From positions 1-64,000 of the forward strand of contig NZ_LDJG01000005.1 of the NCBI RefSeq assembly GCF_001431425.1: a stretch of DNA of 64,000 bases. The letters run 5' to 3'. The notes below the pieces were generated by a model. That model was given only the letters and a program-made list of their open reading frames with translations, was not told the DNA's origin and did not search any database. Source of the DNA: Stenotrophomonas nitritireducens (GTDB lineage Bacteria; Pseudomonadota; Gammaproteobacteria; Xanthomonadales; Xanthomonadaceae). Positions within the stretch are counted from its first letter, which is position 1. Every line of letters starts with the position of its first letter. A program made the translations under genes and the position numbers. This document shows, one piece after another, positions 1 through 64,000 of this stretch.

Positions 1-36
1 CAACCCCGCAGGGCCTTTCGCCGAAGCGAGCCGCCT

Positions 37-64
37 ATTATGTCAGGCTTTTCGTTTCCGTCAA
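37..64 (-). promoter_or_regulatory. Sigma-70 promoter reading out of the left edge
   Basis: On the minus strand a -35 box TTGACG (59-64) and a -10 box CATAAT (37-42) are 16 bp apart. The expected start is near position 30, so the transcript leaves the window. The discriminator is GC-rich (AGGCGGC), as in stringently controlled promoters. The target gene is not visible. Confidence 0.6.
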
Positions 65-220
65 CACCTCGATGAGGGCGACTTCAACTTCCTTCCTCGT
101 TGCCAACCGGGGTCGGCGGCGAGGGAGCGAGAGTATGCAGCCTGTCTGCGGTTTTGGGAAGAGGCGAAAGCACACTTCCCGCATTCATGCACCGCTGCGC
201 CCGGAACACGGGCAGCACCC

Positions 221-571
221 TCACCCTCCCGGCTTCGCGGTCTCGATGACCACTCCCAGCTCCTTGCCGGCCTCGGCCACCTTGACGCGCTTGCCGTCGC
301 TGCGCGCGATCAGATAGTCGGCCGCTACCCAGCCGCTTTGTCCGCCATGGCGGACATTGCACCAGCTCAGGTCGTCCAGGCAGCGCTGCACCTCTACCGT
401 CGTCCCCACCGGCAGCACTGCCACCCGTCCGGCCCGCGTATCCGGCGCGCTGCGCAGGTTAAGGCCGCTACCGCCGACCTTGGCCGACGGCTCGACGATC
501 TCGGGCTGGAACCACAGCACCACCGCGACGATGGCTGCGGCGGCCGCAAGACGCGGAAGGAGACGGGGCAT
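221..571 (-). CDS. SH3-domain envelope protein
   Basis: A 116-residue protein with an N-terminal hydrophobic segment (about residues 6-22) that could be a signal peptide or anchor, then a bacterial SH3 domain (about 35-90). The hallmarks are GLNLRSAPD followed by the turn GWVAADYL. Such domains usually bind cell-wall peptides or mediate protein contacts in the periplasm. Two cysteines (in RCLDDLSWC) could form a disulfide. I chose the ATG at 571 because it puts the hydrophobic segment at the N terminus; ATG codons at 601 and 646 are possible. It lies 87 bp downstream of the M3 peptidase gene on the same strand. The specific role is unknown. Confidence 0.7.
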   Translation of the reverse strand: MPRLLPRLAAAAAIVAVVLWFQPEIVEPSAKVGGSGLNLRSAPDTRAGRVAVLPVGTTVEVQRCLDDLSWCNVRHGGQSGWVAADYLIARSDGKRVKVAEAGKELGVVIETAKPGG

Positions 572-658
572 GTCCGATGCCTGGAGGAAAAGGTCCGGCA
601 TCAATAGCGCGATGCCGAAAACCCCAGCTGAATTCCGCCGGGGCAACGTCGTGGTCCT

Positions 659-2686
659 TCAGCTTGCCATGCCGCTGTGGCGCAACAGAGCGTCGATCCG
701 CGGATCGCGGCCACGGAACGCGCGGAAATTGCCGGCCGCGCTGCGGCTGCCGCCGCGCGACAGCACTTCGTCGCGGAAGCGCGCGCCGGTCTCTGCAACC
801 TGCTCCGGCGCTTCCTCGAACGCGGCATAGGCGTCGGCGCTCAGCACTTCGGCCCACTTGTAGCTGTAGTACCCGGCCGCATAGCCGCCAGCGAAGATGT
901 GGCTGAACTGGTGCGGGAAGCGGTTCCAGTCCGGCGGGAAGTTCACCGCGACCTCGCCACGCACGCGCTCCAGCAGTTGCAGCACGCTTTCCTGCGCCGG
1001 CTGGTACTGGCTGTGCAGCAGCATGTCGAACAGGCCGAACTCCAGCTGGCGCACGGTGAACATGCCGCTCTGGTAGTTCCTGGCGGCCAGCATCCTGTCG
1101 AACAGGGCGCGCGGAAGCTGCGCGCCGGTATCGACATGGGCGGTCATCGCCTGCACCCGCTCCCATTCCCAGCAGAAGTTCTCCATGAACTGGCTGGGCA
1201 GTTCCACCGCATCCCATTCCACGCCATTGATGCCGGCCACCGCCAGTTCGCCGACACGGGTCAGCAGCTGGTGCAGGCCATGCCCCATCTCGTGGAAGAC
1301 AGTGGTGACCTCGTCGTGGCTGAAGGTGGCAGGCCTGCCATCGCTGCCGCGGCCGAAGTTGCAGACCAGATAGACCAGCGGCGTCTGCACGCCCGCCGCC
1401 GTGACGCGGCGGTTGCGGCAATCGTCCATCCAGGCGCCGCCGCGCTTGCCTTCGCGTGCGTACAGGTCCATGTAGAACTGGCCGACCAGCGCGCCGCCGG
1501 CATCGACCAGCCGGTAGAAGCGCACCTCTTCGTGCCAGACCGGTGCGTCGTCCGGCTGCACCTTCAACCCATACAGGCGCTCGATCACGCCGAACAGGCC
1601 GGCCAGCACCTTCGGTTCGGTGAAGTACTGCTTCACCTCCTGCTCGGAGTAGCTGTAGCGCGCCTGCTTGAGCTTTTCGCTGACATAGGCCAGGTCCCAG
1701 GCCTGCAGGTCATCCATGCCGAGTTCGTCGCGGGCGAAGGCTTCCAGCTCGGCACGGTCGCGCTGCGCATACGGCCTGGCGCGTGCGGCCAGATCGCGCA
1801 GGAAGCCCAGCACCTGCCCGGCATCCGTCGCCATCTTGGTGGCGATGGAGTACTCCGCGTAGCTGTCGAAGCCCAGCAGCGCGGCCAGCTCGGTGCGCAG
1901 GGCCAGGATGCGGTCGATGTTGCCGCCATTGTCGAGGGCGGCATCGCCGAACTCGGAGGCGCGCACCGCATGGGCGCGGTAGAGCGTCTCGCGCAGCGCG
2001 CGGTTGTCCGCATAGGTCTGCACCGGCAGATAGCAGGGCATGTGCAGGGTCAGCTTCCAGCCTTCGCGCCCTTCCTTCTGCGCCGCCGCGCGGGCATTGG
2101 CAAGCACATCGGCCGGCAGGCCCGCCAATCCGGCCTCGTCTTCCACATACAGGGCGAACGCATCGGTGGCATCGAGCACGTTCTGCGAGAACTTCGCCGA
2201 CAGCGCCGACAGTTCCTGCTGGATCTGCGCGAAGCGCGCCTTGTCGGTCTCGCCCAGTTCGGCGCCGCCGAGGCGGAAATCGCGCAATGCGTTGTCCAGC
2301 ACCCTGCGCCGGGCTTCGTCGAAGCCCGCCGCCTCCGGCGCTGCGGCCAGCGCCTTGTACTGCGCGTACAGCGCCGGGTTCTGCGCCATCGCGCTGCCGA
2401 AACGGCTGATCTTCGGCAGGTTGGCGTTGTAGGCCTCGCGCAGTTCCGGCGTGTCGGCCACCGCCTGCAGGTGCGCGACCTGGCCCCATGCCCGGTACAG
2501 CCGCTCGGTGGCGTCGTCCAACGGCACCACGAAGGTCTCCCAGCTCACCGGCGCCACGGTTTCGGCGGCCTTCACCGCGGCTTCGGCCGCGGCCAGCAGG
2601 GCGTCGATGGCCGGGGTGACATGCGCGGGCCGGATCGCGTCGAAATGCGGCAGGCCGGAGAAGTCGAGCAGGGGATTGGCGTTCAT
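659..2686 (-). CDS. prlC: Oligopeptidase A, M3 family metallopeptidase
   Basis: A 675-residue zinc oligopeptidase, the usual length for OpdA/PrlC. The zinc site is HEMGH at H465, E466 and H469, with the further acidic ligand in the family motif VELPSQFMENF about 28 residues on. These enzymes are cytoplasmic and degrade short peptides, including cleaved signal peptides; the family also includes dipeptidyl carboxypeptidase. No signal peptide is present. The ATG at 2686 begins MNANPLLDF, which fits the family N terminus; an upstream in-frame start would add an arginine-rich stretch. The gene is 19 bp downstream of the cysteine-synthase-like gene, so the two are probably cotranscribed. Confidence 0.9.
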   Translation of the reverse strand: MNANPLLDFSGLPHFDAIRPAHVTPAIDALLAAAEAAVKAAETVAPVSWETFVVPLDDATERLYRAWGQVAHLQAVADTPELREAYNANLPKISRFGSAMAQNPALYAQYKALAAAPEAAGFDEARRRVLDNALRDFRLGGAELGETDKARFAQIQQELSALSAKFSQNVLDATDAFALYVEDEAGLAGLPADVLANARAAAQKEGREGWKLTLHMPCYLPVQTYADNRALRETLYRAHAVRASEFGDAALDNGGNIDRILALRTELAALLGFDSYAEYSIATKMATDAGQVLGFLRDLAARARPYAQRDRAELEAFARDELGMDDLQAWDLAYVSEKLKQARYSYSEQEVKQYFTEPKVLAGLFGVIERLYGLKVQPDDAPVWHEEVRFYRLVDAGGALVGQFYMDLYAREGKRGGAWMDDCRNRRVTAAGVQTPLVYLVCNFGRGSDGRPATFSHDEVTTVFHEMGHGLHQLLTRVGELAVAGINGVEWDAVELPSQFMENFCWEWERVQAMTAHVDTGAQLPRALFDRMLAARNYQSGMFTVRQLEFGLFDMLLHSQYQPAQESVLQLLERVRGEVAVNFPPDWNRFPHQFSHIFAGGYAAGYYSYKWAEVLSADAYAAFEEAPEQVAETGARFRDEVLSRGGSRSAAGNFRAFRGRDPRIDALLRHSGMAS

Positions 2687-2705
2687 GGGATTCTGCAAAC
2701 GGGGG

Positions 2706-3827
2706 TCACGCCTGATATGGCGACGGCTCCAGCCACGCACAAGGCAGCGCCGGCAGCCCCTGCCCGTTCACCGCGGCGGCGATGGCGGCATCCGCACCGG
2801 CCACATCGATGCCCTGGCGTTCGTACCAGGCCGGATCGTAGTAGCTGTGCGCGTAGCGCTCGCCGGCGTCGCAGAGGATGGTGACGATGGAACCGTCGCG
2901 GCCGGCATCGCGCATCAGCTGCGCGGCATGCAGCACGCCAATGAAGTTGGTGCCGGTGGAACCGCCCACGCGGCGGCCCAGGGTGGCGCTGACGTGGCGC
3001 ATCGCCGCAAGACTCAGCGCATCGGGCACCTTGAGCATCGCATCGACGCAGGTGGGAATGAAGCTGCGCTCCACGCGCGGGCGGCCGATGCCCTCCACGC
3101 GCGAACCGCCTTCGCAGGTCATCTCGCGCCAGTCGGCGCCGGCCAGAGCCGCGCAGTAGCCGTCGTAGAACACCGACACTTCAGGGTCCGCGCACAGGAT
3201 CAGGGTGTCGTGGCGGCGATAGCTGACGTAGCGTCCCAGCGTGGCAGCGGTGCCGCCGGTGCCGGGGCTGCAGACGACCCATTCCGGCACCGGGTGCGGC
3301 TCCTCGGCCATCTGCTTGAAGATCGACTCGGCGATGTTGTTGTTGGCACGCCAGTCGGTCGCGCGCTCGGCGTAGGTGAACTGGTCCATGAAGTGGCCGC
3401 CGGTCTCGCGCGCCAGCCGCTCCGATTCGCAGTTCAGGTCGCAGGCGCGCTGCACCAGGTGGCAGCGGCCGCCGTGGAATTCGATGGCGGCGATTTTCTC
3501 CGGCGAGGTGCTGGCCGGGATCACCGCGATGAAGGGCAGGCCAAGCAGGCGGGCGAAGTAGGCCTCGGACACGGCGGTCGAGCCGCTGGACGCCTCGATC
3601 ACCGGGCAGCCCTCGCGCAGCCAGCCGTTGGCCAGCGCATACAGGAACAGCGAGCGCGCCAGGCGGTGCTTGAGGCTGCCGGTCGGATGGCTGGACTCGT
3701 CCTTCAGGTAGACGTCGATACCCGGGAAACCGGGCAGGTCGATCGGGATCAGGTGGGTATCGGCCGAACGGTTGAAATCGGCTTCGATCTTGCGGATGGC
3801 CGCCGCCACCCAGGCGCGCTGTGACAT
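2706..3827 (-). CDS. PLP-dependent cysteine synthase family protein
   Basis: A 373-residue fold-type II PLP enzyme. The Schiff-base lysine is predicted at K53 in PTGSLKHR, a substrate-loop motif SSGSTAVSE follows, and a phosphate-binding loop GTGGTAAT is visible near the middle. These place it in the CysK/CysM/cystathionine beta-synthase superfamily. The PTGSLKHR variant differs from the NPTGSIKDR of housekeeping CysK, so the substrate may not be O-acetylserine and I give no gene symbol. The ATG at 3827 has a TAGAAT hexamer at 3859-3864 on the same strand that could be its -10 box, but no good -35. The gene is divergent from copL. Confidence 0.85.
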
Positions 3828-3962
3828 GGATCGCACACTCGATGAAAACTGATGCCCGATTCTACTGTGGATGGTCTGCTGCGGACGGGCGCACCCGCCC
3901 CGGCTGCGGCAGCCAGCACCGCACGATGGTATGGTGCGCACTCCGTTCCATGCCGACTCCGC

Positions 3963-4325
3963 GTGCCGCGCATCCTGCTGCCCCTGCTGCTGTGCCTGTC
4001 CCTGATCGCCGGTGCGATCGGGTCGGTGTGGTCGGCCACGGCGATGGCGATGCCGGCCGATACCGCAGCGGGCGCGCACAGGGACATGGACCACGCCTGC
4101 TGCCACGACGGCGGCGGCATGCACGACGCAGCCAAGCAGCCGCAGCCTCCGGCTTCGCCCTGCGGCGATGGCAAGCACTGCGACTGCACCCAGCACTGCA
4201 ACATGCTGCCCACGCTGGCGGCGTCGCCAGCCAGCGAGATCGCACATTCCCCGGAACCCGCGGCGCCCGTGCCCGCGCGCTACGACGTGCGTCCGGCCAA
4301 GCTCAACCGGCCTCCCATCGCCTGA
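3963..4325 (+). CDS. copL: CopL-family copper-responsive metal-binding protein
   Basis: About 120 residues from a GTG at 3963. The N terminus is a signal-peptide-like hydrophobic stretch (residues 3-22), followed by a His/Cys/Met-rich section with CC, HCDC and HCNM clusters that look like copper ligands. In Xanthomonas and Stenotrophomonas copL precedes copAB and is needed for copper-induced expression of copA and copB. The gene order here is the same. An ATG at 3852 would add 37 residues that do not resemble a signal peptide, so I prefer the GTG. The start is the least certain part of the call. Confidence 0.8.
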
Positions 4326-4497
4326 TCCGGCCATGACCGCCAGCGCGTAGTCATCGCCGCTGGCGGCTGTCCCGCAGGAGCACTGCCCATTGCGCAGACG
4401 ACGCTGGTTGCCGTCGTGCGCCAGGCGCGTTCCTGCACGTCCAGCGCAATCCGCGCCTGCCGTCCGCCCTCCCCGGTGGATGGTCGATGGAGTTCCC

Positions 4498-6255
4498 ATG
4501 AAAAACGATTTTCTTTCCGACCCGCGCTCGGTGCTGTCGCGGCGACGCTTCGTGCAGGGCCTGGCCCTGGGCGGCGTCGTCGCCGGCACCGGGCTGTGGC
4601 GTGCCGGCGATGCCTTCGCCGCTCCCGCCCGTGCCGCCACCGCCGGCGAACTTCGCGGCACCGACCTGAGCCTGGCCATCGGCCGCTCCACGGTCGATTT
4701 CACCGGCCGCGCGCGCAGCGCGGTCACCGTCAACGGCTCGCTGCCGGCGCCGATCCTGCGCTGGCGCGAGGGCGATACGGTCAACATCCGCGTGGCCAAC
4801 ACGCTCACCGACGAGATGACCTCGATCCACTGGCACGGCATCCTGCTGCCGGCCAACATGGACGGCGTGCCGGGGCTGAGTTTCGACGGCATCGCGCCGG
4901 GCGAAGCCTTCCAGTACCGCTTCCAGCTGCGCCAGTCCGGCACCTACTGGTACCACAGCCATTCGATGTTCCAGGAGCAGGCCGGCCTGTACGGCGCGCT
5001 GGTGATCGATCCGCTGGAGCCGCCACCGTACCGCTTCGACCGCGAGCACGTGATCCTGTTGTCGGACTGGACCGACCTGGATCCGGCCGCTCTGTACCGG
5101 CGCATGAAGAAGATGCCGATGCACGACAACACCTACCAGCGCACGGTGGGCGATTTCATGCGCGATACCCACCGCAATGGGCTGCGCGCCACGCTGGCCG
5201 ACCGCGGCATGTGGGGGCGGATGCGGATGACGCCCAGCGACATCTCCGACATCAACGCCCACACCTATACGTACCTGATGAACGGCACCGCGCCGGCCGG
5301 CAACTGGACCGGGCTGTTCCGCAGCGGCGAGAAGGTGCTGCTGCGCTTCATCAACGGCTCGGCGATGACCTACTTCGACGTGCGCATCCCCGGGCTGAAG
5401 ATGACCGTGGTGGCCGCCGACGGGCAGTACATCCATCCGGTGAGCGTGGACGAGTTCCGCATCGCCGTGGCCGAAACCTTCGACGTGATCGTCGAGCCTT
5501 CCGGGCAGGACGCGTTCACGATCTTCGCCCAGGACATGGGCCGCACCGGCCACGCCTGCGGCACGCTGGCCGTACGCCACGGCCTGCAGGCACCGGTGCC
5601 GGCGCTGGACCCGCGGCCGCTGCTGACCATGGCCGACATGGCCCATGGCGGCGGCCACGATGCCATGCAGATGGCGCACGGCGGGCACGACGCGCATGCC
5701 GGCCATGGCGGACACGGCGAGGGCGGCAGCGCGCCGAAGCACCCTCCCGGCGAACGCGGCAACCCGCTGGTGGACATGCGCAGCGCGGCCAGCTCGCCAC
5801 GGCTGGACGACCCCGGTATCGGCCTGCGCGAAAACGGCCGCAGGGTGCTCGCCTACGCCGACCTGCATTCGCTGTTCGACGACCCCGACGGGCGCGAACC
5901 CGGCCGCGAGATCGAGCTGCACCTGACCGGGCACATGGAGAAGTTCGCCTGGAATTTCGATGGCGTCCCGTTCGCCGGCGCCGAACCGCTGCGGCTGAAC
6001 TACGGCGAGCGCATGCGCATCGTGCTGGTCAACGACACCATGATGACCCACCCCATCCACCTGCATGGCGTGTGGAGCGACCTGGAGGACGCCGATGGCC
6101 GGTTCCAGGTGCGCAAGCACACCATCGACATGCCGCCGGGAACGCGCCGCAGCTATCGCGTACGCGCCGACGCACTGGGCCGCTGGGCCTTCCACTGCCA
6201 CCTGCTGTACCACATGGAAGCGGGCATGATGCGCGAAGTGAGGATCGAGGCATGA
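4498..6255 (+). CDS. copA: Copper resistance multicopper oxidase CopA
   Basis: A 585-residue periplasmic multicopper oxidase. A Tat signal (SRRRFVQ at residues 14-20) starts the protein. Copper-site motifs are present in order: HWHG at 111-114, HSH at 153-155, HPIHLHG starting at 518 and HCHLLYH at 566-572 with the axial M577. Between the cupredoxin domains lies a Met/His-rich insert ([19 protein letters not shown] region) typical of PcoA/CopA. The family oxidises Cu(I) and binds copper in the periplasm. The ATG at 4498 immediately precedes the Tat motif. The stop overlaps the copB start by four bases (ATGA), indicating translational coupling. Confidence 0.95.
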
Positions 6256-7661
6256 AGACGACGACCCGATCCCTGCTGTTCATCGCCCTGGCCGCGGCCA
6301 CCGGCAGCGCCGCCGCACAGGATGCGCACGCAGGCCATCACGGCTATGGGGCCACCGCAAAGCCCGACCCACACGCGGGCCATGCATCGGCCATCGCCGC
6401 CAAGGCCGCGGAGAAAGACCCGCACGCGGGCCATGCCGGGCCGGGTGGCACGGCCACGGCGGACGACCCGCATGCAGGCCATGGCACACCGGCCGGCACC
6501 TCCGGCCGGTCAGGCATGCCGGCCGGCCACGCCGCGCACATGGACCATGCATCCCATGCGACGCCGCAACCCGTGGATCCGCATGCGGGCCATGCACAGG
6601 CCACCGCCGCCAAGGCCGTGGAGAAAGACCCGCACGCGGGCCACGTCGGGCCGGGGGGCACGACCATGGCGGACAACCCGCATGCGGGCCACAGCACACC
6701 CGCCGGCCACGCCGCGCACATGGGCCATGCATCCCATGCGACGCCGCACCCCGTGGATCCGCATGCGGGCCATGCGATGGAGGCACCAGCCGGCGAGCCC
6801 GCCCATTCCCATGACGCCCATGCCGGACACGCCATGCATGGCGCCCATGCACCGGCCACGGCGGCGGTCCCTTCCGACGCCGGCACGCACGGCGCGCATG
6901 GGGCACACGACGAACACGCCGGCCACGGCGCCGCGGCGATGCAGGCACCGCGCGAGCCCATTCCCGAGCCGACCGCCGCGGATCTGGCCGCCGCGTTCCC
7001 CACGCTCGCGCCGCATGCCATGGAACATGCCCCGGGTTTCAACAGCCTGGTGCTGTTCGACCATATGGAAGCCTGGGACAACGCCCATGGCAGCGGACAG
7101 TCGTGGGCCGCCAAGGGCTGGTTCGGCGGCGACATCGACCGCCTGTGGCTGCGCAGCGAGGGGCAGCGCAGCGAGGGCCGGCTCGGCGGGTGGTCGCTGG
7201 ACGCGCTCTACGGCCACGCCATCTCGCCCTGGTGGGACGCGGTCGGCGGTGTCCGCCACGATGGCGGCGACGCAGCCGGCCTGACCCGCGCGGCCATCGG
7301 CGTGCAGGGCCTGGCGCCTTACAAGTTCGAGTTCGCCGCCACTGCTTACCTGGGCGGGCCGCGCAGGGCCGAGCTGGCGGTGGAGGCGGAGTACTCGCTG
7401 CTGCTGAGCAACCGGCTGATCCTGCAGCCGTCGCTGGCAGCCAGCCTGGCCGCCGACAGCGATCCGCACCGCGGCGTCGGCAGCGGGCTCGGCCACGTCG
7501 AGGCCGGCCTGCGCCTGCGCTACGAGATCACGCGCCGCTTCGCGCCCTACGTCGGCTTCGTGCACGAGCGCCGCTTCGGCCGGACCGCCGGCCTGCACCG
7601 CGATGCCGGGGAAAGCCCGTGCGATTCGCGCTGGGTGGCCGGCGTGCGTTTCTGGTTCTGA
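6252..7661 (+). CDS. copB: Outer-membrane copper resistance protein CopB
   Basis: A 469-residue CopB/PcoB homologue. A signal peptide (about residues 1-21) is followed by a long low-complexity domain of DPHAGH, HAGHG and HAAHM repeats to about residue 235, then a C-terminal beta-barrel that ends in aromatic FWF, as expected for insertion by the BAM complex. CopB binds or exports copper at the outer membrane with CopA. The repeat domain is unusually long, and part of it is duplicated at DNA level (compare 6379-6480 with 6588-6691, and 6529-6592 with 6709-6775). Confidence 0.92.
   Translation: MKTTTRSLLFIALAAATGSAAAQDAHAGHHGYGATAKPDPHAGHASAIAAKAAEKDPHAGHAGPGGTATADDPHAGHGTPAGTSGRSGMPAGHAAHMDHASHATPQPVDPHAGHAQATAAKAVEKDPHAGHVGPGGTTMADNPHAGHSTPAGHAAHMGHASHATPHPVDPHAGHAMEAPAGEPAHSHDAHAGHAMHGAHAPATAAVPSDAGTHGAHGAHDEHAGHGAAAMQAPREPIPEPTAADLAAAFPTLAPHAMEHAPGFNSLVLFDHMEAWDNAHGSGQSWAAKGWFGGDIDRLWLRSEGQRSEGRLGGWSLDALYGHAISPWWDAVGGVRHDGGDAAGLTRAAIGVQGLAPYKFEFAATAYLGGPRRAELAVEAEYSLLLSNRLILQPSLAASLAADSDPHRGVGSGLGHVEAGLRLRYEITRRFAPYVGFVHERRFGRTAGLHRDAGESPCDSRWVAGVRFWF
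6330..6925 (+). repeat. In-frame HAGH-coding repeats within copB
   Basis: Degenerate GACCCGCACGCGGGCCAT-like units recur through this stretch and encode DPHAGH. On top of these short repeats, two larger segments are duplicated about 209 and 180 bp apart, the difference being an internal deletion. All units keep the reading frame. The pattern suggests slippage or unequal recombination that varies the number of metal-binding motifs. Confidence 0.75.
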
Positions 7662-7667
7662 ACGGAG

Positions 7668-7750
7668 GAGGAGTGAGTGGAGACGAGCTGGAAGAAGCAA
7701 CAGCCCCCTGCTGATCTCTTCGCCTCCGCTTCCGCCTTTTCTCACTCCTC
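7668..7750 (+). other. Long-loop inverted repeat before the DUF411 gene
   Basis: GAGGAGTGAG (7668-7677) and CTCACTCCTC (7741-7750) are exact inverted repeats separated by 63 bp. A pyrimidine-rich stretch and the ribosome-binding site TTGGAG follow. It might be a weak terminator or an mRNA structure between copB and the next gene. A similar element with T-rich tail occurs at 43383-43443. Confidence 0.4.
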
Positions 7751-7793
7751 ACTCCCCTGCACTCACTGCTCGCTTTTCCTTTTGGAGATTCCA

Positions 7794-8303
7794 ATGAATG
7801 TTCCCCTGCACAGGATGGTGTCGCTGCTGCTCGTCGCCGCCTCCGCCTTCATCGTCACCGCCTGCGACGCCGCCACACCACCAGGCACGCCCGGCAAACA
7901 GGCGGCCGGGCACGCTGCCGACACGACGCAGGTCGTGCACGTCCACAAGGATGCGTACTGCGGCTGCTGCAACGGCTGGATCGAGCACATGCGCGCGGCC
8001 GGCTTCACCGTGATGGCCCATGACAGCGCCGACATGGTGGCGGTGAAACAGCGCCTGGGCATTCCCCTGGCGCAGGCGTCCTGCCACACCGCCGAGGTCG
8101 GTGGCTATGTGCTGGAAGGCCATGTCCCGGCAGCGGACGTGCAGCGCCTGCTGCGCGAGAAGCCGGCGGCGCGCGGCCTGGTGCTGCCGGGCATGCCCAT
8201 CGGTTCGCCGGGCATGGAATCACCGGATGGCCGCCGCGACGCGTTCACCGTCGCGCTGCTCGGCAAGGACGGCAGCCTGCAGCCCTACTCCCGGCATCCC
8301 TGA
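7794..8303 (+). CDS. DUF411 metal-binding lipoprotein
   Basis: A 169-residue lipoprotein: hydrophobic N terminus, lipobox VTAC with the acylated cysteine at C24. The mature part is a DUF411 domain with the YCGCC motif (C56, C58, C59), fitting Cu(I) or another soft metal. DUF411 proteins are often found in copper and heavy-metal resistance clusters, and this gene lies 132 bp after copB on the same strand. The ATG at 7794 has TTGGAG upstream and places the signal peptide at the N terminus. A copper chaperone or sink in the periplasm is the likely role, but that is inference from context. Confidence 0.85.
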   Translation: MNVPLHRMVSLLLVAASAFIVTACDAATPPGTPGKQAAGHAADTTQVVHVHKDAYCGCCNGWIEHMRAAGFTVMAHDSADMVAVKQRLGIPLAQASCHTAEVGGYVLEGHVPAADVQRLLREKPAARGLVLPGMPIGSPGMESPDGRRDAFTVALLGKDGSLQPYSRHP

Positions 8304-8345
8304 CGGGCGGGGAAGGCTCCAATGGGCCTGGTCCCGTTCTACGCC

Positions 8346-8903
8346 CTACGGGTGTCGGGCAACGCCCGACGGGCTTGGCTGGCAATGCCCCAGCGGGGCG
8401 TTGCCCCGCTCTACAAGGCGATGGGGATTGTGGCTCTGCAGCGCCGGGCAACGCCCGGCGGGGGACTTCGTCGGTAATGCCCCAGCGGGGCGTTGCCCCG
8501 CTCTACAAGGCGATGGGGATTGTGGCTCTGTAGCGCCGGGCAACGCCCGGCGGGGAACTTCGCCGGTAATGCCCCAGCGGGGCGCTGCCCCGCTCTACGA
8601 GGCGATGGGGATTGCGGCTCTGTAGCGCCGGGCAATGCCCGGCGGGGGACTTCGTCGGTAATGCCCCAGCGGGGCGTTGCCCCGCTCTACAAGGCGATGG
8701 GGATTGCGGCTCTGTAGCGCCGGGCAATGCCCGGCGGGGGACTTCGTCGGTAATGCCCCAGCGGGGCGTTGCCCCGCTCTACAAGGCGATGGGGATTGTG
8801 GCTCTGTAGCGCCGGGCAACGCCCGGCGGGGGACTTCGTCGGTAATGCCCCAGCGGGGCGCTGCCCCGCTCTACAGGGGTCGCTGGGCTCTGCCGCGCCG
8901 GGC
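8346..8903. repeat. Tandem array of 92-bp units made of paired GTAG-type REP hairpins
   Basis: Six units repeat at exactly 92 bp (AATGCCCCAGCGGGGC begins at 8384, 8476, 8568, 8660, 8752 and 8844). Each holds two hairpins in opposite orientation. The first is AGCGGGGC-GTT-GCCCCGCT followed by CTAC (CTAC at 8411, then every 92 bp to 8871). The second is GTAG followed by CGCCGGGC-AAC-GCCCGGCG (GTAG at 8530 and onward; the first copy has GCAG at 8438). A related hairpin (8354-8370) flanks the left end and a decayed remnant (to about 8903) the right. The layout matches REP doublets (BIMEs) of the GTAG class known from Stenotrophomonas. Nothing in this stretch looks coding. Confidence 0.9.
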
Positions 8904-8978
8904 CTTCCTTTGGTGGACATGTGGAAGAAGAGCCGGCCCTCTAGAATTGCGTTTCCCCCACCCATCAGGAGCACCACC

Positions 8979-9506
8979 ATGAGCCTGAACGCTCTCCGCC
9001 TGCAGCCCGGCGTGGCCGCCCAGCCGCCGGTCGAAACCACCGGCTTCGTCTTCAACCACACCATGCTGCGGGTCAAGGACATCGCCGCCTCGCTGGATTT
9101 CTATACCCGCGTGCTCGGCTTCCGCCTGATCGACCAGCGCGATTTTCCCGAAGCCGCCTTCAGCCTGTACTTCCTGGCCTACGTGCCGGAAGGCACGCAG
9201 GTGCCCGGGGACGACGCACAGCGCCGCCTGTGGATGGCCGGCATTCCCGGCGTGCTGGAACTGACCCACAACCACGGCACCGAGAACCAGGACGGTCCGG
9301 TCTACCACGACGGCAACAGCGAGCCGCGCGGCTTCGGCCACATCTGCGTATCGGTACCGGAACTGGAAGCGGCCTGCGCGCGTTTCGAGGAGCTGGGCGT
9401 GCCGTTCCAGAAGCGCCTGAGCGATGGCCGCATGAAGAGCCTGGCCTTCATCAAGGACCCGGACGGTTATTGGGTGGAGATCATTTCCAATACCGTGCGT
9501 GCCTGA
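8979..9506 (+). CDS. gloA: Lactoylglutathione lyase (glyoxalase I)
   Basis: A 175-residue enzyme that isomerises the methylglyoxal-glutathione hemithioacetal to S-lactoylglutathione in the cytoplasm. It matches the longer, human-type form (TMLRVKD, SLYFLAY, NSEPRGFGHI, DPDGYWVEI). Predicted metal ligands are H27, E94, H121 and E167; human GLO1 has glutamine at the first position, so the histidine here resembles the nickel-type enzymes. The ATG at 8979 has CAGGA upstream. A TAGAAT hexamer at 8942-8947 may be the -10 box. It is separated from the copper cluster by the REP array and is probably an independent unit. Confidence 0.93.
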   Translation: MSLNALRLQPGVAAQPPVETTGFVFNHTMLRVKDIAASLDFYTRVLGFRLIDQRDFPEAAFSLYFLAYVPEGTQVPGDDAQRRLWMAGIPGVLELTHNHGTENQDGPVYHDGNSEPRGFGHICVSVPELEAACARFEELGVPFQKRLSDGRMKSLAFIKDPDGYWVEIISNTVRA

Positions 9507-9545
9507 ATCGCGCACGACACGCTGAGGATGGGCTGTTGCCTGCCT

Positions 9546-9610
9546 GGGCGAGGCGCGACCTGAAAAGCGCACCTGCCAGGGCGCGCTTCGCCTACCCGGG
9601 CTACGTAGCA
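9546..9610. repeat. Imperfect palindromic intergenic element
   Basis: CGAGGCGCG (9549-9557) pairs imperfectly with CGCGCTTCG (9582-9590), followed by CTACCCGGGCTACGTAG. It carries the GTAG/CTAC signature of the nearby REPs but a different stem. It may be a decayed REP-like copy in the gap between the convergent gloA and M16 genes. Confidence 0.3.
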
Positions 9611-9642
9611 ACGGATTGCATCGGCGGCGGCTGATGATGAAC

Positions 9643-9672
9643 AGCAAACGCCGGCTTGCGCCGGCGTTTGCT
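9643..9672 (-). terminator. Hairpin terminator after the M16 pair
   Basis: Perfect 13-bp stem (9643-9655 with 9660-9672) and TTGC loop, 31 bp beyond the stop of the minus-strand M16 gene. There is no clear T-tract outside the stem, although the stem contains an AAA/TTT segment. Confidence 0.55.
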
Positions 9673-9702
9673 GGTGTCGAACCACTTGGCAGCGGCTGCG
9701 GC

Positions 9703-11046
9703 TTACTTCTTGAAGGTGCCGGCCTTGACCAGCACCATCTTCTGCGGGTCCACGTACTTGCGGATCGCGCCATTGACCTGCTGCAGGGTCACCGACTGGA
9801 TCGCCTGCGGGTAGTTGTCCAGCCAGGCCAGGCCAACGCCCCGCTCGACCGTGCCGATGATCGCCGCCGACATGCCGTCGGTATTGCCCAGGCCGACCTG
9901 GTAGCTGCCCACCATCGCCTGCTTGCGCGCATCCAGTTCCTCGGCGGTGATGCCGTCCTTCCACCAGCGCTGCAGTTCGCGGCGGGTGCTGGCGATGCCC
10001 TTGTCCATCAGCTCCGGTGCAAACGTGGTGCTGATGCCCAGGCCGCCGTCCATGTAGTCGCTGCCCAGCAGGTTGCCGCCGATGCCGTAGGTCAGGCCTT
10101 CCTTCGCCCGCACCGCCGCCATCAGGCGACCGGTGAAGCCCGAACCCAGCACGTCCACGCCCACCGTCATCGGCAGGTAGTCGGCATCGGTGTAGCGCAG
10201 GCCGGTGGCCTGGCCCAGGAACACGCTGACACTGGCCTTGTCCTTCATCGCGATGCTGTGCTCGGCGGCCTTGGCCGGCAGCCGTGCCGGTGCATCACGC
10301 AGGTAATCGACGCCACCGCTCCAGCCGTTGAAGCCATGCGCCACCGCGGCCTCGATCGCCTTGGCATCGACGTCGCCGGCAAACACCAGGGTCATGTGCG
10401 CCGGGCCGTAGTACTTGGCGTGGAAGGCCTTGATCTGCTCCAGGGTCACCTGCGGCACGGCCTTGAGCATGGCTTCGCGCGGTGCCGGTGCGTTGACGCT
10501 GCCGGCCGGGAAGAGGCTCAGCATCATCGTTTCGCGGGCCATCGCGCCGGGGTTGTCGCTGGCCTGGCGAAGGGCCGCTTCCAGCTGCACCTTGGCCTTG
10601 CCCAGTTCCTCGGCGGTGAACGCCGGCTCACGCAGCTGTTCGGCGAGCAGGTCGAGCACGGTCGGCAGGTCCTGCTTCAGGCTCTTGCCGTAGATGCCGA
10701 TGCGCGCGGCGCTGGGGCTGAAGGACAGCTGCGCGCCGATGCCATCGAGCGTGTCGGAGATGGCGAACTTGTCGCGGCGGGTGGTGCCGGCTTCCAGCAG
10801 CATCGCGGTCAGCGTCGGCACTGCCGGGTTGTCGGCCTTGGCGGCGAGGAAGGCATCACCCAGCGGCATCGAGCCGGTGAAGGTGACCACGTCCTTGACC
10901 CCCATCGGGTAGACGATCAGGTCGATGCCGGCGGCCTTGGCGTGCACGGCGGTGTCGGCGACGCCGGCCTGTGCGGCGAATGCGGCAAGGCTGGACAGTG
11001 CGGCCAGCGCCAGCGGGATCAGTCGAATGCGTTTTGCGTTGTTCAC
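9703..11046 (-). CDS. M16 family peptidase-like protein lacking the zinc motif
   Basis: 447 residues with a signal peptide (about 1-26), then two M16 domains. The usual HxxEH is absent: the corresponding region reads LTAMLLEAGTTRR. It should therefore be the non-catalytic partner of the adjacent M16 protein, as in two-subunit bacterial M16 peptidases. The C-terminal domain keeps features such as RAKEGLTYGIGG, the substrate-binding arginine/tyrosine loop of M16 proteins. It starts with GTG at 11046, overlapping the previous stop by four bases (GTGA). Location is probably periplasmic. Confidence 0.85.
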   Translation of the reverse strand: MNNAKRIRLIPLALAALSSLAAFAAQAGVADTAVHAKAAGIDLIVYPMGVKDVVTFTGSMPLGDAFLAAKADNPAVPTLTAMLLEAGTTRRDKFAISDTLDGIGAQLSFSPSAARIGIYGKSLKQDLPTVLDLLAEQLREPAFTAEELGKAKVQLEAALRQASDNPGAMARETMMLSLFPAGSVNAPAPREAMLKAVPQVTLEQIKAFHAKYYGPAHMTLVFAGDVDAKAIEAAVAHGFNGWSGGVDYLRDAPARLPAKAAEHSIAMKDKASVSVFLGQATGLRYTDADYLPMTVGVDVLGSGFTGRLMAAVRAKEGLTYGIGGNLLGSDYMDGGLGISTTFAPELMDKGIASTRRELQRWWKDGITAEELDARKQAMVGSYQVGLGNTDGMSAAIIGTVERGVGLAWLDNYPQAIQSVTLQQVNGAIRKYVDPQKMVLVKAGTFKK

Positions 11047-12401
11047 TTGCTGCTCTCCGGCACGAACCAGCCAATCGTGCTCTGCTCTGCGGTGAAATAC
11101 TTGCCGGCGACACGCTGCACGTCGGCCGGGGTGACCTTCTCCAGGTCCTTCAGGGCGGTGGAATACAGGGTCCAGTCGCCCATCGCGATGAACTCGTTGA
11201 GCGCGTCGGCGGCCTGGTCGGTGCCGTCGCGGCGGTAGGCCTCCTCGGCACGGTACGGACCGAGCACGCGCTTGATCTCCTCGACGGTGACGCCGTCGCG
11301 GGCAACCTTGGCGATTTCGTCGCGGACGGTCTTTTCAATGTCCTCGTGCCTGCTGTCCGGCGCGAGCGCCACGCTGAGCATGAACAGGCTGGGATCGCGC
11401 TGCTGGTACATGCCGCCGGACACCGCCACCGCCTTGCTGGTATCCACCAGCGCGCGCGGCAGGCGGGCGCTGCGGCCGCCCTGCAACACCAGTTCCAGCA
11501 CGTTCAGCGCCGGGATGTCCTTGTCCACGCCGGCCGGTGCCTTGTACGCCATCATCACCGTGCCGGTCTCGCCGGCGCGGCGCAGCGTCACCCGGCGCTC
11601 GCCCTGCTGTTCCGGTTCGGTGGTGTAGACCTCGGGAATGGCATGCGGCGAACGCGGCACCTTGCCGAACTTCTCGCCGATGCTGGCCAGTACCTTGGCG
11701 CTGTCGATGTCGCCGACGACGGTGACGGTGGCATTGTTCGGCCAGTAGAAGGTGTCGTAGAAGGCACGCAGTTTTTCGATCGACACGTTCTCGATGTCGC
11801 TGCGCCAGCCGATCACCGGGTGGTGGTACGGGTGGGCGCTGTAGGCGGTGGCCCACATCAGCTTCATCAGCGCGCCATTGGGGTTGTTCTCGTTGCGCTC
11901 GTACTCGTTGCGCACCACGGTCATTTCGCTCTGGCGGTCCTTCTCGCGCAGCAGCAGGCCGCGCATGCGGTCCGCTTCGATGGCGATGTAACCGTCCAGC
12001 GCGGCCGGCGGCAGCGTGGCGTAGTAGTTGGTGCGGTCCAGCGAGGTGGTGGCGTTGAAGCCGGCGCCGACGCGGTCCAGGTAGGTATCGACGTTGTTCT
12101 CGCCGTCGAAGTGGGTGCTGCCCATGAACATCAGGTGCTCGAGCAGGTGGGTGCCGCCGGTGGAACCGGTCACCTCGTTGCGCGAGCCGACCCGATAGGT
12201 CACCTGGAAGGTCACCACCGGCGCGGCATGGTTGGGCAGCAGGAGCACGCTCAGGCCGTTGGCATCGAGCCGGTACTCGTCGATGCCATCGAGCGATTTG
12301 ACGTGGGTGAAACCATTGACCTTGACCGGTTCGGCCGAAGCAGCGGTCGCTGCCATCAGGCCGAACGCAAGGCCGGCGCACAACAGGCGTGGCGAAATCA
12401 T
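11043..12401 (-). CDS. Catalytic M16 family zinc metallopeptidase
   Basis: 452 residues: signal peptide (about 1-23), then an M16 domain with the inverted zinc motif HLLEH at H85, E88 and H89 and the downstream acidic region NEYERNENNPNG that supplies the third ligand. The C-terminal M16 domain completes the clam shell. It is expected to pair with the next gene product, which lacks the motif. These periplasmic proteases degrade peptides or misfolded proteins. The ATG at 12401 begins a clean signal peptide. It follows the DsbD-like gene by 53 bp on the same strand. Confidence 0.9.
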   Translation of the reverse strand: MISPRLLCAGLAFGLMAATAASAEPVKVNGFTHVKSLDGIDEYRLDANGLSVLLLPNHAAPVVTFQVTYRVGSRNEVTGSTGGTHLLEHLMFMGSTHFDGENNVDTYLDRVGAGFNATTSLDRTNYYATLPPAALDGYIAIEADRMRGLLLREKDRQSEMTVVRNEYERNENNPNGALMKLMWATAYSAHPYHHPVIGWRSDIENVSIEKLRAFYDTFYWPNNATVTVVGDIDSAKVLASIGEKFGKVPRSPHAIPEVYTTEPEQQGERRVTLRRAGETGTVMMAYKAPAGVDKDIPALNVLELVLQGGRSARLPRALVDTSKAVAVSGGMYQQRDPSLFMLSVALAPDSRHEDIEKTVRDEIAKVARDGVTVEEIKRVLGPYRAEEAYRRDGTDQAADALNEFIAMGDWTLYSTALKDLEKVTPADVQRVAGKYFTAEQSTIGWFVPESSK

Positions 12402-12454
12402 GCGTTGCGTTCTCTTGGAATGCGCGCGGGGCGCGGGGAAAATCCGGGCAGGAG

Positions 12455-14575
12455 TCATTCCTGCCCGCGTGGGGTCGGGGTGTCGAAAGCGGCCAGCACG
12501 ATCTCCGGGGTCAGTACCTCGGGCAGTTCGGCCGGGGCGCCGCCGCTGGCGGGATAGGCCAGGTTGAACGGCACCGCGCTGCGGTTCCATTTCTCCAGTT
12601 CGGCGGTGATCAGCGGGTCGGCATTGGTCCAGTCGGCCTTGAGCGCGGCCACGCGATGCTGGCGGAAGTAGTCGCGCACGCGGCCGGAGGCGAACACCAC
12701 CTTCTTGTTGACCTGGCAGGTGGCGCACCAGCGCGCAGTGAAGTCGACGTAGATCGGTCGCCCTTCCTGCTGCAGCTGCTGCACGCGCTCGCCGCTCCAT
12801 GGCTCCCACTGCAGTTGCTCCGGCGCCGGCGCGCGCGGCCAACCCAGCAACGCCGCCAGCAGCAGCGCCAGCAGGCCGCCGCCCGTGGCCAGGCGCGCGC
12901 CGTGTCCGCGGGCGCCGGGGCGCGTGCCGCGGCCATACAGCCACAACCCGAAGGCCAGCACCGCCAGCGCCAACAGGGCGTTGAGCAGGGCCGCCTCGTG
13001 CAGCTGCCCGGCCAGCACCCACAGCAGATAGCCCACCGTGGCGTACAGCGGGAAGGCCATGAGCTGCTTGAAGGTCTCCATCCATGCACCCGGACGCGGC
13101 AGTAGCCCCACCAGGCGCGGGAACACCGACAGCAGCAGGTACGGCAGCGCCAGGCCCAGGGCGATGGCGGTGAAAACGACGAACGACGGCACGGTCGGCA
13201 ACGCCAGCGCGGCACCCAGCGCCGGGGCCAGGAAGGGCGCGCTGCACGGCGTGGCCACCACGGTGGCGAGCATGCCGGAGAAGAAGCTGCCGGCGGCGCC
13301 CCCCTGCGTCTGCAGGCGCGAGCCGATGGCCGTGGCGCGCACGCCGACCTCGAACACGCCGCTGAGGTTCATTGCGAACGCCAGCATGACCAGGGCCAGC
13401 ACGAACACGAACGGCGCCGACTGCAGCTGGAAGCCCCAGCCCAGCTGCTGTCCGCCCTCACGCAGTACCGCCAGTGCCGCGGCCAGTGCCCAGAAGGACA
13501 GCAGCACGCCCGCGGTGAAGGACAACGCGTGCAGGCTGACCTTGCGGCGGTCGCTGCCGGCCTGCTCGATGAAGCCAACGACCTTCAATCCCAGTACCGG
13601 GAACACGCAGGGCATCAGGTTGAGGATCAATCCGCCCAGCACCGCGAACAGCACCACCAGCAACGACAGGCGCGCATCCCTGGCCGTCGCGCCGGTGGCG
13701 GACGGCGTCGTCGCCGGCGCGGGCGCGGCCCCGAGGTCCGTGGTGCTGACCAGCGCGGCGGCTTCGGCCTCGGCCACGAACGGCAGGTCGACCTCGACCC
13801 CGCGGTACGTGCCGGAAACATCGTTGTAGGCCAGTACGCCGCGCAGGCGGGCATCGGCCGGCAAGGTTTCCGCGTCGTCCAGCGGCAGCTTGAGCAGCGC
13901 GCGCGCGCCGCGGTTGCCGATGGTCTGCGGCACCTTGTAGGAAACGAAGCCGTCGGCCGGGAAGAAGTGCAGTTCGGCGATGTCGGTCGGCGCCGCCACG
14001 CGCAGCGCCAGGCCCCCCTGCTCGCGGGTGGCCGCCAGTTGCCAGCCCTCGCTGGCGCCGGGCATCGGCATCGCGGCGATGGCCGCGCGCACGTCCTCGT
14101 CCGGCTGCGGCGGCTCGGCGCGCACCGGCATGCGCAGCGACAGCTCCGCCTTGCCGGGAATGCACACGGTCTCGCACATCAGCCAGCGCGCCTGGGCCTT
14201 AAGCTCGACCTCGGTGCCGGGCTTCAACCCGGCCGGCACGGCCAGGCGCACCGGCAGGTACAGCAGGCCTTCGTAGCCATGGCCGGTGATGTTGCCCTCG
14301 CGGTCGCGTACCAGCACCGGCGTCGGCCACTGGATCGCGTCGGCGCTCCAGCCGGCGGGCAGCTCCCACATCAGCCGGGTCGGCAAGCCGGTGCCGGCGT
14401 TCTTCCAGAAGCTGTGCCAGTGCGGATCGTGCTGCATGCGCAGTGCCAGCTGCACCGGCTGCCCCGGCTGTACGGAGCGGTCGGCGGCAACCAGTTCGGC
14501 CTGCACCTGCGCCAGCGCGACGGCCGGCAACAACAGGCCGCACAGCGCCAGCAGCGCCAGCCCCAGCCGCTTCAC
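12455..14575 (-). CDS. DsbD-family thiol:disulfide interchange protein
   Basis: 706 residues. A signal peptide (about 1-22) leads an N-terminal periplasmic domain with CETVC, then a CcdA-like bundle of about eight membrane helices with CVFP, then a C-terminal thioredoxin domain with active site CATC (C617, C620). This is the DsbD/ScsB architecture that moves electrons from cytoplasmic thioredoxin across the inner membrane to periplasmic thiols. I chose GTG at 14575, 5 bp after the previous stop, with GAGG upstream; ATG at 14596 is an alternative. It likely reduces the TlpA-like lipoprotein encoded just upstream. Confidence 0.88.
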   Translation of the reverse strand: MKRLGLALLALCGLLLPAVALAQVQAELVAADRSVQPGQPVQLALRMQHDPHWHSFWKNAGTGLPTRLMWELPAGWSADAIQWPTPVLVRDREGNITGHGYEGLLYLPVRLAVPAGLKPGTEVELKAQARWLMCETVCIPGKAELSLRMPVRAEPPQPDEDVRAAIAAMPMPGASEGWQLAATREQGGLALRVAAPTDIAELHFFPADGFVSYKVPQTIGNRGARALLKLPLDDAETLPADARLRGVLAYNDVSGTYRGVEVDLPFVAEAEAAALVSTTDLGAAPAPATTPSATGATARDARLSLLVVLFAVLGGLILNLMPCVFPVLGLKVVGFIEQAGSDRRKVSLHALSFTAGVLLSFWALAAALAVLREGGQQLGWGFQLQSAPFVFVLALVMLAFAMNLSGVFEVGVRATAIGSRLQTQGGAAGSFFSGMLATVVATPCSAPFLAPALGAALALPTVPSFVVFTAIALGLALPYLLLSVFPRLVGLLPRPGAWMETFKQLMAFPLYATVGYLLWVLAGQLHEAALLNALLALAVLAFGLWLYGRGTRPGARGHGARLATGGGLLALLLAALLGWPRAPAPEQLQWEPWSGERVQQLQQEGRPIYVDFTARWCATCQVNKKVVFASGRVRDYFRQHRVAALKADWTNADPLITAELEKWNRSAVPFNLAYPASGGAPAELPEVLTPEIVLAAFDTPTPRGQE

Positions 14576-14579
14576 GGCC

Positions 14580-15833
14580 TCAACGCGCCGGCGCATCGTC
14601 GACCTTCCTGAGCTGAGCGCGCACCGCGCGTTCCACGTCCCATTCGCGCATGCCGACACCGACGATGGTGCCGTCGCCGGCGATCAGATAGTTCTGCGGC
14701 AGCTGCATCACGCCATAGGCCTGCGCCGCCTCGCCCTCGAAGCCCGGTGCCTGCAGGTTGATCCACGGCAGGTCGTCGCTGCCGCCTTCCTCGTGCATCG
14801 CCTTGGTCCAGTCGGCCTTGTCCTCGTCCAGCGATACCGCGTAGATCTCGAAGCCGTGCGGATGGAACTCGCGGTAGACCTTGAGCAGGTGCGGGAACTC
14901 GCCGCGGCAGGGGCCGCACCACGACGCCCAGAAGTCCAGCAGCACAAGCTTGTTGCGCGCCAGCACCTGGGACAACTTGACCATCTTGCCGTCCACGCCC
15001 ACCGCCTGGATGTCGGCGTAGGGCTTGCCGGGTCCGAACTTTTCGGCCAACTGCCGGGCCTTGGCGTTCTCTTCCGCGGCGCGCTCCATCGACACGATCA
15101 ACGGGTGCGCGCCCAGTTCCGCGCGGAACGCCGCCACCATCTGCGCGCGACGGGCTTCGTCGTAGCGTTTCCAGTCGTAGTTCTCCGACAGCACCAGCAG
15201 CTTGACCAGCGTCGGCGCATCGCCATCGAGGATGGCGCGGTCGTAGTCGTTCTTGACCGTGGCGAGCCTGCGCGCGGCCGGCACCGTGGATTCGCGCGCG
15301 GCGGTCATCGCTGCTTCGTCGGTTTCATCGATGTTGCTGAAGGCCTTGACGTTGGCCTCGCGGTTGGCCTTGAACGCGGCCACATACTCCGGACGCTGCA
15401 GGTAACCGTAGACCAGATCGGTATAGCGCCCGCCCCGCGCCACCGGGCCCAGCTCACCCGCTTCGACGCGCAGTTCGCCCGGCTCCACCACCAGCCGCGC
15501 GGTGCGATGGTCGCCCAGGGTCAGTATGCCGGGCACCGGCTGCGGCACGCTGCCGGTCAGCACGAAGGCGCCGTCATGCACGGTGGCGGTGGCAATCGGC
15601 TCGACCTTGGTCGGGTCGCTGGCCAGCGCGGGCACCAGCAGCGATACCTGCTGGCCTTCCTGCAGCCCTTCCAGCCTGCCGCTGATGGTGAAGGTCTGGC
15701 GGGCGTCGGCGGCGGATGCGGCGCTGGAGGGGGATGCGGGCGCCTCGTCGCGGCCGCAGGCCGACAGCGCCAGCGTAGCGATGACCGCGCCGGCCAGGAC
15801 ACTGGCCCGCAGGGAGGTGGAGAACAGGCTCAT
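14580..15833 (-). CDS. TlpA/ResA-like thioredoxin lipoprotein
   Basis: 417 residues. A lipoprotein signal ends in LSAC with the acylated cysteine at C26. An N-terminal region of about 240 residues resembles the DUF4369-type domain of thiol-disulfide lipoproteins. The C-terminal thioredoxin domain carries WASWCGPC (C306, C309). It should act as a membrane-anchored periplasmic thiol reductant or oxidant. The ATG at 15833 has AAGGA upstream on the minus strand. It leads the operon with the DsbD-like gene and the M16 pair. Confidence 0.88.
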   Translation of the reverse strand: MSLFSTSLRASVLAGAVIATLALSACGRDEAPASPSSAASAADARQTFTISGRLEGLQEGQQVSLLVPALASDPTKVEPIATATVHDGAFVLTGSVPQPVPGILTLGDHRTARLVVEPGELRVEAGELGPVARGGRYTDLVYGYLQRPEYVAAFKANREANVKAFSNIDETDEAAMTAARESTVPAARRLATVKNDYDRAILDGDAPTLVKLLVLSENYDWKRYDEARRAQMVAAFRAELGAHPLIVSMERAAEENAKARQLAEKFGPGKPYADIQAVGVDGKMVKLSQVLARNKLVLLDFWASWCGPCRGEFPHLLKVYREFHPHGFEIYAVSLDEDKADWTKAMHEEGGSDDLPWINLQAPGFEGEAAQAYGVMQLPQNYLIAGDGTIVGVGMREWDVERAVRAQLRKVDDAPAR

Positions 15834-15851
15834 AGGGGAAATCCTTGGAAA

Positions 15852-15896
15852 AAAGATACGGTGCGGCGCACCGGCCAACGCAGGCCGGTACGCCGC
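15852..15896 (-). terminator. Intrinsic terminator after the STN-type TonB receptor
   Basis: A 14-bp stem with one mismatch (15863-15876 with 15883-15896, loop AACGCA), followed on the minus strand by a run of six T residues about 7 bases further on. It separates the receptor transcript from the TlpA/DsbD operon. Confidence 0.75.
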
Positions 15897-15921
15897 GGTA
15901 GCGACGGTCAGGCGCGCGGCA

Positions 15922-18900
15922 TCAGCGGCCGAATTCCTTCTTGAAGTCCAGGTAGATCACCCGGCCGCGCACGTTGACGCGGTTGGACACGAAGCCGTAG
16001 GCGTTGTCCACGAACGGAAAGTCGCGGTCGAACAGGTTCTGCACGCCCAGCCGCAGCGTGCTGCCGCCCAGCCACCCCTTGCGCTCCAGCTTGCGGTAGC
16101 CGACCTGCATGTCGAAGGTGGTGTAGGACGCCGACCGCGTACGCGGGTGCTCATTGGGAATGTAGTCGTTGAAGCTGGTGGCTTCGGCCGACAACGGGTA
16201 CAGCACGCGGTGCGCCGAGGTGTAGTGGCTGCCCACCGAGGCGAACCAGGACGCGTTCTCCCAGCCCACGGACAGGTCGCCGGCCCACTTGCTCGGCCCC
16301 AGTTCGCTGTCCGAGTAGGTCAGCGTCGGCAGCTCCGACAGGGAGCGTGCGGTCAGCTCCAGGGTGCGCACGGTATTGAGCTCGATCCGCCAGTCGCCCC
16401 AGTCGTTGCCGAAGTAGTAGCTGGCGGAGGTGTCCACGCTGCGCGAGCGGCGTCCGAGGAAGTTCACTTCGCGGTTGTCCCACAGCATCACCCCGTTCTC
16501 GCCGAGGGTGAACATGCCCGATGGCAGGTCGGCGAAGTTGCCGAAGATCTGCGCGTAGCTCAGCCCCGACAGCGGGTCGCCGATGTAGTTGTCGAAGCGG
16601 GTGTCGTTGTAGGTGGCCGACAGCTGCAGGCCGTTGGCGAACGTCGGGCTCCAGTCGAAACCATAGGTCTTGACGGTGGCGACCTGCGGCTTGAGGTTGC
16701 TGTTCGGGCCGGTGAGCGCGATCAGCCGGGTGGCGCCCTCGGGCAGCTCGACGCCGTTGAAGAGCAGGCGCGAGGTGTAGTCGTCCAGGGTCAGCTGGCC
16801 GAACTGCTGCCGCGCCTGCGGCACCAGGAACGATTCGCCCCAGGTCGCGCGCACGCGCAGCTGGTCCACCGGCTTCCACGACAGGCGGGCCAGCGGGCTG
16901 GTACGCCTGAAACTGCGCGATACCGGGCTGTAGCTGCCGGTGAACAGGTCGCCGCCGTCGCCGGTGGTGCCGGTCAGCCGGCCGATGTCGAAGCCGCCGA
17001 GCTGGTCCAGGCCGGCAGCCCAGTTGCGCAGCGCGTTGTCGCCGTCCTGGCCGAAACGCTCGTAGCGGGCGGCGACGGTCAGGCTCAACTGTTTAGCGAA
17101 CGGCAGGTCCTTCAGCAGCGGGATGCCGACTTCGGTGAACAGCGCCTCCGAACGGGTCTTGCTCGAGGTGACCAGGCGCTCGCCGAAGTTGCTCTCGTGG
17201 TCGAAACGCTGGTCGCGGAACTGGGCGCCGAACGCGGCCTCGATCTTGCCGGCCGGCAGGGTGAACAGCTCGCCGCGGGTCAGCGCGTCGAAGGTGTAGG
17301 CCTTGGACTGGAAGTGGTAGGCGTAGCGCTCGACCAGGCTCTCCAGCAGCTCGCGGTTGTGGGCGACGATGGCCGGGTCGCTGCCGTCGCCGAACACGTT
17401 CAGGCCCTCGAGTACCTTCAGGGTGCGCGCGTAGCCCTCCTCGCCCATCGAGCCGGTCAGGTCGCCCAGCACCACGCTGGTGCCCTTCTCGCGGCTGGCG
17501 CTCAGGCCCAGCTCGTAATCCCAGCCGGCGGCGAAGGGCAGCTTGCCGTCCAGGCCGACATGGGCGTCGAGGTTGCTCTGCTCCTGGCCCTCGCTCAGGC
17601 GCATGCCCTCGAATTCGCGGGCGAACGAATAGCCGACCAGCACGTCGCGGCCGAACGGGTTGTTGGGATTGCTCTCCGGCACATAGGTATTCAACCCGTC
17701 CTCGAACAGGTTGAAGTCGAACAGCTCCGGCTTCCAGCTTTCCCGGTTGACCTGGCGGGCATAGCTGACGCCGTAGTTCAGCTCCAGGTCCTTGCCCAGC
17801 ACCTGCAGGCCGTCCAGGCGCAGATAGGTGTTGTCCACCTTCGGCCCGACGCGGCCGACCTCGTACAACGACGGCGCCGTGGCCGGGTCGTACGGCAGCA
17901 GGCTGTCAGGATCCAGGTTCTTGCCGTTCTGGCCGCCGGGGATCACGCCGATGGGCTCGCCCATGAAGTGATAGTCGATGCCCCAGTCTTCCGATTCGTA
18001 CACGACGCCCGGCTGCCCCTTGTTCTGGGTGCGCACGTTGGTGCCGTTGCGGTCGCTGAAGTCGCCCTTGCCCTGCGGGCCGGCGTGGATGTAGCGCAGG
18101 ATGTCCACCGGCGAGGTGCGATCCATGCCGGCGGCGACGGACAGATGGCCTTCGCTGAAACCGAAGGTGTGCGCCAGGTCCGCCCGGCTGACATCGGCAT
18201 TGCTGCCGGAATTTTCATGGCGCAGCTGCAGGGTCGTGCCGTCGTAGGATTTCTTCAGCACGATGTTGATCACGCCGGCCACCGCGTCGGAGCCATAGAT
18301 CGCCGAGGCGCCGTCGCTGAGCACCTCGATGCGTTCGACCTGCGAGACCGGGATCGAGGAGATGTCGGTGTAGCCGCCCTGGGACTGCGCCGAGCCGCTG
18401 CGGCGGCGGCCATCGACCAGGATCAGGGTGGAACGGCTGCCGAGGCCGCGCAGGTTGGCGCCGGAGGACCCCAGCGCGGAGACGCCGCCGTCGCCCAGGC
18501 GGCCGTTGCCGTATTCGTTCTCGCCGAATACGCGCGCGGCGCTGGTGCGGTTGGAGAAGTTCTGCGGCAGGTTGCGCAGCACGTCCTCGATCGAGGCGTA
18601 GCCGCGGCTCTCGATCAACTGCGAATCGATCACGATCAGCGGCGAGGCCGGGTCGATGTTCTTCAGGTAGGTGCCGGTGACGGTGATCGTCTCCAGCGTC
18701 TCGGCGCGCGCGCCGCCCGCCTCCGTGGGCGCGGCCTGGGCGCCGCCGCGGGGGCGCACGGTGACGGTGTTGTCGTTGACGAAGCGGTACTCCAGGCCGG
18801 TCGGGGCGAGCAGTTGCTCCAGCACCTGGGCCGGGGTCGCCAGGCCGCTCACCTCGGCCGAACGCTCGCCATTGGCGGTGGCGCCGGCGGCGTAGACCAC

Positions 18901-19104
18901 CTGCATGCCGGTCTGCTGGGCGAAGGCTTCCAGCGCCGTGGCCAGCGGCTGCGCCGGGATATCGACCTCACGGGCCAGCTGGGTGGAAGCCGGCGCCGGC
19001 TGTTCCTGCGCCTGCTGCGCCAGCGCGGCGCCGCTGCCAGCCAGCAATGCCAGCGCCATTGCCTGGACCAGCACATTCTTGCGGAAATTATTGCGAGACC
19101 CCAT
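15922..19104 (-). CDS. TonB-dependent receptor with N-terminal STN signalling domain
   Basis: 1060 residues. After a signal peptide (about 1-30) comes an STN domain (about 45-105) of the type that contacts a FecR anti-sigma regulator, then a linker, a plug domain beginning with TITVTGTYLKN, and a 22-strand barrel to the C terminus. It lies in the order fecI, fecR, receptor, so ligand binding outside should trigger transcription through the sigma factor. The substrate cannot be read from the sequence; it may be an iron chelate or an oligosaccharide. The ATG at 19104 was chosen because it directly precedes the basic n-region of the signal peptide. Confidence 0.9.
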   Translation of the reverse strand: MGSRNNFRKNVLVQAMALALLAGSGAALAQQAQEQPAPASTQLAREVDIPAQPLATALEAFAQQTGMQVVYAAGATANGERSAEVSGLATPAQVLEQLLAPTGLEYRFVNDNTVTVRPRGGAQAAPTEAGGARAETLETITVTGTYLKNIDPASPLIVIDSQLIESRGYASIEDVLRNLPQNFSNRTSAARVFGENEYGNGRLGDGGVSALGSSGANLRGLGSRSTLILVDGRRRSGSAQSQGGYTDISSIPVSQVERIEVLSDGASAIYGSDAVAGVINIVLKKSYDGTTLQLRHENSGSNADVSRADLAHTFGFSEGHLSVAAGMDRTSPVDILRYIHAGPQGKGDFSDRNGTNVRTQNKGQPGVVYESEDWGIDYHFMGEPIGVIPGGQNGKNLDPDSLLPYDPATAPSLYEVGRVGPKVDNTYLRLDGLQVLGKDLELNYGVSYARQVNRESWKPELFDFNLFEDGLNTYVPESNPNNPFGRDVLVGYSFAREFEGMRLSEGQEQSNLDAHVGLDGKLPFAAGWDYELGLSASREKGTSVVLGDLTGSMGEEGYARTLKVLEGLNVFGDGSDPAIVAHNRELLESLVERYAYHFQSKAYTFDALTRGELFTLPAGKIEAAFGAQFRDQRFDHESNFGERLVTSSKTRSEALFTEVGIPLLKDLPFAKQLSLTVAARYERFGQDGDNALRNWAAGLDQLGGFDIGRLTGTTGDGGDLFTGSYSPVSRSFRRTSPLARLSWKPVDQLRVRATWGESFLVPQARQQFGQLTLDDYTSRLLFNGVELPEGATRLIALTGPNSNLKPQVATVKTYGFDWSPTFANGLQLSATYNDTRFDNYIGDPLSGLSYAQIFGNFADLPSGMFTLGENGVMLWDNREVNFLGRRSRSVDTSASYYFGNDWGDWRIELNTVRTLELTARSLSELPTLTYSDSELGPSKWAGDLSVGWENASWFASVGSHYTSAHRVLYPLSAEATSFNDYIPNEHPRTRSASYTTFDMQVGYRKLERKGWLGGSTLRLGVQNLFDRDFPFVDNAYGFVSNRVNVRGRVIYLDFKKEFGR

Positions 19105-19261
19105 GGGCGGATATCCCCGATTGAACCAACGGATGGATCGAGACACCGCCTGCACGCCATGCGCAACCGGCCTCTTGTTACATCCGTATGTCCAAAGGGG
19201 CCGAAAGGGTACTCAGCGCCGAAAATATTTTACTGAACGGGGAAAACGCGGGCCGCCGACC

Positions 19262-20410
19262 CTACTGCCTGCCGTAGGACGCCGGCGCCACCCGCACCCG
19301 GCCGTCCTCGCGCACCACCCGCAGTGCGGAACAGCACTCCAGGAACTGCAGGAACGACTCGGTGTCGTCGGCATTGAACACCCCGCTGTAGCGCTGCTGC
19401 AGCGCCCGCTCGTCGCCCACCACGATCTGGCGCTGGTTGTAGCGGTTGAACTCGGCCACGATGTCGGCCAGCGTGTCGTTGCGGAAGCTGAGCCGGCGCG
19501 CGCCCTGCGGCGTCTCCACCGGCTTCTCCAGCGGCATGCGCACCAGCGACTGCCGGCCCTGCGGGATGCGCGCCTGCTCGCCCGCGGACAGTGCGGCCGG
19601 CTTGCCCAGCGATTCGACGGGACCGCCAGCGGCGCCGACCACCTCGCCCTCCGGCTCCCACAACCGCTCCAGCCATCCCTCCCGGGCGGCCATTACCTTG
19701 ACCCTGCCCTCGCTGACCGCCACCAGGGTGCCGGACGGCAGCCGGTTGACGGTGAAGCGCGTGCCCACCGCCTGCACCGTGTTGCTGCCGGCATGCACGC
19801 GGAACGGGCGCGCGGTGTCATGGGCGACATCGAACGTCGCCTCGCCACGGCGCAGCTGGATGTCGCGCGCGCCGGCGGAAAATTCCACCACCACCTGCGA
19901 AGCCGGCGCCAGCAGCACCACCGAGCCGTCGTCCAGGGCGATGCGGCGTTCTTCGCCGATCGCGCTGGCGTATTCCTGCGTGGGCGGAGCCAGCAGCAGC
20001 TGCCGGCCGAGCAGCCCGGCGCACACCACCACCGCCGCCGCGGCCAACCAGCGCAGGCGCCGGCGCGGACGCCGCGCCGCCGGCGCGCGCGCACCGGCGC
20101 GGGCCTCTTCGGCCGAGGCAGCGCCGGGCGCCGGGACATCGTACAGCGCCACCACGTTGTCGCTGCTGGCGGCGCGGGCCAGCACCTCGTCCAGGTCCAG
20201 CGCCTGCAACGCCCCGGAAACCGCCAGTTCGCGCTCCACCACCTGCGCCATCAACAGTTCGTTCAGATGCAGCTGCGAGGCCGCCACCCAGGTGGCGAAT
20301 GCGGCCCGCTCGGCCGCACTGGGACCGTCGCGCATGACCTGCAACCACTCGGCGGCCTCGCGCGCGGCGCGCTCCCGGCTCTGTTTTGGCGATGTGCGGT
20401 AGATATTCAT
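19262..20410 (-). CDS. fecR: FecR-family anti-sigma regulator
   Basis: 382 residues. The N-terminal cytoplasmic part holds the FecR N-domain pattern (EAAEWLQVMRDGPSAAE), one membrane helix lies at about 118-138, and a periplasmic FecR domain follows with VQAVGTRFTV. A short C-terminal secretin-like region (RRLSFRNDTLADIVAEFNRYN) matches the DUF4974/STN part that meets the receptor. It holds the sigma factor inactive until the TonB receptor signals. It begins 42 bp after the sigma gene, and its stop lies 157 bp before the receptor start. Confidence 0.9.
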   Translation of the reverse strand: MNIYRTSPKQSRERAAREAAEWLQVMRDGPSAAERAAFATWVAASQLHLNELLMAQVVERELAVSGALQALDLDEVLARAASSDNVVALYDVPAPGAASAEEARAGARAPAARRPRRRLRWLAAAAVVVCAGLLGRQLLLAPPTQEYASAIGEERRIALDDGSVVLLAPASQVVVEFSAGARDIQLRRGEATFDVAHDTARPFRVHAGSNTVQAVGTRFTVNRLPSGTLVAVSEGRVKVMAAREGWLERLWEPEGEVVGAAGGPVESLGKPAALSAGEQARIPQGRQSLVRMPLEKPVETPQGARRLSFRNDTLADIVAEFNRYNQRQIVVGDERALQQRYSGVFNADDTESFLQFLECCSALRVVREDGRVRVAPASYGRQ

Positions 20411-20452
20411 GGCATCACTCGATACGTGCGCGGGCGCACGACAACATCCTGT

Positions 20453-20971
20453 TCAACGTTCCAGGCTGGCGCGCACGTGCGCCAGCGCTTCCACACTGTA
20501 TTTCTTGACGGTATGCACGCTGAGCCCGAGCCGCGCGGCGATCTGCGCATGGCTCAGGCCCTCGCGCCGCTCCAGCAGCAGGACTGCCAGCCGGCTGGGC
20601 GCCAACTGCGCCAGCGCATCGCCCACCTGCCGCTCGAAGAAGGCACCGCCTTCGTCGAACCCCGCCTGCCCGGGATTGTCCGCCACCGCCTCGACCACGG
20701 TCGAATCGAACACCAGGCGGCCCTGGCGCTGGCGCATGTTGAATTCGCTGGCCACGTGCCCGGCGATGCCATAGATGTAGGCCAGCGGGTTGCGCACCGA
20801 CTCCAGGTTCTGCACGCGCAGCAGGCGCAGGTATACCTCCTGCACCAGGTCGCCCAGATCCTGCGCATCGGCCACGCGCCGGCGCAGGAAGCGGTGCAGT
20901 TCGCCGCTGTAGTCCTGCACCGCCTGCAGGGCGAAGGCGCGCGCGGCGGGGTCGTTTCCGGCCGGCTGCAT
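20453..20971 (-). CDS. fecI: FecI-type ECF sigma factor
   Basis: 172 residues with sigma region 2 (LGDLVQEVYLRLLRV, about residues 35-50) and a region 4 helix-turn-helix (LSHAQIAARLGLSVHTVKKY, about 135-155). It directs RNA polymerase to the receptor operon once released from FecR. The ATG at 20971 is used because upstream in-frame codons encode only Arg/Ala-rich sequence. First gene of the fecI-fecR-receptor set. Confidence 0.9.
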   Translation of the reverse strand: MQPAGNDPAARAFALQAVQDYSGELHRFLRRRVADAQDLGDLVQEVYLRLLRVQNLESVRNPLAYIYGIAGHVASEFNMRQRQGRLVFDSTVVEAVADNPGQAGFDEGGAFFERQVGDALAQLAPSRLAVLLLERREGLSHAQIAARLGLSVHTVKKYSVEALAHVRASLER

Positions 20972-21244
20972 CAGCGCCGCTCCTGTCCGCGCGCGCGCCC
21001 GGCCAGGCGCGCCGGCGCAGCGGTTCCCGCGTTGAGCATCATCGCACCCTGTCCTCCCGGCTCGTGGCGGGCGCCGTCGGAGCGCCCGCATACCTGTCCT
21101 GTGGGGTCCAGGAGGCGATTAGGGTAATACGCTGGCGCATGGCCATTCAGCGGGCGATCATCTGGCGGATGCCAGCCAGCCTGACAGCGGTGGCCTCGCA
21201 AGTCACGCGCCGTGCGCCCGCCGCCTTGCGCTCCCGGCGCCCGC

Positions 21245-21274
21245 CGCCCTGCCGGCGCTGGCGCCGGCAGGGCG
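21245..21274 (-). terminator. Perfect hairpin at the end of the jetABC operon
   Basis: A 14-bp exact inverted repeat (21245-21258 and 21261-21274) with a 2-bp loop starts right after the jetC stop codon. No T-tract follows. The rest of 20972-21244 has no coding sequence I recognise and presumably holds the fecI promoter. Confidence 0.55.
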
Positions 21275-21275
21275 A

Positions 21276-24200
21276 TCAGGCCGTGGCCTGCTCGCGTTCG
21301 ATGCGTTTGGTCTCGGCCGCCAGCAGTTCCGGGTGCAGGTCGAACTGGTCGGACAGCAGCAGGGTACGCGCCGCTTCGGTGACTTCGATGCGTTCGGCCT
21401 GCAGCAGGTCGCCGTCGCGGAACAGTTCGATGTAGCTGTCCAGTACGCCGGACAGCGTGCCCTGCGCGGTGTCCGGCGCCGCCAGCACCAGCTGCAGGCC
21501 CAGCGAGCGCAGGTAGTTGGTGGTGGCGCGCGCGTTCTGCGCGTCGATCTTGTCGCCGAACTCGTCGAGCAGGATCAGCCCCAGCCCGCCCGGCTGCGCC
21601 TCGCTCTTGCCGTAGGCAGCGGCCAGCGCGGCGCCGGCGATCACGTACAGCGGCGCACGGTGTTCGCCGCCGGAGCCCGAGCGCATGCGTTCGCTGAGGC
21701 TGCCGATCACGCGGTCGTCCTGGCGGATCTGCACCTCGAAGCGGAAGAAGCGGCGGTAGTCGTCCAGCGGCGAGTTGGCCACGTGGGTGGCCGCCTTGTC
21801 CTCGACCAGCGCGCGGAACGCCTCGGGCACCTGGCCGGCGCTTTCGAACAGCGTGTCCTCGCCGCCGATGTCGGCAGCGCGCTGGATGAAGCGGTGCAGC
21901 TCGCGGAACTCCGGCACCACCTCGTAATGGAACTGGTAGCGCTCGTTGTTGGAGAAGGCCGGGCTAGCGCGCAGGGTGCGGTTGAGCGTGGCGATCTGGG
22001 TCTTGAGCCGGGTGAAGTTGTCGTACAGGGTGGACGCCACACCGGTGCGGAAAGTGTCCACGGCGGTGGCGTAGGCCTGGCGCGCTTCCTCCTCGTACTG
22101 CACCAGTTCGGTGTCGCGCAGCTGGGTCAGTTCGCGCTGCAGCAGAGCCCGTGCAGGCCGCCAGGCGTCGGCAGCGAAATCCAGCTCGATGCCATGGTCG
22201 CGCGCATATTGCGCCAGTTCGCCCCAGGCCACCGGCACCAGGCGCGCAAGCTGGGCATCGCTGTCCTTGGCGCGCTCCTCGCAGCGCTGTGCGCGCTCTT
22301 CCAACGACGGGTATTTTTCGTCCAGCTCCTGGCGCTGGCGCTCGACCCGGTTGGGGTCGACGTCCGGTTCGGCGAAGGCCTCCACCGCGCGTCGCGTGAC
22401 CCGTTCCTCCTGCTGGCGCAGGCCGTCGAGCAGGCCGCGCGTGCTGGCGAGGTTGGACTCGGCCACCGCTTCCTTGCGCAGCAGGTCGTCGGCGCGCTTC
22501 TCGCAATCGGCCAGGTGCAGGCCCAGTTCGCGCACCTGCTCGGACAGCCGCAGCAGATCGGGGTCGAGCGAGGCCTGGCGGCTTTCCTGCGCGGCGCGAT
22601 AACGCTCGGCGACCTGTCGGTGTTCCAGCACGCGCTCGTGCAGCGCCTGCGCCACCGCGTCGGCGTCGGCCAGCCGCGCCAGCCCGCGCTGGCAGTCGTC
22701 GGCACGGCGCAGGCTCGGCTCGATGCGGCGCACCTCGGCCTCGGCCTTCTCGATTTCCTCGTGCAGCACGCGCAGGCGCGCGCGGTTGTCGGACGCTCCG
22801 ATGCGCAGGTCACCGGCCGCCGGCAGGCGCAGGCGCTCGACGCTGCCGCCGCGCGAGAGCAGGCCGTCGCGGGTCAGGCCCTGGCGGCTGCGCACCAGCT
22901 CGGCCTCGGTCTCCACGCAGCGCAGTTCGCCGAGCTGGCGGCGCAGGAAGGCCAGCGCGTCGGCGTTGACGCCTTCCAGCAGCGCGGCGACGCTGCCTGC
23001 GGCCGGCTCTTCGGCGCCGCGCGAACTGCGCGCCTGGCTCGACAGCGCCAGCTTGACGCCGTACACCGAGCGCGCGCCGGAAAGGCCGCGGTACAGCTTG
23101 ACCGCGCGTTCTTCATCCTTGTCCGGGATCAGCAGGGCTTCGACGTTGCTGCGCAGATAGCCTTCGATGGCGTGCTGCCACGAGGCATCGGTGACCCGCA
23201 CCAGATCGCAGACCGGGCGCGCGTCGATGCCGGCGTCACGCAGGTAGCTCATCAGCCGCACCGTGTCCGGATGCAGTTCGGCCTGGCCGGCGGCCAGCCG
23301 CTTCTGGTTCTGGCGCGCGGTTTCCAGCGCGTCGCGGGCCTTGTCGTGCGCGGCATGCAGCTGGCGGGCATGACGGTCCACCTGCTCGCGCAGCGGCGCG
23401 GCCGCCCGCAGCGCCTGGCGGGCGCGGGCGAACAGTTCCTCCGGCGTCCACGGCAGCGCGTCTTCGGGCGACAGCGTGGACAGCCCGGCATGCCACTCGT
23501 CCCAGTCGGCGCGGGCAGCGGCCAGTGCCTTGGCGTCGACGTCGTCCAGCGCCAGCGCGTCGAGCTGACGGAACTGCTGGCCGATGAAGCCGACTTCGCG
23601 CAGCAGATCCTTCTTCAACTGCGCCAAACGCTCGCGGTCGCGTCCGGACAGCTCGTCCAACTGCGCCTGTTCGCCATAGCCGGCGCTGCCCTGCAGGCGG
23701 GCATTGGCGCGGACATGCTCCTCGCGCAGGGTGTCGCGCTCGCCGCGGGCATCGACCAGCAGGCGCCGGGTATCGGCCAGCGTGCCTTCCGCGCGCGCCA
23801 CCGCGCCCTCGGCCTGGTCCAGCTGCTCGCTGTACAGGTCGCGCGCGTACTCGGCGGCCAGCGCGCGCGCGGACGCGGCGCGGGTCGCCTGCCCGGCGAT
23901 CTTCTCGTATTGGCGCTCGGCGCCTTCGGCGGCGTCGATCCGCTGCCGCACCTGCTCGATCTTTTCCTTGATCTGGCGGAAGCTGTCCAGCAGCGCGCGG
24001 AAACGGGCGATGTCGGTGGGCCGGTCCTCGGCCACCAGGGTGCGCACGAACAGGTCCACGTCCTCGACCCGCTGCAGGTTCAGCGCGTTGAGGAAGGCCT
24101 TGCGGTAGGCATTGAGGTCGGGGCTGGCCGACGGGCTGGCGCGCAGGCGCAGCAGCAGGTCGCGCAGGAAGCGCTCGGCGTTGGGATGCAGCTGCGGCGT

Positions 24201-24707
24201 TTCGCCCACGTCCTTGCAGCGGCGCGCGATGTGCTCGCGGAAGGTATTCCAGGCCAGCGGCAGTTCCTTGCCCTTGACCCGCTCCAGGTGTTCGTCCAGC
24301 TCCAGCGCCACGCCCGGCAGCAGGTACAGGCCATGCGTGCGGTGTTCGGGTTCATCGACCGAGGCGCCGAGCGCGATGCCGGCGGTCAACGGCACGCCGG
24401 TCTCGGTGTCGCGGAACACCAGCGAGATGTAGGTGGTGGCGGTGCGGCGCTTGCGGCCTTCATCGCCGCTGCGGAACACGCCCAGGCAGTAGTCGCGGAT
24501 GGTGCGCGCGCGGTGGCTGCCGCCGGCCTGCGCGTTGAAACGGATGCGGCTGCGGTCGCCGCCCAGCAGCACGATCTGCAGGGCGTCGAGCAGGGCGCTC
24601 TTGCCGGCGCCGTTGGGCGCGATGATGGCGCTGGTCGCGTCCAGCTGCAGGCTCTGCGCCTCGAACAGGAAGAACTGGACCAGGTGGATGCGTTCAAGCT
24701 GCTGCAT
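21276..24707 (-). CDS. jetC: JetC/MksB-like SMC-family condensin ATPase
   Basis: 1143 residues. The head halves lie at the ends: Walker A PNGAGKS (31-37), an ABC signature SGSGGEH (about 1010-1016) and Walker B LILLDEFG (D1048, E1049). Between them run long Arg/Glu/Gln-rich coiled coils on each side of a central hinge-like region (about 490-620). This is the MukB/MksB class that forms DNA loop-extruding motors. With the two upstream genes it makes a JetABC (MksFEB) operon. The ATG at 24707 has GGAGG and overlaps jetB by 14 bp. In Wadjet a fourth subunit, JetD, cuts small plasmids; no jetD follows here, the next gene being fecI. Confidence 0.87.
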   Translation of the reverse strand: MQQLERIHLVQFFLFEAQSLQLDATSAIIAPNGAGKSALLDALQIVLLGGDRSRIRFNAQAGGSHRARTIRDYCLGVFRSGDEGRKRRTATTYISLVFRDTETGVPLTAGIALGASVDEPEHRTHGLYLLPGVALELDEHLERVKGKELPLAWNTFREHIARRCKDVGETPQLHPNAERFLRDLLLRLRASPSASPDLNAYRKAFLNALNLQRVEDVDLFVRTLVAEDRPTDIARFRALLDSFRQIKEKIEQVRQRIDAAEGAERQYEKIAGQATRAASARALAAEYARDLYSEQLDQAEGAVARAEGTLADTRRLLVDARGERDTLREEHVRANARLQGSAGYGEQAQLDELSGRDRERLAQLKKDLLREVGFIGQQFRQLDALALDDVDAKALAAARADWDEWHAGLSTLSPEDALPWTPEELFARARQALRAAAPLREQVDRHARQLHAAHDKARDALETARQNQKRLAAGQAELHPDTVRLMSYLRDAGIDARPVCDLVRVTDASWQHAIEGYLRSNVEALLIPDKDEERAVKLYRGLSGARSVYGVKLALSSQARSSRGAEEPAAGSVAALLEGVNADALAFLRRQLGELRCVETEAELVRSRQGLTRDGLLSRGGSVERLRLPAAGDLRIGASDNRARLRVLHEEIEKAEAEVRRIEPSLRRADDCQRGLARLADADAVAQALHERVLEHRQVAERYRAAQESRQASLDPDLLRLSEQVRELGLHLADCEKRADDLLRKEAVAESNLASTRGLLDGLRQQEERVTRRAVEAFAEPDVDPNRVERQRQELDEKYPSLEERAQRCEERAKDSDAQLARLVPVAWGELAQYARDHGIELDFAADAWRPARALLQRELTQLRDTELVQYEEEARQAYATAVDTFRTGVASTLYDNFTRLKTQIATLNRTLRASPAFSNNERYQFHYEVVPEFRELHRFIQRAADIGGEDTLFESAGQVPEAFRALVEDKAATHVANSPLDDYRRFFRFEVQIRQDDRVIGSLSERMRSGSGGEHRAPLYVIAGAALAAAYGKSEAQPGGLGLILLDEFGDKIDAQNARATTNYLRSLGLQLVLAAPDTAQGTLSGVLDSYIELFRDGDLLQAERIEVTEAARTLLLSDQFDLHPELLAAETKRIEREQATA

Positions 24708-25320
24708 CGTCGTCCTCCGCGTCCGCGTCGCCCGCTTCGTCGCGGTTGTGCTGGTCCAGTCGCTGCAGCCACTGTTCACCGACGATCTCGACGATGGCCG
24801 GGCGCACCCGCAGGTGGAACGGCTGCGGGTCGTCGCCTTCCGACTCCACCAATCGGCTCACGCCCCAGCGCTTGAGCGTGCGCGCCAGCGCGCGCAGCGC
24901 GCCGACGTCGGGCATCGCGCGGCCGGTCAAGGCCTGCCAGCTTTCCTGCAGTTCGGGCAGCTCCACCACCACTTCGCCGTGATCCTCGATCAGGCCTTGC
25001 CGCATCGCTTCGTCGTAGCGCTGGCGCAGCACCAGCAGGGCCAGGGTTTCGTCCAGCGTCACCGGTGCGCCTTCGCCATGCGCCGGCAGCGCCACCACGT
25101 AGCGGTAGTGCGCGTTGCGCTCCAGGCGGATGCCCAGCGGCTCCAGCGCGGAGACGAAATCGGGGTAGTGGTCTTCGACCAGGTGGTAGGCCACGCGCGA
25201 ACGCGCGTCGGTGGCGTACAGCACCTGCTCGGTGGCCAGGCGGTAGGCGGCGCGCTCGAAGTCCTGCACGGCGTAGGTGCCGTTGGACATCTGGCTCAGG
25301 GTGTTCCAGCTGCGTTTCAT
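24694..25320 (-). CDS. jetB: JetB/MksE-like condensin subunit (DUF4194)
   Basis: 208 residues, soluble, with the features of DUF4194 proteins: two winged-helix-like segments, the conserved start MSNGTYAVQDFERAAYRLATEQVLY and the later VTLDETLALLVLRQRYDEAM. The C terminus is acidic. MksE/JetB proteins dimerise on the kleisin and regulate the SMC heads. Its ATG overlaps the jetA stop by four bases (ATGA), and its 3' end overlaps jetC, so all three are translationally coupled. Confidence 0.85.
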   Translation of the reverse strand: MKRSWNTLSQMSNGTYAVQDFERAAYRLATEQVLYATDARSRVAYHLVEDHYPDFVSALEPLGIRLERNAHYRYVVALPAHGEGAPVTLDETLALLVLRQRYDEAMRQGLIEDHGEVVVELPELQESWQALTGRAMPDVGALRALARTLKRWGVSRLVESEGDDPQPFHLRVRPAIVEIVGEQWLQRLDQHNRDEAGDADAEDDDAAA

Positions 25321-26825
25321 GCGGTTTCCGGGAGTGTTGCGCCGACCCGCAGGATGCGGAAGCGCGGGCCGCGCAGGTAATCGTTGTTCTCGCCGCTGCC
25401 GGCATCGAGCAGCTCGACGCGGAAGCCGCGCAGCAGCCGGCCGAGCGGGTCCTCGCGGCGCAGGCCGCCGATGCGGTTGCCGCGCAGGGCGAGCGTGAGC
25501 AGGGTCTGGTAGGCGCGCAGGTCCTCGATGCTGGCGATGTCCAGCCGCGCCGAGTCGATCGCCGCGCCCTGCTGCAGGTGGCGGCCGACGTAGCGCGCCA
25601 TGTCCTCGGCGTTGACCAGGCGCGCGCGCTTCATCCGCCGCAGCAGCGACAGCCGCGCCAGCTGCTCGGGTGTGGGCGGGGTGGTGGCATTGGCGCTGCG
25701 CGGAATCGGCACCGGCCTGCGGTGCGGCGGGCGCAGGCGCGTCTCGTCCATCAGCGGCCCCGGTGCCACCGGCAGGCGCAGCGCCTCTTCCGGCGCCGAC
25801 AGCACGCCGCGGCAGGCGCGGCGCAGCAGCACGTCGAGTCGGTCGGGCGCGCACAGGCGGTAGTCGAGGAAGGCCAGCGCGCGGCGGTTGGCCTGGCGGA
25901 TGTCCTCGTCCAGGCGGGTCAGGTATTCGTCGATGCGCTCCAGCTCGCGCAACCGGCCCAGGCTGCGCGACAGCCGCTGCTGCGCGCGCGCCTCGTCGCC
26001 GCCGGTGACGTGCTCGCGGTACCAGGCCACCAGCGTCTCGCGCGGGGCGCCGGATTCGAGCTGCTGCACCATCGCCAGGATCGAGCTGCGCCGCGCCATC
26101 GGGTGGTCGGCGCGGTGCAGTTCGGCGTAGTCGCCGATGAACAGCTGGCCGACATAGCGTTCGAACCACTGCCGGGCGAACTGAGCGGTGGTCTCGGCCT
26201 TGCTCAGCTCCGGCATCAGGTCGCGCACCTGCAGGCTCATCGAGGCCAGCGACACCAGCAGCCGGCGCGCCTGGTCGGCAGCCTCGTCGAGGATGCCGCC
26301 GTCCATGCGCCCTTCGGCGACCTGCTGCAGCTGCAGCTCCACCGAGCGCATCTTGGCCGAGACGAAAGTCGGGCCGTGCTCGCTGAACTCCACCAGGGTG
26401 GACAGCAGCTGCGCCACCATCGGCGGCATGGTCACCATCTCGCGCGCGCCGATGCGCTCCTGGCGCAGCCAGCCGGCGGCGCGGAAGCGGTCGTGGATGG
26501 CGTTGGCGCGCACGTTCAGCGGCGCGTCCGGGGCCTGCCCATCCTCGTCTTCCCACGGGTCGTCGGTGAGCAGGTAGCGCTCGATCGCGGCGGTGATCTC
26601 GCGGCGCGGGAAGCCGTGGCTGGGCGGCACCGGCGCATCCGGGCCGAAGAACTCGTCGAACATCCGGCACAGCAGCGACCAGTAGTTCTGGCGGTTGGCC
26701 GAGGCCAGCGGGCCGAAGATGCCGGCGGGTACGACCGTGAACAGCGGCGGGGTGGTCGTGGGGGTGGTCGTGGTCAAAACGTCGGGGTCCTGCAGCTTCC
26801 TGCCGTGCGGCGGCGATTGTGGCAT
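25317..26825 (-). CDS. jetA: JetA/MksF-like kleisin subunit
   Basis: 502 residues from the ATG at 26825. The protein has an N-terminal winged-helix region (PLFTVVPAGIFGPLASANRQNYW and on), a long helical middle, and a C-terminal winged-helix-like region near RLVNAEDMARYVGRHL. Size, order and partners fit the JetA/MksF kleisin that bridges the SMC heads. The start is uncertain: a TTG at 26777 with AGGA upstream would give 486 residues and drops an unconserved-looking leader. The gene begins 45 bp after the hairpin that follows the second TonB receptor. Confidence 0.8.
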   Translation of the reverse strand: MPQSPPHGRKLQDPDVLTTTTPTTTPPLFTVVPAGIFGPLASANRQNYWSLLCRMFDEFFGPDAPVPPSHGFPRREITAAIERYLLTDDPWEDEDGQAPDAPLNVRANAIHDRFRAAGWLRQERIGAREMVTMPPMVAQLLSTLVEFSEHGPTFVSAKMRSVELQLQQVAEGRMDGGILDEAADQARRLLVSLASMSLQVRDLMPELSKAETTAQFARQWFERYVGQLFIGDYAELHRADHPMARRSSILAMVQQLESGAPRETLVAWYREHVTGGDEARAQQRLSRSLGRLRELERIDEYLTRLDEDIRQANRRALAFLDYRLCAPDRLDVLLRRACRGVLSAPEEALRLPVAPGPLMDETRLRPPHRRPVPIPRSANATTPPTPEQLARLSLLRRMKRARLVNAEDMARYVGRHLQQGAAIDSARLDIASIEDLRAYQTLLTLALRGNRIGGLRREDPLGRLLRGFRVELLDAGSGENNDYLRGPRFRILRVGATLPETA

Positions 26826-26868
26826 ATCGCCGGCAGCGAAGCCCTGCACCCGGCCGGGCCGGATACGA

Positions 26869-26899
26869 CGATGGGCGCCCCCCCCCGGGGCGCCCATCG
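26869..26899 (-). terminator. Hairpin after the second TonB receptor
   Basis: An exact 13-bp stem (26869-26881 with 26887-26899) and a C5 loop, 22 bp past the receptor stop. No T-tract. It probably insulates the jetABC operon. Confidence 0.55.
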
Positions 26900-26920
26900 C
26901 TGGAACGTTATTGCAGGCCG

Positions 26921-29542
26921 TCAGAACTTCTGCGTATAGCGCATGTAGAGGATCCGGCCATACCCGTTGTACAGGTTGAAGTTCCATGGGCGGCTGCTGA
27001 CTTCCACCTCCGCAGGGTAGCGATCACCGACGTTGTTGCTGCCCAGGGTGATGCCGGCATTCCACGGCGTCTTGTAGGTCAACGCCAGGTCGTGGGTCAC
27101 GTAGCTGCCCACTCGTGTGTCGGGATCGCCCGCGAAGAAGCCGAAGCTGGGCTTGACCGACGGATTCTTCTGGGCGCCGATGTAATTGGCGTTCCAGTTC
27201 AGGCTCCAGTTGCCCCGGGTCCAGGTGTTGCGCAGGCTGCCGCGCATCTCCGGTGCGGTCACCCAGCCCAGCCGGTCCTTGACCAGGGTGCCATCGGTCA
27301 CCTTGAACTCGAGTACGCGGCCGAGCTGCAGCCAGCTGTCGAGCTTGCCCCATTCGGCAGCCTGGAAGCTGCCGCGCAGGTTCAGGTCCAGGCCGCGCGT
27401 GGTCAGGTCGCCCTCGTTGGCGAAGGCGGTTTCGACCTGCCTGATCGAGCCGTTCGAACGCCGCTCCACCCTGGTGCCCGAGGGGAGCGGCAATCCGTTG
27501 TTGTCGAAATCCACCAGCTCCTGGTACTCGATCAGGCGGATGCGGTTGTCGATCTGGATGTGGTAGTAGTCCAGCGTCGCGTTCAGCCAATCCAGCGGAT
27601 CCCATGCCAGGCCCAGGCTGTACTGCCGCGAATGCTCCGACCCCAGGTCCGGATTGCCGCTGTACCAGGTATCCACCTGGTAGCTGACGTTCTTGGCCAC
27701 CGGGCCATCGGCGATGCCGTCATTGTTGGCGTCGCCGCCGCAGTCCACGGCCGAATACCCCATCGCCAGGCAGGTCCGGTAGTCCTGCACCTGTTCGGCG
27801 GAGAACGAACGCTTTGCATGGATGTTGTTCAGCGTAGGCGCGCGGAAGCCCTTGCCGGCGGATGCGCGCAGGGTCAGGTTGGGCAGCGGCTGCCAGCGCA
27901 GCGACGCCTTGGGCGACAGGTCGCCGCCGTAATCGCTGTAGCGGTCGTAGCGGGCGGCCAGGGTGAAGTCGAAGCGGTCCATCACCGGCAGCAGCCACTC
28001 GGCATAGGCCGCGTGCACGCGCCGGCTGCCGGCCGCCGAGTTGCCCGCCGAACCGGCGACCACGCCGGCCTCGGACAACGAGTCGTAGATGTCGGCGTAG
28101 TCCTCGCTGCGGGACTCGACGCCGAAGGCCACCGCCGAGCGCCCACCGGCCATGTCGAACAGGTCCAGCGACGCATTGGCATAGGCCTCCTCGATGACGA
28201 ACTTGCCGTCGCGGCTGGTGGTGGTGGTGAAGCCCTTGATCACGTCCTCCGCGTTGCCGAAAGGATCGCGCAGGTTGTAGCGGCCATCGGCGGCGGCGGC
28301 CTCGGCCAGCGGGGTGACGATGTAACCGCGCCCGAGCTCGCCCAGCCGGGCATCGCTGCGGCGCAGGCCGGCATCGATGGAAAGCCGGTCGCTGACCTGC
28401 CAGTTCATCCCCAGGTTGATGTCCAGCACGGTGTTGTCGACGAAGGTGTCGCGATTGCCCGCGGCCGCATAGCGGTGGTAGACGAACGCGCCGCGCCCAT
28501 CGCCCGGGACCGGGTCGTTCGGCGAGTTTTCCGGCACGTAGAGCACGCCCGGCGTCGGCGCATAGCGGCCGAAGCTGCTGGCATGGCTGTAGCTGGCCGC
28601 AGAATACAGGGACACCGCATCGTTGAGCTGCAGCGTGCCGCGCGCGAACAGCGATTTGTTCTTTATCGAGGCTTCGTTGGCCGCCTCCGCGTTGTAGTCG
28701 TAGACGCAGTTCTTCTCGTTCATCCAGAAATTCGGGTCGTTGCAGGCATAGCCCGGCAGTGCACCGCCGGCCTCGCCCTCCTCGCCAGGTTCGGTCGCGC
28801 TTTCAAAATAGAAATTGTTCCCGTACGGCGAGCCGCCGCGGATATCGCCGCCAAGCTGATCGCGCGCGAAGACGATGCCGCGCGAGTTGTACGATGCGCC
28901 GAACATCAGGTTGCCGCGCTCGCCGGAGATGCCGAACAGCACCGAGGCCTCGTCGGTATCGCCACCGGTCACGCTGGGCGTGCCCTTGCCGATGCGCACC
29001 TCGGCGCCATCGAAGTCCTTGCGCAGGATCACATTGACCACGCCACCGATGGCATCGGAGCCATACAGCGCGGAGGCGCCGTCGGACAGGATCTCGATGC
29101 GCTCCACCGCCGCCAGCGGGATGGTGTTGAGGTCGGCATTGGTGCCCAGCGACGGCGCATAGGGCGCGCGGCGGCCATCGATCAGCACCAGCGTGCGATC
29201 CGAGCCGATGCCGCGCAGGTCGACGTCGGACACGGCCTGCGCGCTGCTGCCCGAGCGCGGGCTGAAGTTGCCGAACGAGGCGAAGGTGGTGTCGCGCAGC
29301 ACGTCGGCGACGGAGACATGGCCGCTGGCATCGATCGCGGCGCGGTCGATCACGGTCACCGGCACCGCGCCTTCGACGTCGGCGCGCTTGATGCGCGAGC
29401 CGGTCACTTCGATCCGGTCCAGGCTGTGTACGTCGGACGGCGACTGCGACTGCGCCAGCGAAGCGAATGGAACCAGTGCGGCGGCGATCCCCAGCGGGAG
29501 CGCCGCCAGCCGGATGGCCGGCATGGAATAGTGGTTTTTCAC
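26921..29542 (-). CDS. TonB-dependent receptor
   Basis: 873 residues without an STN domain. A signal peptide (about 1-31) is followed by a plug (RIEVTGSRIKRADVEGAVP, then ALYGSDAIGGVVNVILR) and a C-terminal barrel ending in MRYTQKF. This plug style is common in the large receptors of Xanthomonadaceae, whose ligands range from siderophores to plant or algal glycans. The start is GTG at 29542 with GGAGAG upstream. It lies 59 bp downstream of an AraC-family gene on the same strand, so that regulator probably controls it. Confidence 0.9.
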   Translation of the reverse strand: MKNHYSMPAIRLAALPLGIAAALVPFASLAQSQSPSDVHSLDRIEVTGSRIKRADVEGAVPVTVIDRAAIDASGHVSVADVLRDTTFASFGNFSPRSGSSAQAVSDVDLRGIGSDRTLVLIDGRRAPYAPSLGTNADLNTIPLAAVERIEILSDGASALYGSDAIGGVVNVILRKDFDGAEVRIGKGTPSVTGGDTDEASVLFGISGERGNLMFGASYNSRGIVFARDQLGGDIRGGSPYGNNFYFESATEPGEEGEAGGALPGYACNDPNFWMNEKNCVYDYNAEAANEASIKNKSLFARGTLQLNDAVSLYSAASYSHASSFGRYAPTPGVLYVPENSPNDPVPGDGRGAFVYHRYAAAGNRDTFVDNTVLDINLGMNWQVSDRLSIDAGLRRSDARLGELGRGYIVTPLAEAAAADGRYNLRDPFGNAEDVIKGFTTTTSRDGKFVIEEAYANASLDLFDMAGGRSAVAFGVESRSEDYADIYDSLSEAGVVAGSAGNSAAGSRRVHAAYAEWLLPVMDRFDFTLAARYDRYSDYGGDLSPKASLRWQPLPNLTLRASAGKGFRAPTLNNIHAKRSFSAEQVQDYRTCLAMGYSAVDCGGDANNDGIADGPVAKNVSYQVDTWYSGNPDLGSEHSRQYSLGLAWDPLDWLNATLDYYHIQIDNRIRLIEYQELVDFDNNGLPLPSGTRVERRSNGSIRQVETAFANEGDLTTRGLDLNLRGSFQAAEWGKLDSWLQLGRVLEFKVTDGTLVKDRLGWVTAPEMRGSLRNTWTRGNWSLNWNANYIGAQKNPSVKPSFGFFAGDPDTRVGSYVTHDLALTYKTPWNAGITLGSNNVGDRYPAEVEVSSRPWNFNLYNGYGRILYMRYTQKF

Positions 29543-29569
29543 GGATTTCTCTCCTGATGATGTTAGTGA

Positions 29570-29581
29570 GGCGTTAACGCC
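29570..29581. promoter_or_regulatory. Palindromic operator candidate upstream of the TonB receptor
   Basis: GGCGTTAACGCC is an exact 12-bp palindrome in the 59-bp gap between the AraC gene and the receptor; a half site CGTTAA recurs at about 29588. It could be the binding site of the AraC regulator or of another repressor. Confidence 0.35.
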
Positions 29582-29601
29582 ACACGACGTTAAAGAGCCG
29601 C

Positions 29602-30522
29602 TCACGCCACTGCGCCGCATGCCCTGTCCATTGGGTTTGCACGGTCTGCCGGCACGCTCCGCTCACCGTTGCGGTACAGCGAGGGGGAAACGCCGAAGTG
29701 CGTGCGGAACGCGCGCGAGAAGCTGCAGTTGTTCTCGAAGCCGCTGGCCGCTCCCACCTCGGTGATGGACAGCGGCGTTTCGCGGATCAGCCGTGCGCTG
29801 TTGGCCAAGCGCAGGCGTACCGAGGCGGCCTGCGGGCACTCGCCATAGACCGCGCGGAAGGTCTTGGTGAAATACCAGACCGACATGCTGCTCAGCTCGG
29901 CCAGCTCGCCGATCCGGACCACGCGGTCCATGTGTCCTTCGATGTACAGCAGCGCGCGCTGCATGCGGGCGTACACCTGGCGCCGGTGCGACAGCGAGCG
30001 CCCCGGGCAGCGCGCGATCTGCGCCTGCTGTCCCTGCTGCAGGCCCGCGGCGGCGCGCAGCCATCGCTCCATCTGCCAGCGGTCGGCCGCGATGGCCTGG
30101 ATACCGCGGACAGGCGTGCCCGCCACCGCCCGCCAGCGCCGCGCCAGCAGCCGCTGCATCAGCGCCGACATCGCGCCACGACCGGGGAAGAGCGCCAATT
30201 GCGGCGAACGCAGCGCCTGCAGCTGCATGTCGGCCGGTATGACCATGCCGATGGCGACGGTGCGCTCGCCGGCATGCAGCACCGGGCAGGCGCCGCGATC
30301 GAAATGGATCCACTGGCCCGCACCGAGCCGGAACGCACCGGTGCGGGCCGCGATGTCCAGCCCGCCCCTGAGCACCAGCCAGAGCGACGCCTCGGCGGCG
30401 TTGACCGCCAGGCTGGCACCACGCGCGACCGCCACCAGCCACGCGACGCCAGGATCGCCGCCGCGCTCCAGCTCCTGCACATCCCCGCGATCGAGCCTCA
30501 GTACCTGCACTTGCACCTGCAT
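29602..30522 (-). CDS. AraC-family transcriptional regulator
   Basis: 306 residues. The C-terminal ~100 residues hold two helix-turn-helix motifs of the AraC type (VVRIGELAELSSMSVWYFTKTF and a second ending in FENNCSFSRAFRTHFGVSP). The N-terminal 180 residues form a cupin-like effector domain without clear ligands. The ATG at 30522 has a strong AAAGGAG; an in-frame ATG at 30549 would add 9 residues. Its neighbour is the TonB receptor, so a metabolite- or siderophore-responsive role like PchR is plausible but not shown. Confidence 0.87.
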   Translation of the reverse strand: MQVQVQVLRLDRGDVQELERGGDPGVAWLVAVARGASLAVNAAEASLWLVLRGGLDIAARTGAFRLGAGQWIHFDRGACPVLHAGERTVAIGMVIPADMQLQALRSPQLALFPGRGAMSALMQRLLARRWRAVAGTPVRGIQAIAADRWQMERWLRAAAGLQQGQQAQIARCPGRSLSHRRQVYARMQRALLYIEGHMDRVVRIGELAELSSMSVWYFTKTFRAVYGECPQAASVRLRLANSARLIRETPLSITEVGAASGFENNCSFSRAFRTHFGVSPSLYRNGERSVPADRANPMDRACGAVA

Positions 30523-30639
30523 GACCACTCCTTTGTCGGATCTGGCCATCTGTTTGATCGTTCGAGGCCTGAAATGCCGGAAATGCAGCCGAAATCTTTC
30601 CGAAATCGCCGGTTCGGGGCGCCACGCGCGAGGTGGACC

Positions 30640-30720
30640 GTCCGCTCCGCGGACAACCGGACAGTGCGGACATCCCCGCCGGCGCTGGCGCTGCCCCGCT
30701 TCCGCCGTCCGTGCCGGACA
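30640..30720. promoter_or_regulatory. Cluster of CGGAC/GTCCG motifs upstream of the AraC gene
   Basis: GTCCGC-TCC-GCGGAC (30640-30654) is an exact inverted repeat with a 3-bp spacer; about four further CGGACA or GTCCG copies follow to 30720. The same arms occur at 37217-37250 and 39376-39390. I found no GG-N10-GC promoter next to this cluster. Confidence 0.35.
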
Positions 30721-30728
30721 CGGAAACG

Positions 30729-30763
30729 CGAAGGCCCGCACGGCATGCCGGTGCGGGCCTTCG
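30729..30763 (-). terminator. Hairpin after the small secreted protein gene
   Basis: Exact 13-bp stem (30729-30741 with 30751-30763) and 9-bp loop, 22 bp beyond the stop of the minus-strand gene. Confidence 0.6.
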
Positions 30764-30785
30764 TCGGTGGCGGGAAACCGCTGCG

Positions 30786-31154
30786 TCAGCGGCGGCGGGC
30801 ATGGCGCCTGTATTCGGCCGCATCGATCATGCGCATCTCGCGCACGGCGCAGGAGGCGCCCCTGCCGGTCACCACGCTGCCGCGGGTGCACACGACGTTC
30901 TCCTCGCCACCGGTGGCGATCACCACGCTCGAGCTGCGCATGGTCGCCTCGCAGTAGCCACCGAAATCCAGGCTGATGTGCTCCTCGCCATCGGCGATGA
31001 GCATGCGTTCGGCGCCAGCGCGCACGGCCGTGTGCTGGCCGGACAAGGTGACGCAGGTCGATGGCGCTTCGGCGCTCTTTCCGGCGGCAAAGGCATCCAT
31101 GGGCAGCAGGGCGGCAGCCCCCAGGGACAGGACGATCATCAGACATCGGTACAT
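30786..31154 (-). CDS. Small secreted protein of unknown function
   Basis: 122 residues with a signal peptide (about 1-22, ending AFA) and a mature part with four cysteines (CVTLS, GYCEAT, VVCTRG, ASCAV), which could form two disulfides. I do not recognise a family. Repeating beta-like segments (RMLIADGEEHISLDFGG, SSVVIATGGEENVVCTRG) suggest a small beta-fold. The ATG at 31154 has AAGGA 7 bases upstream; ATG at 31172 is an alternative. It is transcribed divergently from the membrane-bound regulator. Probably periplasmic. Confidence 0.6.
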   Translation of the reverse strand: MYRCLMIVLSLGAAALLPMDAFAAGKSAEAPSTCVTLSGQHTAVRAGAERMLIADGEEHISLDFGGYCEATMRSSSVVIATGGEENVVCTRGSVVTGRGASCAVREMRMIDAAEYRRHARRR

Positions 31155-31494
31155 GGCGCTTTCCTTCTTCATCCGAGCCCGGGATGGGCACGGATGCAAG
31201 GCTAGGCAGCGGGCGCGGCTGCGGAATCTGCTTGAAGTCGCGATGACCATGGAGCGGGGCTGGCGCCAGAACATGCAAACAATGCGTTCCTCCACCAACG
31301 CCACGCAGGCCGAAGGCGTCGCCAGCCTGAACGCCTTTGCGCGACCTGACCAAAGGCACATGCCGCCGCATCCACGCCGCCAGCATCCTCCGCCCGGTGA
31401 TGGAACGGCCGGCATGGCCCTGCATCGCAAGGGCGGACGACGACGACGTGCCATGCATGCGCGGCACGCGTCGTCTCCATGATCAAGGCGGGGC
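31155..31494. other. Divergent intergenic region, nothing recognised
   Basis: A 340-bp gap between the divergent secreted-protein gene and the winged-helix regulator. It should hold both promoters, but I see no convincing -35/-10 pair, no strong palindrome and no coding sequence. Confidence 0.4.
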
Positions 31495-33765
31495 ATGCTG
31501 GCCAAGCCTGCACTCGGGCAGACCGGCGTAATGGAAGAGCGGGCAGTCATCGGCGAACGTCGCAACGGCAACGCAGCGGGAGCACAGGCGCCTCCGTCCG
31601 GGCTCCTGTGCGTGGGCGACCACGAGGTCGACCTGGCCCGGCGCACCGTGGTCTCGCGCATCGACGGCGGCTCCCGGCGACTGACGCTCAAGTCGCTGCA
31701 GGTATTGCTGGCGCTGGTGGACGAAGCCGGCAGGGTGGTCAGCCGCGACGCGCTGCTGGCGCGCGTATGGCCCGACACCCTGCCCACCGACGATGTGCTG
31801 ACCCAGGCCATCGCCCTGCTGCGCAAGGCGTTCGGCGATGATCGCGAAGCGCCGCGCTACATCGAGACCATCGCCAAGGGCGGCTATCGCCTGCTGGCCG
31901 CGCACCAATGGCAGGCACCGCCCGTCGCGGCCGCCGAGCCTGCGCCGTCCGCGCCCCCGCCTGCCGCGATCCCCCGCGGACGGGTACGGCGACGCGGGTG
32001 GACACTGGCGGCAGCGGCAACGGCACTGTTCGGATCGCTGGCGCTGTTCCTGCATGCCGGCTCCACGCGCGACAAAGGCGCGCTGCCCGGAGCCGCCGAC
32101 TCCCTGCACGCGCCGTCGCTGCAGTATCGGGCGATCGTTTCCTCGCCCGAGCAGGAAACCATGCCGCGGCTGTCGCCGGATGGAACGCAGCTGGTATTCG
32201 CCCGCCTCGATCCGCGCACGCGCAGGCAACTGCTGCACATCCAGCGCACCTCGCAGGCCAGCGCGCGCCAGTTCGCGTTCCCCGGTCCCGGAGAACAGGA
32301 CAGCCTGCCGGCGTGGTCGCGCGACGGCCGGCGCATCGCCTTCGTCCGCAGCTCCGGCAAGGACTGCCGTTTCATGGTTGTGGCGGCCGATGGCAGCGGC
32401 GAGCGCACGGCGGGCGACTGCGCGGACCCTGACGGGCTGTCGTTCGACTGGACGGCCGATGGCCGCGCGCTCGTCGCCGGCGGCATGCGCGCGGCTGCCG
32501 GCGCGGGCGGCGCCCTGCGCCGGCTCGACCTGGCCAGCGGGCGCTGGCGGACGCTGGACTACGGCGTGGACCGCGACGCGGTCGACTCGCTGCCGCGCCA
32601 CTCCCCCGATGGGCGCTGGCTCGGTTTCCGCCGCGGCACCACGCTCGGCGACCTGTGGCTGATGCCCGCCAGCGGCGGCGCGCCGCGCCGGCTCACCACC
32701 CTGCGCGGCGACATCCGCGGCTGGGCCTGGCTGCCGGACAGCCAGGGCGTGGTCTTCAGCCTGGTCAAGGAAGAAGTCCGGCTGTACCGCATCGACCTGG
32801 CCGGCGGGGACCCGGTTCCCTTGCCGGTGCTGGCCGGCGGCAATCCGATCCAGCCGGATATCGCCGCGGACGACTGGTCGATGGCCTTCGAGATCGACCG
32901 GCTGCGCAGCGGCATGTTCCGCTTCCGTACCGACGGCAGCGGCGCCGGCGAACCGGTATTCGCCTCCAGCGGCGTGGACCTGACACCGGGCATCTCCCCG
33001 GACGGCGCCACCCTGGCCTTCGTTTCGGATCGCAGCCTGCACGCGCAGCTGTGGATCGGCCAGCCCGCGCACCCGGAAACCCTGCGCGCGGTGGCGGGCA
33101 TCGTCCCGGTGCCGCGCCATCCGCCGGTATGGTCGGGCGACGGCCGCAGGCTGCTGGTGATCGGGCGCGGCGACAACGGCGACCGCCTGTTCGAAATCGA
33201 AGCCGGCAGCGACACCGCGACCCCCTTGCCGGTACCCGCGCCATCACCGGCCTTCGCCGCCTATACCGACCGGCCGGACCGCCTGCTGGTCGGCACCGAT
33301 GGCGGCCAGGGCAGGCTGCGGCTGGTGCTCTATTCGCTGCCGGACTGGCGCAGCATCGCGACGCTGGAGGACGTGGCCGTCGCCCGCTACGACGCGGCCG
33401 GACAGCGGGTCTGCTTCACCCGGCCAGCGCGGACCGGCATCTGGTGCGCCGACCCCGGACTGCAGTCGATCGTCGCGCACGACACCCGCTTCCCCGCCGC
33501 CGCGCACTACCGCGAGTGGAACATCGCCAAGGGAACGCTCTACTACGACGGACCGATCGATGGCTGCCGGACCGCCTGGATGGCGCTGGGCGACAGCCAT
33601 CGGGCGGACGGCGGACGAAGCTGCCTGATCGCCGGGCAGGCCGCGCTGGCCGGCTCCAGCAGCGTCGACGGCGAGGGCCGCTGGCTCTACGCCTCGTTGC
33701 CGCTGGAGCACAACATCGACGTCGGCTGGACGTCGCTGCAGGCCCTGGCCGGACCCGCCCGGTAG
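31495..33765 (+). CDS. CadC-like membrane-bound regulator with periplasmic beta-propeller
   Basis: 756 residues. An OmpR/CadC-type winged helix lies at about 40-112 (LTLKSLQVLLALVDEAGRVVSRDALLARVWP, then YIETIAKGGYRL). A Pro-rich linker and a single membrane helix (about 164-182) follow. The rest is periplasmic, with TolB/WD40-like blades (LSPDGTQLVFARLD, WSRDGRRIAFVRS, ISPDGATLAFVSD). So a periplasmic sensor is joined to a cytoplasmic DNA-binding domain without phosphotransfer. Target and signal are unknown. The ATG at 31495 has AAGG upstream; ATG at 31531 is possible. chrA follows 230 bp downstream. Confidence 0.85.
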   Translation: MLAKPALGQTGVMEERAVIGERRNGNAAGAQAPPSGLLCVGDHEVDLARRTVVSRIDGGSRRLTLKSLQVLLALVDEAGRVVSRDALLARVWPDTLPTDDVLTQAIALLRKAFGDDREAPRYIETIAKGGYRLLAAHQWQAPPVAAAEPAPSAPPPAAIPRGRVRRRGWTLAAAATALFGSLALFLHAGSTRDKGALPGAADSLHAPSLQYRAIVSSPEQETMPRLSPDGTQLVFARLDPRTRRQLLHIQRTSQASARQFAFPGPGEQDSLPAWSRDGRRIAFVRSSGKDCRFMVVAADGSGERTAGDCADPDGLSFDWTADGRALVAGGMRAAAGAGGALRRLDLASGRWRTLDYGVDRDAVDSLPRHSPDGRWLGFRRGTTLGDLWLMPASGGAPRRLTTLRGDIRGWAWLPDSQGVVFSLVKEEVRLYRIDLAGGDPVPLPVLAGGNPIQPDIAADDWSMAFEIDRLRSGMFRFRTDGSGAGEPVFASSGVDLTPGISPDGATLAFVSDRSLHAQLWIGQPAHPETLRAVAGIVPVPRHPPVWSGDGRRLLVIGRGDNGDRLFEIEAGSDTATPLPVPAPSPAFAAYTDRPDRLLVGTDGGQGRLRLVLYSLPDWRSIATLEDVAVARYDAAGQRVCFTRPARTGIWCADPGLQSIVAHDTRFPAAAHYREWNIAKGTLYYDGPIDGCRTAWMALGDSHRADGGRSCLIAGQAALAGSSSVDGEGRWLYASLPLEHNIDVGWTSLQALAGPAR

Positions 33766-33995
33766 CGTCGCGCGGGAACGGATCCGGCAGGCGGGAGCGA
33801 CCGGAACCGACGGCCCACGGCGTTGAACGCCACCGTCATCGGCCCGCGCTAATGTCGGGCACCGCTCCCGTGCTCTCCGCGCCCCGATGTCCTCCGCACG
33901 CTTCCCGGCTCCCGCTTTCCGGCCAACGCCGCAGCGCCCGCGCACCGCCGCCAGCCGCCGCGGCGGTTCCGGCGCTGCCCCGCCATGGAGCGGCC

Positions 33996-35237
33996 ATGGC
34001 GCCTGAGGCGGACAGGCCATCCGGCGCCGGCATGCGCACCGGGCCGGCCGAAAGCACCGGCCGCGTGTTCCTGGCGTTCCTGCGCCTGGGCCTGACCGCT
34101 TTCGGCGGCCCGGTCGCGCACCTGGCGTACTTCCATGAGGAATTCGTCGTGCGCCGGCGCTGGCTGGACGAACGCAGCTACGCCGACCTGGTCGCGTTCT
34201 GCCAGTTCCTGCCGGGACCGGCCAGCAGCCAGGTGGGCATGGCACTGGGCCTGTCGCGGCGTGGCTATCGCGGCGCGCTCGCCGCCTGGGCCGGTTTCAC
34301 CCTGCCGTCGGCCGTCGCCCTGATCGTCTTCGCGCAGCTCCTGTCCACATACCCCGGCGCGATACCGGCCGGCGCGCTGCACGGGCTCAAGATCGCGGCG
34401 GTCGCGGTGGTGGCGCAGGCGGTCTGGAACATGGGCCGGAATCTCCATGCAGGCCGCGCCTGGCTCGCCCTCATGCTGGCGGCCGCCGGCATCGCCGTGT
34501 CCGCTCCTTCCGCCTTCGTGCAGCCGGGCATCATCGCCGCCGCCGCGCTGGCCGGACTGCGGCTGTTCCCGTCCACGCCGCCGCGGGAACACGCCGCGTG
34601 GACGATGCCCGTCGGGCATCGCGCCGGCATGCTGTGGCTGGCCGCGTTCTTCGCCCTGCTGGCCGGACTGCCGCTGCTTGCCGCACTGCTGCCCGGCCAG
34701 GCCCTGGCCGAAGCAAATGCATTCTTCCGCGCCGGTGCGCTGGTGTTCGGCGGTGGCCACGTGGTGCTGCCGCTGCTGCAGGCCGCGGTGGTGCCGCCGG
34801 GCTGGGTCGGCAACGACGCGTTCCTCGCCGGCTATGGCGCGGCGCAGGCGATGCCCGGCCCGCTGTTCGCCTTCGCCGCCTTTCTCGGCGCCTCCATGCA
34901 GGCCGCGCCGTCAGGCTGGGCGGGCGGCCTGCTCTGCCTGGTGGCGGTATTCGCCCCGTCCTTCCTGCTGGTGGCCGGCGCCCTGCCGTTCTGGGCCCGG
35001 CTGCGCGGCAACGCGCGCATGCGCGCCGCAATGACCGGCATCAACGCGGCGGTGGTCGGCCTGCTGCTGGCCGCGCTCTACGACCCGGTGTGGACCAGCG
35101 CCATCCATGGACCATCGGATATCGCGCTGGCGCTCCTCGCCCTGGCTGCGCTCGCGCGCTGGAAGCTGCCGCCGTGGCTGGCGGTGATCGGCTGCGGCGC
35201 CGCGGGCGGGATGCTCGGCGCGGCCGGCCTGCAATGA
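33996..35237 (+). CDS. chrA: Chromate transporter ChrA
   Basis: 413 residues, the size of the two-domain (long-chain) CHR proteins. Each half begins with the family motif: FGGPVAHLAYF in the first half and FGGGHVVLPLL in the second, each followed by a PGP motif (FLPGPASSQ and AMPGPLFAF). About 10-12 membrane helices are expected. The family exports chromate from the cytoplasm. The ATG at 33996 has GGAG five bases upstream; ATGs at 33852 and 34032 are in frame, and the former would add an Ala/Pro/Arg-rich leader. The 230-bp gap before it shows no convincing promoter. Confidence 0.88.
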   Translation: MAPEADRPSGAGMRTGPAESTGRVFLAFLRLGLTAFGGPVAHLAYFHEEFVVRRRWLDERSYADLVAFCQFLPGPASSQVGMALGLSRRGYRGALAAWAGFTLPSAVALIVFAQLLSTYPGAIPAGALHGLKIAAVAVVAQAVWNMGRNLHAGRAWLALMLAAAGIAVSAPSAFVQPGIIAAAALAGLRLFPSTPPREHAAWTMPVGHRAGMLWLAAFFALLAGLPLLAALLPGQALAEANAFFRAGALVFGGGHVVLPLLQAAVVPPGWVGNDAFLAGYGAAQAMPGPLFAFAAFLGASMQAAPSGWAGGLLCLVAVFAPSFLLVAGALPFWARLRGNARMRAAMTGINAAVVGLLLAALYDPVWTSAIHGPSDIALALLALAALARWKLPPWLAVIGCGAAGGMLGAAGLQ

Positions 35238-35241
35238 AGAA

Positions 35242-35273
35242 GCGGCCGGACGCGGTTCTTCCGCTCCGGCCGC
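35242..35273. terminator. Shared terminator between convergent chrA and glmS
   Basis: GCGGCCGGA (35242-35250) pairs exactly with TCCGGCCGC (35265-35273) over a 14-bp loop in the 63-bp gap between the two stop codons. It could serve both strands. Confidence 0.55.
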
Positions 35274-35300
35274 CCCGTCGTCAAGCGGATATCGCCGCGC

Positions 35301-37133
35301 TCACTCCACGGTGACGCTCTTGGCCAGGTTGCGCGGCTTGTCCACGTCGGTGCCGCGGGCCAGCGCCGTGTGGTACGCCAGCATCTGCACCGGGATGGTG
35401 TGCACCACCGGGCTCAACACGCCGGCATGGCGCGGCGTGCGGATCACGTGCACGCCTTCCGATTCGCTGAAGTTGCTGTCCTGGTCGGCGAACACGAACA
35501 GTTCGCCGCCGCGCGCGCGCACCTCCTGCATGTTGGACTTCACCTTCTCCAGCAGGCTGTCGTTGGGCGCGATCACCACCACCGGCATTTCCGCGTCGAC
35601 CAGTGCCAGCGGCCCGTGCTTGAGCTCGCCGGCCGGATAGGCCTCGGCGTGGATGTAGGAGATTTCCTTGAGCTTGAGCGCGCCTTCCAGCGCGATCGGG
35701 TAATGCAGGCCACGGCCGAGGAACAGCGCATTGGACTTGCCGGCGAAACGCTCGGCCCAGGCGACGATCTGCGGCTCCAGGTTCAGCGCGTGCTGCACGC
35801 TGCCAGGCAGGTGGCGCAGCTGTTCCAGGTAGTCCGCCTCCTGCCCGGCGTTGATCTTGCCATGCAGCCTGCCCAGCACCACGGTCAGCTGGAACAGTGC
35901 CGCCAGCTGGGTGGTGAAGGCCTTGGTCGAGGCGACGCCGATCTCGGCGCCGGCGCGGGTGTAGCAGACCAGCTCACTGGCGCGCGGGATCGCGCTTTCC
36001 GGCACGTTGCAGATCGACAGCGTGTGCGTGTGCCCCAGCGACTTGGCGTACTTCAGCGCCTCCATCGTGTCCAGGGTTTCGCCGGACTGGGAAATGGTGA
36101 CGATCAGGTGCTTCGGGTTGGCGAACGCATCGCGGTAGCGGTACTCGCTGGCGATCTCCACGCTGCAGGGCAGGCCGGCGATGGCCTCGATCCAGTAACG
36201 CGCGGTCAAGCCGGCGTAGTAACTGGTGCCGCAGGCCAGGATCTGCACGCCCTCGATGTCGCGCAGCACCGTTTCCGCGTTCGCGCCGAACAGCGTCGCC
36301 GGGAACCCACCGGCATCGATCGCGGCCTCGATGGTGTCGGCCAGCGCGCGCGGCTGCTCGTGGATTTCCTTCTGCATGAAGTGGCGGTACGGCCCCAGCT
36401 CCAGCGAGGCCAGCGACACGTCGGACAGGCGCTGCTCGCGCTGCACCGGCAGGTTGTCCGCATCGAATACGCGCACCCCCTCGCGGGTAAGTTCGGCGGT
36501 GTCGCCTTCCTCCAGGAACATCACCCGACGGGTGGCCTGCAGGATCGCCGATACATCGGAGGCCACGAAGTTCTCGCCTTCGCCCAGGCCCACCAGCAGC
36601 GGGCAGCCCATCCGCGCCACCACCATCCGGTCCGGCTCGTTCTGGCTGATCACCGCCAGCGCGTAGGCGCCGGTCAATTCCTTCACCGTGCGCTGCAGGG
36701 CGGCCAGCAGGTCGTCATGGCCGGCCTTGAGGTGATGGTGGATCAGGTGCGCGATGACCTCGGTATCGGTCTGCGATTCGAACACATAGCCCAGCGCGCC
36801 CAGCTTCTCGCGCTGCTCCTCGTGGTTCTCGATGATGCCGTTGTGCACCAGCGCAACGCCGTGGCTGACGTGCGGGTGCGCGTTCGATTCGGTGACGCCG
36901 CCATGGGTGGCCCAGCGGGTATGGCCGATGCCGAGCGTCGCGGCGAAGCCTTCGGCGGCGGCGGCGTTTTCCATCTCGGCGACGCGGCCGGTGCGGCGCA
37001 CGCGACGGATGTCGCGATCGTCCAGCACGGCAATGCCGGAAGAATCGTAGCCCCGGTATTCCAGCCGCTTCAGTCCTTCGATCAGTACCGGTACCACGTC
37101 GCGATCAGCGATCGCTCCCACAATGCCGCACAT
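35301..37133 (-). CDS. glmS: Glutamine-fructose-6-phosphate aminotransferase (isomerising)
   Basis: 610 residues, standard length. The N-terminal glutaminase begins MCGIVGA, with the nucleophile Cys1 after Met removal and HTRWATHG near residue 75. Two SIS domains follow, with ACGTSYYAG and SQSGETLDT binding fructose-6-phosphate, and the C-terminal loop keeps the KSVTVE end. It makes glucosamine-6-phosphate, the first step to UDP-GlcNAc for peptidoglycan and LPS. The ATG at 37133 is fixed by the need for CGIVG at the N terminus. A TAGAAT at 37163-37168 on the same strand is a likely -10 box, about 30 bp upstream. Confidence 0.97.
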
Positions 37134-37157
37134 AGTCCATCCATCCGGATTCACAGG

Positions 37158-37268
37158 CGGACATTCTAGGTCAGCCGCTTCGGACATCCACCGGACAACC
37201 GCCGGACATCGCGCCCGCGGACACTGTCCGCGCCGGTGTCCGCGGACACCCGGACACATCGAAGTCCG
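37158..37268 (+). promoter_or_regulatory. Upstream activator sites for the sigma-54 promoter
   Basis: About ten CGGAC/GTCCG motifs are packed here. Two form exact palindromes: GCGGACA-C-TGTCCGC (37217-37231) and GGTGTCCGCGGACACC (37235-37250). Their centres lie about 60-90 bp upstream of the -24/-12 elements, the usual distance for an NtrC-type activator. The regulator encoded at 50594-51934 is the natural candidate, which is inference. Confidence 0.6.
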
Positions 37269-37303
37269 AAAAATACTCCTTGTTTTTCATGCACATGGAA
37301 GTT

Positions 37304-37319
37304 GGCACGGGATCTGCTT
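37304..37319 (+). promoter_or_regulatory. Sigma-54 (-24/-12) promoter of the permease operon
   Basis: TTGGCACG followed by GATCTGCTT puts GG (37304-37305) and GC (37316-37317) exactly 10 bp apart, as required. The match to the consensus TGGCACG-N4-TTGCW has a single mismatch. Transcription should start near 37329, leaving a leader of about 14 bases before the adaptor ATG. Confidence 0.8.
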
Positions 37320-37342
37320 AACCGATACCAACTCTTCCAGCG

Positions 37343-38620
37343 ATGCCGACGATGATCCGCGACACCTCCGCACAGGACCACACCCTTTCCCAGCGCTCCC
37401 AGCCGAAATGGCGCCGTTGGCTGTGGCCGGCCGTGGCCGCGCTGGTGGTCCTGGCCGGCATCGGCTTCGTCGCCAAGGGCTGGCTCGGCGGCTCGCGCTC
37501 GTTCGATGGCGCGCGCCTGCGCATCGCCACCGTCGGCCGCGGCGACCTGGTCCGCGACATCGCCGCCGATGGCCGCGTGATCGCCGCCAACAGCCCGGTG
37601 CTGTATGCGATCTCCGCCGGCACGGTGACCCTGAAGGTGGTAGCCGGCGACGTGGTCAAGCAGGGCCAGGAGCTGGCGGTGATCGACAGCCCGGAACTGC
37701 GCAGCAAACTGGCCCAGGAACAGGCCACCCTGGCCGGCCTGGAAGCCGAGGCCGGCCGCGCCGCGCTCGACGCCACCCTGGCCCGCGCCACCGCCAGCAA
37801 GGTCACCGACCAGGCCGCCATCGACCGCCAGGCCGCCGCGCGCGACCTGGAGCGCTACCAGCGCGGCTTCGATGGCGGCGCCGTGCCGCAGGTCAACCTG
37901 GCCAAGGCGCAGGACGACCTGAAGAAGGCCGAGATCACCCTGCAGCACGCCAGGAGCGATGCCGCCCTGCAGAGCCAGGGCGCCGACCTGGACGCGCGCA
38001 ACAAGCGCCTGCTCGCCAACCGCCAGCAGGCGGTGGTGGACGAAGTGCAGCGCCAGGTGGACGCGCTGACCCTGCGCGCGCCGTTCGACGGCCAGGTCGG
38101 CCAGGTGCAGGCCACCCAGCACACGCAGGTCGCGACCAATGCGCCGATCCTGGGCGTGGTCGACCTGTCGCGCTTCGAGATCGAGATCAAGGTGCCCGAG
38201 AGCTTCGCCCGCGACCTGGCGATCGGCATGCCGTCGCAGCTCACCAGCGGTTCCGGCCAGCCGTTCCCGGGCGAGATTTCGGCCGTCTCGCCGGAAGTGG
38301 TCAACGGCGAGGTCGTGGCACGCATCCGCTTCTCCGACAAGCAGCCCGAAGGCCTGCGCCAGAGCCAGCGCATGAGCGCGCGCATCCTGCTCGACACCCG
38401 CAAGGACGTGATCAAGGTCGAGCGCGGTCCGTTCGTCGAGCAGTCCGGCGGCCGCTACGCCTGGGTGGTCAACGGCAGCACCGCCAGCCGCCGCCCGGTG
38501 CAGTTCGGCGTCAGCAGCCTGGGCGAAGTCGAGATCGTCTCCGGCCTGCAGCCGGGCGAGAAGGTCGTCGTTTCCGGTACCGACCTGTTCGGCGACGCCG
38601 AACGCGTTTCCATCAACTGA
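37343..38620 (+). CDS. HlyD/MacA-type periplasmic adaptor (membrane fusion protein)
   Basis: 425 residues with one N-terminal membrane helix (about 26-46), a barrel-sandwich (lipoyl-like) domain, a coiled-coil hairpin (about 120-240, rich in Ala/Gln/Lys) and a beta-barrel C-terminal part. The sequence RAPFDGQVGQVQATQHTQV marks the return strand of the lipoyl domain. It should link the inner-membrane permeases to an outer-membrane channel. No outer-membrane factor is encoded nearby. The ATG at 37343 lies about 14 bases after the predicted start; ATG at 37352 is an alternative. No clear ribosome-binding site is seen for either. Confidence 0.87.
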   Translation: MPTMIRDTSAQDHTLSQRSQPKWRRWLWPAVAALVVLAGIGFVAKGWLGGSRSFDGARLRIATVGRGDLVRDIAADGRVIAANSPVLYAISAGTVTLKVVAGDVVKQGQELAVIDSPELRSKLAQEQATLAGLEAEAGRAALDATLARATASKVTDQAAIDRQAAARDLERYQRGFDGGAVPQVNLAKAQDDLKKAEITLQHARSDAALQSQGADLDARNKRLLANRQQAVVDEVQRQVDALTLRAPFDGQVGQVQATQHTQVATNAPILGVVDLSRFEIEIKVPESFARDLAIGMPSQLTSGSGQPFPGEISAVSPEVVNGEVVARIRFSDKQPEGLRQSQRMSARILLDTRKDVIKVERGPFVEQSGGRYAWVVNGSTASRRPVQFGVSSLGEVEIVSGLQPGEKVVVSGTDLFGDAERVSIN

Positions 38621-38667
38621 TTTCCCCGCCTTTTCCACATTCCCACTTTCCAGCGCAGGAACTTCCC

Positions 38668-39360
38668 ATGCTCCAGATGCAATCCGTTTCCAAGGTCTTC
38701 CGCACCGAACAGGTCGAAACCCACGCGTTGCGCTCGCTCGACCTGCACGTGCGCGAAGGCGAGTTCGTCGCCGTCACCGGCCCGTCGGGCTCGGGCAAGA
38801 CCACGTTCCTCAACATCGCCGGGCTGCTGGAGACCTTCACCAGCGGCCAGTACCTGCTGGATGGGCAGGACGTCAGCCACCTCGGCGACGACGCCCGCTC
38901 GCGCCTGCGCAACCAGAAGATCGGCTTCATCTTCCAGGGCTTCAACCTGATCCCCGACCTGAACCTGTTCGACAACGTCGACGTGCCGCTGCGCTACCGC
39001 GGCATGCCCGCCGCCGAACGCCGCGAGCGCATCGAGAAGGCGTTGAGCAGCGTCGGCCTGGGCTCGCGCATGAAGCATTACCCGGCCGAACTGTCCGGCG
39101 GCCAGCAGCAGCGCGCCGCCATCGCCCGCGCCCTGGCCGGCAGCCCGCGCCTGCTGCTGGCCGACGAACCGACCGGCAACCTGGACACGCAGATGGCGCG
39201 CGGCGTCATGGAACTGCTGGAGGAGATCAACAGCCAGGGCACCACCATCGTCATGGTGACCCACGATCCGGAGCTGGCCGCGCGCGCGCAGCGCAACGTG
39301 CACATCGTCGACGGCCAGGCCACCGACCTGCTGCGCGAACCGTCGCTGGCGCAGGTCTGA
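38668..39360 (+). CDS. MacB/LolD-type ABC transporter ATPase
   Basis: 230 residues with Walker A GPSGSGKT (38-45), signature LSGGQQQR, Walker B LLLADEPTG and the H-loop MVTHD. It belongs to the LolD/MacB class that drives FtsX-type permeases mechanically. AGGA stands upstream of the ATG. It is the only ATPase among eight permeases, so it probably serves all of them. It follows the adaptor gene by 47 bp. Confidence 0.93.
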   Translation: MLQMQSVSKVFRTEQVETHALRSLDLHVREGEFVAVTGPSGSGKTTFLNIAGLLETFTSGQYLLDGQDVSHLGDDARSRLRNQKIGFIFQGFNLIPDLNLFDNVDVPLRYRGMPAAERRERIEKALSSVGLGSRMKHYPAELSGGQQQRAAIARALAGSPRLLLADEPTGNLDTQMARGVMELLEEINSQGTTIVMVTHDPELAARAQRNVHIVDGQATDLLREPSLAQV

Positions 39361-39493
39361 CCCGTTCCCCCGCCCGTCCGCCCCGCGGACAGGCGGGGCC
39401 CGGGGAGGGGCGCCCTGGCTTGCGTCCGCCCCCTCCCGACCTCCCCTTTGCCCGGCAAAGAGGAGGAGCGATTCCCCGCAACCGGAACCGTCC
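39361..39493 (+). other. Gap with a hairpin before the first permease
   Basis: The 133-bp gap contains GTCCGC-CCC-GCGGAC (39376-39390), an exact inverted repeat with the same arms as the upstream activator sites, nested inside a longer CCCCGCC/GGCGGGG pairing. It may be an mRNA hairpin or another activator site; no sigma-54 box follows it. Confidence 0.4.
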
Positions 39494-40816
39494 ATGTTCG
39501 CCTACTACCTGAAACTCGGCCTGCAGAGCCTGCGGCGCACGCCGGTGCTCACCACGCTGATGGTGCTGTCCATCGCCGTGGGCATCGGCGCGGCGATGAC
39601 CACGCTGACGGTGATGCACCTGCTGTCCGGCGATCCGCTGCCGGGCCGCAGCCAGCACATCTTCTACCCGCAGGTCGATGCGCTCTCGACCGAGCGCGCG
39701 CGGCGCTACCCGCCGGACATGCTCGACTACACCTCGGCGATGGACCTGTGGCGTGCCAGGCGCGGCGACCGCCAGGCGCTGGTGAACGACAGCGAGATCA
39801 AACTGCACGCGCCGGAAACCGGGCAACCGCCGCTGATGACGATGATGCTTTCCACGCACGCCGACTTCTTCCCGATGTTCGCGGTGCCCTTCGCCTTCGG
39901 CGGCCCCTGGACGGGCGAAGACGACGAGCGGCGCGCGCGGGTCGCCGTCATCTCGTCCGACCTCAACGAAAAACTGTTCGGCGGCAAGGACAGCGTCGGC
40001 CGCACCCTGCGCATCCGCGATGCCGACGTGCGCATCGTCGGCGTGCTGGGACCGTGGCGACCGTCGCCGCAGTTCCACACCCTGGCCGGCGGCAACTTCT
40101 CGCAGGGCGACACCGCCAGCTTCTACGGCAAGCCCGAGGACGTGATGGTGCCGTTCCAGACCGGGCTGGAAATCAACGATGGCAACTTCAGCCAGTTCAC
40201 CTGCAATGCACTGCCTGCCGTGCCCGGCCACCTGCAGAACAGCGAGTGCGTCTGGCTGCAGCTGTGGGTGGAACTGGGCAGCGCCGCCAAGGTCGCCGAC
40301 TACCGCCGCTTCGTCGCCGACTACGCCGCGCAGCAGAAAGCGCTGGGCCGTATTCCCTTCCCGGAGAATGCGCGCCTGCTGTCGCTGATGCAGTGGCTGG
40401 ACTACAACCACGTGGTGCCGCGCGACGTGCGCCTGCAGAGCTGGCTGGCGCTGGCGTTCCTGGTGATCTGCCTGTTCAACACGGTCGGCCTGCTGCTGGC
40501 CAAGTTCCTGCGCCGCAGCGGTGAGATCGGCGTGCGCCGTGCGCTGGGCGCGTCGAAGCGCTCGATCTTCGCGCAGTGCCTGATCGAAGCCGGCCTGATC
40601 GGCCTGATCGGCGGCACGCTCGGCCTGCTGCTGACCCTGCTCGGGTTGTGGGCGATCCGCAGCCAGCCGGTGGAATACGCCGATCTCGTGCACCTGGATC
40701 TGCCGATGTTCGCGGCCACCTTCGTCTTGTCGGTGTCGGCCAGCATCGTCGCCGGACTGTTCCCCGCCTCGCGCGCCAGCCGCATCGCGCCGGCGATGCA
40801 GCTGAAGACCCTGTAA
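39494..40816 (+). CDS. FtsX/MacB-like ABC permease, A type (pair 1)
   Basis: 440 residues. One N-terminal membrane helix (about 16-38) is followed by a large periplasmic MacB-type domain (about 40-310) and three C-terminal helices with GEIGVRRALGAS between the second and third, the FtsX signature. The periplasmic part has two cysteines (FTCNA, SECVW) also found in the other A-type copies. It is first of the A type, which begin MxxYYLKL or similar and end LQLKS/T. It pairs with the next gene, 13 bp downstream. Confidence 0.88.
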   Translation: MFAYYLKLGLQSLRRTPVLTTLMVLSIAVGIGAAMTTLTVMHLLSGDPLPGRSQHIFYPQVDALSTERARRYPPDMLDYTSAMDLWRARRGDRQALVNDSEIKLHAPETGQPPLMTMMLSTHADFFPMFAVPFAFGGPWTGEDDERRARVAVISSDLNEKLFGGKDSVGRTLRIRDADVRIVGVLGPWRPSPQFHTLAGGNFSQGDTASFYGKPEDVMVPFQTGLEINDGNFSQFTCNALPAVPGHLQNSECVWLQLWVELGSAAKVADYRRFVADYAAQQKALGRIPFPENARLLSLMQWLDYNHVVPRDVRLQSWLALAFLVICLFNTVGLLLAKFLRRSGEIGVRRALGASKRSIFAQCLIEAGLIGLIGGTLGLLLTLLGLWAIRSQPVEYADLVHLDLPMFAATFVLSVSASIVAGLFPASRASRIAPAMQLKTL

Positions 40817-40829
40817 GCGGAGCCAACGC

Positions 40830-42044
40830 ATGGACATCAAGCCAATCCTCTCCGCCCTGGGCCGCCACCGCATCGCCGCCGCATTGATCGTGCTGGAAAT
40901 CGCGCTGGCCTGCGCGGTGCTGTGCAATGCCTTCCTGCTGATCGCCGGCCGCCTGGAGCTGATGCATATCGACAGTGGCGTGCAGGAAAACACCGTGGGC
41001 ATGATCGCGCTGAGCGGCTGCGACGGCTGCAACAACGCCGATCTCAACGCACGCGTGCTCGGCGCGCTGCGCGCGATCCCCGGCGTGCGCGCCGCCGGCA
41101 CCGCCAACAGCGCCCCGTTCGGCCCGCGCGCTGGCATGATGGGTGCCACGCTCGACCGCGAGGGGAAGCAGTGGGGCGGCGTGCTGCACTTCTACATGGC
41201 CGATGCCGCCGCGATCGAGACGCTGGGCCTGCGCCCGGTACAGGGCAACGCCTTCGCCGCCAGCGATTTCCAGCCGATCGACAACTTCGTGCCGAGCGAC
41301 GCACCGGTGTGGATCACCCGCGCACTGGCCGAGCACCTGTGGCCGGGCGAGAGCCCGCTGGGCAAGGAACTGTGGAGCGGCGCGCATTTCCGCGTGACCG
41401 GCGTGGTGGACCACTTCGCCGTCACCTCCCCCGGCCGCACCGAGGAAGGCGTGGCCGGCGTGCAATGGTCGGTGATCGTGCCGGTGCGCGACGACGCGCA
41501 ATCGGGCACCTACGTGCTGCGTGCCGATCCGCTCGACCTGCCCCAGGTGATGCAGGCCGCGCGCGCGGCGGTAGCCCGCGCCGTGCCCGAGGCGGTGATC
41601 GACCAGCAGCAGAGCCGCATGCTGTCCGAACTGCGCGAACGCTATTTCCGCAGCGACCGCGCCATGGCATGGCTGCTGGTCGGCGTGATCGCCGCGATGC
41701 TGCTGGTCACCGCGCTGGGCATCATCGGCCTGGCCAGCTTCTGGGTGCAGCAGCGCACCAAGCAGATCGGCATCCGCCGCGCGCTCGGCGCCACCCGCGG
41801 CCAGATCACCCGCTACTTCCAGACCGAGAACCTGCTGCTGACCGGCACCGGCATCACTCTCGGCATGCTGCTGGCCTATGGCGGCAACCAGATGCTGATG
41901 CACTACTTCGAAACCGCGCGGCTGCCGCTGCACTACCTGCCACTTGGCGCGGTGGCCTTGCTGCTGCTGGGCCAGGCCGCCGTCATCGGCCCGGCGCTGC
42001 GCGCCGCCGCCGTCCCACCCATCGTCGCCACCCGCAGCGCCTGA
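40830..42044 (+). CDS. FtsX/MacB-like ABC permease, B type (pair 1)
   Basis: 404 residues with the same topology as its partner but a different N terminus (MDIKPILSALGRHR) and the FtsX motif QIGIRRALGAT. The C terminus ends in PPIVATRSA, a trait of the B type. Near residue 50 it has GCDGCNN, a CxxC not seen in the other B-type copies. Probably forms a heterodimer with the preceding A-type protein. Confidence 0.88.
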   Translation: MDIKPILSALGRHRIAAALIVLEIALACAVLCNAFLLIAGRLELMHIDSGVQENTVGMIALSGCDGCNNADLNARVLGALRAIPGVRAAGTANSAPFGPRAGMMGATLDREGKQWGGVLHFYMADAAAIETLGLRPVQGNAFAASDFQPIDNFVPSDAPVWITRALAEHLWPGESPLGKELWSGAHFRVTGVVDHFAVTSPGRTEEGVAGVQWSVIVPVRDDAQSGTYVLRADPLDLPQVMQAARAAVARAVPEAVIDQQQSRMLSELRERYFRSDRAMAWLLVGVIAAMLLVTALGIIGLASFWVQQRTKQIGIRRALGATRGQITRYFQTENLLLTGTGITLGMLLAYGGNQMLMHYFETARLPLHYLPLGAVALLLLGQAAVIGPALRAAAVPPIVATRSA

Positions 42045-42063
42045 ACCGCGCAAGGAAACAAGC

Positions 42064-43368
42064 ATGTTCGCCTACTACTTCAAACTCGCGCTGCGCAGCT
42101 TCCGCCGCAACAAGGTGCTCACCGCGCTGATGGTGCTGGCCATCGCGCTGGGCATCGGCGCGGCGATGACCACCCTGACCGTGTTCAAGGTGCTGTCCGG
42201 CGACCCCATCCCGCACAAGAGCGAGCGCCTGTTCTACGTCCAGCTCGATCCCTATACCCGCGACGGCTACAAGCCCGGCGAGGAACCGGAGCAGCAGTTG
42301 ACCCGCTTCGATGCCGAGGAACTGCTGCGGCAGAAGAAGGCGCCGCGGCAGGCGATGATGACCGGCGGCGACGGCATCGTCGATCCGCGGGTCGACGCGC
42401 TCAAGCCGTTCAGCGTCGGCGCGCGCTTCACCTCGGGCGATTTCTTCCCGATGTTCGACACGCCGTTCCTGTACGGACAGGGCTGGAGCGGTGCCGAGGA
42501 CACCGGCCACGCGCGGGTGGCGGTGATCGGCCGCACCCTCAACGAGAAGCTGTTCAAGGGCGAGAACAGCGTCGGCCGCGAAGTACTGTTCGAAGGCCAC
42601 CCGCTGCGCATCGTCGGCGTGCTCGATACGTGGTCGCCGCAGCCGCTGTTCTACGACGTGTTCGTCGGCAAGTTCGACCGCAAGGAAGAGGTGTTCCTGC
42701 CCTTCTCCACCTCGCGCGACCTGGACTTGGACCGCAGCGGCAACATGAACTGCTTCGGCCGCGAGATCGTCAACGATGCCACCGCGCTGAACGTACCCTG
42801 CGCCTGGATCCAGTACTGGGTGGAACTGGACTCGGCCGGCGACGCCGCCACGTTCAAGACCTACCTGGACAACTACTCCGACCAGCAGCGTGCCGCCGGC
42901 CGTTTCGAGCGCCCGGCCAATACCCGCCTGCGCAACGTGATGCAGTGGATGGACTTCCGCGGCGTGGTGCCCGGCGACGTGCGCCTGCAGATGTGGCTGG
43001 CCTTCGGTTTCCTGCTGGTGTGCCTGGTCAACACGGTCGGCCTGCTGCTGGCCAAGTTCCTGCGCCGCAGCGGCGAGATCGGCGTGCGCCGCGCGCTCGG
43101 CGCCAGCCGCATGGAGATCTTCAAGCAGTGCCTGGTCGAGGCCGGCACGGTGGGGCTGGCCGGCGGCCTGCTGGGCCTGCTGTTCGCGCTGGGCGGGTTG
43201 TGGGCGGTACGGCAGCGTCCGGCCGAGTACGCGTCGCTGGCGCACCTGGACGGCTCGATGCTGCTGCTGACCTTCGCCCTGGCCATCGCCGCCAGCCTGC
43301 TGGCGGGCATCCTGCCGGCATGGCGGGCGATGCAGGTGACGCCGGCGCTGCAGCTCAAGAGCCAATAA
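42064..43368 (+). CDS. FtsX/MacB-like ABC permease, A type (pair 2)
   Basis: 434 residues, closely similar to the pair-3 A-type protein (SFRRNKVLTALMV and the block SGDPIPxKSxRLFY). Conserved periplasmic cysteines appear in NMNCFG and NVPCAW. The C terminus ends LQLKSQ. The ATG at 42064 begins MFAYYFKL, exactly as in the first A-type copy; an earlier in-frame start would read into the previous gene. The preceding gap is 19 bp. Confidence 0.88.
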   Translation: MFAYYFKLALRSFRRNKVLTALMVLAIALGIGAAMTTLTVFKVLSGDPIPHKSERLFYVQLDPYTRDGYKPGEEPEQQLTRFDAEELLRQKKAPRQAMMTGGDGIVDPRVDALKPFSVGARFTSGDFFPMFDTPFLYGQGWSGAEDTGHARVAVIGRTLNEKLFKGENSVGREVLFEGHPLRIVGVLDTWSPQPLFYDVFVGKFDRKEEVFLPFSTSRDLDLDRSGNMNCFGREIVNDATALNVPCAWIQYWVELDSAGDAATFKTYLDNYSDQQRAAGRFERPANTRLRNVMQWMDFRGVVPGDVRLQMWLAFGFLLVCLVNTVGLLLAKFLRRSGEIGVRRALGASRMEIFKQCLVEAGTVGLAGGLLGLLFALGGLWAVRQRPAEYASLAHLDGSMLLLTFALAIAASLLAGILPAWRAMQVTPALQLKSQ

Positions 43369-43382
43369 AGCTGGAACAACTG

Positions 43383-43443
43383 GAGGAGTGGGGAGCAGGC
43401 GACCGGCTCTCCTCTCACTTCCCACTCCTCGTTTTTTTATTTT
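43383..43443 (+). terminator. Intrinsic terminator inside the permease operon
   Basis: GAGGAGTGGG (43383-43392) and CCCACTCCTC (43421-43430) form an exact 10-bp stem over a 28-bp loop, followed by G and seven T residues and then ATTTT. This is a classic rho-independent structure in the gap between the third and fourth permease genes. It should reduce, not abolish, transcription of the distal genes. Confidence 0.75.
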
Positions 43444-43461
43444 CCGCTCCCGGAGAACCCC

Positions 43462-44685
43462 ATGGAAATCCGCCCCATCCTCTCCACGCTGGCGCGCCAC
43501 AAGATGGCTGCCGCCCTGATCGTGCTGGAGATCGCGCTGAGCTGCGCCATCATCTGCAACGCGCTGTTCATCGTCACCCAGCGCCTGGAAACCCTGAACC
43601 TGGCCAGCGGTATCGACGACGACCGCCTGATCGAGATCGCCCTGAGCGGCATCGGCCAGCAGACCGACGCCGACGCCCGCACCGCCGAAGACCTGGCCTC
43701 GCTGCGCGCCATCCCCGGCGTGGAGCGCGTGGCGATCACCAACCAGCTGCCGTTCCAGAACGGCAGCTGGAACACCTCGCTCTCGCTCACTCCCGAGCAG
43801 GAAGTGCCTACCCTCAACGCCACCCAGTACCTGGTCAACGAGGGCGCGCTGGCCACCATGGGCCTGAAGCTGATCGCCGGCCGCGACTTCAACGCCGACG
43901 AGTACAAGAGCAACGACGAGCTGCGTTCGATCGAAGACGTCGCCAGCCTGCGCTCGGCGATCATCCTGAGCAAGGCGTCCGCCGACAAGATGTTCCCCGA
44001 CGGCGGCGCGGTCGGCAAAACCGTGTACATGGCCAACATCCAGCTGACCATCGTCGGCGTGGTCGACACCCTGCTGCGCCCGAACCTGATGGGCGGCAAC
44101 CGCACGTTCTCGGTGATCTTCCCGATCCGCATGAACTTCTCCAACGGCGGCCGCTACCTGGTCCGCGTCACCGACCCGGCTCGCCGCGCCGAGGTGCTCG
44201 ACCAGGCGCTGGCCGCGCTGGACAAGAACGACCCCAACCGCCTGGTCTGGCGCAAGCAGACCTACGAGCAGGGCCGCGCCAGGTACTTCGCCAACGATCG
44301 CGACATGATCGGCCTGCTGCTGATCGTCAGCGGCCTGCTGTTGCTGGTCACCGCGCTGGGCATCGTCGGCCTGGCCAGCTTCTGGGTGCAGCAGCGCACC
44401 AAGCAGATCGGCATCCGCCGTGCGCTGGGCGCGACCAGGGGCCAGATCCTGCGTTATTTCCAGACCGAGAACTTCCTGCTGGCGACGATCGGCATCGTCA
44501 TCGGCATGCTGCTGGCCTACCTGCTGAACCAGTGGCTGATGGGACGCTACGAACTGCCGCGCCTGCCGCTGCTGTACATGCCGGTCGGCGCGGGCGCGCT
44601 GTGGTTGCTGGGGCAGATGGCGGTGTTCGGCCCGGCCCGCCGCGCCGCGGCGATCCCGCCGGCCGTCGCCACCCGCAGCACCTGA
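43462..44685 (+). CDS. FtsX/MacB-like ABC permease, B type (pair 2)
   Basis: 407 residues, beginning MEIRPILSTLARHK and with KQIGIRRALGATRGQILRYFQTEN near the C terminus. The periplasmic region is relatively acidic and lacks cysteine. It follows an internal terminator and has its own CCGGAG ribosome-binding site. Probable partner of the pair-2 A-type protein. Confidence 0.88.
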   Translation: MEIRPILSTLARHKMAAALIVLEIALSCAIICNALFIVTQRLETLNLASGIDDDRLIEIALSGIGQQTDADARTAEDLASLRAIPGVERVAITNQLPFQNGSWNTSLSLTPEQEVPTLNATQYLVNEGALATMGLKLIAGRDFNADEYKSNDELRSIEDVASLRSAIILSKASADKMFPDGGAVGKTVYMANIQLTIVGVVDTLLRPNLMGGNRTFSVIFPIRMNFSNGGRYLVRVTDPARRAEVLDQALAALDKNDPNRLVWRKQTYEQGRARYFANDRDMIGLLLIVSGLLLLVTALGIVGLASFWVQQRTKQIGIRRALGATRGQILRYFQTENFLLATIGIVIGMLLAYLLNQWLMGRYELPRLPLLYMPVGAGALWLLGQMAVFGPARRAAAIPPAVATRST

Positions 44686-44686
44686 G

Positions 44687-44730
44687 CCGGCCGAATGCCC
44701 CTCTCCCCACGGGGGAGGGGCTGCGGCCGG
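44687..44730 (+). repeat. Compound hairpin in the gap between permeases 4 and 5
   Basis: Outer arms CCGGCCG (44687-44693) and CGGCCGG (44724-44730) enclose a second, nearly perfect stem (44697-44708 with 44711-44721). There is no T-tract, so it more likely shapes mRNA stability than ends transcription. The CCCCTCTCCCC core looks like a dispersed intergenic hairpin. The rest of the 141-bp gap shows nothing else clear. Confidence 0.5.
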
Positions 44731-44826
44731 AGACCACCGGATCGCGCCAGTCCCCTCATCCATCACTTCGCACCGCAATCCCCCGGGGGTCATCCCCCGA
44801 AGGGAAAAGGAAATCCTGGAGCCCTC

Positions 44827-46140
44827 ATGCTCGGCTACTACCTGCAGCTCGCGCTGCGCAGTTTCCGCCGCAACAAGGTACTGACCGCGTTGATGGTGGT
44901 GACGATCGGCATCGGCATCGGCGCGGCCATGACCACGCTCACGCTGTACAAGGTGCTGTCCGGCGACCCGATCCCGGAGAAGAGCACGCGGCTGTTCTAT
45001 CCGCGGCTGGAACCGCGCACGCTCGGCCGCGATGTCAGCGTGGACCCGGAGCCGATGGAGCAGATGACCCGCTTCGACTCCGAGGAACTGCTGCGGCAGA
45101 AGCGCGGACTGCGCCAGGCGATGATGAGCGCCGGCTCGCTGACGGTGCTGCCCGAGGGTACCGCCGCACAGCCGTTCCGCGCCGCGTCGCGCTACACCTC
45201 GGCCGATTTCTTCGCCATGTTCAACGCGCCGCTGCGCGCCGGCCATGCGTGGAGCGCGGACGATGACATGTCGCGCGCGCGCGTGGCGGTAATCGGCGCC
45301 AAGCTGGCCGAAAAACTGTTCGGCGATGCCGATCCGATCGGACGCGAGATCCACGTGTCGCAGGGCGTACTGCGCGTCATCGGGGTGATGGACGAGTGGA
45401 AGCTCAACCCGCGTTTCTACGACCTGAGCAACCGCCGCTTCGGCGGCGGCGAACAGGTGTTCCTGCCGTTCTCCACCTCGCGCGACATGCGCCTGCCCAC
45501 GCAGGGCAACATGAACTGCTGGGGCAACAGCAACGGCGACCCGGAAGGCGCGCGCGGACTCAATGCGCCCTGCACCTGGCTGCAGTACTGGGTGGAACTG
45601 GAATCGCCAGAGAAGGCCGCCGACTACCACAAGTACCTGGCCGACTATTCGGACCAGCAGCGCGCCGCCGGCCGCTTCGAGCGACCGACCAATGTGCGCC
45701 TGGACGACGTGATGGGCTGGCTCGACTACAACCGGGTGGTGCCCAACGACGTGCGCATGCAGATGTGGCTGGCGTTCGGCTTCCTGCTGGTGTGCCTGCT
45801 CAACACGGTCGGCCTGCTGCTGGCCAAGTTCCTGCGCCGCAGCGGCGAGATCGGCGTGCGCCGCGCGCTCGGCGCCGCGCGCGGCGACATCTTCCGGCAA
45901 TGCCTGACCGAGGCCGGCGCGATCGGCCTGGCCGGCGGTCTGCTCGGCCTCGGCTTCGCCGCGCTGGGGCTGTGGCTGATCCGCCAGCAGCCGGACGACT
46001 ACGCACGCCTGGCGCAGCTGGACATCGGCACGCTGCTGATGACCTTCGCACTGGCCCTGCTGGCCAGCCTGCTGGCCGGCATGCTGCCGGCGTGGCGGGC
46101 GATGCAGGTGCCGCCGGCATTGCAGCTCAAGAGCCAGTAA
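44827..46140 (+). CDS. FtsX/MacB-like ABC permease, A type (pair 3)
   Basis: 437 residues. Begins MLGYYLQLALRSFRRNKVLTALMV; the ATG at 44827 is chosen by this alignment with pair 2, since the in-frame upstream sequence encodes the translated intergenic hairpin. The A-type cysteines are present (NMNCWG, NAPCTW). The FtsX motif is GEIGVRRALGAARGDI. Ends LQLKSQ. Highest visible similarity is to the pair-2 A-type protein, pointing to a recent duplication. Confidence 0.88.
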   Translation: MLGYYLQLALRSFRRNKVLTALMVVTIGIGIGAAMTTLTLYKVLSGDPIPEKSTRLFYPRLEPRTLGRDVSVDPEPMEQMTRFDSEELLRQKRGLRQAMMSAGSLTVLPEGTAAQPFRAASRYTSADFFAMFNAPLRAGHAWSADDDMSRARVAVIGAKLAEKLFGDADPIGREIHVSQGVLRVIGVMDEWKLNPRFYDLSNRRFGGGEQVFLPFSTSRDMRLPTQGNMNCWGNSNGDPEGARGLNAPCTWLQYWVELESPEKAADYHKYLADYSDQQRAAGRFERPTNVRLDDVMGWLDYNRVVPNDVRMQMWLAFGFLLVCLLNTVGLLLAKFLRRSGEIGVRRALGAARGDIFRQCLTEAGAIGLAGGLLGLGFAALGLWLIRQQPDDYARLAQLDIGTLLMTFALALLASLLAGMLPAWRAMQVPPALQLKSQ

Positions 46141-46153
46141 GGAGAGAAACGCC

Positions 46154-47371
46154 ATGGAAATCCGCCCCATCCTCTCCGTCCTGATGCGGCACAAGACCGC
46201 CGCGGCGTTGATCGTGCTTGAGATCGCGCTGAGCTGCGCGATCATCTGCAATGCGATCTTCGTGATCGGCCACCGTACCGGGGAGATGCGCCGCGACAGC
46301 GGCATCGCCGAGGACGAACTGGTCTACATCAGCGTCAGCAGCCTGCAGCCGGACCGCAACCGCGACGCGATGCGGCGCGAGGACACCGCCACCCTGGCCG
46401 CCGTGCCCGGGGTCAGGTCGGTCACCAGCGTCAACCAGCTGCCCTACGGCGACAACGTCTGGGCCTCGGGCATCAACCTGCGCCCGGGCCAGGCCGAGTC
46501 CATCGTCACCGCGTCCAATTACATGGACGATGGCCGGCTGCTGCCCACCCTGGGTCTGCGCATCGCCGAGGGCCGCGGCTTCAATCCCGACGAATACCAG
46601 AGCCAGGATGCGCTGGAGGCGGCCGGACCGACGCCGCAGGTGCCTTCCGTCCTGTTGAGCCGCTCGCTGGCGGCGCGGTTGTTCCCGGGCAGGAGCGCGC
46701 TCGGCCAGGACATCTACGTCTGGGGCGACAAGCCCAGCCGCGTGGTCGGCGTGGTCGACCGGCTCATCGCGCCGGGGCGCGGCCGCACCTTCGAGGACAG
46801 CTTCCACACCATGATCTTCCCGCTGTGGACATCCAACGGCGACTACGTGCTGCGCACCGATCCCGAACGCCGCGGCGAAGTGCTCAAGGCCGCCGTGGCC
46901 GCGCTCAACCGGACCGATCCCAACCGGATCATCGACACGCAGAGCACGGTGAGCGAAATGCGCCGCGACTTCTACAGCCGCGACCGCGCGGTGATCTGGC
47001 TGCTGGTGAGCGTCTGCGTCGCGCTGCTGGCGGTGACCGCCTTCGGCATCGTCGGCCTGGCCAGTTTCTGGGTGCAGCAGCGTACCCGCCAGATCGGCAT
47101 CCGCCGCGCGCTCGGCGCCACCCGCGCGCAGATCCTGCGCTATTTCCAGGCGGAGAATTTCGTGCTCACCAGTACCGGCATCGTGCTCGGCGTGCTGCTT
47201 GCCTATACCTTGAACCTGACCCTGATGCGCCAGTACGAACTGCCGCGCCTGCCGCTGGTCTACATTCCGGCCAGCGCGCTGCTGCTGTGGCTGCTGGGCC
47301 AGGCCGCGGTACTTGGACCCGCGCGCCGCGCCGCCTCCATTCCACCGGCCGTCGCCACGCGCAGCGCCTGA
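46154..47371 (+). CDS. FtsX/MacB-like ABC permease, B type (pair 3)
   Basis: 405 residues, nearly identical to the pair-2 B-type over the first helix (MEIRPILSVLMRHKTAAALIVLEIALSCAIICNA) but diverged in the periplasmic domain. The C-terminal FtsX part has RQIGIRRALGATRAQILRYFQ. It lies 13 bp after its A-type partner with AGGAG upstream. Confidence 0.88.
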   Translation: MEIRPILSVLMRHKTAAALIVLEIALSCAIICNAIFVIGHRTGEMRRDSGIAEDELVYISVSSLQPDRNRDAMRREDTATLAAVPGVRSVTSVNQLPYGDNVWASGINLRPGQAESIVTASNYMDDGRLLPTLGLRIAEGRGFNPDEYQSQDALEAAGPTPQVPSVLLSRSLAARLFPGRSALGQDIYVWGDKPSRVVGVVDRLIAPGRGRTFEDSFHTMIFPLWTSNGDYVLRTDPERRGEVLKAAVAALNRTDPNRIIDTQSTVSEMRRDFYSRDRAVIWLLVSVCVALLAVTAFGIVGLASFWVQQRTRQIGIRRALGATRAQILRYFQAENFVLTSTGIVLGVLLAYTLNLTLMRQYELPRLPLVYIPASALLLWLLGQAAVLGPARRAASIPPAVATRSA

Positions 47372-47389
47372 TATCCGCGGGAACTCCTG

Positions 47390-47872
47390 ATGAAGACCAC
47401 GCTGCGCCTGTTGCCCCTGCTGCTGATGTCGCCCGCCGCCGCCGTGCTGGCGGCCGACGACCTGGCCACCACCATCACCGCGCTCGACGATGCGGTGTTC
47501 GACAGCTTCAACCAGTGCCAGGACCCTGCGCAGCTGCAGAAGCACGCCGGCTACTTCGACCCGGCGGTCGAGTTCTACCACGACACCGGCGGGGTCACCT
47601 GGACCCGCGAGGCGATGCTGGACAACACGCGCCGCCACGCCTGCGGCCGCTACACCCGCGAACGGGTGGCCGGCAGCCTGCAGGTATTCCCGGTCAAGGA
47701 CTTCGGCGCCATCGCCCAGGGCAGCCACCGTTTCTGCGATACCGCCAGCGGCAGGTGCGAGGGGCTGGCCGACTTCGTCATGCTCTGGCGCCTGCACGAT
47801 GGCCAGTGGTCGATCACCCGCGTGCTGAGCTATGCCCACCGCGCAGCCCATCCACCGGCGGTGCAGCCATGA
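47390..47872 (+). CDS. Secreted NTF2-like (DUF4440-type) protein
   Basis: 160 residues: signal peptide (about 1-22, ending LAA) and an NTF2-like alpha+beta fold recognisable from YFDPAVEFYHDTGGVTWTREAML and LWRLHDGQWSITRVLSY. Three cysteines (FNQCQDP, RHACGR, HRFCDT, with a fourth in GRCEG) suggest disulfides in the periplasm. NTF2-like folds bind small ligands or act as enzymes; which applies here is unknown. It is embedded in the permease operon, 18 bp after permease 6 and overlapping permease 7 by four bases (ATGA). Confidence 0.8.
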   Translation: MKTTLRLLPLLLMSPAAAVLAADDLATTITALDDAVFDSFNQCQDPAQLQKHAGYFDPAVEFYHDTGGVTWTREAMLDNTRRHACGRYTRERVAGSLQVFPVKDFGAIAQGSHRFCDTASGRCEGLADFVMLWRLHDGQWSITRVLSYAHRAAHPPAVQP

Positions 47873-49200
47873 ACTACACGCTGGAGCTGGGCTTGAAGGG
47901 ACTGTGCCGGCACCCGCGCACGATGCTGCTGGCGGTGTTCACGATGGCGCTGGGCCTGGCCGCGACGATGACCATGCTGACCCTGCTGGCGATGCTCTCG
48001 GCCGATCCGCTGCCGGGCCAGAGCCGCAACCTGTACCTGGCGTGGGTGGATTCGCGGCAGGCGCCCGACGCCGGCGACAAGCTCGACGACGAAAGCCGCA
48101 CGCCGCCGCGCCTGCTGAAGCTGGCCGACGTAAAGGCGCTTGCCGCTGCCATGCCGCAGGCGCGGCAGGCGGCGCTGGTGCCGACCTCGCTGTCCCTCGA
48201 CAACGAGGACGGCAGCACCCAGGCCTCGGTGCGCGCGCTGCTCGCCACCGGGCCGATGCCGTCGATGTTCGCGGTACCGCTGCAGCACGGCCGCTACTGG
48301 ACCGCGCAGGAGGAACGCGAACATGCCCCGGTGGCGATCATCGACCGCGAAACCAGCCTGAAACTGCTCGGCACCGCCAATGGCACCGGCCAGCGGGTCC
48401 GTATCGGCAGGACGTTGTTCCAGGTCATCGGCATCAGCGCCGGGTGGAATCCGCAACCGCACTTCTACGCGCTGCAGGGCAACGAGAGCGCGTGGGGCAA
48501 GCAGTTCGCCGTGCGCGTCTACCTGCCGCTGGAAAGCGCGCTGGATGCCGGCGTGACGCCGGCGAGCAGCCAGGACTGCGACCGCGGCAAGCATGGCGGG
48601 TTCCGCTTCAACGAACTCGACGTCGGCGCCTGCCGCTTCCTGCAGCTGTGGGCCGAGCTGACCACGCCCGAATCCGTGCGCTCGTTCAACGACCAGCTCG
48701 ACGGTTACACCCGCCAGCGCCATGCCGAGGGCGTCTTCGTGCGTCCCCCGCAGTCGCGGCTGTACAGCGTGCGGCAATGGCTGGCCGCCAACCGCGCAGT
48801 GCCGGCCAGCGTGCACCTGAACCTGTGGCTGGCGGCAGGCCTGCTCGGCCTGTGCATGGTCAACGTCGCCGGGCTGCTGGCGGCGCGCTTCCTGCGTCGC
48901 GGCACGGAACTGGGGGTACGCCGCGTGCTGGGCGCGTCGCGCCGCGACATCGTCCTGCAATGCCTGACCGAAGCCGGCATCGCCGGCCTGGCCGGCGGCC
49001 TGCTGGCGTTGCCGCTGACCCTGTTCGGGCTGTGGGTGGTGCGCCTGCAGGACCGTGGCTATACCGAACTGGCGCACCTGAATCCGCTGCTGTTCCTCGC
49101 CCTGCTCGCACTGGCGATGCTGGTCGGCCTGCTGGTGGGCGTGCTGCCGGCCTGGCGGGCGACACGCATCGAGCCGGCGCTGCAGGTGAAGAGCCTCTGA
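47869..49200 (+). CDS. FtsX/MacB-like ABC permease, A type (pair 4)
   Basis: 443 residues and the most diverged A-type copy (MNYTLELGLKGLCRHPRTMLLAVF). The FtsX motif is TELGVRRVLGASRRDI. The A-type cysteines occur in SSQDCDRG and VGACRF. The ATG at 47869 overlaps the stop of the NTF2-like gene, so the two are coupled. Ends ALQVKSL. Confidence 0.87.
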   Translation: MNYTLELGLKGLCRHPRTMLLAVFTMALGLAATMTMLTLLAMLSADPLPGQSRNLYLAWVDSRQAPDAGDKLDDESRTPPRLLKLADVKALAAAMPQARQAALVPTSLSLDNEDGSTQASVRALLATGPMPSMFAVPLQHGRYWTAQEEREHAPVAIIDRETSLKLLGTANGTGQRVRIGRTLFQVIGISAGWNPQPHFYALQGNESAWGKQFAVRVYLPLESALDAGVTPASSQDCDRGKHGGFRFNELDVGACRFLQLWAELTTPESVRSFNDQLDGYTRQRHAEGVFVRPPQSRLYSVRQWLAANRAVPASVHLNLWLAAGLLGLCMVNVAGLLAARFLRRGTELGVRRVLGASRRDIVLQCLTEAGIAGLAGGLLALPLTLFGLWVVRLQDRGYTELAHLNPLLFLALLALAMLVGLLVGVLPAWRATRIEPALQVKSL

Positions 49201-49206
49201 CGGGGA

Positions 49207-50481
49207 ATGACCATGGGAACCGCTTTCACCTTACCCGCCATCGGCCCGATCATCTCGGGGCTGCGCCGCCATCGGCTGATGCCGCTGCTGGTCATCGCCC
49301 AGATCGCCCTGGCCTGCGCCATCCTGACCAACGCCCTGTTCCTGCTGCAAAGGCAACTGGCGCCGCTGCTGGTCGACGACGGCATCGTCCGCGACGAAGT
49401 GCTGCTGGTGGACCAGCTGATCCTGGGCAAGGGCCGCTGGAGCACCGCCGAGGTGCAGGCCACCCGGGAAGCCCTGCGCGCGCTTCCCGGCGTGCGCGCG
49501 GTCGCGCCGACCACCGGCGTGCCGATGCGCCAGGTGATGACCTTCGAACTGCCGGTGAAAAGCCCGGCCGGCGTCGCGGTGGCCGCCACCGGCTATGCCG
49601 GCGACGGACTGGTGCAGGCGCTGGGCCTGGAGATCGTGCAGGGCCGGGATTTCAGCGACGACGAGTACGCCGCCACCGGCGCCCTGTTCGGCGATGGCAA
49701 CCGCGGCAACATCGTGCCGGTGGTGATCACCGAAGCCCTGGCCCGGCACCTGTTCCCCGATGGCGGCGCGCTCGGTGGCCGGCTGGGCGGCGACGAAGGC
49801 CCCGACGACGACAGCTACTACGTGGTAGTCGGTACCGTCCGCCATCTGCTGCGCTACCAGCTCGGCGAACTGGACGACGGCCAGGCCGAGTATTCGATGC
49901 TCTACCCGGCGCGCAGGTTCGACAACCTGCCGGTCATGTCCTACGTGGTGCGCACCGATCCCCTGCGCCGGGACGAAGTGGCCAAGGCCATCCCCGCGCT
50001 GCTGGAACGCCAGTTCGGCGGCCGCCTGATGCGCGGCGTGCCGCCGGTCGTCATCGATTACGAAAGCCAGCGGCGCGACGCATTCACGCAACGGCGCGCG
50101 GCCGTCTGGCTGCTCGGCACCGTCTGCGTGGTGGTCACCCTGATCACCGTGATCGGCATCGCCAGCCTCAGCGGCTACTGGATCGAGCAACGTACCCGGC
50201 AGATCGGCATCCGCCGCGCGCTGGGCGCTACCCGGCGGCAGATCCTGGGCCATTTCCGCTGGGAAAACCTGCTGCTGGGCTGCGCCGGGCTGGCGCTGGG
50301 CCTGCCGCTGGCGCTGGCGATCAATCAGTTGCTGATGCACTACCACGAACTGCCGCGGCTGCCGCTGCACTGGCTGCCGATCGGTGCGGCGGTGCTGCTG
50401 CTCACCGGCCAGTGCGCGGTGTCCGGCCCGGCCCGTCGCGCGGCGTCGATTTCACCGGCCATGGCAACGCGCGGCGCATGA
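49207..50481 (+). CDS. FtsX/MacB-like ABC permease, B type (pair 4)
   Basis: 424 residues, the last permease, beginning 6 bp after its partner. It shows the B-type features RQIGIRRALGATRRQILGHFRWEN and the C-terminal PAMATRGA. The N-terminal helix (LMPLLVIAQIALACAILTNALF) matches the other B types. A second ATG at 49213 is possible. Confidence 0.87.
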   Translation: MTMGTAFTLPAIGPIISGLRRHRLMPLLVIAQIALACAILTNALFLLQRQLAPLLVDDGIVRDEVLLVDQLILGKGRWSTAEVQATREALRALPGVRAVAPTTGVPMRQVMTFELPVKSPAGVAVAATGYAGDGLVQALGLEIVQGRDFSDDEYAATGALFGDGNRGNIVPVVITEALARHLFPDGGALGGRLGGDEGPDDDSYYVVVGTVRHLLRYQLGELDDGQAEYSMLYPARRFDNLPVMSYVVRTDPLRRDEVAKAIPALLERQFGGRLMRGVPPVVIDYESQRRDAFTQRRAAVWLLGTVCVVVTLITVIGIASLSGYWIEQRTRQIGIRRALGATRRQILGHFRWENLLLGCAGLALGLPLALAINQLLMHYHELPRLPLHWLPIGAAVLLLTGQCAVSGPARRAASISPAMATRGA

Positions 50482-50593
50482 TGCCGGCCAACGCCCGCCA
50501 GACGCCTTTCGAAGCCGCAGCCGCCACCTGCGGATGCGGTGCGCAGCGTGTAAGGTCTGCGCTTCCCTTTTCCTCCCGCCTGCCCCAACCGTG

Positions 50594-51934
50594 ATGCCGC
50601 AGATACTGATCATCGACGACAACGCCGCCGTGGCCACCGCGCTGGACGTGCTGTTCTCGCTGCACGACATCGAGACGCGGCATGCGTGCTCGCCCGAGCA
50701 GGGGCTGGCGATGCTCGCCGAGCAGGAGTTCGACCTGGTGATCCAGGACATGAACTTCACCGCCGATACCACCTCCGGCGAGGAAGGGCAGGTGCTGTTC
50801 CGGCAGATCCGCGACAGCTGGCCGGACCTGCCGGTGATCCTGCTCACCGCCTGGACCCATCTGGACAGCGCGGTGGAACTGGTCAAGGCCGGCGCCGCCG
50901 ACTACCTGGCCAAGCCGTGGGACGACGGGCGCCTGCTGACCACGGTCAACAACCTGCTGGAGCTGGCCGAGACCCGCCGCGAACTGAGCCGCCGCCGCCA
51001 GCGCGAGCTGAAACAGCGGCAGAGCCTGCACGAGCGCTACGACCTGGCCGGCGTGGTGTTCGCCGACCCGGCCAGCGAGCGCGTCATCAGCCTGGCGTGC
51101 CAAGTCGCCCGCTCCGACCTGCCGGTGCTGATCACCGGCCCCAACGGCGCCGGCAAGGAGAAGATCGCCGAGATCATCCAGGCCAACTCCGGCAAGCGCG
51201 GCGGCCCGTTCGTCGCGCTCAACTGCGGCGCGATCCCCGCCGAGCTGATCGAGGCCGAACTGTTCGGTGCCGAAGCCGGCGCCTATACCGGCGCCAACAA
51301 GGCGCGCGAGGGCAAGTTCGAGGCTGCCGACGGCGGCACCCTGTTCCTGGACGAGATCGGCAACCTGTCGCTGACCGGGCAGATGAAACTGCTGCGCGTG
51401 CTGGAGACCGGCCGCTTCGAGCGCCTGGGTTCCAACCGCGAGCGCCAGGTGAAGGTGCGCGTGGTCAGCGCCACCAACGCCGACCTGCCGGCGATGATCC
51501 GCGACGGCAGCTTCCGCGAAGACCTCTATTACCGCCTCAACACCGTGGAGCTGGCGCTGCCGGCGCTGGGCGAGCGGCGCGAGGACATCCTGCCGCTGGC
51601 GCGCCATTTCCTCGGCGACGAGGGCAAGGCGCTGTCGCCGCAGGCCGTGCAGGCGCTGCAGCGGCACACCTGGCCCGGCAACGTGCGCGAACTGCGCAAC
51701 GTGATCCAGCGCGCCAGCCTGCTCGCGCAGGGGCCCCGGATCGAAGCGCCCGACCTCAACCTGCCGCGCGCGCCGCTGCGCCCGACCGCGCCGGCGGACG
51801 AGCCGGACCGCGCGCGCATCGTCGGCGCGCTGGAGCGCGCCGGCGGCGTCATCGCCCAGGCCGCCGCCGACCTCGGCCTGAGCCGGCAGGCGCTGTACCG
51901 GCGCATGGACCGCCACGGCATCCCGCGCGAATGA
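50594..51934 (+). CDS. NtrC-family sigma-54 response regulator
   Basis: 446 residues in three parts. The receiver (about 1-120) has the acidic pair D9/D10, phosphoacceptor D52 and K in AKPWDD. The AAA+ domain (about 155-385) has Walker A GPNGAGKE (182-189), the sigma-54 contact loop GAYTGA (229-234) and Walker B GTLFLDEIG. The C-terminal Fis-type helix-turn-helix is at about 412-442. GAYTGA in place of GAFTGA is tolerated in active members. It should activate sigma-54 promoters, and a near-consensus one stands at the head of this same locus. The ATG at 50594 follows a GTG codon that could also serve. Confidence 0.93.
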   Translation: MPQILIIDDNAAVATALDVLFSLHDIETRHACSPEQGLAMLAEQEFDLVIQDMNFTADTTSGEEGQVLFRQIRDSWPDLPVILLTAWTHLDSAVELVKAGAADYLAKPWDDGRLLTTVNNLLELAETRRELSRRRQRELKQRQSLHERYDLAGVVFADPASERVISLACQVARSDLPVLITGPNGAGKEKIAEIIQANSGKRGGPFVALNCGAIPAELIEAELFGAEAGAYTGANKAREGKFEAADGGTLFLDEIGNLSLTGQMKLLRVLETGRFERLGSNRERQVKVRVVSATNADLPAMIRDGSFREDLYYRLNTVELALPALGERREDILPLARHFLGDEGKALSPQAVQALQRHTWPGNVRELRNVIQRASLLAQGPRIEAPDLNLPRAPLRPTAPADEPDRARIVGALERAGGVIAQAAADLGLSRQALYRRMDRHGIPRE

Positions 51935-51941
51935 AACGGCC

Positions 51942-53291
51942 ATGTTGAGAACGCGCTCCTTCACCTTCCGCCTGTTCCTGCGCCTGCTGCCGGTGCTGGG
52001 ACTGGCCGCGGCCCTGCCGTGGTTGCTGGCCTACTGGATGGATCGCGGCTGGGTGGTCACCCTGGTCTCCACGGCCCTGCTGCTGGCGCTGATGTGGTGG
52101 ACCCTGCGCCGCGCCACCGCGCCGATCCGCTCGCTGCTGCGCTCATTGGCCGGCATCACCAGCAGCTACCGCGACGGCGAATACAACTTCGGCGTGCACT
52201 GGCGCGGCGACGACGAGCTGGCGCAGCTGGTGAAGGCGCATGCCGAGCTTGGCGACGTGCTGCGCGAGCAGCGCCAGTCGCTGGTGCAGCGCGAACTGCT
52301 GCTGGACACGATGGTGCAGAACACGCCGGTGGCGATGCTGCTGCTGGCCGATGGCGGCGATGGCGTCCAGCGCGTGGCGTTCTCCAACCTGTCCGCGCGC
52401 AAGCTGCTGCACGGCGGCTGGAAGCTGGAGGGCAAGCGCATGCACGAGCTGCTGGAGAACATGCCGGTGGAGCTGCGCAACGCCATCGCCCGCGGCGGCG
52501 ACAGCCTGTTCGCGGTACGCGAGGCGGACGGCGACGAGGACGACGAACAGATCTACCACCTGTCGCGGCGCGGCTTCCATCTCAACGGCCGCCCGCACGA
52601 CCTGCTGCTGCTGCGCCTGCTGACCGCCGAGCTGCGCCGCCAGGAAGTGCAGACCTGGAAGAAGGTGATCCGCGTCATCAGCCACGAACTCAACAACTCG
52701 CTGGCACCGATCGCCTCGCTGGCGCACTCCGGCGCGGAGCTGGTGCGGCGCGGCCGTACCGACCGCCTGGAGGACATCTTCGGCACGGTCGAGGAGCGCG
52801 CGCGCCACCTGGAAGGCTTCATCCGCGGCTACGCGCGCTTCGCCAAGCTGCCGCAGCCGCAGTTGCAGACCATCGCCTGGGCGCCGTTCCTCGGCGGACT
52901 GCAGCAGCAGATCCCGTTCCGCATGGTGCCGCCGCCGGAAGACCTGTGCAGCCGCCTGGACCCGGCCCAGTTCTCGCAGGCGATGCTCAACCTGCTCAAG
53001 AACGCGCACGAGGCCAGCAGCGACAACGGCGTCACCGACGACGCGGTGGAGGTGCGGCTGGCACGGCTGCCGCACTGGCTGCGCATCGAGGTGCTGGACC
53101 GCGGCAGCGGCATGAACGAGGCGGTGCTGCAGAACGCACTGATGCCGTTCTATTCGACCAAGCGCAACGGCACCGGCCTGGGCCTGGCGCTGACCCGTGA
53201 GATCGTCGAAGCGCACGACGGCCGCATCTCGCTGCAGAACCGCAACGATGGCGGCCTGTGCGTGACCATCCTGCTGCCGGCGGGCGCCTGA
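51942..53291 (+). CDS. NtrY-like sensor histidine kinase
   Basis: 449 residues: two N-terminal membrane helices (about 14-34 and 38-56) with almost no periplasmic loop, a HAMP-like stretch, a PAS-like region (about 120-215), then the kinase core with H248 in VISHELNNS, N box NLLKNAHEA, G1 DRGSGM and G2 GTGLGLAL. With so little outside the membrane it probably senses a membrane or cytoplasmic signal, as do intramembrane-sensing kinases linked to ABC exporters. It begins 7 bp after the regulator gene. Confidence 0.92.
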   Translation: MLRTRSFTFRLFLRLLPVLGLAAALPWLLAYWMDRGWVVTLVSTALLLALMWWTLRRATAPIRSLLRSLAGITSSYRDGEYNFGVHWRGDDELAQLVKAHAELGDVLREQRQSLVQRELLLDTMVQNTPVAMLLLADGGDGVQRVAFSNLSARKLLHGGWKLEGKRMHELLENMPVELRNAIARGGDSLFAVREADGDEDDEQIYHLSRRGFHLNGRPHDLLLLRLLTAELRRQEVQTWKKVIRVISHELNNSLAPIASLAHSGAELVRRGRTDRLEDIFGTVEERARHLEGFIRGYARFAKLPQPQLQTIAWAPFLGGLQQQIPFRMVPPPEDLCSRLDPAQFSQAMLNLLKNAHEASSDNGVTDDAVEVRLARLPHWLRIEVLDRGSGMNEAVLQNALMPFYSTKRNGTGLGLALTREIVEAHDGRISLQNRNDGGLCVTILLPAGA

Positions 53292-53346
53292 TCCAGCCTG
53301 ACGCGGCTCAGGCCCGCGGCCCGGCCCCGTCCGTCGCCACCAGCAG

Positions 53347-53826
53347 CTACGCGCTGCGGCTGCCCGCCACCAGCAGCGCCAGCGCCGCGCACATCGCCAG
53401 CACGAAGGCCTCCGCCACGCGCGGCAGCACCAGCAGCACGCCGGCGGCCAGGAAGAACAGCTGGCCCATGATCGACAGGCCGAAGCGCTGCAGCAGCAGC
53501 GGCCGCGACCGCAGCTCGCGGCGCAGCGCGGCCATGCCGCGCACGGTGCGGATCACCAGCACCCCGCCCACCGCGAGCAGCAGCAGGCCGTGATTGATCC
53601 GCCCAAGCACCGGCACGATCAGCAGCAGCGAGCACACCAGCACGCCGAGGAAATCCAGGTACACCTGCTGGGCCAGCGCATGCATCGCGCCATCCCTGCC
53701 CAGTCCGCGCCGGTCGCGGTCGAAGGTCATCGCCACGAACACCAGGCCGAGCAGGCCACCGCCGATCTGCGCGGTAGCGATGAAGAACGCACTGCATGCC
53801 GCAAGTTGCTGTTCAAAGCCATCCAT
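53347..53826 (-). CDS. Small integral membrane protein of unknown function
   Basis: 159 residues with four predicted helices (about 12-34, 56-76, 78-96 and 116-152, the last perhaps two). The segment TAQIGGGLLGLVFVAMTFDRDRRG suggests the uncharacterised 'hypothetical membrane protein' group of Xanthomonadaceae. I do not know a function. It converges with the kinase gene (55-bp gap) and is 24 bp downstream of glmU, so it could be the last gene of the glmU transcript. Confidence 0.7.
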   Translation of the reverse strand: MDGFEQQLAACSAFFIATAQIGGGLLGLVFVAMTFDRDRRGLGRDGAMHALAQQVYLDFLGVLVCSLLLIVPVLGRINHGLLLLAVGGVLVIRTVRGMAALRRELRSRPLLLQRFGLSIMGQLFFLAAGVLLVLPRVAEAFVLAMCAALALLVAGSRSA

Positions 53827-53850
53827 ACGCCATTGTCCCGGCTGGGTTGA

Positions 53851-55218
53851 TCAGGATTTCTTCTGCGGGCGCTTCCAGCCTTCGATGGTCTGCTGGCGGC
53901 TGCGCGCCACCGTCAGCCGCTCTTCCGGCGCATCCCGGGTGACCACCGAACCGGCGCCGATGGTGGCGCCGTCGCCCAGTGTCACCGGCGCCACCAACGA
54001 GCTGTTTGAACCGACGAACACGCGGTCGCCGATGGTGGTCTGGAACTTGTTCACGCCGTCGTAGTTGCAGGTGATGGTGCCGGCGCCGATGTTGGTGCCG
54101 CTGCCGATCACCGCATCGCCCAGGTAGGTGAGATGGTTGGCCTTGCTGCCCTTGCCCAGCGTCGCCTTCTTGGTCTCGACGAAGTTGCCCACGTGCACGC
54201 CATCGGCCAGCACGGTGCCGGGGCGCAGCCGCGCGAACGGACCGATCTGCGCCGCGCCTTCGCTGACCACGCCCTCCAGGTCGCAGTGCGGGCGCACTTC
54301 GGTGCCTGCGCCAAGCCGGACGTCCTTCAGCCGCACGAAGGCGCCGACGACGACGCCGTCGCCCAGTTCGACTTCGCCTTCAAGCACCACGTTGGCGTCG
54401 ATCTGCACGTCGCGCCCGGCCTTGACCGTGCCGCGCTGGTCCAGGCGCGCCGGATCGAGCAGGCGCACGCCCTGCTCGCACAGCGCACGCGCCGCGCGCA
54501 GCTGCCAGGCACGCTCCAGCTGCGCCAGCTGCCACGGATCGTTGGCGCCTTCGGCTTCCTGCGGATCGGCCACGTGCACCAGTGCGGCCGGCGTGTACTC
54601 GGCCGCAGCCGCGGCGAACACGTCGGTCAGGTAGTACTCGCCCTGCGCGTTGGCATTGGACAGGCCGGACAGCCAGCGCCGCAGCGCGGTCGACTCGGCG
54701 GTGATGATGCCGGTGTTCACCGTGCGGATGCGCTTCTGCTCATCGTCGGCGTCCTTCTGCTCGACGATGGCCGCGACCTTGCCCTCGGCATCGCGCACGA
54801 TGCGGCCGTAGCCGGTGGGGTCGTCGAGTTCGGCCACCAGCACCGCCAGCCGCGGTGCGTCGTGCAGCAGCGCACGCAGCGTATCGGCGCGGATCAGCGG
54901 CACGTCGCCGTACAGCACCAGCACCTGCGCGGTATCCGGCACCGCCGGCATCGCCTGCAGCACGGCATGACCGGTGCCCAGCTGCTGCAGCTGCTCGGCC
55001 CAGACCAGGTCGTCCTGTCCGGGAAAGGCGGCACGCACCGCCTCGCCGCCGTGGCCATGCACCACGTGGATGCCGGCCGGCTGCAGTTGCCGCGCGGTCT
55101 CGATCACATGCGCCAGCATCGGCCGCCCCGCCACCGGTTGCAGCACTTTGGGCAGGAGCGACTTCATGCGCTTGCCCGCGCCGGCGGCAAGGATGATGAC
55201 ATGCAGCGGTTGGCTCAT
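53851..55218 (-). CDS. glmU: Bifunctional GlmU, uridyltransferase/acetyltransferase
   Basis: 455 residues. The N-terminal pyrophosphorylase domain has the nucleotide loop [17 protein letters not shown] and YGDVPLI; the C-terminal left-handed beta-helix carries hexapeptide repeats and the motif [19 protein letters not shown]. It acetylates glucosamine-1-phosphate and then forms UDP-GlcNAc in the cytoplasm, downstream of GlmS. The ATG at 55218 starts directly before the nucleotide loop. Confidence 0.97.
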
Positions 55219-55246
55219 CGGGGGAGTTCCGTGGATCGATGCCCGG

Positions 55247-55275
55247 ATTCTAAGAACGCGCCGGCAAGCCGTCGA
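55247..55275 (-). promoter_or_regulatory. Probable glmU promoter
   Basis: On the minus strand TCGACG (55270-55275) and TAGAAT (55247-55252) are 17 bp apart, giving a leader of about 22 bases to the glmU ATG. The -10 matches at five of six positions and the -35 at four of six. Confidence 0.45.
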
Positions 55276-55496
55276 GCGCGGCACCTGCCGATGCCGGGCG
55301 GATGCAGGCCGGTCCAGGCGATGGCCGTGCCGGGGAATGGGGCGCGAAGGCCCTCCGTGGCGACCATCGCACTCCCGCGACATGGCGGCACCGGCCGGCG
55401 GCGTGCCGCATTTCAGCCCCGCTGCCGCCGGCGCATGGATACGCATGCGCCGGCAATCGGTAGCATGGGCGGCTTCCACCGCCTGCTCCCATCGCC

Positions 55497-55880
55497 ATGA
55501 CCCTGTTGCGACAAGGTGGCCGCTACATCGCCGCCGGCCTGATGCAGTTGCTGCTGGACTGGCTGGTGTTCGTGGCAGCCACGGCCGCCGGCCTGCCGCC
55601 CGTGCCCGGCAACCTGCTCGGGCGCAGCAGCGGCGCGCTGCTGGGGTTCTGGCTCAACGGCCGCTACACCTTCCCGCGCGAGGACGGGCGCCGCCATGGA
55701 TGGAAGCGCTTCGCGCGTTTCCTCGCCCTGTGGTTGCTGATGACCGCGCTCAGCAGCGGGCTGCTGGCCTGGGCCGCGCAGACGCTGGGCCTGCAGATGG
55801 CCTGGCTGGCCAAACCACTGGTGGAAGGTGGCCTGGCGGTGCTGAATTTCTTCCTGCTGCGGCACGTGGTCTACCGCTGA
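55497..55880 (+). CDS. GtrA-family membrane protein
   Basis: 127 residues with four membrane helices and the GtrA pattern: [15 protein letters not shown], then [21 protein letters not shown], and the C-terminal [10 protein letters not shown]. GtrA proteins are thought to flip polyprenyl-linked sugars across the inner membrane for surface polysaccharide modification. It is divergent from glmU and has no glycosyltransferase partner beside it. The ATG at 55497 follows a poor ribosome-binding site. Confidence 0.8.
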
Positions 55881-56040
55881 GCCGGAACGCTTCTGCAGGG
55901 GCGCGCCTCACCGCGCGATGGAGCTTTCCCCGTGCACCCGCGCAAGGACAGGCAAGCTGTCGCGCGAGTGCCCGCATCGCAGCCCCACCGCGCACTGAAG
56001 CGCGCTCCTGCGGCCGGATGCACGGAGGAATGCCGCCCAA

Positions 56041-56067
56041 CAAAAAACGCCGGGCAAGCCCGGCGTT
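56041..56067 (-). terminator. Terminator of the ATP synthase operon
   Basis: A 10-bp stem (AACGCCGGGC, 56046-56055, with 56058-56067) and a 2-bp loop are followed on the minus strand by a T-run. Only 23 bp separate it from the atpC stop. The strongest rho-independent structure on the minus strand of this window. Confidence 0.85.
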
Positions 56068-56090
56068 CCTGTTCTTCCGCAGTTCCGCGC

Positions 56091-56513
56091 TCAGTGCTTG
56101 AGGTTGCGGCGCAGGCGCTCCAGCGCCTGCAGCTGCGCGGTGACCTCGGCCAGGCGCTGCTGCGCCTCGGCCAGTTCCATGGCTTCGCCACGGTTGGCCA
56201 GCACGCGCTCGGCTTCTTCCTTGGCCTTGCGCACCGCCGCTTCATCGATGTCGGTGGCGCGGATGGCGGTGTCGGCCAGCACGGTCACGACCTGCGGCTG
56301 CACTTCCAGGATGCCGCCGGAGATGGCGAAATCCAGGTGCTCGCCCGTGGCGGTGGTGACCACGACCTTGCCCGGCTTCAGGCGGGTGATCAGCGGCGCG
56401 TGCTTGGGCGCGATGCCCAGCTCGCCCAGCTCACCGGTGGCCACGACCAGGGTCGCTTCGCCGCTGAAGATCTGCTGCTCGGCACTGACGATGTCGCAAC
56501 GGATGGTGCTCAT
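56091..56513 (-). CDS. atpC: ATP synthase epsilon subunit
   Basis: 140 residues: N-terminal beta-sandwich ([24 protein letters not shown], with GELGIAPxHAPLIT typical of epsilon) and a C-terminal helical hairpin from about residue 90. It belongs to the central stalk and restrains ATP hydrolysis. Last gene of the operon, 83 bp after atpD. Confidence 0.96.
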
Positions 56514-56596
56514 GGAACTCTCTTCGCCTGGTTGGGTGGGCCTGCGCCCACCGCAGGATGCCGCGGAGGCGGAGCGGACTCCGCCTTACGCCGGAA

Positions 56597-58904
<2,308 letters not shown>

Positions 58905-58915
58905 CTCTAATTCCC

Positions 58916-58975
58916 GTAGCGCGGGGGCCGACCCCCGCTTTGTCACAGTGAAGCGGGGCGAGCGCCCCGCTCTAC
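58916..58975. repeat. Inverted REP pair (GTAG/CTAC) between atpA and atpG
   Basis: GTAG at 58916-58919 precedes the stem GCGGGGG/CCCCCGC (58921-58938), and the stem AGCGGGGCG/CGCCCCGCT (58952-58971) precedes CTAC at 58972-58975. It shares the AGCGGGGC arms and the CTAC tail with the 92-bp array near 8.4-8.9 kb, and fills almost the entire 78-bp gap. In mRNA both hairpins can form. Confidence 0.85.
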
Positions 58976-58982
58976 ATGCGGC

Positions 58983-60530
<1,548 letters not shown>

Positions 60531-60574
60531 CGTCAAGTCCTAGTGCCGGCGATCAAGCCGGACGATAAGTGAAT

Positions 60575-61102
60575 TCAGTGTGCGAGCGCGGTCTGCAGGC
60601 GCGACAGCTTGCCCTTGAGCGAACCGTCGATGACCACGTCGCCGGCGTCGATCACGGCGCCGCCGATCAGCGAAGCGTCCACCGCGGTCGATACCTCGAC
60701 GTCGCGGCCGAAGCGCCTGCGCAGCGCGGCCTTGATCTTTTCCAGCTCGTCGGCCGACAGCTCGGACGCCGAGGTCACCGTGGCCTTGACCACGTTTTCG
60801 GCTTCCGCGCGCAGCTGGTCGAACAGGCCGGCGATCTCCGGCAGCTGCTGCAGGCGGCGCGACCCGGCCAGCAGGTTCAGGAAGCGGCCGTAGGTTTCGC
60901 CCGCCGCTTCCGGGGCCAGCAGGGTGACGGCGTCGCCGCGGGCCAGCTCCGGATTGGACAGCAGGGCCGACACGCGCGGATCGGCGGCAACGCGGGCGGA
61001 AAACGCAAGCGCTTCCGACCACGGCGCGAACTTGCCGTCCTCGCGCGCAATCGCGAACGCGGCGCGGGCATAGGGGCGGGCAAGCGTGAGGGCCTGGCTC
61101 AT
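60575..61102 (-). CDS. atpH: ATP synthase delta subunit
   Basis: 175 residues: an N-terminal helical bundle (TLARPYARAAFAIAR) that sits on top of F1 and a C-terminal domain (SLIGGAVIDAGDVVIDGSLKGKLSRL, with the typical GGxxIxxGDxxxDGSxxxxL) that meets the b subunits. Starts 3 bp after atpF. Confidence 0.96.
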   Translation of the reverse strand: MSQALTLARPYARAAFAIAREDGKFAPWSEALAFSARVAADPRVSALLSNPELARGDAVTLLAPEAAGETYGRFLNLLAGSRRLQQLPEIAGLFDQLRAEAENVVKATVTSASELSADELEKIKAALRRRFGRDVEVSTAVDASLIGGAVIDAGDVVIDGSLKGKLSRLQTALAH

Positions 61103-61105
61103 CTA

Positions 61106-61576
61106 TCAGATCTCCGCGGCCAGCTCGTCGAGCAGCGCCTTGTGGGCGTTGGCGTCGATTTCGCGCTTGAGCAGCTTCTCGGCGCCGGTCACGGCCAGGG
61201 CGGACACCTGCTTGCGCAGATCCTCGCGGGCGCGGTTGGCGGCGGCGTCGATTTCAGCCTGGGCCAGTTCTTTCTGGCGGTTGGCTTCGGCGATGGCTTC
61301 GTTCTTGGCGGCTTCGACGATCTGGTTGGCGCGGGCGTGGGCCTGGTCGATGATCTCGTTGGCCTTGCCACGGGCTTCCTTCAGCGCCTCGTTGACCTTC
61401 ACCTCCGCCTGGGCCAGATCTTTCTGGCTGCGGTCGGCAGCGGCCAGGCCTTCGGCGATCTTCTGCTGGCGCTCTTCGATGGCCTTCAGCAGCGGCGGCC
61501 AGATCAGGGTCGCGATGATCCAGATCAGCGCGGCGAACGCCAGGGCCTGTGCAATGAGGGTAAAACCGATATCCAT
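61106..61576 (-). CDS. atpF: ATP synthase b subunit
   Basis: 156 residues: one N-terminal membrane helix (about 6-26), then a long charged coiled coil to the C terminus. It forms the peripheral stalk of Fo as a dimer. The ATG at 61576 starts [15 protein letters not shown], as usual in gammaproteobacteria. Confidence 0.96.
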
Positions 61577-61607
61577 TGTTTTGGCTCAATCAGTGGTTTC
61601 GGGGTGA

Positions 61608-61674
61608 TCGCGCCGCTACCGCAGCAGCGGCGCGACCAGACCTTCATCCGTGGCCGGGCGCACAAGGCGCCCGG
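61608..61674. other. Two hairpins in the atpE-atpF gap
   Basis: The 118-bp gap holds CCGGGCGC/GCGCCCGG (61654-61661 with 61667-61674) and TCGCGCCGCT/AGCGGCGCGA (61608-61617 with 61626-61635). Neither is followed by a T-tract. On the transcript they lie just 3' of atpE, whose product is needed in about ten copies per complex. Confidence 0.6.
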
Positions 61675-61694
61675 TCATCTCGCTGCAACCGGGA

Positions 61695-61997
61695 TCAGCC
61701 CGCCAGCTTGGCGGCTTCGGCCAGCAGGGTGGCGGCCAGCGGGTTGGCGAAGGCCAGCAGCAGGCCGACGGCGACCGAGATGATGAACGCGGCGTCGATC
61801 AGGCCGGCGGTGATGAACATGCGGACCTGCAGGACCGGGATCAGCTCCGGCTGGCGGGCGGCCGATTCCAGGAACTTACCAGCCATGATGGCCAGACCCA
61901 GACCGGCGCCCAGCGCGGCCAGGCCGATCATGATGCCGACGGCAAGGGCGGTGGAGCTCTGAACTTGGGCGAGATTGGTCAGGACGGCGAAGTACAT
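61695..61997 (-). CDS. atpE: ATP synthase c subunit
   Basis: 100 residues with two membrane helices joined by the polar loop RQPE. The ion-binding carboxylate is D68 in GLIDAAF, in the second helix; an aspartate fits a proton-driven enzyme. The protein is about 20 residues longer than E. coli c, mostly at both ends. It forms the rotating ring of Fo. Confidence 0.97.
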
Positions 61998-62071
61998 GGT
62001 TTTCTCCGAGAACTATGGGTAGCTAAGGGTGATGAAACGGATGAAGGTTGGAACTGGTTGAAGCTTGTAGC

Positions 62072-62869
62072 TTAGTGGCTGTCTTCCGACAGGCTCAGGT
62101 ACACGATGGACAGCATCATGAAAATGAAGGCCTGCAGCGGAATCACCAGCAGGTGGAACAGCATCCAGCCCAGGCCGAACACGCCACCGGCAACAGCACC
62201 GAACAAGCCGGCGCCGCCCAGCACCCAGATCAGCAGGAAGACGATCTCGCCGCCGAACATGTTGCCGAACAGTCGCATCGCCAGGGAGATCGGCTTGCTC
62301 AGCCACTCGACGATGTTGAGGATCAGGTTGAACGGCATCATCCACTTGCCGAACGGAGCGGTCAGGAACTCCTTGACGAAGCCGACCAGGCCCTTGGACT
62401 TGAGCGAGAAGAAGATCATCAGGAAGAACACGCTGATCGACATGCCCAGGGTGGCATTGACGTCGGCGGTCGGCACCGGCTTCCAGTAATGGACGCCCAT
62501 CCATTCCAGCGGCTTGGCGATGAAATCGGCCGGGATCATCTTGATGAGGTTCATCAACAGGATCCAGAAGAAGATGGTGATCGCGATCGGCGTCACCAGC
62601 TTGCTCTTGCCGTGGTAGGTGTCCTTGGCCTGGCGGTCGACGAACTCCAGGCAGATCTCGACGAAGGCCTGCCACTTGCCAGGCACGCCGGCGGTGGCCT
62701 TGCGGGTCGCCATCCAGAAGGCGAACACCATCAGCAGGCCCATCAGCACCGCGGTGACGATGGTATCGACGTGGATGGTCCAGAATCCGCCGCCATCCCC
62801 GACCTTGGCGGTCAGGTTCTGCAGGTGATGCTGGATATAGGTGGTAGGGGTTAGAGCCTCGCCCGCCAT
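62072..62869 (-). CDS. atpB: ATP synthase a subunit
   Basis: 265 residues with five to six helices. The essential arginine is R199 in SLAMRLFGNMFGGE. Subunit a forms the proton half-channels beside the c ring. The ATG at 62869 is the only start that gives the conserved N terminus (MAGEALTPTTYIQHHL). It follows atpI by 26 bp. Confidence 0.97.
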   Translation of the reverse strand: MAGEALTPTTYIQHHLQNLTAKVGDGGGFWTIHVDTIVTAVLMGLLMVFAFWMATRKATAGVPGKWQAFVEICLEFVDRQAKDTYHGKSKLVTPIAITIFFWILLMNLIKMIPADFIAKPLEWMGVHYWKPVPTADVNATLGMSISVFFLMIFFSLKSKGLVGFVKEFLTAPFGKWMMPFNLILNIVEWLSKPISLAMRLFGNMFGGEIVFLLIWVLGGAGLFGAVAGGVFGLGWMLFHLLVIPLQAFIFMMLSIVYLSLSEDSH

Positions 62870-62895
62870 GAGTCCGGAACCTTTTTTGAATTCGA

Positions 62896-63261
62896 TCAAC
62901 GCCTGGCCAGAGCCAGAACCTGGAACATCAGCGCCACTGGAATCGCCGCCAGCAGCGCCAAGGGAGGAAGCCGCCACCAGACAAACGCCATTGCCAGCAC
63001 GGCGACAATCAACACGATCTTCAGCGCGAACCCCAGGAACATGCGGATCATCGCCGAACCGGCGGCCTGTACGCCGCCGCCGAGCCCCACCCATGCCGCC
63101 AGGACCGTCCCCGCCACCACCGTCACGCCGGAGACCAGCGCGCCAAGGGCGTACTTCGGCCCCACCAGCAGGAAGGCCAGAGCCAGGACAACCACTGCGG
63201 CCAGCGGGTAGACCGCGGCACGCAGCATCAGCCGCCGACCCGCATCAACGGAGTTCAGCAC
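62896..63261 (-). CDS. atpI: AtpI-like ATP synthase assembly protein
   Basis: 121 residues with four predicted helices and a short polar loop after the second (about residue 68). AtpI proteins assist c-ring assembly or Mg/Ca uptake and are poorly conserved in sequence; position as first gene of the operon is the main evidence. It starts with GTG at 63261; ATG at codon 12 is an alternative. Confidence 0.8.
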   Translation of the reverse strand: MLNSVDAGRRLMLRAAVYPLAAVVVLALAFLLVGPKYALGALVSGVTVVAGTVLAAWVGLGGGVQAAGSAMIRMFLGFALKIVLIVAVLAMAFVWWRLPPLALLAAIPVALMFQVLALARR

Positions 63262-63329
63262 GTGGAATGTCCTGCTTCATGGAACAAGGAGATCTGGGCG
63301 GCGCCGGAAGCGCCTCATCGAGCCGCCAA

Positions 63330-63359
63330 ATTATAGCAGGGGGACATTTTGCGAGACAA
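63330..63359 (-). promoter_or_regulatory. Promoter of the ATP synthase operon
   Basis: On the minus strand a perfect -10 TATAAT (63330-63335), preceded by TGC (extended -10), lies 18 bp from a -35-like TTGTCT (63354-63359). Transcription should start near 63323, leaving about 60 bases to the atpI GTG. The remaining gap to 63686 (over 300 bp) shows no gene that I can support. Confidence 0.7.
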
Positions 63360-63686
63360 CCGCCACAAGCCGCCCCCCTGCGGATCGCAAGTTGCGGCAT
63401 TTACAGGATTTTTCATCCGCCCCCGGGCATCGGCCGGGAACCGCCTTTTTGCGGCGCAGCATGCGGAACTTCGGTGCCGCCGCGGGGTCACACACCACGC
63501 CTGCCGCCATTACCTCGTCGATGTGCGCGGAAGGCGCAACGGGCGGGGTGGCCCTGAACCGGGCCATCCCGCCGCATTTCCACCGCCGATGCGCACCGCT
63601 TCCTCCTGCGGGCGCGAGGCCCACCGCATCTTGCGCTGCCCTCATGGCAAGCGGGCGCGGCGCGCCGGAAAGACGCGCAGGGCGCG

Positions 63687-64000
63687 CTATTCACGCAGCA
63701 GGCGACCGCCTTTGACCACGGCCGCCGGCCGGGTCAACACGGTGATGTCCTGCAGCGGGTCGCCATCGACCGCGACCAGATCGGCGAAACGGCCCACCTC
63801 GATCGCGCCGACATCGCCCGGCCGGCCCAGCGCTTCGGCGGCATTGACGGTGGCGGCCTGGATCGCCTCCAGCGGACTCATCCCCCACTCCACCATCTTG
63901 GCGAACTGCCTGGCGTTGTCGCCATTCGGATACACGCCGCCATCGCTGCCGAACACCATCCTCACTCCGGCCGCATGCGCGGCACGGAAGGTCTCGCGCT
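63687..64000 (-). CDS. Amidohydrolase, 5' end outside the window
   Basis: The visible C-terminal ~100 residues match the amidohydrolase (imidazolonepropionase-like) family: VFGSDGGVYP with the metal-binding aspartate in SDGG, AIQAATVNAAEALG, then GAIEVGRFADLVAVDGDPL and the terminal KGGRLLRE. The frame stays open to the window edge, so the N-terminal HxH site is not seen. Such proteins hydrolyse cyclic amides or Xaa-Pro peptides; the substrate is unknown. Starts inside the window (GTG at 63965) would give an incomplete enzyme and are rejected. Confidence 0.85.
   Translation of the reverse strand, partial: RETFRAAHAAGVRMVFGSDGGVYPNGDNARQFAKMVEWGMSPLEAIQAATVNAAEALGRPGDVGAIEVGRFADLVAVDGDPLQDITVLTRPAAVVKGGRLLRE

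Follow-up and report, generated by a model that had tools for sequence, protein, structure and literature searches.

A tandem array of paired A and B type VII ABC permeases with one ATPase and one adaptor in Stenotrophomonas nitritireducens and related Xanthomonadales

Genes and promoter of the array

The window (the whole stretch of DNA that was analysed, 64,000 nucleotides) contained an operon with the following features, all on the forward strand.

37303..37318, +, sigma-54 (-24/-12) promoter-like site TGGCACGGGATCTGCT, approximately 50 bases 5' of the adaptor gene
37352..38620, +, periplasmic adaptor of the HlyD/MacA type, 422 aa (Pfam HlyD_3 and HlyD_D23 above cut-off)
38668..39360, +, ATPase of the LolD/DarD/MacB type, 230 aa (ABC_tran), the sole one in the operon
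39494..40816, +, permease A1 of pair 1 (MacB_PCD and FtsX; N-terminal half of ADOP, TIGR03434)
40830..42044, +, permease B1 of pair 1 (FtsX; C-terminal half of ADOP)
42064..43368, +, permease A2 of pair 2 (Pfam and NCBIfam matches; AlphaFold model with pLDDT 83, MacB/LolE-like fold)
43462..44685, +, permease B2 of pair 2 (Pfam and NCBIfam matches; AlphaFold model with pLDDT 91, MacB/LolE-like fold)
44827..46140, +, permease A3 of pair 3 (Pfam and NCBIfam matches)
46154..47371, +, permease B3 of pair 3 (Pfam and NCBIfam matches)
47390..47872, +, small DUF4440 (NTF2-like) protein, 160 aa (Pfam DUF4440, 29.3 bits; cut-off 25.2)
47869..49200, +, permease A4 of pair 4 (Pfam and NCBIfam matches)
49207..50481, +, permease B4 of pair 4 (Pfam FtsX and MacB_PCD)
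50594..51934, +, NtrC-type response regulator (receiver, sigma-54 activator and Fis HTH domains; GAYTGA loop in the sequence)
51942..53291, +, histidine kinase (HATPase_c; two TM helices with hardly any periplasmic loop between them)

The adaptor scored 143 bits with NCBIfam RND_mfp (cut-off 95), and its gene might start at an alternative in-frame ATG further 5', at 37343. The closest solved structure to the ATPase by sequence was 5xu1_A, and hydropathy placed the kinase TM helices at residues 6-33 and 35-55. The preliminary description of this DNA had reported eight permeases in four pairs in the order A-B-A-B-A-B-A-B, served by only one ATPase and one adaptor. All eight proved to be complete ORFs of the lengths it gave (A = 440, 434, 437, and 443 aa; B = 404, 407, 405, and 424 aa), and both partner genes are encoded just 5' of them. 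The ending LQ(L/V)KS ascribed to the A forms needed an exception for A1, which ends in MQLKTL, and the strict alternation stood for the A/B order but not for an unbroken series, because the DUF4440 gene separates pairs 3 and 4. The DUF4440 protein had, by eye, a signal-peptide-like start and gave no match in a PHROGs search; the stop codon of its gene overlaps the A4 start, and the gene was found too in several Xanthomonadaceae arrays. No RNA family and no tRNA were found at the site.

Pfam FtsX was above cut-off in all eight permeases and MacB_PCD in seven, the exception being B1; an FtsX domain is conserved in any family of this kind. The domain matches corresponded to a type VII (MacB/FtsX) ABC transporter with four TM helices, the first two of which are separated by a large periplasmic domain, and the MacB/LolD-type ATPase expected of that class was present as well. 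The models of A2 and B2 matched 5xu1, MacB, and LolE (top rows with Z of 17-25 and rmsd mostly of 4-12). BceB and LolC/E were also among the structural matches of these models. In the NCBIfam scan of seven permeases (all but B4), the A forms matched positions 5-401 and the B forms 411-802 of ADOP. Since A and B thus match the two halves of a single-chain ADOP, each pair most likely forms one heterodimer.

The -24/-12 site, together with the sigma-54 activator domain of the regulator, pointed, at the level of sequence, to sigma-54-dependent control of the NtrC type, and the operon would be activated by the two-component system that it encodes. Sites of this class preceded the adaptor gene in 71 of the 109 non-redundant regions compared, the window included, against 0.2 expected from shuffling (75 of 114 when some redundancy was kept), with a pattern that had been written after the site of the window had been seen; the other 38 of the 109 did not carry the pattern.

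One ATPase and many pairs in relatives

The locus recurred across Xanthomonadales with an adaptor, an ATPase, and a varying number of pairs, far beyond chance. Each of the 102 complete non-redundant loci, which ranged from 1 to 12 pairs, had a single adaptor and a single ATPase of this class (counted above 300 bits); for the adaptor, this count is partly definitional because a locus was called complete when an adaptor above 200 bits and a regulator above 150 bits were both seen, and loci with an A protein identical to one already counted were left out. With a looser cut of 60 bits, one ATPase was found in 101 of the 102, and L138 had a second, weaker one beyond the kinase. The relatives had been ranked by how closely they resembled A1, with 79 loci retained from the best 458 relatives among the matches listed, and most multi-pair loci had been fetched for having several pairs, so that the size distributions are not population frequencies. 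The partial locus L145 (Rhodanobacter sp. C06) had two adjacent ATPase genes that scored equally and was not counted as complete because no adaptor was seen there.

When five genomes were searched (E up to 1e-40), those with 15, 13, and 6 A forms each had a single ATPase of this class. In the first, the 12-pair genome, this ATPase was 77% identical to that of the window and the next best 56%; in the second, G286, for which the 13 A positions are a hand count from a printed table, the values were 76% and 46%. The genome of the window had 13 FtsX-domain genes, the eight described here and five with their own ATPases nearby, so none was left over as the real partner of a single pair. Detached A+B pairs, flanked in both directions by 4 kb or more without an ATPase match above 60 bits, occurred at 12 distinct further places. 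Six other detached pairs (L072, L151, L204, L205, L209, and G163) adjoined an ATPase of at least 300 bits within approximately 150 bases, and private motors therefore exist outside the arrays. Alternation was broken in eight loci, with redundant ones included: five had an extra full-length B and three had split or cut-off genes. The scans for detached pairs and alternation took in all loci and met some places twice (L146 = L211). The five extra B forms, which have no A, imply that pairing may be looser than one-to-one. The earlier proposal of A+B pairs as units on a common motor and adaptor gained support from the 102 complete loci and from the agreement of the A and B trees given below, and a shared motor appears well supported.

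Pairing, conservation, and origin of the cassettes

Among 339 pairs, compared before later loci were joined, the correlation of A and B identities between loci was 0.915 and dropped to 0.218 (sd 0.026) over 200 rounds in which partners were shuffled inside each locus. The trees of A and B, whose agreement the preliminary description had proposed as a check, shared 182 of the 237 well-supported A splits, whereas 20 partner shuffles within loci gave a mean of 29 and a maximum of 41 shared splits. These comparisons indicated that A and B co-evolve as pairs.

Within arrays, identity was 0.79-0.81 in the TM2-TM3 loop and 0.83 at the B C-terminus, against 0.13-0.57 in the periplasmic domain; the segments predicted to face the ATPase were the most conserved parts. 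According to PMC8277102, the coupling helices CH1 and CH2 of MacB lie in the same places as these peaks. In a per-locus test with periplasmic divergence held equal, which included partial arrays and mutually non-independent loci, CH1 and CH2 were more alike within than between arrays in 58 (A-CH1), 63 (A-CH2), 64 (B-CH1), and 64 (B-CH2) of 91 loci. The excess was small, 1-5 points, and in B it was also seen in TM1 (63/91), TM2 (57/91), and the N-terminal helix (56/91). For A, the per-locus effect was slight and a binned test gave almost no coupling-helix effect; matching at the motor interface is only weakly suggested there.

Only 3 of the 344 pairs had their nearest relative within their own array, and the mean identity of within-array paralogues never exceeded 67%. 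On these values we rejected an origin of the pairs by tandem duplication in place or by recent gene conversion, and with it the earlier view of a duplicated, diversifying family in that sense. The opening helices of pairs 2 and 3, described before as nearly identical, had a DNA identity of 81-82% across the first 120 nt; since A1 and A2 are equally alike (84%), the likeness reflects conservation and not a recent copy. Compared with S. acidaminiphila, pairs 1 and 4 had 63-78% DNA identity and the neighbouring genes 89-96%, in a sliding comparison that leaves out the first ~400 bases, and pairs 2 and 3 had 91-96% protein and 90-94% DNA identity. Diverged pair types were held in common by different genera, in an analysis that includes partial arrays. 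The pairs thus appear to be old types that were gained, lost, and exchanged as whole cassettes.

Proposed function and comparison with known systems

We consider it probable, at about 0.72, that the operon encodes a type VII exporter with alternative A+B heterodimers that share one homodimeric ATPase and one adaptor. Such an exporter would act by MacB/FtsX-like mechanotransmission, every pair being served by the same ATPase and adaptor through motor-facing coupling helices common to all pairs, and ATP-driven export would pass through the adaptor, which presumably docks on a TolC-type channel encoded elsewhere. No outer-membrane factor was recognised among the operon genes; of the 20 OEP domain matches that the genome has outside the operon, none is linked to it. 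The pairs differ chiefly in their periplasmic domains, where different substrates would be selected or handled, and a wider substrate range through several pairs is plausible. Cassettes would come, go, and be replaced whole, while the 5' end (sigma-54 promoter, adaptor, and ATPase) and the 3' end (NtrC-type regulator and kinase) stay fixed.

Free pairing of A and B across cassettes, with up to sixteen heterodimers on one motor, would explain the lone extra B in five loci, which could only work with the A of another cassette, and would suit the strong similarity of B termini and coupling helices within arrays. We regard it as unlikely, given that the co-variation of A and B from the same cassette would be unexpected were partners free, and that cassettes differ as pairs between relatives. 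An equally improbable reading is that the system is not, or not only, an exporter and serves with the kinase as a flux sensor or in envelope maintenance, as BceAB-BceS does, or in lipid or lipoprotein extraction, as LolCDE does. The structural matches to BceB and LolC/E speak for it, as does the form of the kinase, two TM helices with almost no extracytoplasmic loop being a trait of intramembrane-sensing kinases. Against it, a MacA/HlyD-type adaptor lay within 600 bases 5' of the ATPase in 93 of the 94 loci with ATPase, regulator, and enough upstream sequence (the 94th, L049, has its adaptor beyond 600 bases), whereas Bce and Lol systems, to our knowledge, are without an adaptor; Bce regulators are of the OmpR type.

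That each pair has its own ATPase elsewhere and the operon ATPase drives just one pair is suggested by the six detached pairs with adjoining ATPases and by detached-pair ATPases 78% (G234) and 77% (G137) identical to that of the window; it is very unlikely, since the other type VII ATPases of the window genome sit near their own permeases and the genomes with 15, 13, and 6 A forms, among the five searched, have a single ATPase of this class. It is likewise hardly credible that most pairs are redundant or decaying beside a single working pair, as split genes in L126 and L153 and, in G286, one A interrupted by a stop and another in two pieces might suggest, because all eight genes of the window are open and full length, the protein and DNA identities of pairs 2 and 3 to S. 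acidaminiphila suggest purifying selection, and diverged pair types are retained across genera.

Beyond the preferred reading of a shared-motor exporter, the arrays may form a combinatorial exporter of fixed motor, adaptor, and regulator with variable pair heads, in which Xanthomonadales swap pairs and detached pairs borrow the motor in trans; we hold this wider view tentatively, at slightly less than even odds. If true, the export repertoire would be reshaped by exchanging whole pairs at cassette boundaries, with up to 12 tandem pairs per operon. A type VII ABC permease and its ATPase are usually viewed as one fixed set, whereas the parts list here is one motor and many heads. Substrate selection by the MacB-type periplasmic domain, the extent to which motor contacts must stay conserved, and new export functions through permease-cassette swaps could therewith be tested in one organism. 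In the commensal Rhodanobacter R179, dssA, an 'ABC transporter permease' gene in a 17-gene operon, is required for the dampening of root immunity (PMC11928319). Judging by the size of the operon and its distribution, we would guess that the arrays are the unrecognised system behind dssA. Among the matches listed from open-licence PMC, judged by titles and abstract starts, there was no recognisable description of such arrays.

A link to a biosynthetic cluster was rejected on inspection of the neighbours, which are glmS, glmU, GtrA, and atp genes. SmaCDEF of S. maltophilia (Smlt1651-4) was set aside as the same locus, since the glmS/atp region of that species presumably lies elsewhere. The importers served by MsmK, FhuC, or MceG and the ECF transporters likewise have one motor for several membrane parts. 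They are importers of other ABC types, and we know of no tandem permease-pair cassettes in one operon among their partners.

DarBCD, the darobactin-linked exporter, has a similar set of adaptor, ATPase, and MacB-type permease, and DarD was the best NCBIfam match of the operon ATPase. However, the scores stayed far below the equivalog cut-offs (DarD 262 of 375 bits, DarC 46.5 of 450, and DarB 38.8 of 700), and the DarB model is one 777-aa chain, unlike the split pair here. No RiPP genes were recognised by inspection of the neighbours (glmS, glmU, and atp genes), and darBCD is described in PMC9055067 as not essential for darobactin production. ADOP, named for Acidobacteria, is matched by A on the first half and by B on the second half of its 803-aa model, and pairs without a nearby ATPase also occur in the present family. 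It differs in that two genes are found here, each half scoring 124-196 bits (B4 left out) against a curated cut-off of 622, and in that ATPase and adaptor head the operon. MacAB-TolC resembles the array in the MacB permease fold, the adaptor type, and the positions of the coupling helices. In MacAB, however, the ATPase is fused to the permease N-terminus, whereas a separate 230-aa gene encodes it here, and the permease here consists of two different subunits, present in several versions. LolCDE has a single permease pair and is not known to have an adaptor, and its equivalog cut-offs were likewise higher than the scores obtained here (LolD 224 of 308 bits; lolCE at most 29.5 of 362). According to PMC8277102, it nevertheless combines two different 4-TM permeases with a dimeric ATPase that is a protein of its own, as in the array.

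Permease pairs in the window

The window locus consists of permease-pair cassettes in an expandable array that has a single motor. The whole array lies on the forward strand, flanked by glmS and glmU:

37352–38620, +, adaptor gene
38668–39360, +, ATPase gene
39494–50481, +, eight permease genes, A and B forms alternating
47390–47872, +, DUF4440 (NTF2-like) gene, between pairs 3 and 4
50594–51934, +, NtrC-type response regulator
51942–53291, +, histidine kinase

All eight permeases passed the Pfam FtsX cut-off, and seven, the exception being B1, had a MacB_PCD match. In an NCBIfam scan the four A forms aligned with the first half (5–401) of TIGR03434, the single-chain duplicated permease family ADOP, and three B forms (B1–B3) with its second half (411–802). 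The best structural match of the predicted models of A2 (pLDDT 83) and B2 (pLDDT 91) was the Streptococcus permease of 5xu1 (Z 23.9 with a large rmsd of 9.4 over 362 residues for A2; Z 24.8 with a large rmsd of 8.1 over 367 residues for B2), followed by LolE and MacB. From the half-alignments and the model matches, an A+B pair is most simply read as the two halves of one transporter.

The DUF4440 protein had a signal-peptide-like start, and its stop codon overlapped the start of A4; the gene recurred after the last or penultimate pair in several Xanthomonadaceae arrays. A membrane protein of 159 aa that matched no Pfam family (53347–53826, −) lay between the kinase and glmU, and one protein near glmS (31495–33762, +) combined a winged-helix DNA-binding domain with PD40 beta-propeller repeats in a CadC-like layout.

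One ATPase encoded with many pairs

The preliminary description had proposed that one ATPase serves the array. The window genome (3.98 Mb, 95 contigs) had 13 FtsX-domain matches, namely the eight array permeases and five others, and all five had ATPases of their own, in agreement with the proposal: a permease pair on contig C7 with an adjacent ATPase at 24145, a LolC/E-like gene on C23 with an adjacent ATPase, an FtsX-like gene beside an FtsE-like gene at 173–174 kb of C45, and a MacB-like permease at 200.5 kb of C45 with a same-strand ATPase at 196.6 kb, approximately 2–4 kb upstream, and an adaptor gene between. Among the ATPases near these five genes of the window genome, none was left as a spare for the array.

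The array with a single ATPase proved real and more general than first supposed: one ATPase (>300 bits) and one adaptor (>200 bits) were found, whatever the number of pairs, in all 102 complete non-redundant loci, a non-random sample for which adaptor presence was part of the definition of completeness. At a 60-bit cut there was one ATPase in 101 of the 102; locus L138 had a second, weaker one beyond the kinase. In a count that does not rest on that definition, 94 loci had an ATPase, a regulator and enough upstream sequence, and 93 of them had an adaptor no more than 600 bases ahead of the ATPase. The order adaptor, ATPase, pairs, regulator held in 102/102 complete loci, and a kinase was seen in 96.

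Array sizes in the 102 complete loci (A forms, B forms: loci)
1, 1: 38
1, 2: 1
2, 2: 21
3, 3: 7
3, 4: 1
4, 4: 19
4, 5: 1
5, 5: 10
6, 6: 2
7, 7: 1
12, 12: 1

Twelve A+B pairs (24 permeases) formed a complete array at G245:C13:36452–68254 (L172–L174) in family f12, which comprises Dyella, Rhodanobacter and others; adaptor, ATPase, regulator and kinase were each present once. ATPases were searched within five genomes. Genome G245 had 15 A forms and a single ATPase of the array class (77% identity to that of the window; next 56%), G195 six A forms and a single one (77%; next 47%), and G286 13 A positions, by our count from the table, and a single one (76%; next 46%); G234 and G137 each carried one further close ATPase, next to a detached pair. 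Two ATPase genes with equal scores stood back to back at one end of the array in the partial locus L145 of Rhodanobacter sp. C06 (2075–3558), representing either a real duplication or an assembly artefact. Gene content and evolution give good support to a motor shared by the pairs.

At 12 distinct places, including examples from Luteibacter and S. maltophilia (L117, L146), an A+B pair stood at least 4 kb away, in both directions, from any ATPase match >60 bits; such detached pairs could borrow the array motor. Six other detached pairs (L072, L151, L204, L205, L209, G163) had an ATPase of at least 300 bits within approximately 150 bases, and therefore a private motor is also possible. ATPase-like fragments of 53–89 residues, perhaps relics of a lost ATPase copy, lay some hundreds of bases upstream of the A gene of four detached pairs (coordinates with the pair on +: L069, 6020–6178; L070, 5653–5829; L151, 9281–9547; L209, 3018–3209). 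Pairs of the window permease family were also present in Duganella and Massilia, both Oxalobacteraceae; there (L152, L155) the order was A, B, adaptor, ATPase, the pair being of type K, a type that is mostly detached.

Within-array identity peaked at the TM2–TM3 loop (A 331–345, 0.79; B 301–330, 0.79–0.81), reached 0.83 at the B C-terminus, and was lowest in the periplasmic domain (0.13–0.57). In MacB, according to PMC8277102, the TM2–TM3 loop and C-terminus positions are those of the coupling helices, CH1 and CH2, through which the permease contacts the ATPase. To control for general conservation, same-array and other-array paralogues were compared at equal periplasmic divergence. Same-array likeness was greater at CH1 in 58/91 loci and at CH2 in 63/91 for A forms, and in 64/91 at each for B forms, a small excess among mutually related loci. 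Other A regions had no clear same-array excess (52/90; 44/91, 42/91, 48/91); B forms were also in excess at TM1 (63/91), TM2 (57/91) and the N-terminal helix (56/91), and not clearly so at TM3–4 (52/91). A coarser test gave almost no same-array excess in A.

Pairs as evolutionary units

Agreement between the A and B trees, set as a test in the preliminary description, was found: 182 of the 237 A-tree splits with support of at least 0.9 (408 pairs) were recovered in the B tree, compared with 29 on average, and never more than 41, in 20 shuffles of partners. A and B identities between loci correlated at 0.915 (339 pairs), compared with 0.218 (sd 0.026, maximum 0.317; 200 shuffles) when partners were shuffled within loci, and nearest neighbours were concordant in 17,013/20,868 comparisons (31% expected).

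The suggestion of a duplicated family did not hold in the sense of local copying, which was rejected as the origin of the pairs: over 602 comparisons, the mean identity of within-array paralogues had its median at 45% and its highest value at 67%, and only 3 of 344 pairs had their closest relative in their own array. Recombinational loss of close repeats may also explain the lack of near-identical neighbours. Clustering at 58% gave 47 pair types recurring in varied orders, with a type repeated within the array in 24 of 91 multi-pair arrays, partial arrays included.

Among the loci compared, the nearest relative of the window by adaptor, ATPase, regulator and kinase was S. acidaminiphila L192 (L106 is a record named S. 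acidaminiphila).

DNA identity between the window and S. acidaminiphila L192
Adaptor: 95.8%
ATPase: 96.2%
A1/B1: 77.5/75.6%
A2/B2: 93.6/92.5%
A3/B3: 90.8/90.0%
DUF4440: 89.4%
A4/B4: 65.2/63.4%
Regulator: 95.1%
Kinase: 92.9%

In a sliding alignment, identity dropped directly after the ATPase gene and returned at the start of A2 (~42,050), then dropped again at ~47,800 and returned before the regulator (~50,550). The edges were not fully sharp, the final 400 bases of B1 being at 84–85%, and the B2–A3 spacer also dipped. From the per-gene identities and this alignment, pairs 1 and 4 therefore differ as complete cassettes, with the same motor and regulator. Window pair 1 was 92.1/91.2% identical to pair 1 of S. 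daejeonensis L201; the pairs nearest to window pair 4 were those of L030 (Stenotrophomonas sp. MMGLT7) and L035 (G030), at 62–70% protein identity. Differential retention of old pairs and exchange between lineages are both compatible with the cassette differences; exchange accounts for pair 1 more simply.

Distribution, control and relation to known exporters

The A-form profile matched 105 of 119 genomes in an even sample of the family (E up to 1e-30), 60/61 from the genus (1e-60) and 70/121 from the order (1e-50); a broader profile matched 39/40 genomes from Rhodanobacter, the genus of G267 (1e-60). By our reading of the tables, at least two A forms were clustered at one locus in 16 of the 119 family genomes, the remaining matched ones having mostly one pair, and A forms were clustered in 12 of the 61 genus genomes, a count that includes an array divided between two contigs. 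Elsewhere in the order, families with a match had mostly a single A form; therefore a single pair is likely ancestral, and several genera of Xanthomonadaceae, as well as family f12, would have expanded it. Among the matches listed, multi-pair arrays occurred in Stenotrophomonas, Xanthomonas, Dyella, Rhodanobacter and Luteimonas.

Across all loci examined, strict alternation was broken in eight, by five extra full-length B genes and three split or cut-off genes. The lone B permeases without an A partner were in L034, L064, L097, L109 and L148. Locus L210 had one additional pair beyond glmS. An A1/B1 pair on a contig labelled Candidatus Eremiobacteraeota (L140, 10001–12546), its A form 63% identical to that of the window, reflects either mis-binning or transfer.

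A −24/−12 promoter-like site, TGGCACGGGATCTGCT (37303–37318), lay approximately 50 bases before the adaptor gene. Of 109 non-redundant upstream regions, that of the window among them, 71 had the pattern, compared with 0.2 expected by base shuffling. The response regulator had a sigma-54 activator domain. The histidine kinase had two almost loop-less TM helices, and the length of this region was near-constant in most of 73 kinases (24 residues in 53, 23 in 16). One may reasonably suppose that sensing of envelope stress or of transporter activity takes place in the membrane and that the entire array is then switched on as one.

Six-pair arrays comprise 16 genes by our count. From operon size and distribution, we would guess that the array may be the system behind dssA of the commensal Rhodanobacter R179, described in PMC11928319 as an 'ABC transporter permease' gene of a 17-gene operon and as required for dampening root immunity. 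Compared with known systems, the array is a new variant of the type VII ABC exporters and not a new class.
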